From the NCBI GenBank assembly GCA_902826775.1, contig CADEHE010000001.1, positions 633,332-697,331 of the forward strand: DNA of 64,000 bases. The letters run 5' to 3'. A model generated the notes under the pieces. It made no database searches. It was not told the origin of the DNA and worked only from the letters and a program-made list of their open reading frames with translations. Below are positions 1 to 64,000 of the stretch, piece by piece (the stretch's first letter is position 1; each line of letters begins with the position of its first letter). The position numbers and the translations under genes were made by a program. The stretch comes from an uncultured Pseudomonadota bacterium. GTDB taxonomy: Bacteria; Pseudomonadota; Gammaproteobacteria; Burkholderiales; JALYOK01.

Positions 1-552
1 CAACGCCGGCATCGGTTCGCCCTTCGGCACGAACTCCAGCGCCAGCCCGTTGTTGCAGTAGCGCTTGCCGGTCGGCTCCGGGCCGTCATTGAAAACGTGG
101 CCTTGATGGCCGCCGCAGCGCGCGCAGTGATACTCGGTGCGGGGGTAAATGATCTTGAAGTCCGTCTTGGTGCCGAGCGCGCCGGCGATCGGCTGGTAGA
201 AGCTCGGCCAACCGGTGCCGCTCTCGTACTTCGCTTTTGATTCAAACAGCGGCAGATAACAAGCGGCGCAGACGAACGTGCCTTCGCGTTTCTCGCTGTT
301 TAGGGAACTGGTGCCGGGGCGCTCGGTGTCTTCTTCAAACAGCACGCGGTAGCGTTCAACGGGCAGCAGTTTCTTCCATTCGGCTATGGGTTTCATCAGC
401 TTTCCTATCGGTTTCGGTGTGCCGGGCTTCGGTGCAGCAGCGGCTTCGGCAGCGGTCCCGGATTTTGCCGCGTCGGCCGCGGTGGCGGGAATGCGTATTG
501 TGCTTGCGCCCACCAGTGCGAGCAACTTCGTTACAAACAGGCGTCGTCTCAT
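1..552 (-). CDS. msrB: Exported peptide-methionine (R)-S-oxide reductase MsrB, 3' end beyond window
   Basis: Reduces methionine-R-sulfoxide in proteins. The frame is open from the ATG at 552 to the window edge (184 residues), so the last residues are missing. Residues 1-26 look like a Tat or Sec signal (MRRRLF, hydrophobic stretch, AxA-like end), which places the enzyme in the periplasm. Zinc-binding pairs are visible at C95/C98 and C143/C146, and the catalytic Cys is C166 in RYCNN. The motif GTGWPSF is at 112-118. A separate exported msrA lies at 55735, so both stereoisomer repair enzymes are encoded in this window as single-domain periplasmic proteins. The identification is very secure; only the exact secretion route is inferred. 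Confidence 0.95.
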   Translation of the reverse strand, partial: MRRRLFVTKLLALVGASTIRIPATAADAAKSGTAAEAAAAPKPGTPKPIGKLMKPIAEWKKLLPVERYRVLFEEDTERPGTSSLNSEKREGTFVCAACYLPLFESKAKYESGTGWPSFYQPIAGALGTKTDFKIIYPRTEYHCARCGGHQGHVFNDGPEPTGKRYCNNGLALEFVPKGEPMPAL

Positions 553-809
553 TTGAACCTCCTTGGGAGTTTCTATTTACGGATATTGTGCACGGTTAGA
601 TGTGCGCACCATGCCAAAGTTTTCACGTTTCTCTAACGAAACGGACACGAATTCGCAACGCCGCCGATGCGTGTGCCCCGCCTGCCTGCCGCTTCAGGCG
701 GTGTCTCGCGCTACAATGCTTGTGCCAAGAACACCTGTTTGACGCCAAACGTCAACGCTCCTTACACCGGCGCAATTAAGTCTTTAACAGCCTGAAGGAG
801 AAGTTTTCC

Positions 810-1496
810 ATGTCCACGACATCATCGCATATTGCTCGCTTTGCTGGTTTGGTATTCGCCGCGCTTTTCGCGGCGACGGCGTGCACCACTATCGACCCGT
901 ACACGCGCGAGAAGAAAGTCAGCAAGACCACCAAGGGTGCGGCCATCGGCGCAGGCGCCGGTGCCGTGGTCGGCTGGATCAGCGGCAGCAACTCAAGAGA
1001 GCGCAAGCGCCGCGCGCTGCTCGGTGCCGGGATCGGCGGCCTGACGGGCGGGGCCATCGGCTATTACATGGACCGGCAAGAAGCCAAGCTGCGCGAAAAG
1101 CTCGAAGGCACCGGCGTGAGCGTGACGCGCAGCGGCGATGACATCACGCTCAACATGCCGAGCAATATCACCTTTGCCACCGATAGCGCTAACCTCACGC
1201 CGCGCTTCACCAACGTGCTGGATTCCGTCGCGCTGGTGCTGAAGGAATACAAGCAGACCATCGTCGAGGTGGCGGGTCACACCGACAACACGGGTACCTC
1301 TGATTACAATCGAACCCTTTCGCAACAGCGTGCGCAAGCCGTGGCGAACCAATTGGCAGGCAAGGGCGTCACAGCCGAACGCATCGTCACCGTGGGCGCC
1401 GGGGAGGCACGCCCTGTGGCGAGCAACGATACCAACAATGGGCGGCAACTGAATCGCCGCGTGGAGTTAACTTTGACACCGTTGAAGCAAAGCTGA
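810..1496 (+). CDS. OmpA-family lipoprotein with glycine zipper (YiaD-like)
   Basis: 228 residues. An N-terminal signal ends at a lipobox-like AATAC (lipidated Cys about 25). A glycine-zipper segment follows (about 40-80, AAIGAGAGAVVG and GAGIGGLTGGAIG), then an OmpA C-terminal peptidoglycan-binding domain (about 110-225) with the typical HTDNTG and NRRVEL motifs. It would tether the outer membrane to peptidoglycan. A purine-rich AAGGAGAAG lies just upstream of the ATG. The next gene starts 6 bp downstream, so the two are probably co-transcribed. Confidence 0.9.
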   Translation: MSTTSSHIARFAGLVFAALFAATACTTIDPYTREKKVSKTTKGAAIGAGAGAVVGWISGSNSRERKRRALLGAGIGGLTGGAIGYYMDRQEAKLREKLEGTGVSVTRSGDDITLNMPSNITFATDSANLTPRFTNVLDSVALVLKEYKQTIVEVAGHTDNTGTSDYNRTLSQQRAQAVANQLAGKGVTAERIVTVGAGEARPVASNDTNNGRQLNRRVELTLTPLKQS

Positions 1497-1502
1497 TCTC
1501 GA

Positions 1503-1829
1503 ATGCTTAAGCACGTCAGCAGCAGCGAGCAGGCACGCGAGATTCTGCTCGCTTTGCTCAGTACCAGCGGCACGCTGGCAGGGATTTGCATCGCGATGGT
1601 GGGTTTGATCGGCTATCGCAGTGCAGGGAAAATCGGCACTGTCGCGGACGACCTGTTTCTTTTCGCCGCGCTCGGCTTCGTGGTTGTGATCTATTTGATC
1701 TTTTTCGCCATGCGTCGCCTTGAGTCACGGCGGCTTACTTTTTGGACCAATGTAATCGATACCATGTTTCTGGTATCGCTCACACTACTGATCGTGGCGG
1801 GTTTCATCGTCGTGTATGCGCTGGTTTAA
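1503..1829 (+). CDS. Small membrane protein, three predicted helices
   Basis: 108 residues, family not recognised. Hydrophobic segments at about 20-40, 50-68 and 85-107 predict three membrane helices, with a basic loop (MRRLESRR) between the second and third. It sits 6 bp after the OmpA-type lipoprotein gene on the same strand and is probably translated from the same mRNA. No catalytic motif is visible. Confidence 0.65.
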   Translation: MLKHVSSSEQAREILLALLSTSGTLAGICIAMVGLIGYRSAGKIGTVADDLFLFAALGFVVVIYLIFFAMRRLESRRLTFWTNVIDTMFLVSLTLLIVAGFIVVYALV

Positions 1830-1849
1830 TGTTTCATACTTGCCTAGGG

Positions 1850-1951
1850 TGGATCACGCGCCGCGGATCCGCCTTTTCGTTGATCATTGACGGATCCCGT
1901 TCTGCGGTGCATTTACCGGCGGTAACGGGTGGATCCGCGGCGCTTGATCCA
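1850..1951. repeat. Long-arm inverted repeat, REP/MITE-like
   Basis: Two 21-bp arms (1850-1870 and 1931-1951) are reverse complements with a single mismatch: TGGATCACGCGCCGCGGATCC and its partner. The 60-bp centre carries further GGATCC copies. It lies between a stop codon and the next gene's start, the usual place for REP-type elements, and can fold into a long hairpin. It contains no coding capacity. A longer reading of the downstream gene would begin inside the right arm, which argues against that start. Confidence 0.75.
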
Positions 1952-1988
1952 CTCTACAATTCCACCTTCATTCTCAATCATAGCCGTG

Positions 1989-3119
1989 ATGTTTAACCGC
2001 CTGCTCATCCTCTCCGCCTCTGCCGGTGCCGGCCACATCCGCGCTGCGCAGGCCATCGAACGCGCCATCAAGGACGCCAATGCCGCGCGCGAGGTGCGCC
2101 ACGTCGATACGCTCGAATACACCAACAAGCTGTTCAAGCACTTGTATTCGAAGGCGTACATCGACATGGTGAACAAAACGCCGGAGTTGCTCGGCTGGCT
2201 TTACGACAAGCTCGACAAGCCGTGGCAGGGCGAGCGCCAGCGCTTGATGTGGAGCAAGCTCAACACGCGACCATTCGTGAAGCTGTTGCACGAATACCAG
2301 CCGGACATGATCGTGTGCACGCATTTCCTGCCCGCGGAGATCATTTCTTGGCTGAAAGCGAAAGAGAAGCTCGACACCAAGCAGGCCATCGTCGTTACCG
2401 ATATGGACGTGCACGCCATGTGGCTGTGCCGCCATTTCGAGCATTACTTTGTCGCTCTGGGAGAGACCAAAGTCCACCTCTCCAAGCTCGGTATTGCGGC
2501 CGAGAGGATCACCGTGACCGGCATCCCGATCGATCCCTTGTTCGCGCAGACCAAAGACAAGGCGGCAATGCGCCGCAAGCATGGCTTGGACGAGGATCGT
2601 ACGACCATACTTGTTTCGGCAGGCGGCTTTGGCGTCGGCCCGATCGAGCATTTGGTGCAGTCGCTGCTGGAACTCGAGCATCGAGCGCAAGTCGTCGCGA
2701 TCTGCGGCAAGAGCAAAGAGCTGAAAGCGCGGCTAGAGAAAATCGTGCCCAAGGCCGATGCGCAGCGCAACGTGCAATTGCTCGTCATCGGTTTCACCAC
2801 CGAAATGGACGAGTACATGAGCGCCGCGGATTTGATCGTAGGTAAGCCCGGTGGGCTGACGACCTCGGAAGCGCTGGCGAAAGGCTTGGTGTTCGTCATC
2901 GTCAACCCGATTCCGGGGCAGGAAGAACGCAATTCCGATCACTTGCTGGAGCAAGGCATCGCCATCCGCTGCAACAATTTGCCGACGCTCGCTTACAAGA
3001 TCGACGCATTGCTCGACGATCAGCCGCGCTTTGCGCGCATGCAGGCGAACGCCCGCGCGTTCGGTCGCCCGCACGCGGCGCGCGATATCGTCACGAAGCT
3101 TCTAGAGCTGCGGGCCTAA
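1989..3119 (+). CDS. GT28-type glycosyltransferase, MGDG-synthase / processive diacylglycerol glucosyltransferase family
   Basis: 376 residues from ATG 1989 (MFNRLLILSAS). The N-terminal domain has the family nucleotide/lipid-side motif SASAGAGHIRAAQAI at about 8-22. The C-terminal domain carries GFGVGP (about 215), then the sugar-nucleotide site GKPGGLTTSEAL at about 285-297 and NPIPGQEERNSDHL at about 307-320. Family members transfer a sugar from UDP-sugar to diacylglycerol or a related acceptor at the inner face of the membrane. The in-frame start 60 bp upstream is rejected because it begins inside an inverted repeat and lacks family similarity. Donor and acceptor cannot be told from sequence. 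Confidence 0.88.
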   Translation: MFNRLLILSASAGAGHIRAAQAIERAIKDANAAREVRHVDTLEYTNKLFKHLYSKAYIDMVNKTPELLGWLYDKLDKPWQGERQRLMWSKLNTRPFVKLLHEYQPDMIVCTHFLPAEIISWLKAKEKLDTKQAIVVTDMDVHAMWLCRHFEHYFVALGETKVHLSKLGIAAERITVTGIPIDPLFAQTKDKAAMRRKHGLDEDRTTILVSAGGFGVGPIEHLVQSLLELEHRAQVVAICGKSKELKARLEKIVPKADAQRNVQLLVIGFTTEMDEYMSAADLIVGKPGGLTTSEALAKGLVFVIVNPIPGQEERNSDHLLEQGIAIRCNNLPTLAYKIDALLDDQPRFARMQANARAFGRPHAARDIVTKLLELRA

Positions 3120-3124
3120 AATTC

Positions 3125-3205
3125 GTAGGTTGGGGGTTAGCGTTAGGCGAACCCCAACGCGTCAGCGGCGGCCTTGTTGGGGTCGCTGCACGCACTCCAA
3201 CCTCC
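3125..3205. repeat. Intergenic palindromic repeat (GTAGGTTGGGG / CCCCAAC type)
   Basis: The stretch begins GTAGGTTGGGGG, continues to CGAACCCCAACGCG, then GTTGGGGTCGC and ends CACTCCAACCT. The segments form nested imperfect inverted repeats. Elements of this wording are common between genes in many proteobacterial genomes. It follows a stop codon by a few bases and could act as an mRNA 3'-end structure. Confidence 0.6.
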
Positions 3206-3283
3206 GTTCCTGCAATCTGCCCTCGCCCGACACCGCCTCTGCTAATCTCAAGCTTTACGGCTTCCGCGTATTCGAGGTTGACC

Positions 3284-3991
3284 ATGCCCCCCATCAACGC
3301 GCAGTCGGCCACATGCCAAATTTGCGGCACCAAAGCAGATAGAAGCCCGCTTACTCCGGCGGCGCTTTTGCGCCCGGCGCTCACCGATCTCATCCGACAG
3401 CGCTTTCCGGCGTGGTCGGCTGAAGGTTTCATTTGCGACAATCATCTGAACGACTTGCGCGCCGAATACGTACGCTCGATTCTCCAAGCTGAGCGCGGCG
3501 AGCTATCGACGCTCGAATCAGAGGTTATCGACAGTCTGCACAAGCACGAAACCTTGGCCAGCCATCTCGATACCGAGTTCGATCAGGCGCGCACCATGGG
3601 CGACAAACTGGCCGACGCGATCGCGGTATTCGGCGGCAGTTGGCGCTTCATCACGCTCTTTGGAGTAGTCGTCATTGGCTGGATGATCGTGAATGCGAGT
3701 TATCTCGCCGCTAAACCGTTCGACCCGTATCCATTTATTCTGCTTAACTTAGTGCTGTCTTGCTTGGCGGCGATTCAAGCCCCCATCATCATGATGAGCC
3801 AGAATCGCCAAGAGAAGCGCGACCGTCTGCGCGCCGCGAACGACTATCAAGTTAATTTGAAAGCAGAATTGGAGATTCGCCAGTTGCATCAAAAAGTCGA
3901 CCACTTGCTTTCCCATCAGTGGCAACGTTTGGTGGAGATTCAGGAAGTGCAGCTTGAAATTATGCGCGAGTTGCAACCCCGTGACCGATAG
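3284..3991 (+). CDS. DUF1003 membrane protein
   Basis: 235 residues from ATG 3284, preceded by GAGG at a good distance; a TTG two codons upstream is possible. The N-terminus (about 9-25) has a CQICG pair that may bind metal. The central part (about 90-160) holds the DUF1003 core, with DKLADAIAVFGGSWRFI leading into two helices (about 112-130 and 140-165). The C-terminus (about 165-235) is charged and probably coiled coil. Function unknown. Confidence 0.85.
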   Translation: MPPINAQSATCQICGTKADRSPLTPAALLRPALTDLIRQRFPAWSAEGFICDNHLNDLRAEYVRSILQAERGELSTLESEVIDSLHKHETLASHLDTEFDQARTMGDKLADAIAVFGGSWRFITLFGVVVIGWMIVNASYLAAKPFDPYPFILLNLVLSCLAAIQAPIIMMSQNRQEKRDRLRAANDYQVNLKAELEIRQLHQKVDHLLSHQWQRLVEIQEVQLEIMRELQPRDR

Positions 3992-4137
3992 CTGACGGCC
4001 AGTGTGCAAGCGGGTCTTTTATCGATATTTTCAAACTCATGACGTTCTCGTCCGAGCTGGGCCGCGTCGAAATCCTTCGCAAAACGCAGGGTGAACGGGC
4101 TTTGGCGCCCGCCACCATTCATTGAATTTCTCAATGC

Positions 4138-4800
4138 TCAGCGCACGCCGATGTATTTGTGGACTTGTATCGAGACGCGGCAGCCGAGTTCAAACGCGGC
4201 TTCTATGGCGAGTTTTGTGGCGCGCTCGCTTTGACTAATGGGTTGCAGAAACAAGCGTTCGCGGTCGGCGAAAAACGGCAAGATTTCGCTTTTCAGAAGC
4301 TCGATATCGCGGGCGCGGCCAACGGGGAATTTGATTTCCTGTGCGCGCTCCAACACCTCGGGTAGCACCACCTTCCCGCCCGGCATGGCGATTTTGGGCG
4401 AGGCCGTGACCCAGGTTTGCCGATGCGCCAATACGGGGTGGGTGGCGCTGGTTTCGATCTGCACGCGCAGATGGAAGCTATCGATCAGTGCTTCCGTTAG
4501 TGCGCGCAAATCATGCGCGCACGGCTCGCCGCCAGTAATGACCACATGGCGTGCGGCGAAAGGCTGGATCGCCGCCAGCACTTGTGCGAGATCCATCCAG
4601 GCATAGCGCTCGTCGCTATCGCGCTTGGCAAGCATTTGCTCGGCGCTCGATTGCTGTGCGGCGTGGACATTCCACGTGTGCTTGCTGTCGCACCAACCGC
4701 AACCGACGTCGCAGCCTTGCAAGCGAATGAAGATCGAAGGTGTCCCGACGTGGAAACCTTCCCCCTGAACCGTAGCGAAGATCTCGTTGATGGGGAGCAT
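4138..4800 (-). CDS. queE: 7-carboxy-7-deazaguanine synthase (radical SAM)
   Basis: 220 residues. Converts 6-carboxytetrahydropterin to CDG in queuosine/archaeosine precursor synthesis. The cluster-binding motif C30-x3-C34-x2-C37 (GCDVGCGWCDSKHTW) is the QueE variant of the radical SAM site. VQGEGFHVGTPSIFIRL (about 11-27) and VVITGGEPC are also family hallmarks. I chose ATG 4800 because family proteins begin near MLPINEIF. Upstream ATG 4851 and TTG 4863 stay in frame, and TTG 4863 would start 3 bp after the previous gene. It is probably co-transcribed with the dioxygenase gene. No other que genes and no preQ1 riboswitch-like leader were seen here. Confidence 0.95.
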   Translation of the reverse strand: MLPINEIFATVQGEGFHVGTPSIFIRLQGCDVGCGWCDSKHTWNVHAAQQSSAEQMLAKRDSDERYAWMDLAQVLAAIQPFAARHVVITGGEPCAHDLRALTEALIDSFHLRVQIETSATHPVLAHRQTWVTASPKIAMPGGKVVLPEVLERAQEIKFPVGRARDIELLKSEILPFFADRERLFLQPISQSERATKLAIEAAFELGCRVSIQVHKYIGVR

Positions 4801-4866
4801 CAGATTGTGGTTTGAACAACGTCGTGCGGCCCGAATCGCGGGGGCCTGCATTGCTAAAGACAAGAG

Positions 4867-5745
4867 CTAAGCCGCGTGTGCCGCTGTGCGTGGGAGGTCG
4901 AGTGTAGTGACGCGCCGCAATTCGCGCTTGTACTTGGCGTCGTCGAACGGGCGCGCACGGTGCAGGGTGCAGCGGTTGTCCCAGATTACTAAATCGCCGG
5001 CGCGCCAAGAATGCGCGTAGACAAACTCGCGCTGCGTGGCGTGCTCCATCAGATCCAACAACAGCAGCCGGCCGTCCGGCACCGGCCAATCGACGATGCG
5101 CGAGGCATGCGAGGCGATGTACAACGCTTTGCGTCCATAGGGCAGCGCGCGCACGAGCGGATGAATCGCGCCGCGCAGACGGTCTTCTTCGTCTTCGGAG
5201 AAATTGAACCCTAGCGTCTTGCGCGAGTGCGCGATCGAGTGGTGCGCCTTGAGCCCTTCCAGACGCGCTTTCATCTCCGGCGCCAATGCGTCGTAACCCG
5301 CACGCGTGTCGGCAAACTCGGTGTCCGCCGCCACCGGCGGCAAAATGCGCGCGTGCAGCATCGAGTAACGCCCCGGCGGATCTTGGAAAGTCGCATCGGC
5401 GTGCCAAAGCCGGTTGCCGAGTGCGTACGCGCGGCGGCGGTCGTTGGTGCTGAGGATTTCGCCCGTTTCGTCGACGTTGGAAATGTCGGTGAGCGCTTCG
5501 TTGCCGAAGCGGTTGTTGTAAAGCGCGGCGATCCCGGTCTTGCTGTGTAGCTGGCCGTCGAAGCGTTGCGCGAAATCCAGCTGTTCGGAGTCGGCGAACG
5601 CTTGGTCGCGAAACACCAGCACGGCGTATTGGTCCATGCCAACGCGAAGCTGCGCCAGCGTGTCGCTATCGGCGACATTCCGCAGGTCGATGGTGCTTGC
5701 TTCAGCGGCGAACAGCGGGTGCAGCGGACGGAAGGACAGATTCAT
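4867..5745 (-). CDS. TauD/TfdA-family Fe(II)/2-oxoglutarate dioxygenase, TfdA-like
   Basis: 292 residues, a full-length member. The facial triad is visible as H115-x-D117 (LWHADATF) and H262 (TLHRARPF), with the 2-oxoglutarate arginine in KRELRRVT (274-278). This spacing closely matches TfdA, which hydroxylates 2,4-dichlorophenoxyacetate, but TfdA-like proteins act on many carboxylates and the substrate here is unknown. It lies directly upstream of queE on the same strand. That pairing looks like chance operon membership, not shared chemistry. Confidence 0.9.
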   Translation of the reverse strand: MNLSFRPLHPLFAAEASTIDLRNVADSDTLAQLRVGMDQYAVLVFRDQAFADSEQLDFAQRFDGQLHSKTGIAALYNNRFGNEALTDISNVDETGEILSTNDRRRAYALGNRLWHADATFQDPPGRYSMLHARILPPVAADTEFADTRAGYDALAPEMKARLEGLKAHHSIAHSRKTLGFNFSEDEEDRLRGAIHPLVRALPYGRKALYIASHASRIVDWPVPDGRLLLLDLMEHATQREFVYAHSWRAGDLVIWDNRCTLHRARPFDDAKYKRELRRVTTLDLPRTAAHAA

Positions 5746-5934
5746 GCGCGTACGCTATGACGGCTTTCGTTTGGTGTCAATGGCCAACTCCGTGGTGCAC
5801 ATATACTATATGCAGATTACTAACGTAATATAGAACGGTCCTACATAAAGGTATGTTGCATCTAGCAGTATTGCAGTCAATATGGCTGACGCAAGGCTCC
5901 CTACGCTGAGCTGATCGGATCTTCGGTTGCGCTT

Positions 5935-5973
5935 TTGACCGGGCTCCCAGCCTTGTAATACAATGTGTATGAC
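5935..5973 (+). promoter_or_regulatory. vapBC promoter with overlapping operator palindrome
   Basis: A -35 TTGACC (5935-5940) and -10 TACAAT (5959-5964) are 18 bp apart. An 8-3-8 palindrome, GTAATACA-ATG-TGTATGAC (5955-5973, one mismatch), covers the -10. This is the arrangement expected for autorepression by a ribbon-helix-helix antitoxin whose gene starts 20 bp downstream. Confidence 0.6.
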
Positions 5974-5992
5974 ATGGCGAGAAGATAACCAT

Positions 5993-6253
5993 ATGACCAC
6001 ACGAACAGTGCGCTTAGACGACGATGCAGAGCGCGCGCTTGCCCGTTTGCGCAAGCTTACCCGTCTTTCCATTTCGGAGGTGCTTAAGCGCGGGCTTGCC
6101 GCCTATGAACAGTTGGCAGCGATGCAAGGGCACGTTAAGCCCTTTGATATCTATGCTCGGCTCGATCTCGGCGCGGGCGGTTGGTCGCTCGGCGCCGCGC
6201 GCGATGCCAAGAGAGTCTTGGCGGGCGCTATTCGCCGCAAGCATGGCCGATGA
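5993..6253 (+). CDS. vapB: VapB-type ribbon-helix-helix antitoxin
   Basis: 86 residues. Residues 1-40 (TTRTVRLDDDAERALARL, then SISEVLKRGL) form a ribbon-helix-helix DNA-binding fold. The C-terminal half would wrap the toxin. Start ATG 5993 is preceded by AGAAG. The stop overlaps the toxin start as ATGA, so the two are translationally coupled. It should neutralise the PIN toxin and repress the promoter upstream. Confidence 0.85.
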   Translation: MTTRTVRLDDDAERALARLRKLTRLSISEVLKRGLAAYEQLAAMQGHVKPFDIYARLDLGAGGWSLGAARDAKRVLAGAIRRKHGR

Positions 6254-6663
6254 TCCTAGTCGACACCGGCCCGTTAGTAGCATTGTTCGATCCGGCTGAC
6301 GAAGCCCACACGCGTTGCGTGCGTAGGCTGCGCGAGATCGAGCAACCGCTGTTGACCACAATGCCCGTCTTGACCGAGGCTTTCTATATGCTGACGCCGG
6401 ACAGTCTCGGTTCGCAGCGTCTGATGGACTTCATTGCCGATCGAGGCTTGGGAGTGTGGTTCGCGGGCGATGACGCGATCGAGCGCGTGTTCGAACTTAT
6501 GCGCCGCTACCACGACGTACCGATGGATTTCGCCGACGCATCGCTGGTAGCGGCCGCCGAGGCGCTTGGCACGCGCAAGGTCTTTACCATCGATCGCAAT
6601 GATTTCACCGTTTACCGGGTACGGCGCGGGCATCGGCAGTTGGCATTTGAGATGATCCCCTAG
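6250..6663 (+). CDS. vapC: VapC-type PIN-domain ribonuclease toxin
   Basis: 137 residues. The acidic active-site set of PIN nucleases is complete: D5 ([10 protein letters not shown]), E43 (VLTEAF), D93/D96 (MDFADASL) and D115 (FTIDRNDF). Family members cut tRNA or rRNA when unneutralised. The start ATG 6250 overlaps the vapB stop by 4 bp. An in-frame start 69 bp upstream lies inside vapB and is not preferred. The module appears intact. Confidence 0.9.
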
Positions 6664-6688
6664 CAATCCCGAACTAGGTAGAGAAGAC

Positions 6689-8380
<1,692 letters not shown>

Positions 8381-8400
8381 CCCTCCCGCGCCTACGTTCC

Positions 8401-9804
8401 ATGACCTCGGCGGAACCCGCCTCACCGCAACAGCGCGCCGTCCTGCTGATGGTGTGGCTCAGCGCGTTCAGCACGCCGCTGCTGCTTTCTTCTGCCAATG
8501 TGGCGCTGCCGCACATCGCGAAAGCTTTGCATTTGACCGCAGTCGAGCTGACTTGGATACCGCTCGCATACTTGCTCGCGGCGGCGATGTTCGTTCTGCT
8601 GTGCGGGCGCGTGGCCGACAACGTCGGGCGCAAGCGCGTGTTCTTGATCGGCACCGCCGGTCTAGCGCTCAGCTCGCTGTTCGCGGCCTGGGCGCCAAAC
8701 GGCATCGCGCTGCTGGTGGCCCGCTTCGCGCAAGGCATCTTTACCGGGGCCGTATACGCGACGCAGATGGCGATCGTCTCGTCGGTGTTTCCGCCCGCGC
8801 GGCGCGGCCAGGCGATAGGACTGACGATTTCCAGCATCTACTTTGGCCTCACGCTCGGACCGGCGCTCGCCGGCTGGCTGCTGGAGGCGATCGGCTGGCG
8901 TGCGTGCATGTTGGTCCAAGTGCCATTCGCGCTCGCGACGCTGCTGGTCGCGCGCGCGCGCGTGCACGGAGAGTGGAAGGCGGATGAACGCGCATCGCTC
9001 GATATGCTCGGCAATGCGATTTACTTTGTTGGCCTTGCCGCGCTGCTGATTGGCGCGTCGAATCTACCGGCGCAATGGGCCTGGGCCTTGGTGGCCCTCG
9101 GTGTTGCTGCCACAGTGGCTTTCATCATGGTCGAGCGCAAAGTCGCGCACCCGATTTTCGATTTGAACTTGTTCTTCACCAATCGCGTGTTCGGCATGTC
9201 GTGCTTCGCGTCCTTTCTAATGTACACCGCCACCTACGCCAATGTGGTGCTCGTCGCGCTGTATCTGCAGTATCTGCGCGGCATCGCCCCAGGCCGGGCT
9301 GGGCTAATCATGATCGCGCAGCCGCTGGCGATGGCGTTGTTCTCGCCGCTCGCGGGTAAATTGTCCGATCGTGTGGAACCGCGTGTGCTGGCTTCGCTCG
9401 GCATGGCGCTGGTCGTTGTCGGGCTGATTCTGCTCGCAGCGCTTACGCCAGCCAGCGCGACGTTCACCCTAGTCATCGCGCTCGCCATCACGGGCATCGG
9501 TTTCGGCTTGTTTTCCGCGCCGAATACCAATGCGATCATGTCGAGCGTCGACAAGCGCCACTACGGCAGCGCCAACAGCAAAGTCGCCGTGATGCGCCTG
9601 CTCGGTCAGATGTGCAGCATGGGCGTGATCGCGGTGGCGTTTGCGCTGATGCTCGGGCCTGTCGCGATCACGCCGGAGCGCTATCCGGCGCTGCAAGCGG
9701 CGCTGCGCCTGAGCTATCTCATCGCGGTAGCGCTCTGCGTGCCCGCGATCTTCCTTTCACTGGCGCGCGGCAGCGTGCATGCGCCGAAAGTGCAAACGCG
9801 CTAA
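8401..9804 (+). CDS. MFS drug:proton antiporter, DHA2 (EmrB/QacA) type
   Basis: 467 residues with about 14 hydrophobic helices, the DHA2 hallmark. The loop 2-3 motif is GRVADNVGRKRVF (about 63-75), and the motif-C region reads GLTLGPALAGWLL (about 155-167). It would export hydrophobic toxicants through the inner membrane. ATG 8401 is 20 bp after the glnS stop and has no clear ribosome-binding site, so it may depend on readthrough transcription from glnS. No partner adaptor is adjacent, so it probably works alone. Confidence 0.87.
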   Translation: MTSAEPASPQQRAVLLMVWLSAFSTPLLLSSANVALPHIAKALHLTAVELTWIPLAYLLAAAMFVLLCGRVADNVGRKRVFLIGTAGLALSSLFAAWAPNGIALLVARFAQGIFTGAVYATQMAIVSSVFPPARRGQAIGLTISSIYFGLTLGPALAGWLLEAIGWRACMLVQVPFALATLLVARARVHGEWKADERASLDMLGNAIYFVGLAALLIGASNLPAQWAWALVALGVAATVAFIMVERKVAHPIFDLNLFFTNRVFGMSCFASFLMYTATYANVVLVALYLQYLRGIAPGRAGLIMIAQPLAMALFSPLAGKLSDRVEPRVLASLGMALVVVGLILLAALTPASATFTLVIALAITGIGFGLFSAPNTNAIMSSVDKRHYGSANSKVAVMRLLGQMCSMGVIAVAFALMLGPVAITPERYPALQAALRLSYLIAVALCVPAIFLSLARGSVHAPKVQTR

Positions 9805-9917
9805 GCGCGCCGTGCGGTAGCGGCTTGCGCGGCTATGCGCTGTCGTTTCGCCCCGATTTCCCCTGGTGCAGGGCGGCGTTTAGAATGTCTAGTGCCCCAC
9901 CGGAAAATTGAGCGTCC

Positions 9918-10595
9918 ATGCACTACAGCCTCGATAACCCGCACGAGCATCGCCACCACGGCATGCGCCACAATCCATTCAAGGCGCTTGTGGCTCCGAG
10001 ACCGATTGGTTGGATCGGCACCGTTAGCAAGGCCGGCGTGCTGAACTTGGCGCCCTACAGCTACTTCAACGCCGTCGCCGATTCGCCGCCGATGGTGATG
10101 TTCTCGTCGACGGGGCGCAAAGACAGCCTTAGCAACGTCGAGGAGACTGGCGAGTTCACTTGCTCGATGGCCACTGAAGCGCTGGTCGATGGCATGAACT
10201 TGAGCTCAGCGCCGGTCGCATCGAACGTAGATGAGTTCAAGTTGGCGCAACTCGCTACCGCGCCGTCGCTGATGGTCAAGCCGCCGCGCGTCGCAGCCAG
10301 CCCTGCCGCGCTGGAATGCCGCCTGTGGAAGACGCTCGCCTTGCCGCGCACCGACGCTACGCATCCCGAGCACATCGTTGTGCTCGGCATCGTTGTCGCA
10401 ATCTACATCAACGACGCGTTCGTGCAGGACGGCATCGTCAACACCGGCGCCATGCGCCCGCTGGCGCGCATGGGGTACATGGACTATTCCGTCGTGCGAC
10501 CCGATACGGTGATCACGCTGAACCGGCCGGTCGCGAGTGCCGACCAGCAGAGCGCGACAGTGCAGCCCGGGCCTTGGGACGGGGTGTATCGATAA
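9918..10595 (+). CDS. Flavin reductase-like FMN-binding protein
   Basis: 225 residues. The flavin-reductase split-barrel core is clear: NPFKALVAPRPIGWIGT (about 19-36), LAPYSYFNAVADSPPMV (about 44-60) and KDSLSNVEETGEF (about 68-80). Such proteins use FMN with NAD(P)H, often to supply reduced flavin to a monooxygenase. No monooxygenase neighbour is present, so the partner is unknown. Confidence 0.88.
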   Translation: MHYSLDNPHEHRHHGMRHNPFKALVAPRPIGWIGTVSKAGVLNLAPYSYFNAVADSPPMVMFSSTGRKDSLSNVEETGEFTCSMATEALVDGMNLSSAPVASNVDEFKLAQLATAPSLMVKPPRVAASPAALECRLWKTLALPRTDATHPEHIVVLGIVVAIYINDAFVQDGIVNTGAMRPLARMGYMDYSVVRPDTVITLNRPVASADQQSATVQPGPWDGVYR

Positions 10596-10751
10596 GGGCT
10601 TTGTGAGCGAGGGCGCTTTAGGCCGGTTGTGTTATTGGATTTCTAATTCAATAGGGCATCAACGACGTCACCGTTGTCCACGGCACGCGGTGCGTCGGCG
10701 CGAACTCGGCCGCTATGCTTGGACGACGCCGGACATCGTGTTTGATGCTGC

Positions 10752-10771
10752 TCGCGGAGTTCACCGCGAGT
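10752..10771 (+). terminator. Small GC hairpin, possible transcript end
   Basis: CTCGCGG and CCGCGAG form a 7-bp stem around AGTTCA. No T-run follows, so this is at best a weak or Rho-assisted end. The rest of 10596-10804 holds no supported gene. Confidence 0.3.
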
Positions 10772-10804
10772 AAGCGACACTCAAGCGCACGGCGGCACGC
10801 TTGC

Positions 10805-10833
10805 TTGCAGGGTGATTCGTAACGCGTTACACT
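10805..10833 (+). promoter_or_regulatory. Candidate promoter with GTAACGCGTTAC operator
   Basis: TTGCAG (10805-10810), a 17-bp spacer and TACACT (10828-10833) make a sigma70-like promoter. A perfect 12-bp palindrome, GTAACGCGTTAC (10819-10830), overlaps the spacer and -10. The predicted transcription start falls at about 10840, essentially at the GTG of the next gene, so the mRNA may be leaderless. The layout suggests autorepression by a toxin-antitoxin protein. Confidence 0.45.
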
Positions 10834-10838
10834 TTGGC

Positions 10839-11297
10839 GTGCCTAACATACGCTCTACTCGCACCGCCCCGCCCGCGCGCAGCGCGGCCGAGCGCATGCG
10901 CGATTACCGGGCGCGGCGACGCGCGGCCGGCTTGCGCTTGCAGCGTCGTTGGGTCGCGCTCGGGGAAGCTAGCGCCGCCATCCGCACTTATTCCGATCAC
11001 TCCTTGCTGGATGCGCGCAGCTTGGCTATGCACTGCGTCATCGCCCAGAAGATAGCGCGCGAGCCGAAGTTGCTGCAAATCGCCAAGCGCAATCTCGCGC
11101 GCTGGCGGCAAGGTTCGCAGCCGCCTGCTGGCTACCTTGCCGAGTGGGACCGCTTGTTGCAAAAGCCGCTAAGCGAACTCTTGGGTATCATTACCGCCGC
11201 TGACGAGCAATCCGCGCGGCTGCGGCAATCTTCACCATTCGCCGGCGTACTCAACCCGCAAGAGCGAAAGCGCATCTTTGAAGCGTTCCGAGCTTGA
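10839..11297 (+). CDS. Hypothetical protein, probable antitoxin partner of DUF6036 gene
   Basis: 152 residues from GTG 10839; a GTG nine codons upstream is the alternative. The N-terminus is strongly basic (ERMRDYRARRRAAGLRLQRRW), like small DNA-binding antitoxins of the DUF3018 kind. The rest is helical and unrecognised. It overlaps the following DUF6036 gene by 20 bp, so the two should be co-translated. Antitoxin status is inferred from position, the overlap and the upstream palindrome. Confidence 0.55.
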   Translation: MPNIRSTRTAPPARSAAERMRDYRARRRAAGLRLQRRWVALGEASAAIRTYSDHSLLDARSLAMHCVIAQKIAREPKLLQIAKRNLARWRQGSQPPAGYLAEWDRLLQKPLSELLGIITAADEQSARLRQSSPFAGVLNPQERKRIFEAFRA

Positions 11298-11814
11298 GCA
11301 CATCATCCGCGCGGCCGGTACGATCGCGGGCGATCGCCAAATCGTGATCATCGGAAGCCAAGCGATACTTGGCCAATTCCCAGAGGCGCCGCTTGCGCTG
11401 CTCGCTTCAATGGAAGCCGATGTCTACCCGAAGAGCAAACCGGAATTGGCCGATGTCGTCGATGGATCGATTGGCGAGGGCTCTCTCTTCCACGAACGCT
11501 TCGGCTACTACGCGCAGGGCGTCGGGCCGAAAACCGCGACCTTACCGAAAGGCTGGCAGCGCCGGCTAGTAAGTGTTCTCAATGCAAACACCAACGGGAT
11601 CGAAGGTTTGTGCCTGGAAGTGCACGATCTCGCGATCTCCAAGTATGTGGCCGGGCGCGAAAAGGACTTGATGTTTACGCGCGAACTGGCGCGCTGCATG
11701 CTGGTCAGCAAGGCTAAGCTCCTGGCAAGATTGGCGGCGACCAGCGTGAACAGCGCGCTCAAGAAACTAGTGGCCGGGCGGATCGAGCGCGATTTTCCAC
11801 CGCCGCAGGCGTAG
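11278..11814 (+). CDS. DUF6036-family nucleotidyltransferase-like protein
   Basis: 178 residues from a TTG start. IVIIGSQAILGQFPEAP (about 22-38) followed by MEADVYP (about 46-52) resembles the G-S-x(n)-D-x-D core of minimal nucleotidyltransferases. GEGSLFHERFGYYAQGV and LEVHDLAISKYVAGREKD are typical of DUF6036 proteins. Members are thought to act like AbiEii/MenT-type toxins, though this is from family resemblance. It overlaps the upstream basic-protein gene by 20 bp. Confidence 0.7.
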   Translation: MKRSELEHIIRAAGTIAGDRQIVIIGSQAILGQFPEAPLALLASMEADVYPKSKPELADVVDGSIGEGSLFHERFGYYAQGVGPKTATLPKGWQRRLVSVLNANTNGIEGLCLEVHDLAISKYVAGREKDLMFTRELARCMLVSKAKLLARLAATSVNSALKKLVAGRIERDFPPPQA

Positions 11815-11835
11815 CACAAATGAATTTCGGGATCG

Positions 11836-12738
11836 CTAACGCGCCGAAACCAGCGCAGCTTTCGCCGCTTGCTCGCCGATCGCAATCGCCCGCTCGATTT
11901 GCGCCTTGCTGTGCGGTGCGTAATAACCGATATCCGGGCGGATCAACAAATCGATGTTGGGATGCTCGCGTGCTGCGTTAGCGCGGCGTTCGCGGTCGCG
12001 CGCTTTCCAGTTCTGCGGCACATCGGGCGGTTCGCTCTGCTCGGTGGCGGTGACGTCTACCGCGATCACGCGCTGCGCGCCCAGTGCGCGCGCAACGCTC
12101 GCCGGCAGCGGTGAGAGTGTGTCGGCATCGAGATAGCGCTGCGCGCCGATTTTTACTGGCGCGAACACGCGTGCGATGGCGCACGAGGCCTGCACCGCCA
12201 ACCCGACTTCGCCGTCGAGAAAATTCACGACCGCTTGGTCGTGTTCGCGTAGCGCCACGATCACGAGTTTTGTCGGCAAGCGTTCGAACGAATGCTGACT
12301 GAGCTTGGCTGCGATGCGTTCATTGACAATCGCTCGCAGCGGATCGAGTTTAGGTTTGAACGGCGGCAGCCAAGACATGGCGGCAAAATCGCGCATCGAA
12401 ATGTTTGCTGCCAGCTGCTCGATCTCGCGCCCCGACATCCCCGCAGCGTAGAGCGCGCCGATCAGGCTGCCCACGCTGGTGCCAACGATAAGGTCAGGCT
12501 TGATGCCGGCATCGTCTAACGCTTTCAGCACGCCGATGTGAGCGAAGCCGCGCGGCCCGCCGTTGCCGAGTACCAGGGCGATGCGCGGCGCGGGTGACAA
12601 AGGGCGCATCTCGCTGGCGGTGACGGCATTCGGGGCGTTCGCCGCCTTTTCGCCGAGTCCAGAGCAAGACATCAGCGCGATGCCGGCGGCGATAGCCGTG
12701 AAGCTGCTTAGCAGAATCCAAATCGTCGTTTTTGCCAT
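11836..12738 (-). CDS. Patatin-like phospholipase, lipoprotein
   Basis: 300 residues. The signal peptide ends with LMSC, giving a lipidated Cys25. The patatin domain shows the oxyanion loop [14 protein letters not shown] (about 58-71) and nucleophile elbow GTSVGS (about 85-90). The second catalytic motif, normally DG[GA], reads [11 protein letters not shown] (about 202-212): Asp is present but the glycine is replaced by Ala. It would hydrolyse lipids at the envelope. The change beside the catalytic Asp is seen in some members, so activity is likely but not certain. Confidence 0.85.
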
Positions 12739-12848
12739 GAGCGATGTGACCGCTTCGCGCGGGGTGGGTTCACTAGGGCACGGCTATCGTAACCGCATTT
12801 GACGGATCGCTAAAGTGCGCGCGCTCGAGCATACGAAATGTAGCGCAG

Positions 12849-13433
12849 TCAATCCCTGCCTGTGTCTGAGCCAAGCATACGCCAGATTGCATCGGTGGCT
12901 TCTGCCACATACCGAGAGGCGGGGCCGCGCAATACGCCTTCGCGGATTAGTCTCGGGATACTGAGCATAACTCCAGAAAAGTGCGCAAACGCTAGTTTCG
13001 GCGCGATGGGACGAATTTCGCCTTTCTTAATTGCGTGCCGTATCAACGCCAGAAACAGTTGGCCTTGCACTTTGGTGACACCCGAAGCAATTACCGAGTT
13101 TGGCGGTGGCACGAGCAAGACATAGGCAAACGCGTCGGGATTGCGATCGAAGTAGGTGTAGGTCAGCCGAATCCACTCCCTGACCAACTCGCGAAATGGC
13201 ATGGTCGATTTCGCTAAATGGGCTTTCTCGCGCGCCATCTCCTCGACGATGGCGACGTACGCGCTCGCCAGCAGTTCCTCTTTGCTCTTGTAGTGGCGAT
13301 AAAGCGCCGCCTCGTTGACGGCCATATCGGAAGAGATCGCGCGCATCGTGGCTTTCGGTGCGCCTTCTTGCACGACGAGGCGGATGGCTGAGTCCGAAAT
13401 GGATTTGCGAGTAATCCTGGCGCGGCGCCCCAT
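12849..13433 (-). CDS. TetR-family transcriptional regulator
   Basis: 194 residues. The N-terminal helix-turn-helix (about 10-55) contains APKATMRAISSDMAVNEAALYRHYKSKEEL, split here as ATMRAISSDM then NEAALYRHYKSKEEL. The C-terminal ligand domain is all-helical. It is divergent from the secreted beta-propeller gene across an AT-rich spacer, which it may control. The ligand is unknown. Confidence 0.88.
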   Translation of the reverse strand: MGRRARITRKSISDSAIRLVVQEGAPKATMRAISSDMAVNEAALYRHYKSKEELLASAYVAIVEEMAREKAHLAKSTMPFRELVREWIRLTYTYFDRNPDAFAYVLLVPPPNSVIASGVTKVQGQLFLALIRHAIKKGEIRPIAPKLAFAHFSGVMLSIPRLIREGVLRGPASRYVAEATDAIWRMLGSDTGRD

Positions 13434-13510
13434 AATTTATATGTAAACGTTTATTTATTTATATAAAATAATTATTGCAATAAATCAATTGGTTAACGAT
13501 TTTGTAGAAA
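13434..13510. promoter_or_regulatory. AT-rich divergent regulatory region with TAAACGTTTA palindrome
   Basis: A strikingly AT-rich stretch lies in a GC-rich context, immediately upstream of the tetR start. A perfect 10-bp palindrome TAAACGTTTA (13444-13453) lies 11 bp from the ATG and is the best operator candidate for autorepression. Confidence 0.4.
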
Positions 13511-13643
13511 ATATTTGTGCGTTCAAGTCAGGGTTGTCTGTCGAATCCGGTCTTATTCCTTGGATCAATCTTAACGCCGATCCACTCGCTGCTTGCCCGA
13601 TCAGGTGAGCGTACTGATGACCTTAAACAGAAGGATGCCGTAT

Positions 13644-14777
13644 ATGAAACGTAGCGACATGAGTTGGAAGACTCTGGTGCCGGGCCTGCTGCTGCCGGCG
13701 CTGGTTGCACTAGCGGGAGCAAATCAAGCCGGCGCAGCGGATGCGCAGTGGAAGAGCGCCGGCGTGGTCTACACTTCGACCAACGCCACGACAGGTAACG
13801 AAGTCGTTGTCTTTGCGCGAGCGAGCAACGGCACGCTCAGCCCCGCGGGCAGAGTGGCCACCAATGGAACAGGCACCGGCGGCGGTTTGGGCAATCAGGG
13901 TGCGGTCACGCTTTCCAAGAACGGGCGCTGGCTGTTTGTGGTGAATGCCGGTAGCAATGAAATTTCAGTGTTCGCCGCGCGCGGCACTGCATTGAAGCTG
14001 GTCGACAAAGTTTCATCCGGCGGCGAGCGTCCGGTGAGCGTTACGACGCACGGCGATTTGCTCTACGTGCTGAACGGCGGTGGCGTCAATAACATCACAG
14101 GCTTTCACATCGGCGAATGGGGCAAGTTGAGGCCGATTCCGGCTTCCACCAAAGCGTTGAGCGCAGCGTCGACCGGCCCGGCGCAAATCGAGTTCGATCC
14201 GAGCGGCGACACGCTAGTCGTCACCGAAAAAGCCACCAACAAGATCGATCTTTACCGCGTCGAAGGCGATATCGCGCAGGGTCCGATCGTGCGCAACTCG
14301 AATGGCATGACGCCGTTTGGTTTTGCTTTCAGCCGCCGCGGCACGCTGATCGTCTCCGAAGCCTTCGGTGGCGCGCCGGATGCCAGTGCGCTTTCTTCGT
14401 ACGATCTGAGCGACGGCGCGCTGAATCTAGTCAGCGGTTCAGTCGGCACCACGGAAACGGCGGCTTGCTGGGTGGTGGTGACGCGTAATAACCGCTACGC
14501 CTATACGACCAACACAGGCAGCGGTACGGTTTCTGGATATCGCCTCACGCACGATGGAAAGCTGAGCTTGCTCAACGCTGACGGCCGCACCGCGGTCACC
14601 GGCGCCGGCAGCGGTCCGACGGACGCGGCGTTGACGCAGAACAGTCGTTTCCTATACGTCCTCAATTCAGCAAACGGAACGCTCAGCGGCTTTCGCGTGG
14701 AAGCAAACGGAAGCCTCTGGCCGGTAGGCACTGCTGGCGGCCTGCTCGCAGGCGCCACGGGGCTGGCTGCAAATTAA
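13644..14777 (+). CDS. Secreted seven-bladed beta-propeller, lactonase (Pgl)-like family
   Basis: 377 residues from ATG 13644, preceded by AGAAGG at 9 bp; earlier in-frame starts lack this. A signal peptide (about 1-30) ends AGAADA. The rest is repeated propeller blades with recurring units such as GRWLFVVNAGSNEISVF, RFLYVLNSANGTLSGF and RYAYTTNTGSGTVSGY (GT-x-S-G-Y/F). These resemble the 6-phosphogluconolactonase/3-carboxymuconate cyclase fold. A periplasmic location makes true sugar-phosphate lactonase activity doubtful. The following small gene is 25 bp away. Confidence 0.8.
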   Translation: MKRSDMSWKTLVPGLLLPALVALAGANQAGAADAQWKSAGVVYTSTNATTGNEVVVFARASNGTLSPAGRVATNGTGTGGGLGNQGAVTLSKNGRWLFVVNAGSNEISVFAARGTALKLVDKVSSGGERPVSVTTHGDLLYVLNGGGVNNITGFHIGEWGKLRPIPASTKALSAASTGPAQIEFDPSGDTLVVTEKATNKIDLYRVEGDIAQGPIVRNSNGMTPFGFAFSRRGTLIVSEAFGGAPDASALSSYDLSDGALNLVSGSVGTTETAACWVVVTRNNRYAYTTNTGSGTVSGYRLTHDGKLSLLNADGRTAVTGAGSGPTDAALTQNSRFLYVLNSANGTLSGFRVEANGSLWPVGTAGGLLAGATGLAAN

Positions 14778-14802
14778 TTCCCTCACTCTCTAGGAGATCA
14801 AC

Positions 14803-15066
14803 ATGAAACTGCAACAATACTTGTTAGGCGCGTGCTTGATGGCTGCCGCGACGGTTGGCTTTGCCGCCAAAGGCGAATTCGGCGATTTGTGCGCGACCGG
14901 GTTGGCGATGGGTAAAGAAGTTCCCACGGACTGCTCGATCAACATGGTCGTTGATGGGAAAACCTATTGCTTCAGCGGCGATAAGCCCAAGCAAATGTTC
15001 ATGGACGATCAAGCCAAGATGACCATGAAAGCCGAGGAGAACTTCTCGAAAATGATGAAGAAGTAA
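14803..15066 (+). CDS. Small periplasmic YHS-like cysteine protein
   Basis: 87 residues with a signal peptide (about 1-22, ending GFAA). The mature part has three cysteines (C30, C44, C56) and TYCFSGDKPKQMFMDD, similar to the metal-binding YHS/TRASH pattern. The C-terminus is rich in Met and Lys (KMTMKAEENFSKMMKK). An AGGAGA ribosome-binding site lies 6 bp before the ATG. It probably forms an operon with the beta-propeller gene. Metal binding is inferred. Confidence 0.6.
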   Translation: MKLQQYLLGACLMAAATVGFAAKGEFGDLCATGLAMGKEVPTDCSINMVVDGKTYCFSGDKPKQMFMDDQAKMTMKAEENFSKMMKK

Positions 15067-15081
15067 AGCATTCGTCAATGC

Positions 15082-15116
15082 CGGACGCCTTTGTGGTCTG
15101 ACCGCAAAGGCGTCCG
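15082..15116 (+). terminator. Strong hairpin after the propeller/YHS-like operon
   Basis: A 12-bp perfect stem (CGGACGCCTTTG / CAAAGGCGTCCG), extended by GGT/ACC after one mismatch, sits 16 bp after the stop codon. There is no T-run, so termination may need Rho or the hairpin may mainly protect the mRNA end. Confidence 0.5.
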
Positions 15117-15244
15117 CACGACTTATGCTGCTACTACGGACAGCCAGCGGCACGCGCGGTTCCTGCCGCCTATCTTAGCTCCTCTTTCATGGTTCGCGCC
15201 CGCGAGTAGTAATATCGCGAGCATCCATAAGAAGGAGAACTGTA

Positions 15245-15889
15245 ATGGCGATTACCTTCTACTACGGCTCTGGCTCGCCCTTCGCTTGGCGGGTCTGGTT
15301 GGCGCTGGAACACAAGCGCATAGCTTACGAGCTGAAGAGCATATCTTTTTCTGCGGGCGATTTGTCCAAGCCTGAATTCCACGCGATCAATCCGCGGCAC
15401 AAGGTTCCGGCGATTGTAGATGGCGGGTTTTCGCTTTACGAATCCCTCGCCATCATGGAGTACTTGGAAGAGAAATATGCGACGGGCGAGAGCTTGTTTC
15501 CGGAGGATGTGAAAGCGCGCGCGTTGGCGCGGCGCATGATACAAGAAACCGATCAGTATGTGTTCAAGGCGCTACGCCCCTTAGCCGATCAGCTGTTTTT
15601 CACACCGAAAGAGAAATGGGACAGCGCCAAGATCGAACGCGATCTCAAGGCTTTGTCGGCCGAATTGGCGATGTGGGAACAAGCGAATATCGGACAGTTT
15701 TTAGTCGGCGATCGCATGAGCGCTGCAGACTTTACTTTGTACCCGGTGCTAGCGCTGGCGCTGCGCTTGGAGAAAAAGAAGGCCGATGCGGGTATCCGTC
15801 AAATGATCGGGCCCAAGCTGGCGCGGTGGATGCAGAACATGACCGATCAGCCGATCGTGCGCACCACTTGGCCGCCGCATTGGAAATAG
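15245..15889 (+). CDS. Glutathione S-transferase family protein
   Basis: 214 residues. A thioredoxin-fold N-terminal domain (about 1-80: FYYGSGSPFAWRVWLALEHK, then NPRHKVPAIVDGGFSLYESLAIMEYLEEKY) binds glutathione. An all-helical C-terminal domain (about 90-205) has the WEQANIGQFLVGDRMSAADFTLYP region. A very good AAGGAG precedes the ATG. The substrate is unknown. A second GST is at 49449 and is only distantly similar. Confidence 0.92.
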   Translation: MAITFYYGSGSPFAWRVWLALEHKRIAYELKSISFSAGDLSKPEFHAINPRHKVPAIVDGGFSLYESLAIMEYLEEKYATGESLFPEDVKARALARRMIQETDQYVFKALRPLADQLFFTPKEKWDSAKIERDLKALSAELAMWEQANIGQFLVGDRMSAADFTLYPVLALALRLEKKKADAGIRQMIGPKLARWMQNMTDQPIVRTTWPPHWK

Positions 15890-15953
15890 CCGCCTGCGAA
15901 CGCTCGCGCTGATCTCAAAAGGTTATTACTGTTATAGGTATACCCTGGTCAAT

Positions 15954-15970
15954 CAATATCATTGATATTG
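15954..15970. promoter_or_regulatory. Perfect 17-bp AT-rich palindrome between convergent genes
   Basis: CAATATCA-T-TGATATTG is a perfect 8-1-8 palindrome lying between two gene ends (GST and PepSY), where no promoter is expected. It only weakly resembles a Fur box. A smaller GGTATACC lies just before it. It could be a protein site or an unannotated promoter element. Confidence 0.3.
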
Positions 15971-16012
15971 TCGAGTCCATACTCCACGTGGTGGCTATGC
16001 TGTGAGTTCCCG

Positions 16013-17254
16013 CTAGGCGCGCGCGTTACGCCGTTTCTTCGCCCAGATTACGATACCGGTTACGCTCAGCAGTGTCACCGCAAGTCCGAGCGCGCAGACG
16101 AAAATACGATAAGGCATCCCGAATACATTGCCCATATGCAGCGCATACAACCAACTCGTGACGGTGTTGCCGCCGTATTGCCCGGTCGGCAGCGAAAACA
16201 TACGCAGCTCGCCGGAGTTGGCGTCGAACAGCAAGTCGGTGCGGCCGGCTTTGTCCTGCACGTCACGGTCACTGCGCACGCGATAAGTGTAAACGCCGCG
16301 ATCGCGATGCAGGCGCAAGTACACCGCCTCGCGGATCACAAAGCCGTGCTTGCGTGCTTGCTCCGCCATCATGCGCTCGCCGCGCGCGCCGGCCTCGCGC
16401 CAGCCGATGCGCGGCTCGCCGAGCGGTGCATCGAGCAACGCGAGATCGGTCCAAGGCGCGTGATACTCGAAGAACAGGCGCGTGACTTTGGTGTAAACGC
16501 TGTCCCAAAGATTCATGTAAACGCTGGACCAAGCGAACATGAGCAACGCGAACCACAGCCAAAGTCCACTGGCGCGATGCAGGTCGTAGTTGATGCGCGC
16601 GGCGGAAGCGGAGCGTTTGATCTTCCACGCCGGCTGCCAGCGCCGCCACCAACTGTGCTGCGAGTGCTTCGAGAAGCGCTGGCCAGCCTGCATCGCGCCG
16701 CTCGCGGCTGCGCGGCGATGGCGCTTGGGCAAGGTGAGGTACAAACCGAGAAAAGAATCGAGTGTCCAGATCACGCCGATGATGCCGAGGATCAAAACGC
16801 CGGTATCGTGCAGCGCCAAGGTGTAGTGCAGCTTGTAGAGAAACGACATCAGATTCGCGCTGCCGGCGCTGATCGCGCCCATCTCGCGGCGCGCCAATTC
16901 CGCGCCCGTGTAGGGATCGAGAAACACTTGATTGAAGTCGAGCGCGAAGCGCTTGCCGGTGGCGGGATCCACGCGTGCTTCCAGCAGCGCGTAGGTCGCA
17001 TCGCCCATACCGGTTAGGTAAACGCCCTTGACCCGCGCCGGTGCGATGCGTTGTTCCACCAGCGCGCCGAGCGTTCCGGGATCGAGCCGCTCAGCGGCGC
17101 GCGGCGGAACATACAGCTGCGGATTGAGCGCGCGTTCGAGTTCCGGGTAGAACGCAAGAATACTTCCGGTGAGCGCCGCCACGATGAGCGGGCCGGCCAT
17201 TAGCAACCCGGCCCAGCGGTGCAACAGCAGCCAAAATCGGCGCGCCGAACTCAC
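16013..17254 (-). CDS. PepSY-associated membrane protein, FoxB/PiuB-like putative ferric-siderophore reductase
   Basis: 413 residues. The first helix region, RFWLLLHRWAGLLMAGPLIVAALTGSILAF (read in two parts), is the family signature, with the conserved His (LLHRW). Three more helices lie at about 145-170, 205-235 (with DLHRASGLWLW) and 380-405. The conserved histidines suggest haem or metal binding. Such proteins are linked with reductive release of iron from siderophores in the periplasm. The GTG start is 28 bp after the TonB-receptor gene, so they form an operon under the palindromic promoter at 19405-19450. Confidence 0.88.
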   Translation of the reverse strand: MSSARRFWLLLHRWAGLLMAGPLIVAALTGSILAFYPELERALNPQLYVPPRAAERLDPGTLGALVEQRIAPARVKGVYLTGMGDATYALLEARVDPATGKRFALDFNQVFLDPYTGAELARREMGAISAGSANLMSFLYKLHYTLALHDTGVLILGIIGVIWTLDSFLGLYLTLPKRHRRAAASGAMQAGQRFSKHSQHSWWRRWQPAWKIKRSASAARINYDLHRASGLWLWFALLMFAWSSVYMNLWDSVYTKVTRLFFEYHAPWTDLALLDAPLGEPRIGWREAGARGERMMAEQARKHGFVIREAVYLRLHRDRGVYTYRVRSDRDVQDKAGRTDLLFDANSGELRMFSLPTGQYGGNTVTSWLYALHMGNVFGMPYRIFVCALGLAVTLLSVTGIVIWAKKRRNARA

Positions 17255-17282
17255 GTGAGGCGCGATGCCGGTGAATGTGGCC

Positions 17283-19313
17283 TCAGAACGCCGCGCTCAC
17301 CGAGCCGTAGTACGCCCTGCGATCGCCCGGGGAGTGCAGGCTTTGCGTGCCGTCGTGCCAAACGTATTCCCAATAGCGGTCGGTCAGGTTCTTGACTTGG
17401 AAATCCAGGGTAATCGCTTTGGTGATTTGATACGAAAGCCCGGCATTGATCAAATAGTGCCCGCCGAACTTGCCGGTTGCGTTAGTGCGTTCAAGAAAAT
17501 AATCGCCGTGGCCGTTCGCCGTCAGGGATAAATTTAGCTTCGGCGTCGCTTGATAGCCGATGCCGCCGGTGAAAATATAGTGGGGCACGTGATCGATCTC
17601 GTTGCCTTGGGTCGCCGGCGCGCTTGGGTCGGGTTTGGTGATGGTGGATTTCTGGCGTGCGTAAGCGAGCCAAAGGTTCCACTTCTCGCCCGGGCGCACG
17701 TCGATCTGGAAATCCACGCCGCGGCGCTTGGTTTCGCCGATATTGTCGGACTCGTTGGAAGGATCGTTCAGCCGGCGCCGCTCTTCGCCGGAGGCTTCTT
17801 GCTGCCAATAGGCGATGCGCGCCTCGATCCACCGAACCGGATTGAGTTTCACGCCGAGTTCCCAGCCGTCGTTGATCGACGGATCGAGATCGGTTACGCG
17901 CGGCGGTATTAAGTACGTTGAGGCACCCACGCCCACTTGAAACGTGCGGCCCCAGTTGGCGTAGACGCTGTAAGCGTCGGTCGGGGAGAAAACCGCGCTG
18001 ATCTTGGGTTGCTTGATCAGGCCGTAGTCGTTCACATCGAAAGTCGCGCCCGTCAGCTTGTTGGTGAACTCGCCGTCCACCTTATCGACGCGGATCGCAG
18101 GTACGAGTTTGAGTTTGTCGGTCGGCTTGATTACCGCCTGTAGGAAAGCGCCGTACGCCTCTAATTCGAAGTCTTGATCGCGCGTTTGGCTCTGACGCGC
18201 TCGCTCGATGGTCAAATAGCGCTTGCTTTGGTTGTTTTGTTTTTGCACGTCCAGGCCGCCTTCCAAGGCAAACTCCTTTGCCCACGCCACAGTAGGCCGG
18301 AAGGTCAATGTCGTCAGCGCGCCGTAGTGTTGCTCTTCCGTAACGCGTTCTTGCTGCGACACACCGGCTGAAAACTTGATGAAGCGCGTGTCGTCGAAGC
18401 GGTTCACGTACGCTTTGGTGCTCCATGCCAACTTGGTGCTCGGCTGCGTATCGAGATGCAGGCTGTACTGGCTGATTTCGCGCTCGCCGCCGTCCGTGAC
18501 CGAAAATGGGAGAGATTGCTCCGGGTTGTCGCGCGATTGGGCGAAGGTCAGATAGCCGGGCTCTTGCGCGTCGTTCTGATGATGGCGCGCGATAAAGCCG
18601 ATGCGCGAACCGCCGCCCCAGTTATAGAACCACTTGCCCGCCAGGGAGAATTTCTCTAACTCGGAATGATCGCGGTAGCCATCGCTTTGCCGGTAAGCGA
18701 CGAAGTAGTCTTGCGTGAAGTTGCCGAGCTTGATGCCCTTGGCGATCTGGAGATCGGCGGAGTTGTAGCTGCCGTAGCTGGCGCGCGCGGCGGAGTGATC
18801 GCCGCCGATGTAAGTGTTGATGTTGACGTTACCGGCAATATTGTAGAGTCCGTAGCGCGGGTCATTGGTGCCGCGCACGACTTCGATGTAATTGATGTCG
18901 AGCGGGAATAGTAGGTCTATATACGGCATGTTGCCGTCGTTGCTGTTGCTGGGGATACCGTCGATCAAAAACTTCACGGCATTGATTTCGCCTTCGCCGT
19001 TGAAGCCGCGGAACGATAATTTCCCGGAGGTCGTGCCTTGATTGAAATCCGTCAATTGCACGCCCGGCGCGTAGCGGAAAAGCTCCCAGCCGGTGTCGAC
19101 GTTCTGCTTTTCAACAATGCTCGCATCGAGCATGTCGACCGAGGTCAGTACGCTCGGTGTCGCCAGCGGACCGGTCTGTTTGCCGGTTACGGTGAGATCG
19201 CCAAGGACAAAGATTGAACTGCCCGATGGCGTGGCGAACGATTGATCTTGAGCCGATGCGACGGACGCCGCATACAGCGCGGTGCCCAACCAGAAACACA
19301 AGGACTTTTGCAC
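17283..19313 (-). CDS. TonB-dependent receptor (siderophore/metal type)
   Basis: 676 residues from a GTG with AGGGGAT upstream. A signal peptide (about 1-21, ending ASAQ) is followed by a plug domain (about 45-165; SVDMLDASIVEKQ, LSFRGFNGEGEINAVKFLIDGIPS, IEVVRGTNDPRYG) and a 22-strand barrel ending in YYGSVSAAF with a terminal aromatic. It would import a metal chelate across the outer membrane with TonB energy. It is followed by a PepSY reductase gene. The chelate is unknown. Confidence 0.92.
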   Translation of the reverse strand: MQKSLCFWLGTALYAASVASAQDQSFATPSGSSIFVLGDLTVTGKQTGPLATPSVLTSVDMLDASIVEKQNVDTGWELFRYAPGVQLTDFNQGTTSGKLSFRGFNGEGEINAVKFLIDGIPSNSNDGNMPYIDLLFPLDINYIEVVRGTNDPRYGLYNIAGNVNINTYIGGDHSAARASYGSYNSADLQIAKGIKLGNFTQDYFVAYRQSDGYRDHSELEKFSLAGKWFYNWGGGSRIGFIARHHQNDAQEPGYLTFAQSRDNPEQSLPFSVTDGGEREISQYSLHLDTQPSTKLAWSTKAYVNRFDDTRFIKFSAGVSQQERVTEEQHYGALTTLTFRPTVAWAKEFALEGGLDVQKQNNQSKRYLTIERARQSQTRDQDFELEAYGAFLQAVIKPTDKLKLVPAIRVDKVDGEFTNKLTGATFDVNDYGLIKQPKISAVFSPTDAYSVYANWGRTFQVGVGASTYLIPPRVTDLDPSINDGWELGVKLNPVRWIEARIAYWQQEASGEERRRLNDPSNESDNIGETKRRGVDFQIDVRPGEKWNLWLAYARQKSTITKPDPSAPATQGNEIDHVPHYIFTGGIGYQATPKLNLSLTANGHGDYFLERTNATGKFGGHYLINAGLSYQITKAITLDFQVKNLTDRYWEYVWHDGTQSLHSPGDRRAYYGSVSAAF

Positions 19314-19404
19314 GGGATCCCCTAGCGAAGCAGAACGAGCGATTTGTTAGCGTGCGCAGCGAGGCATGCGTTGCGTGATCCGCGCAGCTTTTTTAGGCCC
19401 GCGG

Positions 19405-19450
19405 ATAGTACCAATGGGCTATTCGGTTGGGAATGCGACAAATTGTCGCA
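19405..19450 (-). promoter_or_regulatory. Regulon site A: palindrome plus -10 box for the TonB-receptor/PepSY operon
   Basis: The palindrome TGCGACAAATTGTCGCA (19434-19450) has perfect 8-bp arms. Reading towards the receptor, 23 bp separate it from TACTAT (19405-19410), and no -35 is present. The start codon at 19313 is 92 bp further on. Confidence 0.7.
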
Positions 19451-19476
19451 CCCCCCCAGGGTAGGGCCTGCTGCGT

Positions 19477-19851
19477 CTATTCGACCAGCGTACGGGATTC
19501 AAGCACGGTGTAGATATTCCCATCCGGGTCGCTGACACGCGCGCGCCAGACTCCCCGTGCCCGTTGGACTTCCCCAACAAAGTTCACTCCTGCACTGATC
19601 AAGCGCTGATACTCGTAACAAAAGTCAGCGACACGGACGGCGACGCGAACGGGTTTGCTTACAACTTGTGGCACGCTGCCGCCTTGCCGCGATCGAGCGT
19701 GCAATTCGATCACGCGATTACCGGCCCAAAAGCGTAGGCGACCGGCTGGAGAGTGAGGTGCAGGGCGCAACTGGAGCACGCGCTCGTAGAAGCGGCGCGC
19801 GCGCAACTCACTAGTGACTCTAATGCGTACCACTGCTCGGGCGCGAGCCAT
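19477..19851 (-). CDS. VOC-superfamily (glyoxalase/bleomycin-resistance fold) protein
   Basis: 124 residues with one beta-alpha-beta-beta-beta repeat pair. The pattern RRFYERVLQLRP (about 19-30), FWAGNRVIELHARS and RVSDPDGNIYTVLESR (about 104-119) is characteristic. The metal ligands are not obvious beyond H53 and E117. It starts 38 bp after a 30-residue membrane peptide on the same strand and is probably co-transcribed with it from regulon site B. Confidence 0.75.
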   Translation of the reverse strand: MARARAVVRIRVTSELRARRFYERVLQLRPAPHSPAGRLRFWAGNRVIELHARSRQGGSVPQVVSKPVRVAVRVADFCYEYQRLISAGVNFVGEVQRARGVWRARVSDPDGNIYTVLESRTLVE

Positions 19852-19889
19852 GACTAGAAAGCGTCACGCACTGCGGAGGCGCACTGCAC

Positions 19890-19982
19890 TTACGCCGCTG
19901 ATGCGAGCTGCAGCATCAGGAAAAACAGGATGATTGCCGCCGCGATGTTGAACGCTGTCAACCATTCAACCAATTTCCTCAC
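19890..19982 (-). CDS. 30-residue single-helix membrane peptide under regulon site B
   Basis: A GTG start (19982-19980) is preceded by a strong GGGAGAGGGGG ribosome-binding site. The peptide begins MRKLVEWLTAFN, continues with a hydrophobic helix (about 12-27) and ends QLASAA. It reads as a basic N-terminus plus one membrane span. The predicted -10 of site B lies 37 bp upstream, leaving a leader of about 30 bp. No family recognised. Small one-helix peptides often act as subunits or modulators of membrane complexes. Confidence 0.6.
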   Translation of the reverse strand: MRKLVEWLTAFNIAAAIILFFLMLQLASAA

Positions 19983-20018
19983 GATTTCCCCCTCTCCCTA
20001 CACTAGCGTTGGACGCTT

Positions 20019-20064
20019 AGCATAAGCCACGACTTCTCAGTGGGGAATGCGACAAATTGTCGCA
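20019..20064 (-). promoter_or_regulatory. Regulon site B: palindrome plus -10 box for the small membrane peptide
   Basis: TGCGACAAATTGTCGCA (20048-20064) is identical to sites A and C. On the minus strand, 23 bp separate it from TATGCT (20019-20024). The transcript start would be near 20012, 30 bp before the GTG of the small peptide gene. No other gene on this strand could explain the site's position. Confidence 0.7.
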
Positions 20065-20121
20065 GACGCAAGAATCATCCGGACGAGTCCATAGCATACC
20101 GGGCGCGGTCGCGGGTCCTCG

Positions 20122-21261
20122 TTACGACACTGAAACACTTCTGTTCACGAGCGATTTGACACGGCGCTTGTTGTACCAAATACGAAGACCGGTAACAAAG
20201 AGCACTAGTGGAATCAGTCCCGCCAAGCACACTAAGATTCGACCGGCCAATCCGAAGGCTTTGCCATTGTGCAATGGCAGTTGCCAGCGCAAGAAAGCTT
20301 CACCCGAGCTTGTATCTTCATAGCGCCGCACGGCCAATAACTTGGCGTCGCGCGGATCGACCCAAACCTCGCTGCGGCCACCATAAGCACCAACATGGCC
20401 TGGTTCCAAGAAGGTGAAGCGATAGCTTCCGTTCGTGGTTTCTGGAAGCCACACTACGCTCAAGCGCGCGGCCGGCAGCGCGCGCTGCGCCGCGGCTAGA
20501 AGTGCGTCCGGGTTCGCGTGATGCGAGCTATGATCGGTCTGCGGGCTAGGTAGAGTGCGCACGGGCGAGAGCAGCGAAACTACTGAGGCGGCTTGCTTGG
20601 GAAAGCTCATGCATACCCCGGTGAAGGCTACAACCAAGAGCACCGCTACGCTGTATACGCCGCAATAGCGGTGAAGATCATAGTTGAATCTTGCCCCTGA
20701 TGTGCCGCGCTTAAACCAGAGGGCTTTTCGCCAACCGGCGGTGCGCGGCCACCACAGGTATAGCCCAGAGCAGCCGGACACCAAGAGCGCCAACCCACTG
20801 AAACCGACTATGGTCGCACCCGCTTCTCCCAAAAAGAGCTGCATGTGCAGGGTGTAGAGCGTATTGGTGATATTGCGCCCAGAGAACTCCATGGTCGGCA
20901 CAGCCTCGCGAGCACCGAGCACGCGGCCTTTCCAGGGATCGACCAGCACTTGCCACATAGCCGAGTTGGAATCGGATTCGGGCGTGAACCAGACATGCCA
21001 TACACCGTGCGGGCTATCTGGCGGGAACAGCGAGTGAAGGAAGCGATTCGGATGTACACGCCGAGCAGCCTCGATCACTTGGTTCAGGCTGATAGGTCTT
21101 TCGGTCGGCTGCGAGCTCACCCAGTCGGGGTTTATCCAGGCGTCGATTTCCTCGTAGAAAGCAAGGATGCTGCCAGTCAATCCAACGACCACCAGCACCG
21201 CACCAAGCGCAAACGCTAGGTAGCGATGCGTGGCAAGCCACAGCCGGCGCGTGCGCCTCAA
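20122..21261 (-). CDS. PepSY-associated membrane protein, putative ferric-siderophore reductase
   Basis: 379 residues. It has the same architecture as the protein at 16013: signature helix LATHRYLAFALGAVLVVVG then LTGSILAFYEE (about 10-45), central helices (about 150-172 and 190-217, with YDLHRYCGVYS) and a last helix (about 340-362). It starts at TTG 21261, overlapping the receptor stop as TTGA, so it is translationally coupled to the siderophore receptor. The close pairing supports a shared substrate. Confidence 0.87.
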   Translation of the reverse strand: MRRTRRLWLATHRYLAFALGAVLVVVGLTGSILAFYEEIDAWINPDWVSSQPTERPISLNQVIEAARRVHPNRFLHSLFPPDSPHGVWHVWFTPESDSNSAMWQVLVDPWKGRVLGAREAVPTMEFSGRNITNTLYTLHMQLFLGEAGATIVGFSGLALLVSGCSGLYLWWPRTAGWRKALWFKRGTSGARFNYDLHRYCGVYSVAVLLVVAFTGVCMSFPKQAASVVSLLSPVRTLPSPQTDHSSHHANPDALLAAAQRALPAARLSVVWLPETTNGSYRFTFLEPGHVGAYGGRSEVWVDPRDAKLLAVRRYEDTSSGEAFLRWQLPLHNGKAFGLAGRILVCLAGLIPLVLFVTGLRIWYNKRRVKSLVNRSVSVS

Positions 21262-23384
21262 AACTCCAATCCGGCCGTCAGAGTGACGCTCCGCGATGGC
21301 TGCCGCTGGACGAAATACCCATCAACGGTATCGAAAATGTTGGCGTCACCGATGTTCTTGAGGTTAAGGGCGAAATCGAACTTGTTTAGTTTGTAAAAGA
21401 GGCCAGCATCATACCGAGTGTACGAAGGTAGTTTGAAGCCCGAGCCCGCTTGATCGGCCGGTCTTTTATCTACCCGAACCACGCCAAGTCCCGCGGACAA
21501 TTTCCCAGGCAACGCAATCGGCAAATCGTAGACGCCCCAGAGGTTCCAGGAGGTTTTCGGGACCCCATAAAGCGCATTGCCTTCATTGCCTGATTCATCC
21601 TTCGTCACCTTTGCGAAATCGATGTAACTGAAGTTGGCGACCGCTTTTAGCCGCGCCGCCAGTTGGCCGGCTAAGGATGCTTCGAAGCCGCGGCTCTGCT
21701 GCTCGCCGTATGTCAGGTAGGTCTGAGGGTTGGATCCTGCCGTGCCGTACCTTACGTTCTTCTTCGTGATCTCATAGAGTGCGAATGTCGCGTCCAGCCC
21801 TGGTTTGACGGTGTGCTTGACGCCGATTTCATGTTGCAAACCTTTTTCTGGATCCAGAGCGCCGCCGCCAGTGCGGGCGCCTAAATTGGGTACGAACGAT
21901 TGACCGGCACTGTAGTAGACCGAGGTCTCCGGAGTAAACAAGTACATCGCCCCGATTCTTCCGGTGTTAACGCTTTCCGACTTTACGGTTGCGCCCGAGG
22001 TCGTCTCCGCGCGGTCATGTCTCATGCCGAGCATGAAGCGCCAGTTACCCCAGCTGATTTGATCATTCACATATAGGGCTTTCGTCTTGGCGCCGGACTC
22101 GTCGGCGACGTCTCCACCGGTGAAGCCGCCGGCCGGGGCTGGGATGCCGGTAGAGAAAGTGTTGGTGTAGTTTTGAAAGCAGTTTCCAGCGAAATCGCAC
22201 CCGAACTGGTCGTAAAACGCGAACTCGAATTTGGATTTGAAGTATTCGAATCCGGTCAGCAGACGGTGGCTAGTTTCCCCCAGTTTGAACCGACCGATCG
22301 CCTCGGTTTGCGCCACGGTGTTTCTCTGGTCGTCAGTCGGCCCCGCGTTGTACATGATTGGGTAGTCCGCCAACGGTGTACCGTCAAACTGATTGAATGC
22401 TGGCGACACGCCGCGGTAGTCGCGCTTTGTAGTAGAAGTGTAAAAGCCTTGCCGGAGCGCCCACTTATCGTTCACGTTGACTTTGAGCTCGAGCCGGTGT
22501 GAAGCATTCTTGTTGTTAAGCCGCGCCCAAGGCTGACTAACGGTGGCACTGTCGGGCAAATCGAAAACGCCATCGGCCATTGGCAAGCCGTTGGAGAACC
22601 CATCAATTCGCGTGCGATGAAACTCGCCCGAATACAGCAACTCCACATCGCGCGTGAGTTTTAGTGTTGCCGTGGGCGCTATCAACCATGATCTTGGTTG
22701 CTCGTATTTGACGTAACTATCGCCGGTGTCTGCCGCCAGATTCAAGCGGACCGCGAGGTTGCTGTAGTTTTTATTCAAATCCGCAGTCAGCCTTAACTTA
22801 GACCAACTCCCCGCACTCATGCTCAGATAGTTGTAATCGTACGCGAGCGGGGTCTTGGTGATGGTATTCACCGCACCAGCCGGTTGGGCCTGACCGTAGA
22901 GGACCGATGATGGGCCTTTCACGAATTCCACCCGCTCCACGTTCGCGAGATCTCGTGGCGTATAGATCTCGGATACGCGGTAACCGTCGCGATAGTTGAC
23001 GGCACCGCTGGAGAATCCGCGAATGATGAACCATTGAGAGGGCGTGTTCCCATAGCCGACGACTTGCTGCACGCCCGGCACAACGTTAACTAGATCCGCA
23101 GGCGTCGTGATCGCCTTGTCCTTAATTAGGGCCTGATCGACGACTTGCACGCTCAAGGGCGTTTCCTTGATAGGCGTGCCTGTCCTAGTGGCGCTAGTTG
23201 CCTCAGGCACGCTATAGCTTGACTGCCGCGTATCGATGACATTCAGTGGCGTCATCTGGTAGGCGTCTGGCTTTTGTTCAATCTTCTCGGTTTGTGCGGT
23301 GGCGCTCTCAAACGAAAATGCGCACGCTATACCTAGAACGATTACGTGGAATCGCAACGAATGCGAGGGACCACACTGTGGCAT
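21258..23384 (-). CDS. TonB-dependent siderophore receptor
   Basis: 708 residues. A signal peptide (about 1-30) is followed by a plug (about 60-195) with SVQVVDQALIKDKAITTPADL, WFIIRGF, VERVEFVKGPSSVLYGQ and GAVNTITKTP, the classic ferric-siderophore receptor pattern. The barrel runs to a terminal LTAGLEF. A GGGGGAAAG ribosome-binding site precedes the ATG. It heads an operon with a PepSY reductase under regulon site C. No siderophore-synthesis genes are near, so it probably takes up a foreign siderophore. Confidence 0.94.
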   Translation of the reverse strand: MPQCGPSHSLRFHVIVLGIACAFSFESATAQTEKIEQKPDAYQMTPLNVIDTRQSSYSVPEATSATRTGTPIKETPLSVQVVDQALIKDKAITTPADLVNVVPGVQQVVGYGNTPSQWFIIRGFSSGAVNYRDGYRVSEIYTPRDLANVERVEFVKGPSSVLYGQAQPAGAVNTITKTPLAYDYNYLSMSAGSWSKLRLTADLNKNYSNLAVRLNLAADTGDSYVKYEQPRSWLIAPTATLKLTRDVELLYSGEFHRTRIDGFSNGLPMADGVFDLPDSATVSQPWARLNNKNASHRLELKVNVNDKWALRQGFYTSTTKRDYRGVSPAFNQFDGTPLADYPIMYNAGPTDDQRNTVAQTEAIGRFKLGETSHRLLTGFEYFKSKFEFAFYDQFGCDFAGNCFQNYTNTFSTGIPAPAGGFTGGDVADESGAKTKALYVNDQISWGNWRFMLGMRHDRAETTSGATVKSESVNTGRIGAMYLFTPETSVYYSAGQSFVPNLGARTGGGALDPEKGLQHEIGVKHTVKPGLDATFALYEITKKNVRYGTAGSNPQTYLTYGEQQSRGFEASLAGQLAARLKAVANFSYIDFAKVTKDESGNEGNALYGVPKTSWNLWGVYDLPIALPGKLSAGLGVVRVDKRPADQAGSGFKLPSYTRYDAGLFYKLNKFDFALNLKNIGDANIFDTVDGYFVQRQPSRSVTLTAGLEF

Positions 23385-23433
23385 ATGCTTTCCCCCTTGT
23401 TAACGATGCTTAGCGATGCGTGCAGAGGGCCGT

Positions 23434-23507
23434 AGGGTATGCGCTAACAGGTTCGTTGAGAATGCGACAAATTGTCGCACCCTCCTCCTGGAGGCACTCG
23501 ATGTCAA
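23434..23507. promoter_or_regulatory. Regulon site C: palindrome between divergent genes
   Basis: TGCGACAAATTGTCGCA (23463-23479). Towards the receptor, a TACCCT -10 (23434-23439) lies 23 bp away, 50 bp before the ATG at 23384. Towards the HiPIP-like gene only a weak TGTCAA (23502-23507) is at the matching distance. The palindrome ends 107 bp before that start codon, the same distance as for the plus-strand genes at sites D and F. Confidence 0.7.
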
Positions 23508-23586
23508 CGTGTTTTGATTTGAATCAAGAAGCCGCTGGCGTGCTTGGAGTATTTTTTAGCTTTAGAGCAATCGAGGAGTAGAGAAT

Positions 23587-23934
23587 ATGACGGACACCAA
23601 CTTCAGCCAGGCGCGGCGCAATTGGATCGCAGGCAGTAGCGCGGCGTATGCACTAGCCGCGGCGGGAGGACTTAGCAGGTCTGCCTCAGCCGCAGATGAT
23701 CACAAAGGGCACGGCAAAGGCGTCGCGGCGATCATGGTCGATGCGGGGCGTGAAGGCGTTTGCGCTACCTGCCGCTACTGGGGCGGGACGCGACGGGTGG
23801 CCGAAGACAAGAAGTCCGTGTACGCAGAATCTTTGGGATGGTGCAACAACTCGGAGAGCCCACATTTCCTGTCGATGCGCCAGCCGGAGGCCGGGCCCAT
23901 GAAGATGTGGCGGAAGTGGGAGGCGCTGTCCTAG
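23587..23934 (+). CDS. Small Tat-exported HiPIP-like protein with three cysteines
   Basis: 115 residues. The twin-arginine signal (ARRNWIAGSSAAYALAAAGG, about 9-28) predicts export folded, usual for proteins with a preassembled cofactor. The mature part has C59-x2-C62 (VCATCRYW) and C86 (SLGWCNN). This resembles high-potential iron-sulfur proteins, which have C-x2-C, a third Cys, and GWC near the end, but only three cysteines are present. It may hold a different cofactor or use another ligand; H39, H42 and H93 are available. It is divergent from a receptor operon across regulon site C. Its stop overlaps the convergent PepSY gene in CTAG. Confidence 0.65.
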   Translation: MTDTNFSQARRNWIAGSSAAYALAAAGGLSRSASAADDHKGHGKGVAAIMVDAGREGVCATCRYWGGTRRVAEDKKSVYAESLGWCNNSESPHFLSMRQPEAGPMKMWRKWEALS

Positions 23935-25148
23935 TGCGTCTCGCTGGCTGCGCGCACAGAACGCCGCTTTTGAAGCCATATTCGCACGCCGGTCACCGAG
24001 AGCACCGCAACCGCGAGACCTACTGCACTCACAAGCAGTTGCATCGGCAGTCCCCAAAGGCTGGCGGTGTGGATTGTAGCGATCCAATTGGTTATGGTAC
24101 GGCCTGAGGTTTGTCCCGTTGGCAGACTCAGGGCAACGAAATCGCCGCTTGTGGCATCGAAGGCTACGCTGGTTGATCCCCAGCGCTCGCTAACGTCTCT
24201 ATCGCTAAGCACGTCGTAACGAAACAAGTGCCGCTCACGGTCGTAGCTGAGCAGTTCTTCGCGTTGGATGCGAATTCCGTGTATGCGCGCTTGCTCATCC
24301 ATGAGGCGTTGTCCAGTGGCGAGCGCGTTTCGCCAATTCATCGCGGATGCAACAGTGCCTTGCTCGCGTTTTGGCTGAGAAGCAATTGGATCTTCCATTC
24401 CAAACGTCGCGTGCATGACCGGCTTGTAGACTTGATCGTAAAGGTTGAAGCACACGCCAGACCATCCAAACACAAGAAGTAGCATCCAGGGCCATAGACC
24501 TAGGACCCGGTGCAGGTCAAAGTTGAAGCGGCGCGGGGAACTGCGCCACTTCAACTTCCATGCCACCATCCAGCGCGACCACCATGAGCGCGGCACAGTC
24601 TGACGCGGGAAGACATGGGAAGCGCTGCGCTTTGGAAAAGTGAGGTAGATGCCAACGAAACAATCAAACGTCCAAACGAGGGCTGCGATACCAAACAGCC
24701 ACAGACCGAAGTCTCCGAGCACCAGGCTGTAGTGAATGCGGTAGACCAGAGCCATGAAGTTCTTGCGCGTGATTGGCCAAAGCTCTGTGGTGCGGCGGGA
24801 AATTGCGGCGCCGCTGTAAGGGTTAATCACCAGAGCGGTCGTCACCCACTCGTCGTTGCTTGTCGCGCCAGGCATTTCGATCCATAGATGCAGGGCCTCG
24901 CCTGCTTTGTGGTGTAGCGGTATGCCATCAATACGCGCCTGTGGCAGTCTAGCTGCGACTTGCTCGCGCACCGCCAGGGGGTCGAAAATTGCCCCGGCGG
25001 GCTGCGCAACTGCATACTCCGGATTGAGCGCAACTTCCAGTTCACCGAGGAATGCCAGCACAGAACCTGTGAGCCCGGCCACGATCAGAAACAGCGCCAT
25101 GCCGAGTCCCGCCCAGCGATGCGCGATGATAGCGACGCGTCTGCCCAC
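23931..25148 (-). CDS. PepSY-associated membrane protein, putative ferric-siderophore reductase
   Basis: 405 residues from GTG. Signature helix: AIIAHRWAGLGMALFLIV then GLTGSVLAFLGELE (about 5-37). Central helices lie at about 145-168 and 205-230 (with DLHRVLGLWPW), and the last at about 375-395. It starts 20 bp after the truncated receptor at 25169, so it was once the second gene of a receptor-reductase operon. That operon's promoter is gone, so expression of this gene is uncertain. Confidence 0.87.
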   Translation of the reverse strand: MGRRVAIIAHRWAGLGMALFLIVAGLTGSVLAFLGELEVALNPEYAVAQPAGAIFDPLAVREQVAARLPQARIDGIPLHHKAGEALHLWIEMPGATSNDEWVTTALVINPYSGAAISRRTTELWPITRKNFMALVYRIHYSLVLGDFGLWLFGIAALVWTFDCFVGIYLTFPKRSASHVFPRQTVPRSWWSRWMVAWKLKWRSSPRRFNFDLHRVLGLWPWMLLLVFGWSGVCFNLYDQVYKPVMHATFGMEDPIASQPKREQGTVASAMNWRNALATGQRLMDEQARIHGIRIQREELLSYDRERHLFRYDVLSDRDVSERWGSTSVAFDATSGDFVALSLPTGQTSGRTITNWIATIHTASLWGLPMQLLVSAVGLAVAVLSVTGVRIWLQKRRSVRAASETH

Positions 25149-25168
25149 CGATCGGTTCCGGCCGCGCT

Positions 25169-26311
25169 CTAGAAATCCACCTTGAGCGAGGCCCTCGCGC
25201 TAAGGGGCGTGCCGACCGTGATAAAGCCGCCGCTGTTGCTACCGACGTGGTAGGTCCGGTCGAGTACGTTGTCGACGTTGAGTTGTCCAGTAAGGCGATT
25301 CGGCCCAATCTTCCAAATGTAGCTGGTCATCAGATTCAGAACACCGTAGCCGGGCAGCGTGTACGAGTTGTCTGGGTCGCCTTGACGCTCGCTCACGCCC
25401 ACCACGCCTGCACCAAACTTGAGCCCGCGCAGATTTCCCGATTGAATTTGGTACGTGGTCCAAAGCGTGATTTGATGTTTCGGCGCGAGAAACAGCCGGT
25501 TACCGGTGCGCCCCGCGTTTGTTCCAATTACGTTGCCGTCGCTGTCGAATTCTTGCTGCGAGTCTTTCGTGATCTCTGCAAACGGCATATACGCATAGCC
25601 GCCGATAACGCTCCAACCGGGAGCAAGTTGTCCCGCGATGTCGAATTCGAATCCGCGACTCTCCGCTTCACCGATGGCAACCGATATGTTTGGGTCGACG
25701 GGATCGGCCACCGCGAGATTCTGCTTGGTCAAATCGAAATACGACAAGGTTGCGGATAGGCGCCCGTCCAGTAGATCGGTTTTCGCACCGAGTTCCCATT
25801 GCTGTGCGGTTTGTGAGGGCAAACGCCTATCTGGCGGATTGAATAAGCTATTGGAAGCGCCAAAATTCTCTGCGTAGGACGTATATAGCGATAGCCATTG
25901 TTTGGGGCGCCACAGCAAACCTATACGCGGCGTAACTTTGTCATCTTTGTCGGTAACTTGCCCGGCGCTTCGTCCAACTGCGTTGTCGTAGCGCACTCCA
26001 GCAAGAAAGTGCACCTGGTTCGGGAACTCAATTTGATCTTGCGCGTAGACTCCGTACCATCTCTGTTTGAAGTCCAAGTCGAAATTGTTCGCTGGGTTGA
26101 AGACCTGCGGAGTCGGGCTATAGACGGGTTGGAAAAAATTGAACGCGGGCGCGCTGTCGCAGCAGTTGAGTCCTTTTAGCTGATCCGAAATCTCAAAGTA
26201 GTCGACGCCGAATAGCAACGTATGCTTCAAGGTACCAGTGCTGATCTTTCCGGTCAAATCCAGCGCCGTGGACAATCGCGTCGAATCTTGATTGCCGCCG
26301 TGCGAAAGCAA
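25169..26311 (-). pseudogene. TonB-dependent siderophore receptor, barrel only (signal and plug deleted)
   Basis: 380 residues equal the C-terminal half to two-thirds of a siderophore receptor: barrel strands such as TLLFGVDYFE, FLAGVRYDNAVG, TPRIGLLWRPKQWLSLYTSY, then ending ARASLKVDF. No plug, TonB box or signal peptide is present. The frame opens at a TTG without ribosome-binding site and runs back only to a stop at 26348. Exactly there, on the other strand, a cytochrome P460 fragment begins. The gene is therefore cut by a rearrangement. A barrel without a plug or signal cannot function as a receptor. Confidence 0.88.
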
Positions 26312-26316
26312 ACCGC

Positions 26317-26622
26317 GGCGATCATTTCCCCAATGGAACGCTGTTTGTTATGGAGATTTACAAAGGCGACGCAGCCAACGACGGGAAACTCGAAAAAGGC
26401 GAACTCGCCAAGATTTTTGTCATGGGCAAGAACCCCGGCTGGGGTGCGGCCGTGTCACCCGCAGAGCTTAGGACCGGCGATTGGATTTATTCCGCGTACA
26501 AAGCGGACGGCCAGACCCCCTCCGGCGACGACATCGCACAATGCCGTGCATGCCATTTGCCGTTGGCCAAGCAGGATTTCGTGCACCGCTATGATGAGTA
26601 CTTCGATCGACGCGGCAAGTAA
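26317..26622 (+). pseudogene. Cytochrome P460 C-terminal fragment
   Basis: The plus frame reads HFPNGTLFVMEIYKGD from 26323, then GKNPGWGAAV and finally QCRACHLPLAKQDFVHRYDEYF with a C-x2-C-H haem site near the end. These are the C-terminal features of cytochrome P460, a periplasmic c-type haem protein that oxidises hydroxylamine and NO. The N-terminal half and signal peptide are absent. The similarity stops at about 26317, next to the break in the receptor gene. ATG 26350 could start a 90-residue cytoplasmic stub, but that would not reach cytochrome c maturation. Confidence 0.78.
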
Positions 26623-26634
26623 GCGGCCGGGCGG

Positions 26635-27780
26635 CTAGGCTTTTGATTGTGCGCTCCAATGTTGCCGGCGCGCCTGCCTCATTACCATCATGCCGAGCAT
26701 CGTAACGTCAATTGCGTGGTTGTTCAGCACAACGGCAGCTACTGCATTGCTTCGGTCGATGGCGACATAGGAGGCATAGCCGCCGACCATGCCGTTGTGC
26801 CAAACAATTTGCTTGTTGCCCAGCAAGCGATCAAGCAACGTCGGTTGCATCCAGCCGAGGCCGGTTTTCCCGCCGGCTTGTACTTCGTGTTGGCGCTTCA
26901 GCGTTGCCGACAGTGACTGCGTGCTTTCGATGTTGGCGCGGACGAATTGAATCATGTCTTGCGCGTTGGAGTTGAATGCACCGGCACCCCCCAGAGCCTG
27001 GAATGTCCATAAGGGCGTGGCTACGCCTTTGGCTGTGTAGCCGGGAATGAGGCGCTGGCTCATCCCTGGGGTGAGCGCAATGGCAGTGCTGTTCATGCCG
27101 AGTGGGGTGAAAAGTTTCTCTGCAGCAAGAGTATCGAGGGATTTTTCGGTGATCGCTTCCAGCACGTGCCCGAGCAAACCCATGCCGAAGTTGGAGTAGC
27201 GAAAGCGCCCCGGTCGAGGGGCGGCGGCGTTGCTGCCCAGGTACGCGAAAACGTCTTGCTCGGTAATCGACGCGTAAGGATCCTTCATCAGATCACGTTT
27301 CCCGACGCGGGCGATCACTTTCTTCAGCAGCGGTTTCGGCACGCTCGTGAACCCGGCGGTATGCGTGGCGAGTTGACGCAGTGTGATGCCGCGTACTGCT
27401 GGTGCCAGAGTGATACGACTGCCGAGTGTTTCCGCCAGCGTTGCATCCAAGCTGACGACTCCCTCTTCGCTGAGAATCTGCAACAGCGATGCGGTGAACA
27501 CTTTACTGACCGACCCAAGTTGGAAGATGGTCTCCGCGTTTGGAACTGCGCTAACCTCCGCGCCGATAGCACCGTAGCCTTTAAAGAAGATGCCCGCGTC
27601 TTTGTAGACCGCGACCGCAATGCCCTGCATAAGGTTTCTGCCGAGCACTTTCGCCACTTCGCGATCGATGGCGGCCTCAAGATCGTGCTCGGCGGGCGGT
27701 CGATTTAAGCGCCATTTGAGGTAAAGAAGTGCCGCCGAGGCCAGCGCGACAAGCGCAACGGCGATTCCGAGAAACAGCAT
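26635..27780 (-). CDS. Serine beta-lactamase-like hydrolase (class C/esterase family)
   Basis: 381 residues from ATG 27780. An N-terminal hydrophobic segment (about 1-22) acts as a membrane anchor or signal. Catalytic motifs are in order: S90-V-S-K93 (LGSVSKVFTASLL), Y195-S-N (FRYSNFGMG) and H328-N-G (VWHNGMVGGYASY). The presence of YSN and HNG suits a beta-lactamase class C-like or D-aminopeptidase-like enzyme; a resistance role is not implied. It lies 150 bp after the PfpI gene and may be the last gene of that transcript. Confidence 0.88.
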   Translation of the reverse strand: MLFLGIAVALVALASAALLYLKWRLNRPPAEHDLEAAIDREVAKVLGRNLMQGIAVAVYKDAGIFFKGYGAIGAEVSAVPNAETIFQLGSVSKVFTASLLQILSEEGVVSLDATLAETLGSRITLAPAVRGITLRQLATHTAGFTSVPKPLLKKVIARVGKRDLMKDPYASITEQDVFAYLGSNAAAPRPGRFRYSNFGMGLLGHVLEAITEKSLDTLAAEKLFTPLGMNSTAIALTPGMSQRLIPGYTAKGVATPLWTFQALGGAGAFNSNAQDMIQFVRANIESTQSLSATLKRQHEVQAGGKTGLGWMQPTLLDRLLGNKQIVWHNGMVGGYASYVAIDRSNAVAAVVLNNHAIDVTMLGMMVMRQARRQHWSAQSKA

Positions 27781-27930
27781 TGGCAACGGTAACTACTCGT
27801 AGTACATGACAGTCAATCAGTATGGATGTCTCTTCTAGAGGGATAGTACTCTAGGGTATGAAGATCTTCGAGGCGGCCGCACGAAATTAAACTCCAAAGC
27901 GCGCATGGCGGTTTCGCGCTACCTGAGGGC

Positions 27931-28809
27931 CTACGACAACCGCTTACTGGCCCGCTTCGCTGCTTGTGTGGCGGCGTCCTTCAGCTCAGCGAACATTTCT
28001 GACAAGAACTGATTGACTATCGGCGGCGCTTTCTCGGGCGAGCCGGCATCAAACGGCGGCGCCGGATCGTATTCGAGGTAAAGCTGCACTGCTTGCGCGT
28101 AAGTGTCGTTGCGTAACAACGCCGCAAGCTGCAGACCGAAATCGATGCCCGCTGTGACACCACCACCGGTGATGCGATTGCGATCGACGACGATACGGCC
28201 TTTCGTGGGGATCGCTCCTAACTCGCTGAGCACATCGAGCGTCACCCAATGCGAAGTAGCGCGATAGCCTTTCAGCAATCCCGCTGCACCGAGAATGAGC
28301 GAGCCGGTGCATACGCTGGTGACAAAGCGGGCTTGCCGGCCGCGATCGGCGAGGAATTGCAGCACTTCCGCATCCTCCATCATCGTCAATGTGCCCGGTA
28401 CGCCGCCCGGCACGAACAAGACATCGAGATGGTCCGGGCAGTCTGCAAATCGAGTAGTTGGCGGCACGGGAATGAACGTGGTGTGCTCGGCCTTTTCGTT
28501 ACGAACCGGGTCGAGCGTTTTCCACAGCAGATGAATGTCGCGATTCATCAACGACTCGAACACGGCGAGCGGTCCGACCAAGTCTTGCAAGAACATGCCC
28601 GGGTAGACCAGCATGCCGATCGTTAACTTGGGCCCCTCTGTGAGCGCAGCGTAGCGCTGCATCGCATCAAGATGCTGTTGCTCTGCGGATTCTTTGCTGG
28701 CCGCTGCCGCGGTGTTGGCGCGCGGCGTTTCTTCGCCCGCTGCGGTTCTCGTCACCAAACCGGTTAGGCTTGCCGCTGCGGAGAGTTTCGTGAAGTTCCT
28801 CCGGTCCAT
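27931..28809 (-). CDS. Exported DJ-1/PfpI protein, isonitrile hydratase-like
   Basis: 292 residues. A Tat-like signal (DRRNFTKLSAAASLTGLV) is followed by a low-complexity linker and a DJ-1/PfpI domain (about 60-250). The nucleophile elbow SVCTGSLILGAAGLL carries C167, and FLQDLVGPLAVFE (about 73-85) carries D76; this Cys/Asp pattern is that of isonitrile hydratase. It would act outside the cytoplasm, unlike the characterised enzyme. It starts 14 bp after a siderophore receptor gene, so a role in breaking down an imported compound, for example an isonitrile chelator, is conceivable but inferred. Confidence 0.82.
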   Translation of the reverse strand: MDRRNFTKLSAAASLTGLVTRTAAGEETPRANTAAAASKESAEQQHLDAMQRYAALTEGPKLTIGMLVYPGMFLQDLVGPLAVFESLMNRDIHLLWKTLDPVRNEKAEHTTFIPVPPTTRFADCPDHLDVLFVPGGVPGTLTMMEDAEVLQFLADRGRQARFVTSVCTGSLILGAAGLLKGYRATSHWVTLDVLSELGAIPTKGRIVVDRNRITGGGVTAGIDFGLQLAALLRNDTYAQAVQLYLEYDPAPPFDAGSPEKAPPIVNQFLSEMFAELKDAATQAAKRASKRLS

Positions 28810-28823
28810 GCTGTTTCCTGGTC

Positions 28824-30986
28824 TCAGAACGTAATTACGACGCTAGCGCTGATTGTACGTGGCGTGGCTGGCAACACTTGTCCGCCGCCAAAATAGCTCG
28901 AGGGCCTGAAGTATTTCTTGTCCGCCAGGTTGTTGACGCTCAGAGCAAAGCGCGCACGCCCGACAGCATACGACGCTTGCGCATCCCACACCGTTGCAGT
29001 CGGGGTGAAGAAGGTATTGCCGGAATCGCCGGGGAGCTTGGAGTGATGCGTCAATCCAAGCCCGAATCCAAGGCCACTGAATTTGCCTGAACGGATGTCA
29101 TAGCGGGTCGCGAGCCGCGCGCTCGTCTTGGGGACATTGAATAGTTGCTTGCCCTCAAGCACGGGATCGTCAACGACCTCTGGATCTTGATGCGTAAAGC
29201 TCGCCAGCCAGCTCCAAGACGGGTTCAATTGCCAGAGGAGATCGAGCTCGGCGCCGCGCGAACGCTGTTTGCCCGATTGGATGGAAAAGCCCGGGTTGGC
29301 CGGGTCGGCGACTATGGCGTTCTTAACTGTCAAATCGAATATAGCGAAAGTCGCGGTCACGCCTGCGAGATTCTTCAGGCGCAGGCCAATCTCGGTTTGC
29401 TCGGATTCCTCCGGTTTCGGTGGTTGCGAGAAAACCGCAAACAGCGGCACGCGCATCCCCTTGCCGTAGCCGATGAACGCTGAGGTTTGCGGTGTGAACT
29501 CATAGCTCACGCCCAAGCGTGGCGTCAATTTCGAGTTGGTCGAATGGTTGTTGACGCCGAAAACAGCGTTGACGTCGTCGGCCTTTACGCGCGTATAGCG
29601 CAGATTGCCCAGCAGGTGCAGCTTTTCGCCGATGTCCACTTGATCTTGCAGAAACACGGCGGTGCTCCGGTAGCGGTTCTCTTGATCCGGCGGGCTGGGC
29701 TCAACCGGTTCCACCCAAGTGGGATAAACAGGGTTGGTGATGTCGATAGCGCCGATGACGCCGAAATTGAAGAACGGATCAGGTGACAAGCGCAAGAATG
29801 CATCGTCGCGCGTTCGGTCGTAGTCCAAACCCGCTATGAGAGTGTGAGCGACGTTCCCGGAGCGGAGCTTGGCGATCACGGACGGCGAAATGGTGACGGA
29901 ATCGAATTCATCCCAGAGGCGCGCACCACTCACCGTCAGCAGCGGGCCCGGCTCCGCGACCGCGTTGCCGAAGAAGGTGGGGAACACGCCGCGCTGATCC
30001 ACGGCCGCTTGGGTGTAGGCCGCCGTCAGCGCCCACGACCACACGTCGTTAAAGCGTTGCGACCAATTGATGTTGATGCCGCGGGTTTCGGTGGTGGTGT
30101 CAGGCATGTCTTCGGCTGCCACGATACGGCTGCGCGGGATCGAGTATGGTGCGTCCACCACTGTGCCTCGCGTGGGCAGGCCGCTGTAATCGAGCGTCGA
30201 TACATCCGAATAGCGCAGCCGCACCGTCAATTGACTATCCGCGTTTGGGGCCCATGACAAACTGGGGAAGATCGAGGTTCGCTCGTTCTCGATGCGATCC
30301 GTTTCGCTTTCGCTGCGTCGCGCTTCACCGACTAGCCGCACGCTGACTTGGTCCGACAGCGGTTGATTGAAATCGAAGAACACGCCGCGCTCTGAATAGG
30401 AACCGATGCGCAGCCCCACTTCTCGATAGGGCGTGCGTTCCGGTGATTTGGTGGCCACCGCAATGACCCCGCCAAGGAATCCGGCGCCGCCGACTGCTTG
30501 CGCTCCGCCATACAGCGTGCTTCCAGGGCCCTTGACTACTTCGATGCGATTGACGTTGACGAGCGTTTCCGGGATCGAAAAATACCCTGGCATTGGGATG
30601 CCATCGACCACGATAGCCGCATCGAATCCGCGCACCAGAAAGTTAGTGTTGTTCGTATCGCGCTCGTCGACCAGACGCACGCTGGAGACGTTGCGTAGCG
30701 CATCCGAGAAAGTTTGCGCGCCTTGGTCATCAATCAACTTGCGAGGGATCGCGCTCACCGATTGTGGGATGCGCTCGACTGGTGTATTGGTCCGCGTCGC
30801 CGAGCTTGCATTCGGGACTGCATACGTGGATTCGCGCGCAGCCTCGACGGTGAGTGGCTCGAGACGGTAAGGCGCTTCGGTACCGGTATTTTGTGCGCTG
30901 GCTGCGCCAGCGGTTAGTAAGCAGGGAAGGATAGCGAAGCCGCCCAAGCCGGTGATTTTCTGGCGGCGACGGTGTCGATGGGTCAT
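28824..30986 (-). CDS. TonB-dependent siderophore receptor
   Basis: 720 residues. Signal peptide about 1-31 (ending AGAASAQ). The plug (about 55-190) has SVSAIPRKLIDDQGAQTFSDAL, LVRGFDAAIVVDGIPMPG and INRIEVVKGPGSTLYGG, then GGVIAVATKSP. The barrel closes with TISASVVITF. An AGGAGG lies 9 bp before the ATG. It heads an operon with the DJ-1/PfpI gene and is read from regulon site D. It resembles the receptor at 21258 in its plug start (STYAVPNASSATRTNTP against SSYSVPEATSATRTGTP), so the two are paralogues. Confidence 0.93.
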   Translation of the reverse strand: MTHRHRRRQKITGLGGFAILPCLLTAGAASAQNTGTEAPYRLEPLTVEAARESTYAVPNASSATRTNTPVERIPQSVSAIPRKLIDDQGAQTFSDALRNVSSVRLVDERDTNNTNFLVRGFDAAIVVDGIPMPGYFSIPETLVNVNRIEVVKGPGSTLYGGAQAVGGAGFLGGVIAVATKSPERTPYREVGLRIGSYSERGVFFDFNQPLSDQVSVRLVGEARRSESETDRIENERTSIFPSLSWAPNADSQLTVRLRYSDVSTLDYSGLPTRGTVVDAPYSIPRSRIVAAEDMPDTTTETRGININWSQRFNDVWSWALTAAYTQAAVDQRGVFPTFFGNAVAEPGPLLTVSGARLWDEFDSVTISPSVIAKLRSGNVAHTLIAGLDYDRTRDDAFLRLSPDPFFNFGVIGAIDITNPVYPTWVEPVEPSPPDQENRYRSTAVFLQDQVDIGEKLHLLGNLRYTRVKADDVNAVFGVNNHSTNSKLTPRLGVSYEFTPQTSAFIGYGKGMRVPLFAVFSQPPKPEESEQTEIGLRLKNLAGVTATFAIFDLTVKNAIVADPANPGFSIQSGKQRSRGAELDLLWQLNPSWSWLASFTHQDPEVVDDPVLEGKQLFNVPKTSARLATRYDIRSGKFSGLGFGLGLTHHSKLPGDSGNTFFTPTATVWDAQASYAVGRARFALSVNNLADKKYFRPSSYFGGGQVLPATPRTISASVVITF

Positions 30987-31060
30987 GGTGGAATGCCTCC
31001 TGGTTTTGAGTTCTATGTTGCGCGGCGTTGCTACGCAGAGCGCTTACGCGCGAGTCCTCT

Positions 31061-31133
31061 ATTTTGACGCAACGATAGGTCGTGTAGGTGCGGCAATTTG
31101 TCGCACTAGCGTTCGTAGTCGAGCTAATAGAAT
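31061..31133. promoter_or_regulatory. Regulon site D: palindrome serving divergent receptor and TlpA genes
   Basis: TGCGGCAATTTGTCGCA (31089-31105). On the minus strand CAAAAT (31061-31066) lies 22 bp away, before the receptor. On the plus strand TAGAAT (31128-31133) lies 22 bp away, before tlpA. The two -10 boxes are almost symmetric about the palindrome, as expected for an activator working in both directions. Confidence 0.68.
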
Positions 31134-31211
31134 AGAATTCCAACGCTGTGAAGAGCGCGCAGTCTAGAACGTTGCGCTGTCGAGCGCCCCCCATTTCTAC
31201 GCTGCCCAACA

Positions 31212-31709
31212 ATGCGAAATCGCGCCGCGTTCCCTCTAGCCGTGCTCCTCGGTTTCTTCTCGTCGCGTGCCGACGCTGTCGAGGTCGGCGTGCCGGCCCC
31301 CGCCTGCGCACTTCGCCCCTTCTCAGAGGCGCCAGAAGTCCTTACCGCTCAGTTGATCGGTAAGGTCGTCGTTATTGACTTCTGGGCATCGTGGTGCGGC
31401 CCATGTGCGAAATCATTCCCATTTCTGAACGAGTTGGTGCGCGAGCATCGCGACGACGCTGTTCACGTGCTGGGCGTGAATATGGATGAGCATCGCACCG
31501 ACGCGGAAGGATTTCTTAAGCGCCACCCAAATCTTTTTCAAATTGCAACCGATGTCGACGCTCAATGCGCCAAGGCATTCGGCGTGAAGGCGATGCCATC
31601 TTCTTACGTCATCGATAAGAAGGGCTTTGTTCGTGCGGTGGTTAGGGGATTCCAGGCGAGCGACGCAAAGACGATCCGGGAGAGAATTGAATATCTACTC
31701 AAAGAGTAA
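31212..31709 (+). CDS. TlpA/ResA-type periplasmic thioredoxin
   Basis: 165 residues. A signal peptide (about 1-22) is followed by a thioredoxin fold with W61-C62-G-P-C65 and the cis-Pro in AMPSSYVID (about 133-141). TlpA-type proteins reduce disulfides in the periplasm, mostly in haem-protein or copper-protein assembly. It is convergent with the apbE-DUF3570-DUF4266 operon. Associations of thioredoxin, ApbE, DUF4266 and DUF3570 recur in bacteria, so it probably serves that set, for example by keeping the CGC tail of the DUF4266 lipoprotein reduced. Confidence 0.88.
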   Translation: MRNRAAFPLAVLLGFFSSRADAVEVGVPAPACALRPFSEAPEVLTAQLIGKVVVIDFWASWCGPCAKSFPFLNELVREHRDDAVHVLGVNMDEHRTDAEGFLKRHPNLFQIATDVDAQCAKAFGVKAMPSSYVIDKKGFVRAVVRGFQASDAKTIRERIEYLLKE

Positions 31710-31789
31710 ATAGCGGTCGCCTTGATGCCAATTGCAGCCCCCTTCAACTGCCGGGGTGCCTGACTAAGCGATAGGTTCGCGCTCTTAGC

Positions 31790-32728
31790 TCACGATTGGG
31801 GCTTCTCGACTAGCGCTTTTAACGAACCTCCGCTGTTGCCCTGCGTGTCGATCCAATAGTGCGGCAGCCCCAAGTCGTTCAGCCACCTCGGGCCTGTTTC
31901 CTCCTTGAGCATGGCAATCGTGGAAGCGCTGCCTGCAACCACGCAAAAATCGCTGACTACCGTCACGGAGGCGAGGTGTTGCACCGGCCAGCCGGTTTTC
32001 GGGTTGAGCACATGGCCATAGCGCTTGCCGTCAATGAGCATGCAACGCGCGTAGTCGCCGCTACTGGTTAGGCCGCCGCGATGCAATGCCACGTTACCTA
32101 TCGCGACATTTTGAGCCAGGCGCGGATGTTGAATGCCGATGTTCCACGGAGCGCCATCCGGTTGCGGGCCGATGATGCGAATATCGCCGCCAAGGTTGAT
32201 GAAACCGTGCCGTATGCCTAGGTTCTGGCACAGCGTTGCTATGCGATCGGCTGCGTATTCCTTGACGATGCCGCCAAAGTCGAGTTCCATTCCTGGCACT
32301 GGAAAATCCAGTACGGGAGCTTGCCATCGCAATTTGTGCCAACCGATCCGGCTTAGCAGTGCCTGGATCTGCTGCTCCTGTGGGAGTGTGCCGGATTTGA
32401 AATCCCAAGCCTGACGCAAAATGCCGGAGGTAATGTCGAACAAGCCGTCGCTTTGCGCGTGACAGGTTGCCGCGTAGTTCAACAATCCCGCCGTTTCTTC
32501 GTCCACGCTGATGCTGCCCCCGCGCGACGCTACTTGGTTGATCTCGGAAAGAAAACTCGATGCTCGGTAGCGCGAGTAGCGTTGCTCTAGCCGCTCCACA
32601 TCAGCGATCGCCGTACTCGCTACCATCTGTGCTTGGTCCGCGACGCCGGCGTAGAACTGCAACTCGCAAGGCGATCCCATCGCCTTGAAGGGGAAGCTCA
32701 ATAGTGATTCTGTGCCGGAACTTGGCAT
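31790..32728 (-). CDS. apbE: FAD:protein FMN transferase (ApbE)
   Basis: 312 residues, normal length. Attaches FMN to Thr/Ser of exported redox proteins. The conserved motifs are AMGSPCEL (about 16-23), VERLEQRYSRYR (about 44-55), MELDFGGIVKEYAADRI (about 148-164), GGDIRIIG and LTSSGDYAR, then GHVLNPKTGWP (about 237-247). No lipobox is clear. It starts 51 bp after the large DUF3570 gene and is probably the third gene of that operon. I found no protein in the window with the usual flavinylation motif (D-x-x-S/T-G-A-T), so its substrate lies elsewhere or is unusual. Confidence 0.93.
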   Translation of the reverse strand: MPSSGTESLLSFPFKAMGSPCELQFYAGVADQAQMVASTAIADVERLEQRYSRYRASSFLSEINQVASRGGSISVDEETAGLLNYAATCHAQSDGLFDITSGILRQAWDFKSGTLPQEQQIQALLSRIGWHKLRWQAPVLDFPVPGMELDFGGIVKEYAADRIATLCQNLGIRHGFINLGGDIRIIGPQPDGAPWNIGIQHPRLAQNVAIGNVALHRGGLTSSGDYARCMLIDGKRYGHVLNPKTGWPVQHLASVTVVSDFCVVAGSASTIAMLKEETGPRWLNDLGLPHYWIDTQGNSGGSLKALVEKPQS

Positions 32729-32779
32729 TAGCGCCCGCTCATAAAGGCTGATTACTAGGGAGCGGAAACCTGTTTACGA

Positions 32780-35614
32780 TTAAAACATCGTACTCCAGCT
32801 TAAAGTCCAAGCGCCCTTGCGTTCCAGCTGATAGCCGTTGAAATCGTCCTGCAACGGTTGTAACCATTCGAATTTAAGCGCGTTGCCGGCAAAGCTGCCA
32901 CTCGGTACGGTAAAACTAACGCCCAGCCCTAAATCCCAGAACTTGCCGCCGTAGCTGGCCGGCTGATCGAAGGGGCCGACGTGTTGTGGGACATAGGGCT
33001 CGCCTGTGTTCGGGTCAATTTCCGTCGATGCCGGGTATCTGCCCTGAATCGCGCCTTGACGCGTGTAAATTCCGCGCATGGTAGCAGCCAGCCGCCTCGT
33101 AAACTTATAGCCGCCCCATATGCTGCTTTGATAGTGGTCGCCCAATCGATAGCCGGATTTGTTTCGGCTTTCTAGCCGCTTGGTTCCGGTCAATTGAGCA
33201 CCCCAGAAAAATCGTTCCGCGCTTCCGACATAGGTCAGCGTCGGGATAAAGTCCCAAGTGCCACTCCCAAGTTGCATGCCATAGTGGATCCGCTGGCCAC
33301 TAGGATCAGGGTTCGTGGCCGTTTTTCTTAGCTCTATCCCGACATCGCCGGTCGGCGCACTTAAGCCCAAGCCAACATTCACTTGATGCTCGGGGCGGTC
33401 CAAAAGCTTGAACAGGGCGTGCACGCCGGTATCGCCTAACCCACCGGTTTGGTGATTGTGAACGTCGCCGCCGTGGCCGTGACCACTTCCCGTGTCTTCA
33501 GTCAGTGGGGTCAAGTTCATTTGCATATCCATCCACTGCGGCATCACCATCAAGGTCAACTTGTTGTTCCACGCGTACATGAACTCGAGCATGTGCATGT
33601 TCATGGTCATCTTGTTGGGTGCAACTTGGCATTCTTGATTGCCGCAGGCAATCAGCCGCACTGTGTCTAAACTCACAGCGTCCGAGCCTTGCAGTACATT
33701 CCCCGCTTGTTCGCTGCTCATGTAGCGGTAGCCCAGCATGAAATCACCGCTTTTCGCTAATGCGTGGTTAAACATGACGCCTGCGGGCGCCAAATCGGCG
33801 TGGTTGGTGTGCATATCGCCATGCCGCTCAAAAACGTCATTGCTGGCTTCGCTCCCAGAGCTTGGCTTGATCTGCTCCATATCGACGCGCAGGGCGGCGT
33901 TAAGGGTGTAGTAACTGAAGTCGGCAAACGATTGTTCACCGCCACCACTGAGTTTTAGGTCGCCGGCGTGTTTGTAGCGCTCATAGCCTATCTCCAGGCT
34001 GATGCCTTTAGCGAATCGTTTATTGATGGTTATGCCGGCACCCAAAGCGCCAAACGCGGACAAACGCTGATCGCTGGAGTAGTGCTCAGGCAGGCGCAGT
34101 TGATTCCAGGGGTGGTCGATCAATTCGCCGTTCTCGTCCGTCACAACAAGCTGAAAAAGGTATGGGTGGTAGAAGTCGGCGCTCGATTGCGAGTAGTAGC
34201 GCGCGTGTGGCGTCACTGTCCAGCCTCGGCCTAAAGGCTGGACCCACTGTGCCTGCAGTGCATGCGCCCGTATGCCCCAGTCATCGTGAGTGTACTGATA
34301 GTCCAGGTGAAGTGCGGCATCTGCCCGCGGGAAGTAGTGCTGATAACCTAAGCTCCAGCTGACTTGCTCGCGTTTCTCGGGCCGCCTCTCGAGGATGCTA
34401 TCCATAGAGGCTATTGCCGGGCCCGCCTGCAATTGATCGAGCGTGGCGGCAGCGCCTACGCGCGTCACCAGCTTGTAAGGGTTGGCCATGTAGCCTTTGT
34501 TTCGGGCGTAGTCCAGCCGGAATTTCACCAAACTATTCTTGCTGAGCACTTGGGAGAGTCCTAGCTGCAGGCCCACGTCCTCGCGCTTGCCCTGAATTTT
34601 GGCCGCGGTCAACGTGCCATCGCCAAACTCATTTTGCTCGTAGGTGGTCTCAATTTGACCGGGACCAGAACGTTTTCTATGCCGGAAGCAACAAAACTCA
34701 TCTGTCTCGTCGAAAAACAATTCTTCATAGCCGAACGTGTCGATGAATGACACGGCGTCAGGATCGAGTGTGGCCGACGTGCGGTTGCGCGTGTAGCTTA
34801 GCCCAGCATTGACGGCTGTTTGCTTTTGATTGAAATCCCAGCGCCCACCCAAGTTCAAAAAGCGTGATCTGAAGTCGTTCTCGCGTGAAACCCCTGCCCC
34901 CACATAGGCTGCAGAGTCGTCCCATTCATGCGTGAGCTTAAAATCCAGTTGCTTGCGCGCTTCAGGCGATGCGGTGGACATGGTATGGGTCAGTTGATTG
35001 TCCCGCACGCCAGGCAGCAATGTGCCAATATCATCCCGACTTCCTTGTCGATAAAAGTTCAACTTTTCATCGATAAAGAATTCCTTGAGTCCGTCGCGCA
35101 CAAGAGGGGAAGCACCTGAGACTACATTGGGCGAGTTTGTGCCAGCAACCACTGGTGCAGTTGAGATTGGTGATGCGCCGGACCAGGTGTCTTGCGTCAA
35201 GTTCACGCCCAACTTCCAACGTCCGCTCAAAGTCATTCGAGCACGGCCATTTAGAGTGTCCACCTCTATGGGCCGTGGGCTGGTCAATTTAGATTTACCT
35301 GAAAAGAGCCCTGTCTCAGAGTCAAATACGACGCCGAGGACACCTTGGCGTCGATCTTCGCGGTAGCGTCCGTACTGAAAGTCAATGCCGTCTCCTTCCG
35401 CCGCCGCGCAGACAGGCGAAGGAGACAAGCCTGGCAGCGCGAGCGCGGCCAAAGTCAAGGCGCTCAGCGCCGATCGCGGCGGCAATACCCGTTGCGCAGC
35501 CGCCCGCGCGGCGAGCGAATCTTTGGCGCAAGAGAGCAGTTGCGCTATTAGCCCACTGAGAATCTTGCGCGCAAATTTTCGGCTGCTGTGATTGCTGATT
35601 CTAGTAGCAGCCAC
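32780..35614 (-). CDS. DUF3570 protein fused to a Met/His-rich transporter-like barrel (copy 1)
   Basis: 944 residues from GTG 35614, preceded by AAGGAGG at 5 bp; the longer frame has no start that fits. A long basic N-region and hydrophobic signal (about 45-75) are followed by DGIDFQYGRYRED and a DUF3570 barrel (about 75-590), with WSGASPI and many aromatic-ended strands. The C-terminal third (about 600-944) is a second outer-membrane barrel-like unit with AGVMFNHALAKSGDFMLGYRYM, a Met-rich run (MTMNMHMLEFMY, MPQWMDMQMNL), a His-rich loop (HGHGGDVHNH), LSAPTGDVGI and a terminal aromatic. Usual DUF3570 proteins are about half this size. Met/His clusters suggest copper or similar metal contact (inference). 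It overlaps the DUF4266 gene by 14 bp. Confidence 0.82.
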   Translation of the reverse strand: MAATRISNHSSRKFARKILSGLIAQLLSCAKDSLAARAAAQRVLPPRSALSALTLAALALPGLSPSPVCAAAEGDGIDFQYGRYREDRRQGVLGVVFDSETGLFSGKSKLTSPRPIEVDTLNGRARMTLSGRWKLGVNLTQDTWSGASPISTAPVVAGTNSPNVVSGASPLVRDGLKEFFIDEKLNFYRQGSRDDIGTLLPGVRDNQLTHTMSTASPEARKQLDFKLTHEWDDSAAYVGAGVSRENDFRSRFLNLGGRWDFNQKQTAVNAGLSYTRNRTSATLDPDAVSFIDTFGYEELFFDETDEFCCFRHRKRSGPGQIETTYEQNEFGDGTLTAAKIQGKREDVGLQLGLSQVLSKNSLVKFRLDYARNKGYMANPYKLVTRVGAAATLDQLQAGPAIASMDSILERRPEKREQVSWSLGYQHYFPRADAALHLDYQYTHDDWGIRAHALQAQWVQPLGRGWTVTPHARYYSQSSADFYHPYLFQLVVTDENGELIDHPWNQLRLPEHYSSDQRLSAFGALGAGITINKRFAKGISLEIGYERYKHAGDLKLSGGGEQSFADFSYYTLNAALRVDMEQIKPSSGSEASNDVFERHGDMHTNHADLAPAGVMFNHALAKSGDFMLGYRYMSSEQAGNVLQGSDAVSLDTVRLIACGNQECQVAPNKMTMNMHMLEFMYAWNNKLTLMVMPQWMDMQMNLTPLTEDTGSGHGHGGDVHNHQTGGLGDTGVHALFKLLDRPEHQVNVGLGLSAPTGDVGIELRKTATNPDPSGQRIHYGMQLGSGTWDFIPTLTYVGSAERFFWGAQLTGTKRLESRNKSGYRLGDHYQSSIWGGYKFTRRLAATMRGIYTRQGAIQGRYPASTEIDPNTGEPYVPQHVGPFDQPASYGGKFWDLGLGVSFTVPSGSFAGNALKFEWLQPLQDDFNGYQLERKGAWTLSWSTMF

Positions 35615-35825
35615 ACCCGCCTCCTTGTGCAGCCCCGCCGCTTGCGGCGGCTTCGCGGGTGTTGTAGGTATGCGCGCGCAATAGGCTCTGCATCGGGTTG
35701 GGATCCACAGCCATGTGCGGCTTGGCGAGATTGCCGCGTTCCCATGGCGCCACGGTTGTGCAACCTGCAAAGCCGCTGGATAAGGCAATTAGTAGCGCAG
35801 CGCTCGCACACGTTGCTTTATCCAT
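35601..35825 (-). CDS. DUF4266 lipoprotein with GGGCGCY tail (copy 1)
   Basis: 74 residues from ATG 35825, with AGAGG upstream. The signal ends GFAGC, so C22 is probably lipidated. The DUF4266 core VAPWERGNLAKPHMAVDPNP is at about 25-44. A glycine-rich end GGAAQGGGCGCY carries two cysteines (C71, C73). The codons for this tail also form the AAGGAGG and GTG of the next gene. A lipid at one end and a CGC metal- or disulfide-capable tail at the other suggests an envelope metal carrier or anchor (inference). Function unknown. Confidence 0.85.
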   Translation of the reverse strand: MDKATCASAALLIALSSGFAGCTTVAPWERGNLAKPHMAVDPNPMQSLLRAHTYNTREAAASGGAAQGGGCGCY

Positions 35826-35943
35826 CGTCTGATTCCTCTGAGAGTTCTTGCTGGGGGGGCACAATAGTGCCGTCGCTCGCGTTGCGCCAAAAGCCGCGTG
35901 CGCGAGTCGCTATGTGGCGATGATCATGACACGCCGGTACCTT

Positions 35944-35988
35944 GTTGTAAACGGAGCAAGGCTTACGCAGCTGCGGCAATTTGCCGCA
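35944..35988 (-). promoter_or_regulatory. Regulon site E: palindrome before DUF4266 copy 1
   Basis: TGCGGCAATTTGCCGCA (35972-35988) sits inside an even longer palindrome with 12-bp arms (35968-35992, CAGCTGCGGCAA...TTGCCGCAGCTG). On the minus strand TACAAC (35944-35949) lies 22 bp away. The DUF4266 start is about 119 bp further on. Confidence 0.6.
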
Positions 35989-36105
35989 GCTGCTGAGCGA
36001 AGAAATGCCGCGGGGCAATTCGTGCGAATGCCGCCCATAGCGTACCAAGGCCGCCAACACATATGGCGGTAAAAGATTCGTGCGAGCGGGAGCTAGTCAT
36101 TTGGG

Positions 36106-36151
36106 TGCGACAAAATGCCGCATTGGCTTCACGTGACCGCTGAGGTAGGCT
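36106..36151 (+). promoter_or_regulatory. Regulon site F: palindrome before the secreted-protein pair
   Basis: TGCGACAAAATGCCGCA (36106-36122) differs from the consensus palindrome at two places. TAGGCT (36146-36151) lies 23 bp downstream. The palindrome ends 106 bp before ATG 36229. The remaining bases between 35825 and 36229 hold only sites E and F. Confidence 0.55.
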
Positions 36152-36228
36152 ATCGCCCCGCTTGGTCGCTAAGCCGTTTTGACGAATCAAGCGGTCACTA
36201 TTCGCAACTATCTATATTGGAGATTCGC

Positions 36229-36735
36229 ATGACTAGAACGCAGATTGCCAAGAGCTTGGTGCTGACCATGCTCGGGCTTGCCGGTGCTGGGACAAGTTAC
36301 GCACACGAGCCGCGAGTTATCGGCGGCGATTGCAATGTTGAGGTGGGCTGGCAAATCGAGCCTGCGTTGGAAGACGTCGACAACTATGCGGTGCTGATCA
36401 TTGAGGACTGCGGCGGCTTACCGGTGGCCGCAGGCGACATCAACATTACGGTGAAAGCGCTGCGGTTGCACCGTGACGCTTTCAATGCCCCAGTGTTAAA
36501 TCAGCTAACCCTGGGCACGATGAAGACTATAGAGAATTTCGGCTCCATTCAGCTTACGCCTAGCGTTGATGGCGCATATGGATTCGTGCTGAACGGCACT
36601 ATTGCTGGTCGCGCCATCAACAACGAAAAGTTTGTCTGCGGCGACGGCAGCCAATCCGCCGGCGAAGAGTTCGATTGCGTCGTAAATCCACGAGTGTTCC
36701 CCGGTCCGAGCACCAACCGGTACTTACCGAATTGA
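36229..36735 (+). CDS. Secreted hypothetical protein (168 residues)
   Basis: Start ATG 36229 with TGGAG upstream. A signal peptide (about 1-25, ending SYAHEP) is followed by a mature domain of likely beta structure: GGDCNVEVGWQIEPALEDV, NYAVLIIEDCGG, and a late CGDGSQ...FDCVV. Four cysteines at about 33, 63, 142 and 153 could form two disulfides. Family not recognised. It is the first gene after regulon site F and precedes a second secreted protein gene by 67 bp. It lies between the two DUF4266-DUF3570 operons, so it likely belongs to the same system. Confidence 0.7.
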   Translation: MTRTQIAKSLVLTMLGLAGAGTSYAHEPRVIGGDCNVEVGWQIEPALEDVDNYAVLIIEDCGGLPVAAGDINITVKALRLHRDAFNAPVLNQLTLGTMKTIENFGSIQLTPSVDGAYGFVLNGTIAGRAINNEKFVCGDGSQSAGEEFDCVVNPRVFPGPSTNRYLPN

Positions 36736-36802
36736 TAGGACAGCACATTGAACTTGTCGAAACACGGCGAGTGCTTAACAATCTCTCGGGAAAGGAACAA
36801 TC

Positions 36803-37309
36803 GTGATCAATCGATATTCGGCAAAGCGCTTGGCCGTGGCGGTCTTGCTCGGCAGCGTATGCGCTGCCGCACCGTCGACTTGGGCCCACTGGACACACAG
36901 CGGCCAGTTGGGTAGTGCGAGCACAGCTGTCGACATTTTGCAGTACACGTGCGCCGCGAGCTACAACGGGAGCAATTTTACTGCGTTCGAGGCCAGGGTT
37001 AGGGACAAGTTGCCGGTTGCCACGCCTTATGTTCGCGTGCAGGCGCAGCGTGTTTCCCCCCTGCTTAACGGCTTGTTGAGGACTGACCCCAATTCGAATT
37101 CGGCGGTTGGTGACGGCGATACCGTAGCAGGCGGGACTGCGAGCCCGATGTCCAACGTGGCAACGACCGCCGGCGACTCGCGCGTCTATAAGATATACGT
37201 CTCAAAGAGTGCCACCGGCATCGAGTTTTATGAGCTTGACTACCATTGCCTGTATGGGGCTACTCCACATCCGGCACCGGGGGCGCTGATCTACCTTCAG
37301 AATCAATAG
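36803..37309 (+). CDS. Secreted hypothetical protein (168 residues)
   Basis: GTG start with AAAGGAAC upstream. The signal peptide (about 1-28) ends STWAHWTHSG. The mature part contains ILQYTCAASYNGSNFTAFEARVRD and YVRVQAQRV, then FYELDYHCLYG near the end; two cysteines (about 50 and 151) could pair. Predicted mostly beta. The family was not recognised. It is the second gene of the pair and is followed directly by a strong intrinsic terminator, which defines the operon end. Confidence 0.7.
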   Translation: MINRYSAKRLAVAVLLGSVCAAAPSTWAHWTHSGQLGSASTAVDILQYTCAASYNGSNFTAFEARVRDKLPVATPYVRVQAQRVSPLLNGLLRTDPNSNSAVGDGDTVAGGTASPMSNVATTAGDSRVYKIYVSKSATGIEFYELDYHCLYGATPHPAPGALIYLQNQ

Positions 37310-37324
37310 ATTTCGCGTTCTGGG

Positions 37325-37359
37325 CAGCGGTGCTTCCTCGGAGCATCGCTGTCTTTTTT
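37325..37359 (+). terminator. Intrinsic terminator of the secreted-protein operon
   Basis: A 10-bp stem (CAGCGGTGCT / AGCATCGCTG, one G-U pair) with loop TCCTCGG is followed by TCTTTTTT. It lies 15 bp after the stop codon at 37309. It is the clearest intrinsic terminator seen in the window. Confidence 0.88.
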
Positions 37360-37402
37360 AGGACGGCCGGCGGCTTCATTGGCCGTTTCGCGGACAGGCT
37401 TA

Positions 37403-37654
37403 CTAGTCGCCGGGCGCGACGGGGATCAGCCTTTGTCCCCGGTCTGATCGCCTTGCACCGCAGTGCATATCAGACAGGATTCTATCGCTGCGGTAGCGTG
37501 AATAGCGCTGTTCCAGGCGCTCGACTTCTTGTCTGCCCAACTCGAACGCAGCCTGAGCCTCGTGTGCCGTTTCGGCGAACAATCGAATCTCGCAGGGTGA
37601 ACCCATTGCGGGAAACGCAAACTTCGATAGTTGCAGGCGTTCGAAGCGATTCAT
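37403..37654 (-). pseudogene. ApbE N-terminal stump
   Basis: The first 62 residues match the intact apbE at 31790: FAFPAMGSPCEIRLFAETAH against FPFKAMGSPCELQFYAGVAD, and both have VERLEQRYSRYR. Similarity stops at about residue 62 (RILSDMH). The last 20 residues are unrelated, and none of the FAD- or metal-binding motifs remain. It lies back-to-back with the second DUF4266 gene, which suggests that this copy of the set once had its own apbE. Confidence 0.85.
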
Positions 37655-37714
37655 TCAGTGCCTAGCTCAACGGCCAGTAACCGACCGAGCCCAGAGTTTT
37701 CCACTGCTGGCACC

Positions 37715-37760
37715 TGCGACAATTTGCCGCATTCCTCAGCGGCGGCGAACGCATTAGTAT
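37715..37760 (+). promoter_or_regulatory. Regulon site G: palindrome before DUF4266 copy 2
   Basis: TGCGACAATTTGCCGCA (37715-37731) is followed 23 bp later by TAGTAT (37755-37760), a good -10 without a -35. The DUF4266 start at 37964 is 204 bp further, so the leader would be long. Nothing else was seen between 37655 and 37964. Confidence 0.65.
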
Positions 37761-37963
37761 TTGCTGGCTGCATGAGATGCGCCCCAAGAGAACGGCGCGC
37801 TCATGATACCGGGAGGGCGCGTGGATAAATATCGCGAAAGCGAATGCCGCGCAAGGGAGGATGTCTGCCGAGCTGCGTTGCGAGCATGCGGCCCGGCGCC
37901 GCGTATCCCTTCGTCTCCCACTTGCGCTGCGCCACGCCGCATACATCGAAGGAAGGGGAGACC

Positions 37964-38197
37964 ATGACGCACCATCACAGGCAGATCGCACGCACGCGGT
38001 TGCTACTGGTGTTTTGTCTGCCATGGCTGGTCGCTTGTGCTCAAGTGCAGCCGTGGGAGCGCGGTAACTTGGCGAAGCCGCAAATGGCAATCGACCCGCA
38101 GCCGATGCAGAGCACGTTAAGCTCACACGTGCACAACAGCCGCGAGGGCACCGCTAGCGGTGGCGCCGGAGAAGGAGGCGGCTGTGGCTGCTACTAG
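37964..38197 (+). CDS. DUF4266 lipoprotein with GGGCGCY tail (copy 2)
   Basis: 77 residues from ATG 37964, with AAGGAAGGGGAG upstream. The lipobox LVAC gives C25. The core VQPWERGNLAKPQMAIDPQP (about 28-47) is nearly identical to copy 1. The tail GGAGEGGGCGCY has cysteines C74 and C76. Again the tail codons contain AAGGAGG and the GTG start of the next gene. Signal peptides of the two copies differ completely while the core and tail are conserved, so the mature part is under selection. Confidence 0.85.
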   Translation: MTHHHRQIARTRLLLVFCLPWLVACAQVQPWERGNLAKPQMAIDPQPMQSTLSSHVHNSREGTASGGAGEGGGCGCY

Positions 38198-41000
38198 CAA
38201 GCGCACAAGCCGGCCGCAAATAAGCCGGATCCTTGCCTGGCTGCTCAGCCGGTTGGACGGTATTCCCGCTGGCCGGTTTGCGTCGCAAAAAAACGCGGGC
38301 CGATCGTTAACGGCGTTGACGATCGCCGCTCTGGCTCTGCCGGGCATGACGCCGCGACAGTCCGGCGCGGTTGAAGACGATGGCGTGGATTTTCAGTACA
38401 GCCGCTATCGGGAGGGCGATCGTGACATGTACCGCTATCATTTTGGAGAGGGGTACGTCTACAAACTTCCAAACAAGCTCGAACCAATCGAGGTGGATGG
38501 GCTGCACGCTAAGGCGCGATTGCGTCTTTCTGATCGGTTCAAGCTAAAGTTCAATTTCATTCAGGATACTTGGTCCGGTGCTTCGCCAATCGGTAGCGCA
38601 CCGGTCATTTCGGGCGGCGGCAACGGACCGACGTATGCAGAGGATGGTACGACCATCACCGGCGCATCGCCGCTGGCATCTTTGCCGATGTACGGCGATC
38701 TTGCCGTCGACCGCGACGGCAATTTCTATGAGTACCAAACCGACCCGAATACCGGGCAGCGCATCATTGGTGCGCGCAACAACCGCCACACCCATGTGAT
38801 GAGTTCTGCTTCCCCTGAGACCCGGAAGCAAGGCGATTTCAAACTGACATACGAGTGGAACGAGGCGGCGCTGGACGTCGGCGCCGGCACATCAACCGAA
38901 CGCGACTATCGTTCGCAGTTCTTCAATTTGGGTGGCCGTTTAGACTTCAACCAGAAGCTGACGACATTCAATTGGGGGCTCAGCTATACCAGCAGCGAAA
39001 CCAAGGCGAAGCTCGATCCGGATGCGTTGCCTTTCATTGCCACCGATCTTTATGACAAATCCCTTTGCTTTTCTGATGGGACGCTCATTCCTATGCAACC
39101 TACCGTGCCGACTGGGTACGTCGAGGGCAATTGCGTCGACGACGGGCAAGGCCAATTTGTCCGCACTGAAGCGACTTTACGTGGCAAGCGGCAGGACCGA
39201 GGCATCGAGCTGGGGCTGACCCAAGTGCTGAACAAGAACGCATTGCTGACGCTGGGTCTGGGTTATACGCGCAGCACCGGATATATGGCGAACCCGTACA
39301 AAGTGGTGTTTGGACATACCGTTGTATTCAACGTGAACAACGATGATGATCCCATCGGCCAGACGAATTTGTACGGCAATACAGGCAGCAGCGCTTTGGT
39401 GGAGGTGCGGCCGGAGAAACGTGAATTGTTCGACTGGCACCTTGGCTATAAGCGCTACGTGGAATCCCTCGATGCCGCGTTGCACCTTGACTACCACTAT
39501 GCGCACGACGACTGGGGCATCCGAGCGCACACCTTGGAAGGAAAATGGGTGCAGCCGTTCGGCACCGGTTGGACGGTGACGCCGCGGCTGCGCTATTACT
39601 CTCAGTCGCAAGCCGATTTCTATGCGACGGCCATCTTCGAAATGACCCGCTACAACTTTGATGCGAGCGGTGCTTTCGTCGATACGACATCGTTGCGTAA
39701 ATTTCCGAAGCACTACTCTAGCGATCAGCGTCTTTCGGGTTACGGCACGTTGGGCGCAGGATTTTCTCTGAGCAAGCGGTTCGCGAGGGGGGTCACGGCT
39801 GAAGCGGGCTACGACTACTACACGCACAAAGGCAGCTTGAAGCTCGGGGGCGGGGGGGAGGACGACTTTGCCGACTTTCACTACTGGGTGGCCAATGCGG
39901 CGATCAAGGTTGACTTGGACGCAGTCGGCGGCAGCCGCGGTGATCCTCAGCCGCAGCAACACGACGCGCATTCGCAGCACCAACATAGCAGCGCCCCCGC
40001 CGGAGTCATGTTCGATCATGCCTTGGGCAAGGCGGGCGAGTTCATGCTCGGCTATCGCTACATGCGCAGCACGCAAGGCGGCGGTTTGCTATTTGGCAGC
40101 AACAGCGTAAACGTCGATACAGTGCGCCAGGCGGGCTGCGAGAGCCAGGAGTGTGCGGTGACGCCGCGCGCCATGTCGATGAACATGCACATGTTGGACC
40201 TGATGTATGCGCCTAAGGATTGGTTAACGCTAACGCTGATGCCGCAATGGGTGGATATGAGCATGAGCATGACGCCCAATCCGAACGTTCAACTCAGCGG
40301 CGCGCATGGCGCGCACAGCACTGGGCATAGACACGAAACCGGCGGCATGGGCGATACCGGCATCTACGCAATCGCCAAGCTGCTCGATAAACCGGGGCAC
40401 CATCTGAACCTCGCGCTGGGCGCCACCATTCCTACCGGTGATGTGGATATCCGGCTGCGCAAGACATTGACGACACCCGTCTACGATCAGCGCATCCACT
40501 ACGGCATGCAGCTCGGCAGCGGTACTTGGGATTTGCAGCCTAGCCTGACCTATACGGGAGAAGCAGGCCGCCTTTCTTGGGGGGCACAGTTGACGGGTAC
40601 TGCGCGCATGGAAAAGCGCAACGATTCGGGTTTCGCTTTCGGCGACATTTTTCAGAGCAGCGTCTGGGGCGGGGTGCGCTGGACGCCGTGGCTTACCGGC
40701 ACGTTGCGCGGCGTGTATACCACACAAGGTCGGCTGCGCGGCCGCTATCCGGCAAGCGAGGAAATAGATATATACACCGGCGAATTGTTCGTGCCGGAGC
40801 ACCTAGGGCCGTTTGATTTCCCCAGCAACTACGGCGGCAAGTTTGTCGATATAGGCGTTGGGCTAAACGCCACTCTCGGAGGTGCTTGGCGCGGCAGTAA
40901 CCTCAAGCTCGAGTGGTTGCAGCCGGTGCGCGAAAAGGTTAATGGTTACCAACAGGAACGCGAGAGCACGTGGGTGTTTAGCTGGAATATGCAGTTCTAG
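38184..41000 (+). CDS. DUF3570 protein fused to a Met/His-rich transporter-like barrel (copy 2)
   Basis: 938 residues from GTG 38184. It is built like copy 1: N-region and signal (about 1-60), DGVDFQYSRYREGDRDMYRY, DUF3570 barrel with WSGASPIGSAPVI, then a His-rich link (HDAHSQHQHSS, about 592), AGVMFDHALGKAGEFMLGYRYM, C-x4-C pair (CESQEC, about 651), Met-rich MSMNMHMLDLMY and MPQWVDMSMSM, HGAHSTGHRHETGG, IPTGDVDIRL and a terminal aromatic. The two copies diverge mainly in loops. The stop shares CTAG with the convergent hydrolase gene. Confidence 0.82.
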   Translation: MAATSKRTSRPQISRILAWLLSRLDGIPAGRFASQKNAGRSLTALTIAALALPGMTPRQSGAVEDDGVDFQYSRYREGDRDMYRYHFGEGYVYKLPNKLEPIEVDGLHAKARLRLSDRFKLKFNFIQDTWSGASPIGSAPVISGGGNGPTYAEDGTTITGASPLASLPMYGDLAVDRDGNFYEYQTDPNTGQRIIGARNNRHTHVMSSASPETRKQGDFKLTYEWNEAALDVGAGTSTERDYRSQFFNLGGRLDFNQKLTTFNWGLSYTSSETKAKLDPDALPFIATDLYDKSLCFSDGTLIPMQPTVPTGYVEGNCVDDGQGQFVRTEATLRGKRQDRGIELGLTQVLNKNALLTLGLGYTRSTGYMANPYKVVFGHTVVFNVNNDDDPIGQTNLYGNTGSSALVEVRPEKRELFDWHLGYKRYVESLDAALHLDYHYAHDDWGIRAHTLEGKWVQPFGTGWTVTPRLRYYSQSQADFYATAIFEMTRYNFDASGAFVDTTSLRKFPKHYSSDQRLSGYGTLGAGFSLSKRFARGVTAEAGYDYYTHKGSLKLGGGGEDDFADFHYWVANAAIKVDLDAVGGSRGDPQPQQHDAHSQHQHSSAPAGVMFDHALGKAGEFMLGYRYMRSTQGGGLLFGSNSVNVDTVRQAGCESQECAVTPRAMSMNMHMLDLMYAPKDWLTLTLMPQWVDMSMSMTPNPNVQLSGAHGAHSTGHRHETGGMGDTGIYAIAKLLDKPGHHLNLALGATIPTGDVDIRLRKTLTTPVYDQRIHYGMQLGSGTWDLQPSLTYTGEAGRLSWGAQLTGTARMEKRNDSGFAFGDIFQSSVWGGVRWTPWLTGTLRGVYTTQGRLRGRYPASEEIDIYTGELFVPEHLGPFDFPSNYGGKFVDIGVGLNATLGGAWRGSNLKLEWLQPVREKVNGYQQERESTWVFSWNMQF

Positions 41001-42052
41001 TCGACGCGGCCCGGACTGAGACCCCCAAGCAAAGCGCGATGAAAAGCATCCGCGTCTTGAATCTGCGGCGCGTGCCCCAGTTCGGGAAACTCCACCAGCT
41101 TTGCATTCCGCATTGCTTTCGCGGTGAGCTTGCCTAGTTCCGGATAGTTGCCGATCTTGGCCTTGACCTCCGGCGGCGCGATGTCTTTGCCGATCGCAGT
41201 AGTGTCTTGCTGACCCAGCAACAGCAATACCGGCATCTGCAGCAAGCCGAACTCGTAGATGACGGGCTGCGTGTAGATCATGTCGTAGATCAGCGCCGAG
41301 TTCCAAGCGACGATCTCCTTGCCGGGGCCGCGATACATGCCCGCCAGCATTTGCACCCAGCGTTCGTACTCGGGGCGCCACTGCCCGGCGTAGTAAGTCG
41401 CGCGTTCGTAGTTGCGTATGCGTTCCGCGGTCGTTTTCAAATCGCGCTCATACCATTGGTCGACGCTGAGCGAAGGGACGCCTTTGGCTTTCCAGTCTTC
41501 CAGGCCGATCGGATTGACCAGCACGACTTGCTCGGTTTCTTGCGGATACATGAGTGCGTAGCGCACCGCCAGCATGCCGCCGGTCGAATGGCCCATGAGC
41601 GTTGCTCGTTGCACGCCGAGCGACTGCAGCAGCGCATGGGTGTTGCGCGCCAGCTGTTGAAAGGTGAATTGATACTGGCGCGGTTTGGTCGACTTGCAGA
41701 AACCGATCTGATCCGGCGCAACGACGCGATACCCTGCTGCTGTCAGCGCAGCGATGGTAGATTCCCAGGTCGCCGCGCAGAAATTCTTGCCGTGCAGCAA
41801 CACGACGGTGCGCCCGTTCGCGTTGGAGTTTGGTGCGCGATCGAGATACGCCATCTGCACTTCTTGTCCCTGTGAACCGAATTTGAAGCGCTGTTCCGGC
41901 CACGGGTAGTCGAACCCCTCCAGTTCAGCGCCATAGGCTGGCCCGTCTTCCTGCGCTCTGAGCGATGTCGGGCTGAGCGCCGCGAATAGGAGCAGCGTGC
42001 AGGCGATGCGGAACCAAGCGATTTTGCTGCACAGTTTCATAGCCGTTTGCAT
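40997..42052 (-). CDS. Secreted alpha/beta hydrolase
   Basis: 351 residues. A signal peptide (about 1-33, ending SLRAQ) is followed by an alpha/beta-hydrolase fold with oxyanion HGKNF (about 86-90), nucleophile elbow GHSTGG (about 154-159), and a catalytic His in FPELGHAPQIQD near residue 330. The acid is probably Asp in LLLLGQQDTTAIG (about 288). Such proteins are esterases or lactonases; the substrate is unknown. It is divergent from two GMC oxidoreductase genes. Confidence 0.9.
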   Translation of the reverse strand: MQTAMKLCSKIAWFRIACTLLLFAALSPTSLRAQEDGPAYGAELEGFDYPWPEQRFKFGSQGQEVQMAYLDRAPNSNANGRTVVLLHGKNFCAATWESTIAALTAAGYRVVAPDQIGFCKSTKPRQYQFTFQQLARNTHALLQSLGVQRATLMGHSTGGMLAVRYALMYPQETEQVVLVNPIGLEDWKAKGVPSLSVDQWYERDLKTTAERIRNYERATYYAGQWRPEYERWVQMLAGMYRGPGKEIVAWNSALIYDMIYTQPVIYEFGLLQMPVLLLLGQQDTTAIGKDIAPPEVKAKIGNYPELGKLTAKAMRNAKLVEFPELGHAPQIQDADAFHRALLGGLSPGRVD

Positions 42053-42232
42053 GTGAAATGACCTGGGCCGATTCTACGGTGAGCTTGCGCGCTTAGCCAC
42101 GGTTATCGCTGACAGTTGCCGTTGTGCTTTAGTGCACGGATCGGAGCGCTTTTCGCGCTATGCTACGCGCTCGTTCGGATGCTGTCCGAACGCGGCGTTG
42201 GGGCCAATCAAGGAGAACAAGGAGCCACCCCT

Positions 42233-43837
42233 ATGAACCAAAGCGACGAGTACGACTACGTTATTGTTGGCGCTGGATCCGCCGGCGCGGTGCTCGCTGC
42301 GCGCCTAAGCGAGGACGCACACGCGCGCGTGCTGCTGCTGGAAGCCGGGCGCGCCGATCACTTCTACACACGTTTTCCGTTGAGCTTTGGGCTGCTTATC
42401 AGCCATCCCGGCGCCAACTGGCTGTACGAATCCGAGCCCGAAGCGGGCACAGGCCACCGGCGCATTCCCGTTCCGCGCGGCAAGTTGCTGGGCGGCTCCA
42501 GCTCGATTAACGGCTTGGTCTGGGTGCGCGGCCAACCGCAAGATTACGACACTTGGGCCAGCATGGGCGCGCGCGGCTGGAGTTGGCGCGATGTCGCGCC
42601 GCTATTCGACCGCATCGAGGATTTCGAAGTGGCGAACGCCAACGGGCGCGGCCACGGCGGTCCGTTGCACGTTTCCATCGTGCCCGATCAGAACATTTTG
42701 TATGACGCGCTGTTCAGCGCCGCGGAGCAGGCCGGCTATCGCGTCAATCCGGACTACAACGGCCTCGATCAAGACGGCATCGGCAAGACGCAGGCGAGCA
42801 TCAAGCACGGCCGGCGCATGAGTGTCGCGCATTGCTACCTCAAGCCGGCGATGCGGCGGTCGAATCTGCGCGTCGTTACGCAAGCGCCGGTGCGGCGTGT
42901 TCTGCTCGAAGGCAGGCGCTGCGCCGGAGTGGTGTATCAGCAGCACGGGCGCCAAGTCGAAGTGCGCGCCGCGCGCGAAGTCATTCTTTGCGCCGGCGCC
43001 GTGGCGACGCCGCAGTTGCTTGAGCTCTCCGGCATCGGCCGCCCCGAGATTTTGGAAGCGCATGGCATCGGCGTGCGGCACGCATTACCTGCGGTTGGCG
43101 AGAATTTCCGCGATCACATCAATGCGCGCATCAGCTGGCAAGTCAACGATAGGCGTGCTTCGTACAACCTGCGCGCGCGGGGGGTGAACAAGCTGGGCGA
43201 AGCGTGGAAGTACTTAACTAGCCGCAGTGGCTTCATCAGCCTGCCGTCCGCCCCGGTGGTTGCGTTTTTGAAGACGCGTGCCGATTTGCCGACGCCGGAC
43301 GTGCAAATGCATTTGGTGCCGTATTCGCTCAAAGATCCGCAGCGGCGCATCCTGCACGATATGCCGTCGATGGCTATCACCTGCTATCAATTGCGTCCCG
43401 AAAGCCTAGGTTCCATCCATATCCGCTCGGCCGATCCGAATGTGCACCCGGCGATCCGTTTCAATTTTTTGGGCGAGGACATCGACCAGCGCACGATCGT
43501 GGCAGGCATCAAGATGACGCGCGCCATCGCGCACGCACCGGCGCTCGATGCGTTGCGGGGCGAGGAGTTTTCGCCGGGCAAGCAGATCGCCACGGACGCG
43601 CAGATTCTGGAGTGGGTACGCAAGAACTCCGTCACCGCCTACCATCCGATCGGCACCTGCCGTATGGGCGAAGGCGCCAACACGGTGGTCGATCCTGAAC
43701 TGCGGGTGCATGGTCTGGAGGGTTTGCGCGTTGCGGACGCATCCGTGTTTCCGACCATGCCTTCGGGCAACACCAACGCCCCGGCCATTATGGTTGGAGA
43801 GAAGGCCGCCGACCTCATCCGGGCCGCGCGAGGCTAG
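42233..43837 (+). CDS. GMC-family FAD oxidoreductase (choline/alcohol dehydrogenase-like)
   Basis: 534 residues from ATG 42233, with AAGGAG 8 bp upstream. FAD-binding YVIVGAGSAGAVLAARLSED (about 8-27), the GMC signature GKLLGGSSSINGLVWVRG (about 82-99), GAVATPQLLELSGIG (about 258-272) and the C-terminal catalytic HPIGTCRMG (His about 468) with SGNTNAPAIMVGEKAADLI are all in place. It oxidises an alcohol to an aldehyde or ketone, passing electrons to O2 or a carrier. A second GMC gene follows 55 bp downstream. Confidence 0.93.
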   Translation: MNQSDEYDYVIVGAGSAGAVLAARLSEDAHARVLLLEAGRADHFYTRFPLSFGLLISHPGANWLYESEPEAGTGHRRIPVPRGKLLGGSSSINGLVWVRGQPQDYDTWASMGARGWSWRDVAPLFDRIEDFEVANANGRGHGGPLHVSIVPDQNILYDALFSAAEQAGYRVNPDYNGLDQDGIGKTQASIKHGRRMSVAHCYLKPAMRRSNLRVVTQAPVRRVLLEGRRCAGVVYQQHGRQVEVRAAREVILCAGAVATPQLLELSGIGRPEILEAHGIGVRHALPAVGENFRDHINARISWQVNDRRASYNLRARGVNKLGEAWKYLTSRSGFISLPSAPVVAFLKTRADLPTPDVQMHLVPYSLKDPQRRILHDMPSMAITCYQLRPESLGSIHIRSADPNVHPAIRFNFLGEDIDQRTIVAGIKMTRAIAHAPALDALRGEEFSPGKQIATDAQILEWVRKNSVTAYHPIGTCRMGEGANTVVDPELRVHGLEGLRVADASVFPTMPSGNTNAPAIMVGEKAADLIRAARG

Positions 43838-43892
43838 GGGCGCGCCGCTCGCAGCTTCGGGGGCACGCTACAGTTCTTTCGCTGCGTATAGA

Positions 43893-45533
43893 ATGCCGCG
43901 CATGGCAACGTCACTTGGCAGCTTCGATTACATCATTGTCGGCGCCGGCACGGCAGGCTGCGTGCTGGCGAACCGGCTCTCGGCCGATCCCAGCATTCGC
44001 GTCCTCCTGCTCGAAGCGGGCGGCAAGGACGACTGGATTTGGATTCACATTCCGGTCGGTTACTTGTATTGCATCGGCAATCCGCGCACGGATTGGATGT
44101 ACAAGACCGAAGCCGAGCCGGGACTGAACGGCCGCTCGATCGGCTACGCGCGCGGCAAGGTGCTGGGCGGCTGCTCGTCGATCAACGCCATGGTCTACAT
44201 GCGCGGGCAGAAGCGCGACTACGACGAGTGGGCGCAACTCACGGGTGATGCTTCGTGGCGCTGGGACAACGTGCTGCCGGTGTTCAAGCGCAGCGAGGAT
44301 TACCACAAGGGCGCGGACGAGATGCACGGCGCGGGCGGCGAATGGCGCGTCGAGAAGCAGCGCTTGTCATGGGAGTTGTTGGAGACCTGGCGCGATGCGT
44401 GCGCGCAACAAGGCATCGCGAAAATCGACGACTTCAATCGCGGCGACAACGAAGGTTCGAGTTTCTTCGAAGTGAATCAGAAGAAAGGCGTGCGCTGGAA
44501 CGCGACCAAGGCGTTCTTGCGGCCGGTGATGTCGCGGCCGAATCTCACCGTGTTGACCGACTGTTTGGTTAAGAAACTGCGCATCGAAAACAAGCGCGCG
44601 ACGGGAATCGAATTTAGTCAGGGCGTCAGTGCAAACGCGCAAGACCAGTTCGCCGAAGCCCGCATCGAGACCATACTTTCAGCAGGATCCATTGGAAGTC
44701 CTCAGATCATGGAACTGTCAGGGATAGGCAATGCCCAGTATCTGAAAAATCTGGGTATTCCGATCGTGCACGATCTGCCCGGTGTCGGCGAGAATCTGCA
44801 AGATCATCTGCAAGTTCGGCCCGTCTACAAAGTAAAGAACGTTCTCACCATGAACACCTGGGCCAACTCGCTGTTCGGCAAGATGCAGATGGCGCTCATG
44901 TACGCGCTGCAACGACGCGGCCCGCTCACCATGGCGCCGAGCCAACTCGGCACGTTCACCAAGTCCGATCCGAGCTACGCGACCGCCAATATCGAATATC
45001 ACATCCAGCCGCTCTCGCTCGACAAGTTCGGCGATCCGCTGCACGACTTTCCCGCGTTCACGGCATCGGTGTGCAATTTGCGCCCGACCTCGCGCGGCAG
45101 CGTGCGCATCAAGAGCGCCGATCCGCACGCCGCTCCGGCCATCGCACCGAACTATCTATCGACGCAGGAAGACCGCAAAGTCGCCGCCGACTCGCTGCGC
45201 TTAACGCGCAGAATCGTCGCATCACCCGCGCTGGCCAAGTATCAGCCGGAGGAATGGCGTCCGGGCCCCAGCGTGCAAAGCGATGCCGACCTGGCCAAAG
45301 CTGCGGGCGACTTAGGCGCGACGATTTTCCATCCCATCGGCACCTGCAAAATGGGCCGCGCGGATGATCCCATGGCGGTGGTCGATACGCGTCTGCGCGT
45401 GCGCGGCGTCGAGCGGCTGCGTGTGATCGACGCTTCGGTGATGCCGACAATTACTTCCGGTAACACCAATTCGCCGACCATCATGATTGCGGAGCGGGCG
45501 GCGGAAATGTTGAAGGAAGATCGCAGGCAGTGA
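43893..45533 (+). CDS. GMC-family FAD oxidoreductase, second paralogue
   Basis: 546 residues from ATG 43893 (or 543 from 43902). Motifs: YIIVGAGTAGCVLANRLSAD (about 12-31), GKVLGGCSSINAMVYMRGQ (about 86-104), GSIGSPQIMELSGIG (about 266-280) and FHPIGTCKMG (about 480-489) with SGNTNSPTIMIAERAAEML. About 45% of residues in matching motifs agree with the previous protein, so the pair arose by old duplication. A longer in-frame reading starts inside the first GMC gene and is not preferred. Confidence 0.93.
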   Translation: MPRMATSLGSFDYIIVGAGTAGCVLANRLSADPSIRVLLLEAGGKDDWIWIHIPVGYLYCIGNPRTDWMYKTEAEPGLNGRSIGYARGKVLGGCSSINAMVYMRGQKRDYDEWAQLTGDASWRWDNVLPVFKRSEDYHKGADEMHGAGGEWRVEKQRLSWELLETWRDACAQQGIAKIDDFNRGDNEGSSFFEVNQKKGVRWNATKAFLRPVMSRPNLTVLTDCLVKKLRIENKRATGIEFSQGVSANAQDQFAEARIETILSAGSIGSPQIMELSGIGNAQYLKNLGIPIVHDLPGVGENLQDHLQVRPVYKVKNVLTMNTWANSLFGKMQMALMYALQRRGPLTMAPSQLGTFTKSDPSYATANIEYHIQPLSLDKFGDPLHDFPAFTASVCNLRPTSRGSVRIKSADPHAAPAIAPNYLSTQEDRKVAADSLRLTRRIVASPALAKYQPEEWRPGPSVQSDADLAKAAGDLGATIFHPIGTCKMGRADDPMAVVDTRLRVRGVERLRVIDASVMPTITSGNTNSPTIMIAERAAEMLKEDRRQ

Positions 45534-45611
45534 CGTATTGTTTGTCGCGGCGGCTATGAAAGCCAGAGGAACTAGCCCGACGTTGAAGGTCTCATATATA
45601 CTGCCTAGGCT

Positions 45612-46448
45612 ATGTCAAACAGTCAGATACTCGCTCTTAAGATCGGGCAAGACGACTTTCCCTATTTCGAGAACCCGCCTATCGTCGAAACTGTGCTTTC
45701 TGTCCAGTACGATCGGCTACCGTTGGGCTCCGTGCACTTCGGCCTCTACTGGCAAACGATTCGCGAACGTTATCCGAAATGGGAAGAGCAGTCGCCATTG
45801 CTCCCCCAGGTTGAGCAAGTTACCGGGCCTGGTGCCCAAATCCTGCGGCTTGAGTTCCAGCAGCGAACGCCTAGGCTTTGGTTCGTGAATACCGATCAAA
45901 CAGAGATGATTCAGGTTCAGAATGACCGATTCATTAAGAATTGGCGCAAGATCGAAGGCCAAGCATACCCTCGATACGGAGCGGTCATAAAGCCAGCCTT
46001 CGAAGACGACTATCAGAGGTTTGCCGCGTTTCTCACTAGGGAGAGGCTAGGCAACATCAAGATCAACCAGTGCGAGGTGACATACGTCAACCACATAGTC
46101 TCTGGAGATGTCTGGAGCAGGTGGGATGAGATCGATGAGATATTCACCTTTTGCAAGCGATGCGACATCTCTGCGCCTCATCTAGGCGCAACCGAGAACT
46201 TGGGAGTTCAGCTCCGTTTCCCGATCCTCGATACCGCCGAACAATGGATAGGTCGTCTTCATGTTGACATACAACCAGCACTCACTGCGATTGATGGTAA
46301 GCCCATGTACGTGATGCAGCTTACGGCGCGCGGAATGGTTCTTGAGGGCTACGATTTTTTAGATATCGGGCATTGGTGTGTTGTGAAGATGTTTGAGCAG
46401 CTCACCACGCCCAAGATGCACCGAGTCTGGAAGAGAAAAGCAACGTGA
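45612..46448 (+). CDS. TIGR04255-family hypothetical protein
   Basis: 278 residues. FENPPIVETVLSVQYDRLPLG (read here as PPIVETVLSVQYD, about 19-31) and WQTIRERYPKWEEQSPL (about 47-63) match the TIGR04255 family. FVNTDQTEMIQVQNDRFIKNW (about 95-115) is also typical. Family function is unknown, but members occur in scattered accessory loci. Its stop overlaps the next gene. Base composition is visibly less GC-rich than the GMC genes before it. Confidence 0.75.
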   Translation: MSNSQILALKIGQDDFPYFENPPIVETVLSVQYDRLPLGSVHFGLYWQTIRERYPKWEEQSPLLPQVEQVTGPGAQILRLEFQQRTPRLWFVNTDQTEMIQVQNDRFIKNWRKIEGQAYPRYGAVIKPAFEDDYQRFAAFLTRERLGNIKINQCEVTYVNHIVSGDVWSRWDEIDEIFTFCKRCDISAPHLGATENLGVQLRFPILDTAEQWIGRLHVDIQPALTAIDGKPMYVMQLTARGMVLEGYDFLDIGHWCVVKMFEQLTTPKMHRVWKRKAT

Positions 46449-46996
46449 GCGCTATAGCGTCGGATATTCACGGCGGAGCATCAGCTTTTGCTCGCGCCCT
46501 AAGACACGAGATCGGTACTGTTCGTATTCAGCATAGCGACGGGTTTGCACGCCGGAACGTCACTATCGCCAGCGAGGCGGAATTTGGCCGCATAGTAGTA
46601 GTACTGGGTGTGCATGAAGTTGCACTTATCTATCGGCGGGGCGAAAGACTGCCGCAATGGCTCGCGCCAGTGCTTCGTTCGCTGGAAGAGCGCTGGGGAA
46701 AAGAACCAGGATGGGATAGTTACGGGGCCAAACCCACCGACCTCAAACATGCGCAACGCCTGCTGGACTGTCTGCTGGTGGTCATGGAGGACGCGTCCAC
46801 TCCGCCGACTATCACGCCTTTGTCAGATAGCGGCCTACAAGCTGAGTGGCACAAAGCTGATGGAGACCTAGAGATTGTCGTCTCTGCTGATGAACCGGAA
46901 CGGTACTACTACTACGACGCGCTGACAGAAAAAGAAGAGGGGGGGGAAACAAAAAAGCAAACCCTGAGGTTGAAAGACCTCATTCGGCGGTTTTGA
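46445..46996 (+). CDS. Hypothetical protein, second gene of the TIGR04255 operon
   Basis: 183 residues from GTG 46445, overlapping the previous stop by 4 bp (GTGA). LEERWGKEPGWDSYGAKP (about 77-94) and PPTITPLSDSGLQAEWHKADGDLEI (about 117-141) are seen in other TIGR04255-linked hypothetical proteins. No catalytic motif or membrane segment. A run of eight G at 46939-46946 could be a slippage site. Function unknown. Confidence 0.65.
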   Translation: MSAIASDIHGGASAFARALRHEIGTVRIQHSDGFARRNVTIASEAEFGRIVVVLGVHEVALIYRRGERLPQWLAPVLRSLEERWGKEPGWDSYGAKPTDLKHAQRLLDCLLVVMEDASTPPTITPLSDSGLQAEWHKADGDLEIVVSADEPERYYYYDALTEKEEGGETKKQTLRLKDLIRRF

Positions 46997-47008
46997 CGGA
47001 GTCGCTAC

Positions 47009-47401
47009 TTGGGGGAGCCAGCCGAAAGAGACGATCTAACGATCCCTGACAGCGATCGGCTTTTTCGCCGAATTCCCCCGAATCAGTTGTTTAGATGCGA
47101 AGATGGATCCCAGCGACCATCCTCTGCCAATTTCAAGACTGAAAAAATGTCGGTAAACGTTGAGTCTCTCATGGTCGAGCAGGGTCGACCGCCAGCGGAC
47201 ACCCTTCGGAACCGTCCAAACGACTACCTAACCTCGATCGTCGCCGGAAATGTACGCAAGTTTCAGTTGCCTATAGTAAAAGACACTGAACCGCCCAACG
47301 ATCCAGCTCATGGACTTGTGCTCGGAAAGAAGAAGGACAGTTTCGCCAATGCTATGGTCAGAACCCACATTTGGATTGTCGCTCCACCAAAATCGAAATG
47401 A
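47009..47401 (+). CDS. Hypothetical protein, third gene of the TIGR04255 operon
   Basis: 130 residues from TTG 47009 with GGAG upstream. DRLFRRIPPNQLF (about 16-28), RPSSANFKTEKMSVNVESL (about 36-54) and DPAHGLVLGKKKDSFANAMV (about 98-117) form a pattern I associate with small hypothetical proteins of accessory loci; I cannot name the family. It completes a tight three-gene operon. Confidence 0.6.
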   Translation: MGEPAERDDLTIPDSDRLFRRIPPNQLFRCEDGSQRPSSANFKTEKMSVNVESLMVEQGRPPADTLRNRPNDYLTSIVAGNVRKFQLPIVKDTEPPNDPAHGLVLGKKKDSFANAMVRTHIWIVAPPKSK

Positions 47402-47497
47402 CGCGTCCGTTGGTCAGGCGAACCCAGCAATCCCTACAAAGCCGGTCAAATACAATTTGCCGTTGACATCTAATGCAGTTACCCGGACGCTTGAGGT

Positions 47498-47788
47498 ATG
47501 AGAACCACGCTTGATATCGCCGACGATGTCTTGCGAGCAGTCAAAGAGCGCTCTCGCCGCGAAGAGAAGACGATCGGACAAGTAATATCCGAACTCGCGC
47601 GAAGTGCTTTGACTGCGCCACGCGCACCTAACCACGTGCGTGCACCGAGATCGCGCTTCGGCTTTCGACCGTTTGCCACGCGTGGTGGAATCATCACCAA
47701 CGAGTTAATCGACGCATTGCGCGAGGATGCGCTTGAGCCGCGCGCCGCTCGCGGAGTCGGCAAAGTAGGGCGCGGCACACGTTGTTAA
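47498..47788 (+). CDS. Orphan VapB-like ribbon-helix-helix antitoxin
   Basis: 96 residues. MRTTLDIADDVLRAVKERS then KTIGQVISELARSALT (about 1-39) is a ribbon-helix-helix antitoxin, and FGFRPFATRGGIITNELIDALRED (about 54-77) is the typical toxin-binding tail. The last 19 residues are basic and unlike the family. No PIN toxin follows: the next gene is an amidohydrolase. It is probably a remnant of a vapBC pair whose toxin was lost, or an antitoxin acting on a distant toxin. Confidence 0.7.
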   Translation: MRTTLDIADDVLRAVKERSRREEKTIGQVISELARSALTAPRAPNHVRAPRSRFGFRPFATRGGIITNELIDALREDALEPRAARGVGKVGRGTRC

Positions 47789-47859
47789 GAAGGCGGCGTC
47801 GAGAGCAGCGTAGGCATGGTTGCTCAGTTGCCGGTACCCCGCTTATCGAGGAGTTCGCA

Positions 47860-49323
47860 ATGCAACGAAATGACCACGGATTCTCATTACAGCCCGGCAT
47901 GCAGCAAGGCGACGAAACCGAATCGCCCATCCCGACGCGCCTCGTTTCCAACGAAGAATTCCCGCCGTTGCCGCAAACACCGCAACAGCGGGAAGTCGAG
48001 CAACGTATCCTGTTGGCGGCCGACGCGCTGGCGCCACGCTTGGGTTTAAGCCGACGCCAATTTCTGCGCACCAGCGGCGGAATGGCAACGGCGTTTCTAG
48101 CGATGAATGCGGTGTTCGGGCGCTTCTTTTCGGTCTCCGACGCGGAGGCGGTGGAAATCGAAGCGGCGCGGGAGGCCGCGGGCGAGCCGGGATTTATTTT
48201 CGACGTGCAGTTGCACTACGTTGGCGCGGCGTACGATCCGACTGACGCCGAGGCGCAGCGCAAAGGCGCGGTCAGCAAACCGGGGTTGATGGGCTTGCGC
48301 AAACGTGCGCAGCGCTTCAATCCGAAACTCGCGGGCGATAGCGGCACGCTGGCGGATTTGTCGTGGCAGAACTTTATCAAGGAAGTGTTTCTCGATAGCC
48401 AAACTTCCATCGGGCTGATCTCCACGCCGCCGGGGCCGTACCCGAACGAAGCAGTGGTGCCACCCAAGGAAATGACGCTGTTCCGCGACGAGATCAACCG
48501 CATCACGCGCTCGCGCCGCATGCTCTCGCACGGCTTGGTGACGCCGCAGTTAGGGCAAACCGATCTCGATTTCATGGAAATGCAGGCCGAACAACTGAAG
48601 ATCGACGCTTGGAAAGCCTACACCGGCGCTTGCCCGAAAGGCTTCGAGCACGGCTGGTTCGTCGACGACGAAAAGATCGCTTACCCGATGCTGGAAAAAA
48701 TGCGCAAACTGGGGATCAAGCGCTTCTGCATCCACAAAGGCTTGCCGCTCGGGCCGGTGGCGGACTACAACCATCCGCGCGATTTGATTCAAGCGGCCAA
48801 GGATTTTCCGGATATCGACTTCATGGTCTATCACTCGGGCCTGCTCAACGTCACCGCGCCGAAGCCCAGCGGCGAGGTGCCGTGGACGACCGAGTTTTGC
48901 GAGATGAAGAAGAAGGAGCCCGGCATCAAGAACATCTACATGGAACTCGGCTCGACCTTCGCGCAGCTCGTCTCCACCAACCCCGCCGCCTGCGCGCACT
49001 TGCTCGGCCAGATGATCGCCGCCTTCGGCGCCGATCATGTGCTGTGGGGCACGGACTCGATCTGGTACGGCACGCCGCAGTGGCAGATCGAAGCGATGCG
49101 CCGCTTCGAAATCCCCGCAGATCTGGTGGATAAGCACGGCTACGCGCCGCTGACCAAGGCGGTGAAGGAGCAGATTTTCGGCTTGAACGCGGCCAAGGTG
49201 TTCAACGTTGATGTCGCTGCCAAGCGCAACGAGATACCGGCGGATTTCCTGACGCAGATGAAGATGGCGTATCTGGATGAGGGCGCAAGCCCGAGCCATC
49301 GGTGGTATGGGTGGGTGGTATAA
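47860..49323 (+). CDS. Tat-exported amidohydrolase (amidohydrolase 2 family)
   Basis: 487 residues from ATG 47860 with GAGGAG upstream. A Tat signal (SRRQFLRTSGGMATAFLAMNAVFG, about 64-87) sits after an unusual 60-residue hydrophilic leader. The catalytic TIM-barrel (about 105-470) shows FDVQLHYVG in place of the usual DxHxH start, then FCIHKGLP, MVYHSGLL (His about 325) and the metal Asp in LWGTDSIW (about 405). It resembles amidohydrolases of the decarboxylase/hydratase group. The substrate is unknown. Confidence 0.85.
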   Translation: MQRNDHGFSLQPGMQQGDETESPIPTRLVSNEEFPPLPQTPQQREVEQRILLAADALAPRLGLSRRQFLRTSGGMATAFLAMNAVFGRFFSVSDAEAVEIEAAREAAGEPGFIFDVQLHYVGAAYDPTDAEAQRKGAVSKPGLMGLRKRAQRFNPKLAGDSGTLADLSWQNFIKEVFLDSQTSIGLISTPPGPYPNEAVVPPKEMTLFRDEINRITRSRRMLSHGLVTPQLGQTDLDFMEMQAEQLKIDAWKAYTGACPKGFEHGWFVDDEKIAYPMLEKMRKLGIKRFCIHKGLPLGPVADYNHPRDLIQAAKDFPDIDFMVYHSGLLNVTAPKPSGEVPWTTEFCEMKKKEPGIKNIYMELGSTFAQLVSTNPAACAHLLGQMIAAFGADHVLWGTDSIWYGTPQWQIEAMRRFEIPADLVDKHGYAPLTKAVKEQIFGLNAAKVFNVDVAAKRNEIPADFLTQMKMAYLDEGASPSHRWYGWVV

Positions 49324-49325
49324 AA

Positions 49326-49350
49326 GGCGCGGGGGAACCCCCTGCCCCCG
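49326..49350. repeat. 25-bp GC-rich dispersed repeat, copy 1
   Basis: This segment is repeated exactly, in reverse orientation, at 55606-55630. It contains a small palindrome (GGGGG-AA-CCCCC). It starts 3 bp after the amidohydrolase stop and may act as its 3'-end structure. Confidence 0.7.
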
Positions 49351-49448
49351 CGCTTGTGCTACATGAGTCGTGCCTATCGAGAGCGCGCTTTGCGCGCCGA
49401 CTAAAGGGTGCCGACAATAGGTGAGCAACGCACCGAAAAAGGATAATC

Positions 49449-50129
49449 GTGATTCGCTTCTTCTACAACAACGCCCCCAACCCGATGAAAGTCGCCCTCC
49501 TGCTCGAGGAGTTGGGCGAAAAGTACGAACCCGTTCCGGTGGATACGCGCAAGGGCGAGCAACATAAGCCCGAGTTTCTTGCGATCAATCCCAACGCCAA
49601 AGTGCCGGTCATCGTCGACGATGGCGTAATCGTGTTCGATAGCAACGCCATCTTGCTGTACTTGGCGGAGAAGGCCAACAGATTCCTTCCAGCAGGCAAC
49701 GCGCCTGCCGCGCGCGGGCCGCTGCTGTCGTGGCTGATGTTCGTTGCGAGCGGTATCGGCCCGTACTCGGGCCAAGCCGTCCATTTTCGCGTCTACGCGC
49801 CGCCTAACGACTACGCGCTCAAGCGCTACGATTTCGAAGCCGCCCGCCATTGGCAGATACTCGACGATCGGCTGGCGCAGCAGCCTTACATGCTTGGCTC
49901 GACCTATACCATCGTCGACATGGCAGTTTGGGGCTGGGCGCGCTTGATTCCGACCGTGATGGGCGGCCCGGAAGCGTGGGCGCGATTTCCCAACGTGAAG
50001 CGGCTACTCGACGAGATCAGCGCTCGACCCGCTGCCGCCGGAGTGGAGCGGCTGCGCAACCTGCATACGTTCAAGACCGAGAACGACGACGAGGCGCGGC
50101 GCAATATGTTTCGGCACCTTGTTAAGTAA
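49449..50129 (+). CDS. Glutathione S-transferase family protein
   Basis: 226 residues from GTG. Thioredoxin-fold domain about 1-80 with NNAPNPMKVALLLEELGEKY, NPNAKVPVIVDDG and FDSNAILLYLAEK; helical domain about 85-215 with YDFEAARHWQILDDRL and STYTIVDMAVWGWARL. This YfcG/Ure2-like arrangement suggests disulfide-bond or thiol chemistry, not classical detoxification, but the substrate is unknown. Confidence 0.92.
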   Translation: MIRFFYNNAPNPMKVALLLEELGEKYEPVPVDTRKGEQHKPEFLAINPNAKVPVIVDDGVIVFDSNAILLYLAEKANRFLPAGNAPAARGPLLSWLMFVASGIGPYSGQAVHFRVYAPPNDYALKRYDFEAARHWQILDDRLAQQPYMLGSTYTIVDMAVWGWARLIPTVMGGPEAWARFPNVKRLLDEISARPAAAGVERLRNLHTFKTENDDEARRNMFRHLVK

Positions 50130-50139
50130 GCAGCCACGA

Positions 50140-50562
50140 TTACCCATCGGCGCGCTCGAAAACGAGTGGCTGATCATTAGCGCATGCCCAGTTCGCGATT
50201 TCTGCGCCTAGGGTATTCAAGGAGGCGGCTTCAACCAAAACAGAGAACTGGCTGCGCGCGCATAGCTGGGGAGCAGCGTTTCTCTGCACCGAGAGTTCGA
50301 GCGCGGAGTGCCCTAGCGAGTCGTATAAATACGCGCGGAGCTTGAGCCAGCAGTAAGCATTTGCCTGCGTTGAACCGACTTCCAAAACCGCTTCATCCGT
50401 GACGGATGAAGGAAAGTTCTTCAAGCGCTCCGCGAAGGCTTGAAGTTCGTTGGGATATACGTATATGTCTTGAGTGGCTGAATAGCCATTCCCTTCGAGA
50501 AATACCTCGACTTGGAGCATTCCATCGGTGTCTGACCAAAGGCGATCTAGCGAGAGCCGCAT
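50140..50562 (-). CDS. Hypothetical cytoplasmic protein
   Basis: 140 residues, family not recognised. It reads as an alpha/beta mixture: QVEVFLEGNGYSATQDIYVYPNELQAFAERLKNFPS (about 17-52) then NAYCWLKLRAYLYDSLGHSALELSVQRN (about 68-95). No signal peptide or membrane helix. It starts 9 bp after the esterase gene stop and is probably co-transcribed with it. Base use is somewhat less GC-rich than its neighbours. Confidence 0.6.
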   Translation of the reverse strand: MRLSLDRLWSDTDGMLQVEVFLEGNGYSATQDIYVYPNELQAFAERLKNFPSSVTDEAVLEVGSTQANAYCWLKLRAYLYDSLGHSALELSVQRNAAPQLCARSQFSVLVEAASLNTLGAEIANWACANDQPLVFERADG

Positions 50563-50571
50563 TTTCCCCGG

Positions 50572-51885
50572 CTAATCCGCAATCGCCTGATAAACCAGCG
50601 TCTTGAACAGCTTGCGGTAATACTGCCGCATCGGCCCGCTCGCTTGCGACATGTAGACGCCGACCAATTCTTCTTTCGGATCGACCCAGAAGTAAGTGCC
50701 GGCGTAGCCGCCCCACATGAATTCGCCGCTGGAGCCGGGCACGGCGGCGATGCCGGGGCCTTGGCGCACGGCGAAGCCGAGGCCAAAGGTGTAGCCGGGG
50801 ACGCCGAGCAGTAACTCGCCCGGCGTGACCGGCGCGCTGATGCGCGTGCCGAGGTGATCGGAGGTCATGAGCGCGACCGTCGGCCGGCTCAGGATGCGCG
50901 CGCCGTCGAGTTGGCCGCCGTTAAGCAGCATTTGGCCGAAGCGCAAATAATCGCTCGCGGTGCCGACCGCACCCGCGCCGCCGGAATCGTTTTTCGGCTG
51001 GGCAGAGACGTCGATCAAGTTGTAAGGCAAGCCGGATACTGGATCGACCGGCAGCGGCTGCGCCAGCCGTTTGAGTTTGTCGGGCGCGGCCCAAAAGCCG
51101 GTGTCGGCCATCTTCAGCGGTGCGAACAGGCGCTCGCTCAAGAAGTCCCCCATGCGCTTGCCGGCGGCGGCTTCCACCACGCGTCCAAGCAGGTCCGAGG
51201 CGAGGCTGTATTCCCATACCATGCCGGGCTGATGTGCGAGCGGTGCAGCGGCGAGGCGCTCGACCTGCTCGGCCGGGGTCATGTCGCGGCTATCGAACTC
51301 GCGCGCGCCGGGGTTGAACAGCGCGGCCTTGGTGTAAGCCTCTTTGACCGGCGCGTTGGCGGTGATTTCGCCGTACGCCAAACCGGCGGTGTGGCGCAGC
51401 AGATCGTAAACCGTCATTTCGCGCTCGGCCGGCACCTTGGCGTACGTTACTTTGGCGAATTCGGCATCGGCCTTGGCGACGCTCACTTGCAGGCCCTTCA
51501 TCTGCGGCAGGTACTTCGAGACCGGATCGGTCAACACCAGTTTGCCGTCTTCCACCAGCATCATCGCCGCCACCGAAACCAGCGGCTTCGACATGCTGTA
51601 AAGCCGGAAAAGCGCATCGCGCGGCATCGGTGTGCCGCGTTCTTTGTCTTGCATGCCGAGCGCTTGATCGAACACCAGCCGGCCTTTGCGTGCAACCAGC
51701 ATCACCACGCCGGGCAGCTTGCCTTGCTCGATTTCGCGCTTGAACACTTCCGTGATGACTGCCAGGCGTTGGGCGGACATGCCCGCTTGCGCCGGCTCGC
51801 CGCGCGCCGGATCGGCCGCAACTGCTGCGACCGCAGTGAATAGGCACACTGTGCCGATCAGGCGGCGCGGAAACTTTGCCAACAT
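50572..51885 (-). CDS. Family VIII carboxylesterase / beta-lactamase-like serine hydrolase
   Basis: 437 residues from ATG 51885. Signal peptide about 1-24 (ending VAA). The nucleophile motif is S97-M-S-K100 (LYSMSKPLVSVAAMML). The second motif is YSLASDLLG, where YSL replaces YSN: this marks family VIII esterases (EstB type), and the C-terminal MWGGYAGTYFWVDP fits. It should hydrolyse short esters in the periplasm. This distinguishes it from the YSN enzyme at 26635. Confidence 0.9.
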   Translation of the reverse strand: MLAKFPRRLIGTVCLFTAVAAVAADPARGEPAQAGMSAQRLAVITEVFKREIEQGKLPGVVMLVARKGRLVFDQALGMQDKERGTPMPRDALFRLYSMSKPLVSVAAMMLVEDGKLVLTDPVSKYLPQMKGLQVSVAKADAEFAKVTYAKVPAEREMTVYDLLRHTAGLAYGEITANAPVKEAYTKAALFNPGAREFDSRDMTPAEQVERLAAAPLAHQPGMVWEYSLASDLLGRVVEAAAGKRMGDFLSERLFAPLKMADTGFWAAPDKLKRLAQPLPVDPVSGLPYNLIDVSAQPKNDSGGAGAVGTASDYLRFGQMLLNGGQLDGARILSRPTVALMTSDHLGTRISAPVTPGELLLGVPGYTFGLGFAVRQGPGIAAVPGSSGEFMWGGYAGTYFWVDPKEELVGVYMSQASGPMRQYYRKLFKTLVYQAIAD

Positions 51886-51938
51886 GGGATTGCCTGGGCG
51901 AATATTGGATGGCGCCAATATACCCGAGCGTGCGCCTT

Positions 51939-52409
51939 CTAGGCGGGGGACGACCTCAGCCCATATGCCTTACCGCCGCGAAACAAAAACTCTGCCCGCA
52001 ATATCGCCTCGCCCTCCTGTTTCGGGAAGGTGAAGCCGACCACTTCGATGGTTTCGCCTGGCTTGATCGGTTCGACCTTCCAGGCTTCCATGCGCGTCAG
52101 CGGCGCCAGCTCGATCTCCCATTTGCGGTCCTTGCGCGTGGGCAGCTTGGTCTTAGCGAGGAGGGCGGCGGCATCAAGGGAGGTTTGCTGGGCGGGCACG
52201 CTGCGCGCGGCGAGATCGCGCGGCAGAGCGAGATCGGCGGCAAGCTCGATATCGAGCTCCACGTGCGGGTTGGCCCACTTCACTTCGCGCACGACGCCAC
52301 GCAGGTAAAGGGGCTGGCCTTGGTCGAACGAACTCCAGCCGTGATGCGCATAAGCGCGATGAGCGAGGGCGGAAAGGCCCGTGGCGAGCAAGAAATGGCG
52401 TCGGTTCAT
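51939..52409 (-). CDS. DUF6152 exported protein
   Basis: 156 residues. A Tat-like signal (NRRHFLLATGLSALAHRAYAHH, about 2-23) is followed by the family pattern HHGWSSFDQGQPLYLRGVVREVKWANPHVELDI (about 22-54, read in parts). The fold is probably a small OB-like barrel. Function unknown. It lies 22 bp after the DUF6644-like membrane gene, the usual partner of DUF6152, and likely forms an operon with it. Confidence 0.8.
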   Translation of the reverse strand: MNRRHFLLATGLSALAHRAYAHHGWSSFDQGQPLYLRGVVREVKWANPHVELDIELAADLALPRDLAARSVPAQQTSLDAAALLAKTKLPTRKDRKWEIELAPLTRMEAWKVEPIKPGETIEVVGFTFPKQEGEAILRAEFLFRGGKAYGLRSSPA

Positions 52410-52431
52410 GTTGTTTCCAGTTTAGAGTGAC

Positions 52432-52860
52432 TCACACGTAGGCGATCAGCCGTCCGCAACTGAGCACGGCGATCCAAACAATAAACGAGGCCAGGACTTG
52501 CGAGCGCGCCAGCCTATCGTTGAGCTGCAACGATCCGCGTGCATGAAACCACGCCGCGTTGCCGCCCGCGATCATGAGGAACAGCATTTTCCATTTGAAG
52601 GCTGGGTTGGCCAGGAGTTCCAGCGCCTGTGTGGCGAACATGGTCAAGCCGCTAACCACCGCCAGCGCGAAGCCCAGCACCGACAGCGGCAGCGCCAGCC
52701 GTGCCAGTGCGGCAAGATCAATGGCCTTGCCGGCGCCGAGCACGCGCGCTTCGAAACAAACCAGGTTGCCGAGCAGCATGGCGATACCCACGAGGTGCAC
52801 GATCTCCAGAATCGGGTAGGCCCAAGCTGACTGCGTCAGGTAGGCGATGCCGGGGTTCAT
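52432..52860 (-). CDS. DUF6644-like four-helix membrane protein
   Basis: 142 residues with four hydrophobic helices (about 10-35, 50-75, 85-105 and 120-140). EIVHLVGIAMLLGNLVCFEARVLG (about 19-42) and WKMLFLMIAGGNAAWFH (about 89-105) carry conserved His and resemble b-type haem helices (inference). It lies just upstream of DUF6152 on the same strand. Function unknown. Confidence 0.75.
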   Translation of the reverse strand: MNPGIAYLTQSAWAYPILEIVHLVGIAMLLGNLVCFEARVLGAGKAIDLAALARLALPLSVLGFALAVVSGLTMFATQALELLANPAFKWKMLFLMIAGGNAAWFHARGSLQLNDRLARSQVLASFIVWIAVLSCGRLIAYV

Positions 52861-52905
52861 GCGAGTATTATCGAGCGATCGAATCCCCGATGGAAGGAGC
52901 CGCCG

Positions 52906-53739
52906 ATGTTACGCAGCATGCTGGTCTGGCTGCTTGCCGCCTGCGGCGTTTTGGCCGTGCAGGCTGCCGACGAACTCCCGCTCTTCGACGGGCACCTGCA
53001 CTACAGCGGCGATGCCTGGGAGCAATTCCCGCCGGAGAAGGTCATGCAGTTGTTAGACCAGGCAAACATCTCGAAAGCGTTGCTCTCTTCAACGCCCATC
53101 GAGGGCGCGCTGCGCTTGCACCGGCACGCGCCGGAGCGCATTGTCATGGAACTGCGGGTTTACCGCAAGACCACCAGCCTCGCCACTTGGTTTCAAGAAC
53201 GGCAGACTTGGTTCAAAGATCCGGACACCATCCCCTTCCTCCAAGCTGAGCTAAAGCGCGGCATCTACAAGGGCATCGGCGAGTTTCACGTCAATGGCAA
53301 CGAAGTCGACACGCCGGTCATGCGCCGAATCGCTGATCTGGCAGTCGAGCACAACATCCACCTGCACGCGCATTCGGATGCTGATGCCATCGCTAAGCTG
53401 TTCGAGTTCAATCCCAAGGCGCGCATCATCTGGGCGCATGCAGGCATGACGACCGATCCGGAGACGGTCGGATCGTTCGTGGCAAAGTACCCGAATCTGT
53501 GGGTGGAGCTGTCTTATCGCAACGACGTAGTCAGCGGCGGCGAACTGAATCCGGTCTGGCGCAAACTGTTCTTGGCCTACCCGGAGCGCTTCTTGTGGGG
53601 CAGTGATACCTGGACGCCGGCGCGCTGGCCCGAAGTACCGATCCTGGCGCAACAAGCGCGCGCTTGGCTGGGGTTGCTGCCGCGCGACGTCGCGGAAAGG
53701 ATCGCCTACAAGAACGGCCAGGCGTTGTTCGGCTTTTGA
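52906..53739 (+). CDS. Secreted amidohydrolase-family metal hydrolase
   Basis: 277 residues. A signal peptide (about 1-21, ending VQA) is followed by FDGHLHYSGD (metal HxH at about 29-31), YKGIGEFHVNG (His about 128), HLHAHSD (about 152-158), IIWAHAGM (His about 180) and LWGSDTW (Asp about 230): the full ligand set of the amidohydrolase 2 group. AAGGAG precedes the ATG. It is divergent from the DUF6644 gene. The substrate is unknown. Confidence 0.88.
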   Translation: MLRSMLVWLLAACGVLAVQAADELPLFDGHLHYSGDAWEQFPPEKVMQLLDQANISKALLSSTPIEGALRLHRHAPERIVMELRVYRKTTSLATWFQERQTWFKDPDTIPFLQAELKRGIYKGIGEFHVNGNEVDTPVMRRIADLAVEHNIHLHAHSDADAIAKLFEFNPKARIIWAHAGMTTDPETVGSFVAKYPNLWVELSYRNDVVSGGELNPVWRKLFLAYPERFLWGSDTWTPARWPEVPILAQQARAWLGLLPRDVAERIAYKNGQALFGF

Positions 53740-54014
53740 TCCCTACTGGTGTTTCAAAACTCAAGGCTTTCGCCTTTGGGTTGAGATGCGTCTAAGCCCC
53801 TCGCTAAGCTCAGGGCGAACCGCCCTTAACGGCTGCCACCATTTATGGCTGTCTCAATAATTCGGCAAGACCTGGCAATACGGTGATAGGTATCCCGTGT
53901 TGACGCAGAATCGATGCGAATTACAAGGCGATACCTTTGACAGTAATACTGTGAGCAGAGTCTGGGGAGGGATGCAGCGAGGCGGCATACCGCCCCGCTA
54001 CGGCAAAGCGGAGA
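53740..54014. other. Intergenic region, no gene supported
   Basis: Contains a short inverted-repeat-like stretch (53800-53835, CTCAGGGCGAACCGCCCTTAACGG) after the amidohydrolase and a hairpin-prone GC run before the SWIB gene's stop. I see no convincing coding frame or promoter. Confidence 0.4.
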
Positions 54015-54419
54015 TTACTTGAGGTGGTTGTTGACCAGCTTGGTCATCTCGAACATCGAGACTTGCTTCTTGCCGCCGAACACCGCGCCCAACTTATCGT
54101 CGGAATTGATCATGCGGCGGTTCTTGCTGTCTTGCAGGCCGTTCTTCTTGATGTAATCCCACACCTTCTTGGTGATCTCGGTGCGGGGAATGGCTTTTTC
54201 GCCGATCACGGCGGCCAGAACGGAATCCGGTTGTTGTGGCTTCATGAACGCAGCATTTGGCTTGCGCTTGGCTGCGGGCTTCTTCGCAGGGGCTTTCTTC
54301 GGAGCGGCTTTCTTAGCTGCCGGCTTCTTGGCCGGTGCAGCTTTCTTGGCGGCAGGCTTCTTGGCAGCGGGTTTCTTCGCTGCGGGTTTCTTAGCTGCCG
54401 GTTTCTTTGCTTTCGCCAT
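54015..54419 (-). CDS. SWIB/MDM2-domain protein with histone-H1-like lysine/alanine tail
   Basis: 134 residues from ATG 54419, with AAGGAG 8 bp upstream; longer frames lack this. Residues 3-52 are about ten PAAKK/APKK-type repeats, a highly basic disordered tail typical of histone H1-like DNA-compacting proteins. Residues 55-134 are a SWIB domain (GEKAIPRTEITKKVWDYIKK, LQDSKNRRMINSDDKL, FEMTKLVNNHL). SWIB proteins occur in Chlamydia and some proteobacteria. It probably binds DNA non-specifically and changes nucleoid structure. The repeats are prone to length variation. Confidence 0.9.
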   Translation of the reverse strand: MAKAKKPAAKKPAAKKPAAKKPAAKKAAPAKKPAAKKAAPKKAPAKKPAAKRKPNAAFMKPQQPDSVLAAVIGEKAIPRTEITKKVWDYIKKNGLQDSKNRRMINSDDKLGAVFGGKKQVSMFEMTKLVNNHLK

Positions 54420-54769
54420 GTTGAATCTCCTTCCTGATAAGTTGACTGAATTTCTCGAGTGAAACTTAATATTTCGCTCTCTGAAGCGAACATGCGGAAG
54501 ATGCCGAATTTCGCTATGGCTTGTCAACAACTTGAGAGGGAAAATGACACTTTTTTTACTCTAGCGATGCGATTTGCGCAGAGCGCGCGGTTGCATTACC
54601 TTAGAGCTTGTGCGCAGATAGTTCGCGCTAGCGTTGCGCCATCGGAAAATTTATGGGGTGAGGAAGAGCCGTTCGATGCCGATCGCTAGCGCACCGCACC
54701 CCTTCGGCCGCCGCCGTGTACCCCGGTGCATCCTCTATCCACGAACCATTCAGGAACGAGCTCTAGGCC
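54420..54769. other. Intergenic region between SWIB gene and pdxH
   Basis: 350 bp holding the divergent promoters of the SWIB gene and pdxH. The first 200 bp are noticeably AT-richer than the surroundings. A short plus-strand frame at 54459-54689 has no homologue that I recognise and no ribosome-binding site, so I leave it unannotated. Confidence 0.4.
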
Positions 54770-55402
54770 ATGAATATCGCTGACATTCGCAAGGAATACC
54801 AACTCGCCAGCCTCGATGAAAGCGAGGTCGCGCGCGAGCCGCTCGAGCAATTCGGCAAGTGGTTCAACGAAGCGCTTGCCGCCAAACTGCCCGAACCCAC
54901 CGCCATGACACTCGCCACCACCGATTGGATGGCGCGGCCCTCGGCACGCATCGTCTTGCTGAAGGGCTTCGATGCGCAGGGGTTCGTCTTTTTCACCAAC
55001 TATGAAAGCCGCAAGGGACGCGAGCTATCTGCCAATGCGCAGGCAGCGCTGCTGTTCCATTGGGTCGAGCTGGAGCGCCAAGTGCGCATCGAGGGCCGCA
55101 TCGATAAGGTCGAATCCAAACAGTCCGATGCTTACTTCCGCGAACGTCCTTATGCCAGCCAGTTGGGCGCTTGGGCCTCGCGGCAGAGCGAGGTTGTGCC
55201 GAATCGCATCGAACTGGAACGCCGTATCGGCGAAGCCGCAGAGCGTTACGGTAAGGAGGTGCCGCGCCCGCCGCACTGGGGCGGCTACCGTCTCGCGCCG
55301 CAAAGCCTTGAGTTCTGGCAAGGGCGCCCGAGCCGCCTGCACGACCGCGTGCGCTACCGATTCGAGGGCAGCAAGTGGATAATTGAGAGGTTGGCGCCGT
55401 AA
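54770..55402 (+). CDS. pdxH: Pyridoxamine 5'-phosphate oxidase
   Basis: 210 residues, normal length. Oxidises PNP/PMP to PLP using FMN. Signature regions: [27 protein letters not shown] (split, about 46-72), [13 protein letters not shown] (about 74-86), [12 protein letters not shown] and the C-terminal substrate motif [16 protein letters not shown]...RLHDR (about 166-192). No other B6 genes are near. Confidence 0.96.
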
Positions 55403-55605
55403 GAAAGGCGCAGGATCAAAAGAGGCGCAGGATCAAAAGAGGCGCGGGGGTAGCCCCGGCGAAGACAGGCGAAGCCTGGGCTTCGCTCATCTTCGCGTGC
55501 CCCGCGCTCGTTCTGGAGGCACCGGGGCTGAACGTGCAGATTGGAGAAGGTTTGTTCACCGGCGCAAAGCGCCTGTTTCGTCCCCGATGCGTCGAAGAAC
55601 CTGCA

Positions 55606-55630
55606 CGGGGGCAGGGGGTTCCCCCGCGCC
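55606..55630. repeat. 25-bp GC-rich dispersed repeat, copy 2 (inverted)
   Basis: Exact reverse complement of 49326-49350. It lies between pdxH and msrA, in a 332-bp region that also carries two tandem copies of AGGCGCAGGATCAAAAG near 55406-55445 and a related GGCGCGGGGGTAGCCCC. The region holds no supported gene; it looks like accumulated repeat debris. Confidence 0.7.
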
Positions 55631-55734
55631 TCTTTCGATCCCGCGCCTCGTAATCCTCACATTTTCATCACGACGAAACCCAGACACAACGCACCGGTCA
55701 ATCGTTTATTGCTTACCCAACAAGGAAAATCCCA

Positions 55735-56379
55735 ATGCGAGCCCATACGCGTACGATGATCAAAGCTGTCGCTCTCGCGGCGGTGTTCGGAGTGCTAGGC
55801 CTTGGCGCCACCGCCCAAACCATCCAAACCCAACCCGCTGCTGCCGGCCTCGCCAAAGCCACCTTCGCCGGTGGTTGCTTTTGGTGCATGGAACCGCCGT
55901 TCGATAAGCTCGAGGGCGTGATTTCCACTACCTCCGGGTACATCGGTGGACAGAAGAAGGCGCCCACTTACGAGGAGGTTTCCGCCGGCGGCACGGGTCA
56001 TACCGAGGCGGTGGAGATCGTTTTCGATCCCAAGAAAGTGAAGTACGAAAAGCTGCTGGAGGTGTTCTGGCATAACATCGACCCGACCGTGAAGGACCAG
56101 CAGTTTTGCGATCACGGCAGCCAGTATCGCACCGGTATCTTCGTGCATGACGCTGAGCAACGCCGTGTCGCCGAAGCCTCGAAAGCCGCCGTGGCCACGA
56201 GCAAGCCGTTCAAAGAACCGCTCGTCACCGAGATCACCGACGCAAAGGAATTTTGGGCCGCCGAGGACTATCATCAGGATTACTACAAGAAGAACCCGAT
56301 CCGCTTCAAGTACTACCGCACCGGTTGTGGGCGCGACGCGCGCTTAAAGGAATTGTGGGGCGCGGCGGCAGGGCACTGA
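55735..56379 (+). CDS. msrA: Exported peptide-methionine (S)-S-oxide reductase MsrA
   Basis: 214 residues with AAGGAAA upstream. A signal peptide (about 1-28, ending GATAQ) precedes the MsrA domain. Catalytic Cys48 is in AGGCFWCMEPPF; GYIGGQKKAPTYEEVSAGGTGHTEAV (about 72-97) and DHGSQYRTGIF are conserved. The resolving Cys is in YYRTGCGRDARL (about 199). Reduces methionine-S-sulfoxide in periplasmic proteins, complementing the exported msrB at the left edge. Confidence 0.95.
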   Translation: MRAHTRTMIKAVALAAVFGVLGLGATAQTIQTQPAAAGLAKATFAGGCFWCMEPPFDKLEGVISTTSGYIGGQKKAPTYEEVSAGGTGHTEAVEIVFDPKKVKYEKLLEVFWHNIDPTVKDQQFCDHGSQYRTGIFVHDAEQRRVAEASKAAVATSKPFKEPLVTEITDAKEFWAAEDYHQDYYKKNPIRFKYYRTGCGRDARLKELWGAAAGH

Positions 56380-56439
56380 GCTGAGCCGGGCTGCCCGGCG
56401 TTAGCGGTGTAGCGAGCGGTTCAAGCGTTTGGCGTTTGC

Positions 56440-56855
56440 TACGGCGCGGCGATGCACCGGCGCGAGGCTTTAGAGAGTACCTACCGGGATGGCGCCACCC
56501 ATGTGGTGATGTCGCCGCTGGAGTTCATGCAGCGCTTGGCGGCACTGGTGCCACGTCCGCGGCTGCACCTGATCCGTTCCACGGCGTGCTTGCGCCGAAC
56601 GCCAAGCTGCGCGCGGCGATCGTGCCACCTCCAGCGCAGATTGCAACTGGACACGCAACCGAGCACGCGCAGCATTCGCCCGCGCGCATGACTTGGGCGC
56701 GCTTACTCAAGCGCGTTTTCGATATCGACATCGAACACTGCCCGAATTATGGCGGCGCGTTGAAGATTATCGCCGCTATTGAAGCGCCGCCCGTGATCGT
56801 CAGAATCCTCGCCCATCTGGGCTTACCGACCCGGGCGCGAACGGCGGCTTTCGGG
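56440..56855 (+). pseudogene. IS91-family transposase remnant
   Basis: Two plus-strand frames together give the end of an IS91-type transposase: YRDGATHVVMSPLEFMQRLA, ALVPRPRLHLIR (up to 56577), then FHGVLAPNAKLRA and TWARLLKRVFDIDIEHCPNYGG, ALKIIAAIE. One base is missing at about 56576. The zinc-type HCPNCGG has become HCPNYGG. The catalytic tyrosine region is absent. It is a dead fragment between msrA and the peptide gene. Confidence 0.85.
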
Positions 56856-57116
56856 AACGCACAAACCACAGGTGCGTTTGAAAGTCACACAGCGCGATTT
56901 TTCAGGTCGGCTTTGCAGCGCAAGCTCGACCGTCTCTGCAGTACTACTTTCGATCTAGATCGATTCGCCCAACCAAAATACGGTATAGGCAAACGCGATT
57001 GCGCGATATCGACCGTCCTCAGCTTCTCCTAGGGTGTTAAGCACAAAGCCCTTCGTCTTTTTACGGCAGTTGGCTTTGGAAAACAATCTTTCTTACCTCT
57101 TTAGGAGTATATCCAT

Positions 57117-57359
57117 ATGAACACCAAACAACTTTCTCGAACACTGGGCACCATCGGCGAGCTCACCGACGCAGAGCTCCATGGCGTATCGGGTGGAAAG
57201 TCCCGTTCCCAAGAAGCGTTCGACATACTCATCGACCACGGCGACGAGCTCACGTTCAAAGAACAGGTAGCGTGTGCCTACGTTTGGATCTTCGGCTGCG
57301 TCCCCGGACCAGACGGCCAAGGCGACGGCCGACCGCACGGCAGCATACCGCCGCTCTGA
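57117..57359 (+). CDS. Double-glycine-leader peptide, candidate microcin/bacteriocin precursor
   Basis: 80 residues. An excellent TTAGGAG lies 9 bp before the ATG. Residues 1-27 (MNTKQLSRTLGTIGELTDAE then LHGVSGG) form a leader of the double-glycine class: ELTDAEL-x(3)-SGG is the motif recognised by C39-peptidase ABC exporters. The 53-residue core has C53 and C61, a hydrophobic ACAYVWIFGC segment and a Gly/Pro-rich end (PGPDGQGDGRPHGSIPPL). No exporter or modifying enzyme gene is adjacent. It follows an IS91 remnant, so it may have been moved here. Antibacterial function is inferred from the leader only. Confidence 0.6.
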   Translation: MNTKQLSRTLGTIGELTDAELHGVSGGKSRSQEAFDILIDHGDELTFKEQVACAYVWIFGCVPGPDGQGDGRPHGSIPPL

Positions 57360-57783
57360 GCTAGTAACGACACCTCCAGCGGGCGGACGCTCCGTCCGCT
57401 GGCCGTCGACGCGTCCGCGCGGGTTGAAAGCGGTGACGCGCACGTCGTGCGTCGTGCGGCGCCTCAAGCAGTCGAACAGGAGCAAGCATAGGGTGCGCTG
57501 CGCATGCGGGTCATTCGTCCGGTTCGCCATAAGCCCCTTCGGTTCCTGACAACGTGGTGGCTGCCCCGTCGGGTGGATACAGACCGATACGGACGTAGCG
57601 GTGAAACGTCGAATACGGCCAAAGCGGGAAACGTGTTGTGCAATGCATGGCGACAGTTCCGGACCGCTGCCGACTACCCATACAGGGAACTCTTCTCGGT
57701 GGCGATCGTGCCGATGCAGCCAGAAGTTAGAAAGCTGACTTTCTTGAACGCCAGCCTGGCGAGCGGGGAATTGTCCAAACCCC
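57360..57783. other. Intergenic region after the peptide gene, no gene supported
   Basis: A GCGGACG/CGTCCGC hairpin (57383-57399) lies shortly after the stop and could end the transcript. Remaining frames (for example plus 57504-57818) show no family, signal or ribosome-binding site, so no immunity gene can be named. Confidence 0.4.
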
Positions 57784-58127
57784 CTAGTCGCGTACCTTAT
57801 GGCGCAATGCAGAGATGATCAGGCCTGCGCCTAAGAAAATGCTGACGATCGGCATCAAACCGCCAGGAATCGCGAGCTCGCCGACTCGGACGTTGGACAA
57901 CTCTCATATGCCAAACAGGGCAAAGAGGGCACCGACGACAATCCAAAACCCCTCTACCGGCAGGCCGAAGTCTTGCGTGCCGCCTGCGCGCCAAGGGTAA
58001 TGATTCCAACGCCCAACAGTCCTACGCCCCAGCCGACATCTGCAATTAAAGCGGCGCCTTTCCAAATGAAGAAGAGACCCCATCCAATCGCATCCAGTTT
58101 CTTGATGAGAAACCGCCCATGCTCCAT
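57784..58127 (-). pseudogene. Small four-helix membrane protein gene broken by a frameshift and a nonsense codon
   Basis: Reading the minus strand from ATG 58127 gives LIKKLDAIGWGLFFIWKG, GWGVGLLGVGIITLGAQAARK. One base appears deleted at about 57974. The next frame continues FGLPVEGFWIVVGALFALFGI, where a TGA replaces the expected TGG (57904-57906), and then ELSNVRVGELAIPGG, LMPIVSIFLGAGLIISALRH up to TAG 57784. The three pieces together give a coherent small membrane protein of a conserved but unnamed kind. Each break is a single-base change, so decay is recent. Confidence 0.75.
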
Positions 58128-58349
58128 CACAGCGCGTTCGCTGCTTATCATGGCGCACGCCATTTGTGGACCTTCATTGACTCATAACTCGCGGACCACT
58201 GCGCGACCACGGCGCTAATCGCTAATCAGCCGCTCGTTGCCGATCCCGAAGAAGCTCGTTTTGCTCCCGCCTGAGCGGGCAAGTGCTTGCTAGAGCGTGT
58301 TGTTCGTTTCGGCATGCCTTGGTTATTCCTGTTTTCGGCTGCCGCGGCT

Positions 58350-59552
58350 TCAGCCCGGTTGTTTTTTCTCCGGCTCCGGCGGTTTGACCACGCGCACCTT
58401 GGTGCCCGCGGTCAGCGAGTCGGAAGGGTTCAGTATTACCGCCTCCGCGGCGGTTAAACCGCTCACGATTTCGATGGTGGTGCCGAAATCGCGCCCCAAC
58501 GCCACGGTTTTGAGCGTGACACGCTGGTCGGCACCCACGCTGGCGATCTGCGCGCCCTCGCCGCGGAACAGTAGCGCATTGACCGGGATTACCAGCGCCT
58601 GTTTGCCGGCGGGCAGCTTGAGATGAACCTGCACATAGGCGCCAGGCAGCAGCTCCCGGCTCTCGTTTTCGACTTCGATCTCGGCCAACAAGGTGCGTGA
58701 GACCGCGTCGATGGACTGTGCGGTGCGCACCAGTTTGCCCCGATATATGCGATCGGGGGCTTCCGGCAGTTTGATCTGCGCTTCGATGCCTGCCGCTGCC
58801 GCTCTGGATTGGGCTTGCGGCACGTTGACTTGCACGCGCAGTTTCGAAACCGAAGCGATGCGGAACAGCTCTCGCCCGGTGCCGCCAGCACCGGCGTCGA
58901 TCAGCGCGCCGACGTCGACATTGCGCGCCGTGACGACGCCGTCGAAAGGCGCGTAGATGCGTTTGAACGCCTGGGTTTTCTCCAGCCGGGCGACGTTGAA
59001 ACGAGCCGATTCAAGCGCTGCCTTCTTCGCGCGCAGGTCGCCACGCGTTTGATCGGCGCCCTGCTCGGAAACAAAACGTTCCTTGCGCAGTTGCTCCCAG
59101 CGTGCTCCCGTCTTTCTAGCGAGTTCGAAGTTAGCGCTGGCGTTGGCCAGGTCGGCGCGTGCCTGCTGCAACTGATCGTCGACCTCGGGCGTGTCGATCT
59201 CGGCCAGCAATTCGCCCGCCTTCACCTGGGCGCCGATATCGACCAGGCGCCGCTTTAGATAACCGTCGGTGCGAGCATAGACCGGCGTTTCCATCTGCGC
59301 TTGCGCATTGCCCGGCAAGACCAGGGTTTCAAAGGCTGAGCTCAGCTGCGGCTGGATCACCGAAACGGTGGGTACGTTGAGCTCCACATTCGCTTTGCTG
59401 AGCGCCGCCTTGCTTTCCAGTCTAGGCAGAATTGCGATAGCCATGACGGCGCCGAGCAGAGCGATACCTGCTGCCAACAGCAGATACTTTCGCGCCGGCG
59501 CGGCGGCGGGCGAGCTTGGTGTTGCCGTGGAGGGCGATTTTTCTGTATTCAT
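58350..59552 (-). CDS. RND efflux periplasmic adaptor (HlyD/MFP family)
   Basis: 400 residues from ATG 59552. One N-terminal helix (about 21-43) anchors it. Then follow the lipoyl-like domain (PVYARTDGYLKRRLVDIGAQVKAGELL), a coiled-coil hairpin (about 110-175), the second lipoyl half (IYAPFDGVVTARNVDVGALI) and a beta-barrel. The stop of the upstream RND gene is 7 bp before this start, so they are co-transcribed, in the less usual order pump first. No outer-membrane factor gene is adjacent. Confidence 0.93.
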   Translation of the reverse strand: MNTEKSPSTATPSSPAAAPARKYLLLAAGIALLGAVMAIAILPRLESKAALSKANVELNVPTVSVIQPQLSSAFETLVLPGNAQAQMETPVYARTDGYLKRRLVDIGAQVKAGELLAEIDTPEVDDQLQQARADLANASANFELARKTGARWEQLRKERFVSEQGADQTRGDLRAKKAALESARFNVARLEKTQAFKRIYAPFDGVVTARNVDVGALIDAGAGGTGRELFRIASVSKLRVQVNVPQAQSRAAAAGIEAQIKLPEAPDRIYRGKLVRTAQSIDAVSRTLLAEIEVENESRELLPGAYVQVHLKLPAGKQALVIPVNALLFRGEGAQIASVGADQRVTLKTVALGRDFGTTIEIVSGLTAAEAVILNPSDSLTAGTKVRVVKPPEPEKKQPG

Positions 59553-59559
59553 CGTTCGG

Positions 59560-62500
59560 TTAGACCGGCGCGCTTTGCAGCGTTCCCATCGCCGCGGCGC
59601 GCCGACCATGAATCATAGCGAACACCGTCGGCACGAAGAAAAGCGTTGCCACCGTGGCGAGCGCCAACCCGCCGATGACCGCGCGCCCGAGCGGGGCGTT
59701 CTGCTCGCCGCCTTCGCCCATGCCGAGCGCCATCGGCACCATGCCGATGATCATGGCCAGCGCGGTCATGAGCACCGGGCGCAAGCGCGTAAAACCGGCG
59801 GTGATGGCCGCCTGCGCCGCGTCTTCGCCCGCGCGCATGCGCTCGCGCGCGAAGCTCACCACCAAAATGCTGTTCGCGGTGGCGATGCCCATCGCCATGA
59901 TCGCGCCGGTCAAGGCCGGCACGTTGAGCGTGGTGTGCGTGACGAACAACCCCCAGATAATGCCGGCCAGGGCGGCGGGCAGCGCCATAATGATGATGAA
60001 CGGGTCGAGCCAGGATTGGAAATTTACTACCATCAGCAGATAAACCAACACGATGGCGAACAACAGCCCGTAGGCCAACCCGGTGAACGAGCTTTGCATG
60101 GTCTCGACTTGGCCGCGGATCATCAACTTTGAGCCTTTCGGCAAATCCTTGTTGCTGGCTTGCACAATACGCTCAATTTCGTCCGCCACACCGCCTAAGT
60201 CGCGGCCTTGAACCGAGCCGTACAAGTCGATGGTCGGCTGCACGTTCCAGTGCGTGGCCACCGCGCGCTCGGTGCCACGGCCGATGCTGGCGAGATTGCC
60301 CAGGATTTCGGGCTGAGTGGTGCGCTGGCCTGAAACTGGGATGTTGGCCAAGGCTTGCAGCGAGTCCAGTTCGTACTGCGGCGTTTGCGCGGTGACCGGG
60401 TAATTGACTCGCGTTTTTGGGTTGAGCCAGAAGGTCGGTTCGGTTTGGAAACTGCCGCTCAAGCTGATGAGCAAACTGCTCGCGACTTCCCTGCTGGAAA
60501 GGCCGACCAATTGCGCTTTGGTGCGGTCGAGCGTGACGTCGAGCTTGGGTTGATCGAAGGTCTGATGCTGGCGCAAATCGACTAATCCCGGCACCTGGCG
60601 CAGTTGTTCCAACAGCCCGAGAGCGAACTTGCGGTTCTCCGGGTTGCGGCCGGTGATTTGGATGGCGATCGGTGCGGGCAAGCCGAAGTTGAGAATTTGG
60701 CTGACGATATCCGCCGGCAGCATATAGAACAGTGCGCCGGGGAACTTCTCCGGCAACGCGCGCCGTAGCAGTTCGACGTACTCTTGCGTGGGGCGATGGC
60801 CTTTGTGCAGCGCGACGGTAATATCGGCGTCCGCAGTGCCCAGTGTGCCGGAATCGTTGTAAGACAGATTAGTGCCGCTGACAGGCAGCCCGATATTGTC
60901 GATGATGGTGCGCAACTCGTTCGCCGGGATCAGGCGGCGGATCTCGGCCTCGATCAAATCGCACAAGCGCGCAGTCTCCTCGATGCGGGTGCCGGTCTTG
61001 GCGCGCACGTGCAATTTGAACTGCCCGGCGTCCACCGCGGGGAAAAAGTCGCGGCCCAACAGCGGCAGCAGCAGCGCGGAGGCCACGCAGCCCAGCAAGA
61101 ACAGCATTGCAAAGCTGCCACGGTGTCGCAGGCAAGCCGTGAGCAGCCGCCGGTAAGCTTCGCGCATGCGTGCAAAGCCGCGCTCGAATGCGAAGTGGAT
61201 CGCGGCGAAAGGATTTACGCGCTGCAACGCATCGGGTGGATTCGCCCCCGCTAGTGCGCTTTGCCGGTGCCCGCGCAGCAGGTATTTCGCCAGTGTCGGC
61301 ACCAGGGTGCGCGAGAGGATGTAGGAAGCCAGCATGGCGAAGACCACCGCTTCGGCCATCGGCACAAATAAGTAGCGCGCCACGCCGGTCAAAAAGAACA
61401 TCGGTATGAACACGATGCAGATCGCCAGGGTCGAAACGAAGGTCGGCACCGCGATCTCTTGCGCCCCTTTAAGAATGGCTTCTTGTAGGGCTTCGCCGCG
61501 TTCCAAGTGTTGATTTATGTTTTCGATGGCCACGGTGGCGTCGTCAACCAAGATACCCACTGCCAGCGCCAGCCCGCCCAAGGTCATAATGTTGATGGTT
61601 TCGCCGAGCGCCGACAAAATGCTGAGCGAAGCCAGCATCGCCAGCGGAATCGAAACGGCAATGATCAGCGTGCTGCGCCAACTGCCCAGAAAAAGCAGAA
61701 TCATCAGCGCCGTTAAGCAAGCGGCGATGACCGCTTCGTGCAACACGCCGTCGACGGCCGCGCGCACGAACAGCGATTGGTCAAGCACCGTTTCGATATC
61801 GACTTCCGGCGGCAAACCCGCCTTGATGTTCGGCAATTCGGCCTTCACACGCTTGACAATATCGAGCGTGGAGGCGGTGCCGTACTTTAGAACGCTTAGC
61901 AGCACGGCGCGCTGGCCGTCATGGCGCACGATGTTGGTTTGCGGACGGAAGCCGTCGCGCACATGCGCCACATCGCGGATGTAGATGGTGCCGCCCGGGC
62001 CGCTCTTGACCGGCAGGTCGTTCAGTTCGGCGATGGTTTTGGGACTGCCGTTGAGCGCCACGTTGTACTCGAGTTCGCCGATCTTGGTCGTGCCGGTCGG
62101 CAACACCAAGTTCTGCGCGCTCACGGCGTTAACGACATCGAGCGCCGACAACCCCTTCGCTTGTAACGCCGTCGGATTGATGTCAACCATCACTTGGCGC
62201 GACTTGCCGCCGTACGGGAACGGCAGCACCGCGCCTTGCACCGTGGCCAGTTGCGTGCGGATCACGGTGTTGCCGAGGTCAAACAATTCGTGCTCGGCGA
62301 GCGAATTGCTGGAGAGAACCAACTGCAGAATCGGCACCGTCGAGGCGTTGTAGTTCAGCACTAACGGCGGATTAAGCCCCGGCGGCGCTTGGCTCAAGAT
62401 GGTCTGAGCGATGGCGACGATCTGCGACAGCGCCAGTTGCACGTTGCCGGTCGGATGCAGAAAAATCTTGACCACACCCACGCCGTTGACGGTCTGCGAT

Positions 62501-62745
62501 TCGATGCGCTCGATATCGTTGACGGTGGTGGTGGTCGCGCGCTCGAACGGTGCGATGATGCGCCCCTCCATCTCTTCCGCCGCCAGGCCGGTATAGCGCC
62601 AAACAACGCTGACCACCGGGATATTGATGCTCGGAAAAATATCGGTTTGCGTGCGCGCGATCATCAGCGGGCCGACGATCAACAACAATAAAGCCAACAC
62701 GATGAACGTGTAAGGTCGGCGCAAAGCAAGTTGAACGATCCACAT
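59560..62745 (-). CDS. RND-family efflux pump, inner-membrane subunit
   Basis: 1061 residues from ATG 62745 (MWIVQLALRRPYTFIVLALL); the longer frame has no support. Twelve helices and two large periplasmic loops are visible, with GGLALAVGILVDDATVAIENI (helix 4, about 395-415, DD proton relay) and NLSYNDSGTLGTADADI in the porter region. It belongs to the AcrB/MexB-like superfamily, in the branch often called hydrophobe/amphiphile efflux. The substrate is unknown. It is transcribed with the adaptor downstream. Confidence 0.93.
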   Translation of the reverse strand: MWIVQLALRRPYTFIVLALLLLIVGPLMIARTQTDIFPSINIPVVSVVWRYTGLAAEEMEGRIIAPFERATTTTVNDIERIESQTVNGVGVVKIFLHPTGNVQLALSQIVAIAQTILSQAPPGLNPPLVLNYNASTVPILQLVLSSNSLAEHELFDLGNTVIRTQLATVQGAVLPFPYGGKSRQVMVDINPTALQAKGLSALDVVNAVSAQNLVLPTGTTKIGELEYNVALNGSPKTIAELNDLPVKSGPGGTIYIRDVAHVRDGFRPQTNIVRHDGQRAVLLSVLKYGTASTLDIVKRVKAELPNIKAGLPPEVDIETVLDQSLFVRAAVDGVLHEAVIAACLTALMILLFLGSWRSTLIIAVSIPLAMLASLSILSALGETINIMTLGGLALAVGILVDDATVAIENINQHLERGEALQEAILKGAQEIAVPTFVSTLAICIVFIPMFFLTGVARYLFVPMAEAVVFAMLASYILSRTLVPTLAKYLLRGHRQSALAGANPPDALQRVNPFAAIHFAFERGFARMREAYRRLLTACLRHRGSFAMLFLLGCVASALLLPLLGRDFFPAVDAGQFKLHVRAKTGTRIEETARLCDLIEAEIRRLIPANELRTIIDNIGLPVSGTNLSYNDSGTLGTADADITVALHKGHRPTQEYVELLRRALPEKFPGALFYMLPADIVSQILNFGLPAPIAIQITGRNPENRKFALGLLEQLRQVPGLVDLRQHQTFDQPKLDVTLDRTKAQLVGLSSREVASSLLISLSGSFQTEPTFWLNPKTRVNYPVTAQTPQYELDSLQALANIPVSGQRTTQPEILGNLASIGRGTERAVATHWNVQPTIDLYGSVQGRDLGGVADEIERIVQASNKDLPKGSKLMIRGQVETMQSSFTGLAYGLLFAIVLVYLLMVVNFQSWLDPFIIIMALPAALAGIIWGLFVTHTTLNVPALTGAIMAMGIATANSILVVSFARERMRAGEDAAQAAITAGFTRLRPVLMTALAMIIGMVPMALGMGEGGEQNAPLGRAVIGGLALATVATLFFVPTVFAMIHGRRAAAMGTLQSAPV

Positions 62746-63097
62746 GAGGCGACGCAGAGACCTAAAAATTCGCGTGCTCGTGCTCACAAGCACTGAAGCG
62801 CTGATTGTATGCCTTGCCACACGAGCGCCTGGCGATGCCTTATGTCGGCGTGCGCTGGGCCGCAGTTCATCCGCACACTCTATCTAGTGTTAGTCCAGAA
62901 CTATTAATTCATGTGACTGAACCGGAGCTACTAATCACAGTATACGTCTGCGGGTTGCGCTTGCTTTGACTCACGCGCTTGTTTCGAGGCCTGATCTGCT
63001 GGCGCGATACGCATGCCCGCTGCGCCTGAGCGGATGTTGAAGTGAAGACGCTATGCGCGAGCGTGGGCAGCAGCGCGCAACCGGCGGCAGTGTAGGC
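62746..63097. other. Intergenic region upstream of the RND operon
   Basis: 352 bp with no supported gene. The part nearest 62820-62950 is AT-richer and should hold the RND promoter, but no clear -35/-10 pair or regulator site stands out. The VOC gene ends at 63098. Confidence 0.4.
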
Positions 63098-63493
63098 TCA
63101 AAGCCGCGCGCGGTGAACCACCGCCTCGAGCTTGTTTCCCTCCGGATCCAGCAAGAAGGCCGCATAGTATTGCGGATGATAGGAACGCAAGCCGGGCGCG
63201 CCTTGGTCGGTGCCGCCAGCGGCCAAGCCGGCGGCGTGGAAGGCTTGCACTTGTTCGATCGAGCCGGCGCGAAAACAGTAGTGCCGGCGCGGATCGGGCG
63301 CTGCTTGCTGCGATTGGAAGATTGAAACGTAGGTGTGAAGATCGTCGTTCGCGTGGTTGCGTTCGCCGAAACCGATGGCACTATTTTCCTCATAGGCAAG
63401 CTCCGCCCCGAGGGCGCGCATAACCGCTTTGTAAAAGGGTTTGGCGTTTTCCAGATCCTTCACTGTTATGGAAACGTGGTCGAGCAACTGCAT
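63098..63493 (-). CDS. VOC-family (glyoxalase-like) protein
   Basis: 131 residues. MQLLDHVSITVKDLENAKPFYKAVM (about 1-25, split), FGERNHANDDLHTYVSIF and YYAAFLLDPEGNKLEAVVHRARL (about 109-131) are typical of the fold; metal ligands would be H6, H56 or similar, and E125. Function unknown. The next gene upstream on this strand (63512) is 18 bp away, so they may be co-transcribed. Confidence 0.87.
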   Translation of the reverse strand: MQLLDHVSITVKDLENAKPFYKAVMRALGAELAYEENSAIGFGERNHANDDLHTYVSIFQSQQAAPDPRRHYCFRAGSIEQVQAFHAAGLAAGGTDQGAPGLRSYHPQYYAAFLLDPEGNKLEAVVHRARL

Positions 63494-63511
63494 GGCGAGC
63501 GGGCGGCGTTG

Positions 63512-63955
63512 TTACTTGATCGCGCTTTGCTGCGGTGAGTTAGGCGAGCGCGCTGCCAGCCATTCGGGGACGGTAAATGCAAAGGCAAGCAGCCCGAGCA
63601 AGGCGATGGCGATGCTGAGCACGGCCCACAACTTGGCGGGGACGTTGTTGCTGACAACAGTGATAACCCCCGCTAGAGCGAGAAATAATGCGCCGACGCT
63701 GGCGTCAAGCCGGCGCCAAAACAAATCGCTTTGCTGCAAACGCTCGCCCCAGAGCAAACGAAGTAAGCCGTTGCGCGCGATGCCGCGGCTGAGCAGCAGC
63801 ATGACGGCCAGCGGGACAAGAATAAGCATCGGTATCCAAGTTGCCAACGCCGGGTCGAGAAATACGGCACTGTTCTTTGCGGTCAGATACACAAAGACGG
63901 AAAGACCGGTCAGAAACACCAAGACTCTCCAAAAAATCGGCCAAGCTAGCTTCAT
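63512..63955 (-). CDS. Hypothetical four-helix membrane protein
   Basis: 147 residues. Hydrophobic segments at about 5-24, 38-57, 85-103 and 108-128 predict four helices, with a basic loop (SRGIARNGLLRLLWGERLQQ) between the second and third. Family not recognised. It is probably co-transcribed with the VOC gene. Confidence 0.6.
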   Translation of the reverse strand: MKLAWPIFWRVLVFLTGLSVFVYLTAKNSAVFLDPALATWIPMLILVPLAVMLLLSRGIARNGLLRLLWGERLQQSDLFWRRLDASVGALFLALAGVITVVSNNVPAKLWAVLSIAIALLGLLAFAFTVPEWLAARSPNSPQQSAIK

Positions 63956-64000
63956 TCTCTCGTTCCCTAACGAAGGCGTGCGGTTGGTTTTAAGGTGAGC

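Follow-up and report, generated by a model that had tools for sequence, protein, structure and literature searches.

A putative redox-responsive regulon around predicted flavinylated, methionine-rich double-barrel proteins: a candidate copper acquisition system in an uncultured Pseudomonadota bacterium and in ammonia and methane oxidisers

The DNA analysed here (the window) is a stretch of 64,000 nt from an uncultured Pseudomonadota bacterium (GCA_902826775.1 CADEHE010000001.1:633332-697331) with a genome of 5,417,317 bases. Pfam searches and open reading frames revealed two oppositely oriented DUF4266-DUF3570 gene pairs, together with one intact ApbE gene, one ApbE remnant, one TlpA gene and two genes for secreted proteins (Table 1), and the two operons with these partners that had been predicted from the sequence are thus real. 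The Pfam matches had E-values of 5e-74 for ApbE, about 1e-110 for the two DUF3570 domains (PF12094) and about 1e-20 for the two DUF4266 domains, and TlpA/Redoxin was also confirmed. In both copies, the GTG start of the DUF3570 gene overlaps the stop codon of the DUF4266 gene. The original prediction had the whole unit present twice, which holds for the DUF4266-DUF3570 pair but not for ApbE, with its single intact gene and remnant, or for TlpA, with its single gene. The cysteine-containing tail GGGCGCY was found as predicted at the end of both DUF4266 copies, and CGC[YN] is conserved in all 54 of the 54 DUF4266 proteins surveyed. The expected co-occurrence of the two families was likewise seen, DUF4266 and DUF3570 being adjacent in 21/21 of the unfused loci examined.

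Table 1. Genes and operator sites in the window (positions counted from its first nucleotide).
Feature	Position	Strand	Remarks
PepSY_TM protein	16013..17254	-	55% identical to G513 counterpart
TonB-dependent receptor	17283..19313	-	55% identical to G513 receptor under same operator
Operator TGCGACAAATTGTCGCA	19434..19450		
Glyoxalase-fold protein (PF00903)	19477..19851	-	behind operator at 20048
30-codon membrane peptide VRKLVEWLTAFNIAAAIILFFLMLQLASAA	19890..19982	-	directly behind operator at 20048, ahead of glyoxalase-fold gene
Operator TGCGACAAATTGTCGCA	20048..20064		
PepSY_TM protein	20122..21261	-	downstream of receptor 21258-23384
TonB-dependent receptor	21258..23384	-	nearest solved: CntO/FoxA
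Operator TGCGACAAATTGTCGCA	23463..23479		
Small secreted protein, CxxC, N-terminal RR (twin-arginine-like) signal	23587..23934	+	divergent from TonB receptor across operator; without Pfam family
TonB-dependent siderophore-type receptor	28824..30986	-	nearest solved: enantio-pyochelin receptor, CntO/FoxA
Operator TGCGGCAATTTGTCGCA	31089..31105		between TonB receptor and TlpA
TlpA-like periplasmic thioredoxin, WCGPC, signal peptide	31212..31709	+	Pfam
ApbE flavinyltransferase, sole intact copy of cluster	31790..32728	-	Pfam
DUF3570-METBAR fusion copy 1	32780..35614	-	SGAS twice; 52% identical to copy 2
DUF4266 small lipoprotein copy 1	35601..35825	-	lipobox FAGC; tail GGGCGCY
Operator TGCGGCAATTTGCCGCA	35972..35988		upstream of DUF4266 copy 1
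Operator TGCGACAAAATGCCGCA	36106..36122		upstream of secreted proteins
Secreted HEPR protein	36229..36735	+	predicted mature N-terminus HEPR after signal peptide
SEC2-family secreted protein	36803..37309	+	predicted mature N-terminus AHW; His148, His156; HMM E=4e-16
ApbE N-terminal remnant, 83 aa, decayed partner of copy 2	37403..37654	-	49% identical to ApbE over 61 aa
Operator TGCGACAATTTGCCGCA	37715..37731		between ApbE remnant and DUF4266 copy 2
DUF4266 small lipoprotein copy 2	37964..38197	+	lipobox LVAC; tail GGGCGCY
DUF3570-METBAR fusion copy 2	38184..41000	+	SGAS residue 131, TGAS 159; His linker; C-terminal Met-rich PF13557-like channel domain

The core of the locus belongs to a known system. 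Meheust et al. (2021; PMC8238504) described clusters of ApbE, DUF3570, thioredoxin and DUF4266, 316 of them away from DsbD, and demonstrated by co-expression that a DUF3570 protein of Chlorobium luteolum is flavinylated by ApbE at both of its motifs. In the same study, redox cycling was proposed for the C-terminal CXC motif of DUF4266, DsbD, as electron source, was present in only part of the clusters, and VIT1 was found in some DUF3570 clusters, a possible role in iron assimilation being the sole function suggested. Considering this work, beyond which a full-text literature search for DUF4266/DUF3570 gave nothing usable, the original view of a fully undescribed system of families known by name only has to be abandoned. 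The window shares with the described clusters the four-gene core, the two [ST]GA[ST] motifs in each DUF3570 protein, the CXC at the DUF4266 C-terminus and a thioredoxin-like electron donor, and both window barrels are predicted from these motifs to carry covalently attached flavin. A DsbD-like gene was not apparent next to the window cluster. ApbE proteins usually read AD-x-x-S/T at one position; AG or GG stands there in nearly all DUF3570-associated ApbEs, from fused and unfused loci, the window's included.

The double-barrel architecture foreseen for the large protein is also seen in its AlphaFold model (mean pLDDT 74), which has two beta-barrel domains. In both window copies, the DUF3570 domain is followed by a second, methionine-rich C-terminal domain, here termed METBAR, whose AlphaFold model aligns with the COG4313 channel 4rl8 over 253 residues at 2.6 A (Z 23.7; Foldseek E=3.5e-11); METBAR of copy 2 also scores above the curated cut-off of Phenol_MetA_deg (PF13557; 25.1 bits vs 22). 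A sequence search of solved structures with the fusion profile gave no match. Twelve methionines are invariant among 31 METBAR sequences and several of them alternate on neighbouring strands, methionine making up on average 5.9% of METBAR and 0.9% of the DUF3570 half of the same proteins. Based on this alternation, we infer that the alternating methionines face the lumen. The fold is thus the one of the COG4313 / Phenol_MetA_deg channel, to which the window protein adds the twelve invariant methionines, a His-rich linker and the fusion to a predicted flavinylated barrel. It is this fusion of DUF3570 to a C-terminal COG4313-like, methionine-rich outer-membrane channel that is new, and the core that was known. 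A METBAR-like domain with a His/Gly-rich linker and a different N-terminal barrel was also observed on a Methylosinus plasmid (L154, 7576-9792), directly upstream of feoB.

The distribution of the fusion is narrow. DUF3570 occurred in 29 of 398 genomes sampled from the phylum, and long fused frames were present only in the window genome and in one other (G015), which carries three amoA/pmoA copies. A scan of contigs by peptide patterns recovered about 50 fusions of full length, almost exclusively from Methylococcales. A restriction to methanotrophs was considered and proved wrong, because a later genome search found an AMO-bearing genus that the peptide patterns had missed. Among 100 genomes sampled from one family of the window's order, all 53 with DUF3570 belonged to a single genus (g16), which is probably Nitrosomonas, and 52 of these 53 have long fused frames, the frame of the remaining one (G455) being shorter and broken-looking. 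The AMO/pMMO family PF02461 was detected in 46/58 fused carriers (37/47, 1/1 and, from g16, 8/10) and above cut-off in 0/27 unfused DUF3570 carriers, counts that are not independent since AMO carriers are phylogenetically clustered. In the genomes sampled, the fusion therefore occurs nearly only in pMMO/AMO bacteria, a trend that the clusters of Meheust et al. do not share. No AMO/pMMO was found in the window genome, which speaks against a role of the locus in copper supply.

Secreted proteins with a predicted N-terminal histidine accompany the fusion. The SEC2 gene lies directly upstream of TlpA in fusion-bearing genomes, and the histidine at the predicted mature N-terminus of SEC2, the cleavage site being judged by eye, covaries with two C-terminal histidines: all three are present in 53 of 66 sequences and all absent in 13 (two of which are poorly aligned or truncated), with no mixed case. 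Such an all-or-none pattern is what one would expect if three histidines, the N-terminal one among them, together bound a metal. The SEC2 model is a beta-sandwich for which a fold search returned generic beta-sandwich matches only (best Z 9.8), and no match was obtained when solved structures were searched by sequence with the SEC2 profile. For the HEPR protein, which the SEC2 profile does not match, a search of 348 further genomes of the order gave no homologue; it was therefore rejected as a widespread partner, and a role in the system can be proposed only tentatively. A second secreted family, HIS5 (L023-L070), which has no Pfam family and is absent from the window, is encoded upstream of SEC2-TlpA in methanotrophs and g16, and its predicted mature N-terminal histidine stands in AHT/AHA in 28/31 sequences. 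In three other loci (L184, L199, L203), a secreted protein with the predicted mature N-terminus HEGEPNMAF is preceded by the operator described below, a TonB receptor (Pfam) being next in L184.

The operator proposed to join the genes of the locus was confirmed. The palindrome TGCGRCAWWWTGYCGCA occurs seven times in the window, where 0.24 sites would be expected if up to two mismatches are allowed, and has exactly seven exact sites in the whole genome, all of them at 19434-37731 of the window, i.e., within 18.3 kb; a reversed control pattern had no match in the genome. Each of the seven is in an intergenic position 61-144 bases ahead of a gene start. The genes and units behind them are TonB receptor/PepSY_TM units, TlpA, the two DUF4266 genes, those for the secreted proteins and that for a 30-codon membrane peptide. 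The regulon hence reaches beyond the DUF4266-DUF3570 region at 32780-41000 to the TonB-receptor/PepSY_TM genes at 16-24 kb. A TonB receptor frame without a plug domain, possibly a broken receptor, also lies in the window at 25169-26311 on the minus strand and is followed by a third PepSY_TM gene. The operator was found in 11/11 tested g16 genomes with the fusion versus 0/4 genomes with unfused DUF3570, and in g16 it stands beside a HIS5-SEC2-TlpA-DUF4266-DUF3570-ApbE operon and beside a TonB/PepSY pair 55% identical to its orthologous pair in the window. Its position next to the same genes is conserved in both ammonia oxidisers and methane oxidisers. The described flavinylation clusters differ from the window type in these respects as well, the latter being linked to SEC2/HIS5 proteins, TonB/PepSY_TM units and a shared RegA-type operator, with its DUF3570 fused to the methionine-rich channel.

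Two observations, namely motif likeness and position, point to the RegB/RegA redox two-component system as the regulator. The half-sites of the operator agree with the RegR consensus GNGRCRTTNNGNCGC cited in PMC5506826, the TT positions of the consensus being W in the operator. The operator also stands upstream of regB/regA in five genomes: in three Methylococcales and one g16 genome (L204, L206, L207, L210), and in the window genome itself (L228), where a one-mismatch copy precedes by 72 bases a gene that resembles regB, has the motifs HELGTPL and GGYMNP, and adjoins regA. Based on this, the operator is probably a box of the RegB/RegA (PrrBA, ActSR, RoxSR, RegSR) regulon, from which the present case differs in that the seven exact sites of the window genome are confined to one 18.3-kb cluster of metal type. 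A regulator gene within the cluster was considered, and the ORF lists gave no obvious candidate next to the operators; regBA lies on another contig. A literature search for a link between RegB and copper returned nothing usable.

A predicted flavinylated outer-membrane protein, a thioredoxin donor and a redox two-component box would also be found in a RegBA-controlled system for extracellular electron transfer or redox balancing, in which the flavin barrel passes surplus reductant to external acceptors and metal uptake is a side effect, and a multiheme cytochrome gene does lie near the operator in one relative (L188). However, such a function would leave the methionine-rich channel, the histidine-tipped secreted proteins and the TonB/PepSY_TM units under the same operator unexplained, and we regard it as improbable.

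The wider regulon bears on the choice of the metal. The TonB receptor-then-PepSY_TM order under common control is the same as in Bordetella, where the TonB copper importer CrtA acts with the PepSY_TM protein CrpH (PMC12914433, PMC13038864). In the window, two receptors are in contrast nearest to siderophore/metallophore receptors (FoxA/CntO, enantio-pyochelin) and not to known copper receptors, and the third is nearest to YncD/PqqU. Together with the FecI/FecR/TonB sets, typical of iron systems, that follow some operators in relatives, and with the METBAR-like domain beside feoB in Methylosinus, these receptors argue against copper and, with their PepSY_TM partners, for the main rival metal, iron, with which VIT1 in some DUF3570 clusters (PMC8238504) would also agree. 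The electron path would then be the same, the surface flavin reducing ferric iron or ferrisiderophores whose product enters the second barrel, and the TonB/PepSY_TM units would import and reduce ferrisiderophores. The invariant methionine ladders and the N-terminal-histidine sites are, however, ligands of copper type, the fusion tracks copper monooxygenases, and CorA-like/MauG and multicopper-oxidase genes stand under the same operator. Moreover, the operator is, to our knowledge, unlike the classical Fur box. We retain iron as a rival explanation, albeit a less likely one than copper.

Copper is favoured by these ligand types, by the link with copper monooxygenases, and by the presence of CorA/MauG and multicopper-oxidase genes in the regulon. 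In relatives, the operator precedes CorA-like/MauG pairs and one multicopper-oxidase pair in addition to the FecI/FecR/TonB sets. The CorA-like/MauG pairs, found in AMO-bearing relatives, recall the copper-repressible surface proteins CorA/MopE of methanotrophs and their MauG-type partner, but they are absent from the window, and Pfam support for CorA in the relatives is weak (PF18252 matches below the curated cut-off). In methanotrophs, copper limitation and not excess induces CorA and MauG-family genes (PMC11784148, PMC4831470), which argues against copper tolerance, in which the system would oxidise, sequester or export the surplus metal. The Met/His-rich proteins, a CopD-cytochrome gene near the G015 cluster and the multicopper-oxidase pair would fit such detoxification too, but TonB receptors with PepSY_TM proteins are import machinery and a reducing chain of TlpA and flavin would yield Cu(I), the more toxic form, so that tolerance appears very improbable.

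We therefore lean, with only modest confidence, towards copper acquisition: the locus would encode a RegBA-controlled surface flavin reductase together with a Cu(I) pore, as part of a dedicated regulon that acquires a scarce redox metal, most probably copper. In the proposed scheme, electrons would pass from TlpA to the thiols in the CGC tail of the DUF4266 lipoprotein and on to FMN, which ApbE would attach to the SGAS/TGAS motifs of the outer-membrane DUF3570 barrel, flavinylation having been demonstrated for a relative (PMC8238504). The flavin may then reduce Cu(II) to Cu(I), and Cu(I) might cross the fused C-terminal COG4313-like barrel along a path of soft ligands formed by the alternating invariant methionines, given the orientation and conduction assumed here. 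SEC2, whose histidines covary, and perhaps the HEPR protein, could bind the metal, presumably copper, via an N-terminal-histidine site, and the TonB receptors and PepSY_TM partners, judging by their families, may import chelated metal in parallel. With all units under one palindrome, a candidate RegB/RegA box, metal uptake would be tied to the redox state of the quinone pool.

The outer-membrane redox/metal system of the original prediction is retained, with TlpA and the CGC tail as probable electron carriers, but metal handling suits the methionine barrel and the histidine-tipped proteins better than it suits the CGC tail. That prediction had not included the sites of flavinylation, the second barrel with its many methionines, the secreted protein with its histidine tip, the RegA-type nature of the operator or the wider extent of the regulon. 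A more specific version, in which a flavinylated metal reductase and a methionine-lined Cu(I) channel are joined in a single outer-membrane polypeptide that draws on periplasmic thiol electrons and is controlled by RegB/RegA, and which would give ammonia and methane oxidisers, as well as the window organism, a TonB-independent route of copper import, is put forward tentatively, with clearly less than even confidence.

For the flavinylation field, the combination of a flavin barrel and a methionine-rich channel is a new domain architecture, and one that is linked to the box of a redox two-component system instead of a metal repressor. Methane and ammonia oxidisers need copper monooxygenases, and how most of them take up copper, in particular those without methanobactin, is an open question. 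The near-restriction of the fusion to methane- and ammonia-oxidising bacteria suggests a new entry route for copper, and the locus offers a concrete, conserved and genetically testable candidate for copper uptake in these organisms.

Follow-up and report, generated by a model that had tools for sequence, protein, structure and literature searches.

A solitary double-glycine-leader precursor gene located apart from the only C39-peptidase ABC exporter of its genome

Microcin V is exported by CvaB, a C39-peptidase ABC exporter. The immunity proteins of such systems are hard to recognise from sequence (PMC9746304). Peptides with double-glycine (GG) leaders support biofilm in one Gram-negative bacterium (PMC4997328) and autolysis in another (PMC11798529), so antibacterial action is not to be assumed for a peptide of this type. 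The EbfG1-4 proteins have a mass of about 6-7 kDa after cutting (PMC4997328), and precursor genes scattered singly are known for the prochlorosins (PMC10783134). The gene described here, hereafter the orphan, is of a kind already known and its core sequence is new. It is found in a window of 64,000 nucleotides (the whole stretch of DNA that was analysed) with the following features in and around it:

57117 to 57359, plus strand: precursor peptide gene, ATG at 57117, TGA ending at 57359, 80 amino acids; gene-like codon score, no family match
57103 to 57107, plus strand: Shine-Dalgarno sequence AGGAG, read directly, nine bases 5' of the ATG
57117 to 57197, plus strand: predicted leader, residues 1-27, MNTKQLSRTLGTIGELTDAELHGVSGG, fits LSxxELxxIxGG; cleavage site placed by the motif
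57198 to 57356, plus strand: predicted core, residues 28-80, 53 amino acids, pI 4.7, average mass 5755.4 Da (reduced), C53-x7-C61
57376 to 57402, plus strand: 12-pair hairpin, 16 bases past the stop codon, no T tract, single copy in the window
56574 to 56822, plus strand: decayed C-terminal fragment of an ISCR/IS91-type transposase (E 1.5e-15), a neighbour outside the peptide system
26015 to 26378, 80001 to 80087 and 85235 to 85587 of contig C1: three more remnants of this ISCR/IS91-type element, likewise decayed, 79-83% identical

Judged from its sequence, the orphan is a real, solitary double-glycine-leader precursor gene. The earlier note had described an open reading frame with a strong ribosome-binding site at 57117-57359, and both are confirmed by the 80-residue frame and the AGGAG nine bases ahead of its ATG. 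A strict scan, combining the leader motif, a Shine-Dalgarno sequence, an ATG and a short open reading frame, returned only this site in the window, and no site in any of 60 first-order Markov resamplings. The codon score of the frame exceeds that of 99.6% of off-frame segments and falls at the 21st percentile among real gene segments; measured against the window, neither its G+C content nor its codon use is unusual. No sigma-70 type promoter was found upstream of the gene and a search of Rfam returned nothing. The hairpin downstream is not exceptional (z -1.59) and is a weak candidate for a possible transcript end.

The leader motif is LTDAELHGVSGG and residues 1-27 end in GELTDAELHGVSGG, with predicted cleavage after G27. 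The latter agrees with LSxxELxxIxGG at all of the hydrophobic positions, at Glu -8 and at the Gly-Gly pair, which is consistent with the double-glycine leader of C39-peptidase exporter substrates that had been proposed for it. A motif of this type, 15-30 residues from the start, places the orphan among the GG precursors that are C39 substrates. With a position matrix built from 47 distinct leaders encoded beside homologous exporters in other organisms (gathered by a looser motif, including a few that are probably chance reading frames, and not including the orphan), the orphan leader scored 20.9 bits and ranked first of the 90,682 six-frame 14-mers in the window, the second scoring 12.8, although this ranking partly restates the motif fit because the training leaders were themselves chosen by motif. 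Compared with the training leaders themselves, 20.9 bits ranks close to the bottom of their range.

The predicted core is acidic and hydrophilic (pI 4.7, charge about -4, gravy -0.32). The spacing of Cys53 and Cys61 is eight (C-x7-C), with AYVWIFG between them, as in the earlier description of two cysteines around a hydrophobic patch. A single-sequence structure model of the core has two helices at low confidence, with a mean pLDDT of 52.9, which is too poor for a fold search. No credible homologue of the peptide was found in GTDB contigs, plasmids, IMG/VR, phages or the PDB, nor in the 399 order, 369 class and 398 phylum genomes (about 1,170 searched whole, the three draws overlapping in part). 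Two weak matches in the order draw (E 0.004 and 0.007) were taken as chance, one being core-only in a 37-residue frame and the other lying inside a 1094-residue frame. The peptide matched none of the small open reading frames of 80 exporter loci and no family in Pfam or NCBIfam. The absence of relatives is partly a matter of sampling, since the orphan's family is represented by one genome alone in the collection searched; with no homologue found, the core is without evidence of selection. Tentatively, the core may be the first member of a novel family of acidic secreted peptides carrying a CAYVWIFGC-type helix, and one of several dispersed and unrelated cores that share one exporter within a betaproteobacterium-like lineage.

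Around the orphan, no gene for an exporter, an immunity protein or a modifying enzyme could be recognised, either in the inspected reading frames between 48 and 64 kb or in the 4.8 kb beyond the window, and a genome-wide C39 search found none on its contig; the lack of a nearby exporter or immunity gene had been noted before. The reported IS91 remnant does adjoin the orphan. Only residues 47-129 of the open reading frame at 56436-57032 align with ISCR clade Ia transposases (E 1.5e-15), at positions 395-488 of 509. The proposal that a transposon brought the orphan is not supported: the ISCR sequence is a decayed stub, a motif scan found no GG peptide beside the three other fragments on C1, and the G+C content and codon use of the gene are ordinary. 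Transposon carriage was thus rejected for want of a repeated association with the element, and the adjacency is best taken as coincidence; an ancient carriage is possible. On the minus strand at 57904-58163, a small hydrophobic protein is split over two overlapping frames and is probably a frameshifted pseudogene.

Elsewhere in the genome the C39 peptidase family has three matches, exactly one of which is an ABC exporter (contig C5, 66.3 kb). The search for such a transporter that the earlier note had advised is thus positive. The protein of 711 residues consists of an N-terminal C39 domain followed by ABC membrane and ATPase domains, with an HlyD gene just upstream. Cys (EAAECGLAC), His (FNHFVV) and Asp (VVHDPG) were read by eye at the places expected for the catalytic triad of the peptidase. 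Among NCBIfam models the protein matches the NHLP-family bacteriocin exporter best, at 500.8 of 853.3 bits; as this is below the curated cut-off, the protein is named only a C39 ABC exporter. The presence of such an exporter in the genome is consistent with assignment of the orphan to the GG-precursor class. The C39 domains on C9 and C10 were rejected as ABC exporters: one belongs to a FapD/FilB-like periplasmic peptidase, the other to a TPR-repeat protein of the PA2778 family. Of 80 loci with homologous exporters in other genomes, 38 have GG peptides beside the exporter.

Sister peptides with the same type of leader, also sought at the suggestion of the earlier note, are present both beside the C5 exporter and away from it. 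A genome motif search yielded 12 matches, where the pattern in reverse yielded 4, and inspection of the 12 left the orphan, two peptides on C5 and short open reading frames on C3, C9 and C12. The two C5 peptides are directly upstream of HlyD (L004, 7371 and 7609); the leader of one, LTAVELNLVGGG, agrees with that of the orphan at 7 of 12 positions, mostly consensus positions. Those on C3, C9 and C12, which are away from the exporter, have leader scores of 22.7-29.5 bits:

L113 7519 (C3, 212.5 kb), minus strand: GG peptide, no exporter nearby
L115 8172 (C12, 130 kb), minus strand: GG peptide, no exporter nearby
L114 8883 to 10129 (C9, about 159-160 kb), minus strand: GG peptide, MSHEICGSEKLKEKC...AVAGG, radical SAM gene directly after

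Two peptides similar to the one on C9 adjoin homologous C39 exporters in a Nitrosomonas (L029) and in a gammaproteobacterial bin (L025). A looser scan produced 183 matches where the reversed-pattern control produced 72, and as 100 of the 183 were listed the count of GG peptides in the genome is a lower bound. Comparison of the upstream regions of the six GG genes revealed no shared motif beyond 8- and 9-mers attributable to chance. On C1, at about 222-225 kb (L108 6103-8935), there is a seventh precursor, this one of NHLP type (TIGR03793, 83.4 of 50.9 bits; leader end LSDSDLEAVAGG), in what is likely a RiPP cluster.

Several further observations were made on these genes. Of the C3 and C12 peptides, one has a hydrophobic, alanine-rich core and the other a cationic core. 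The sequence VALNPQPLPP is common to the GG peptides at L004 7371-7598 and L019 5354, from two distant lineages and each beside a C39 exporter. Behind the NHLP precursor on C1 come a gene resembling an AAA_33 ATPase and a JmjC_2 gene.

Taken together, the orphan probably encodes a solitary small secreted peptide, cut and exported by the sole C39 ABC exporter of the genome on C5, and is one of a number of scattered precursors sharing that exporter. It would be translated from the strong ribosome-binding site as an 80-residue precursor, the step that the sequence itself shows. The C39 domain of the C5 exporter would recognise the helical leader with its terminal GG and cut after Gly27, and the 53-residue core would leave the cell through the exporter, the HlyD adaptor and a putative TolC-type channel. 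The other scattered GG-leader precursors would share the same route. The core is probably unmodified except for a possible Cys53-Cys61 disulfide; its extracellular role may be in competition, biofilm or signalling. The double-glycine motif is common to all C39 substrates and is therefore no proof that the C5 exporter is used. Of the two origins offered by the earlier note, however, service by a distant exporter is favoured over the transposon by the presence of the exporter and the sister peptides, although we infer the link between them and the orphan. The same note had regarded its reading as refuted if the genome had no C39-type exporter and the frame no conservation in relatives; the frame indeed has no detectable relative in any collection, but the exporter is present.

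Bacteriocin and RiPP genome mining usually looks beside an exporter or an enzyme. As the precursors here are found away from the sole exporter, most of the set would escape mining by neighbourhood. Should the precursors indeed share one exporter, deletion of one gene would silence several peptides, a simple test of their role.

The exported core might be a bacteriocin of the class II microcin type, lethal to competitors, its immunity gene being either unneeded or located elsewhere. The GG leader, the size and the type of exporter all match the class II microcins (PMC9746304), yet this function is unlikely for several reasons. No linked immunity gene was recognised among the neighbouring reading frames, where the sole small membrane protein, that at 57904-58163 on the minus strand, is split over two frames, and in place of a linked C39 exporter and adaptor the exporter is on another contig. 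The core has no relative among known families and, at a charge of -4 and a gravy of -0.32, is acidic and hydrophilic. Many bacteriocins are cationic, unlike this core. GG peptides of other Gram-negative bacteria serve biofilm or autolysis instead (PMC4997328, PMC11798529).

That the core is modified in trans, for example by a radical SAM enzyme, and is thus a RiPP and not a plain peptide, is quite improbable. The radical SAM gene directly following the C9 GG peptide, a SPASM protein encoded on C5 and the two cysteines available in the core are compatible with this proposal. So is a match to the ATP-grasp target RiPP family (TIGR04497; E 0.049, 13.7 of 32 bits), but the match is below the curated cut-off and covers the generic leader. 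No modification gene was recognised beside the orphan and, with no match in Pfam or NCBIfam, it does not belong with the NHLP/Nif11 leader RiPPs, whose leaders are long and resemble nitrile hydratase or Nif11. A lanthipeptide is unlikely because no LanC-like domain (PF05147), expected for class I and II, was found in the genome.

The orphan might instead have decayed or only recently arisen, as a remnant of a mobile element or a by-product beside one, with a leader but without a function. Its position in a degraded stretch, between the decayed ISCR fragment (56574-56822) and the frameshifted small membrane gene (57904-58163, minus strand), and its lack of homologues would suit such an origin, but the intact frame, excellent leader, strong ribosome-binding site and gene-like codon use make it a poor prospect. 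It is hardly credible that the plus-strand frame is due to chance and that the antisense frame at 57093-57530 is the true gene, for although the latter is open over 145 codons with gene-like GC by codon position and AAGGGG preceding its ATG, it has no family match, has a codon score per codon of 0.096 against 0.260 for the orphan frame, and cannot account for the leader and ribosome-binding site on the plus strand.

A secreted peptide served by the distant C5 exporter is the reading compared here with known systems. Like class II microcins such as microcin V, the orphan is a small GG-leader precursor in a Gram-negative genome with a C39 ABC exporter and an HlyD-type adaptor; it differs in having no linked exporter or immunity gene and an acidic core without relatives or known activity. 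EbfG1-4 of Synechococcus elongatus are likewise small GG-leader proteins with cores lacking homologues, exported by a C39 transporter, but the ebfG genes form a cluster of four whereas the orphan is alone (PMC4997328). The GG-leader peptides of the Neisseria gonorrhoeae nap island are another Gram-negative example not used against competitor species; unlike the orphan, they are island-borne and cationic, with a separate C39 peptidase and a FapF-like channel (PMC11798529). The ProcA/SyncA prochlorosins resemble the orphan in that precursor genes can be scattered singly, away from shared machinery. They are, however, lanthipeptides with Nif11-type leaders and a shared LanM (PMC10783134), whereas the genome of the orphan has no LanC-like domain and its leader is short and of the bacteriocin type.
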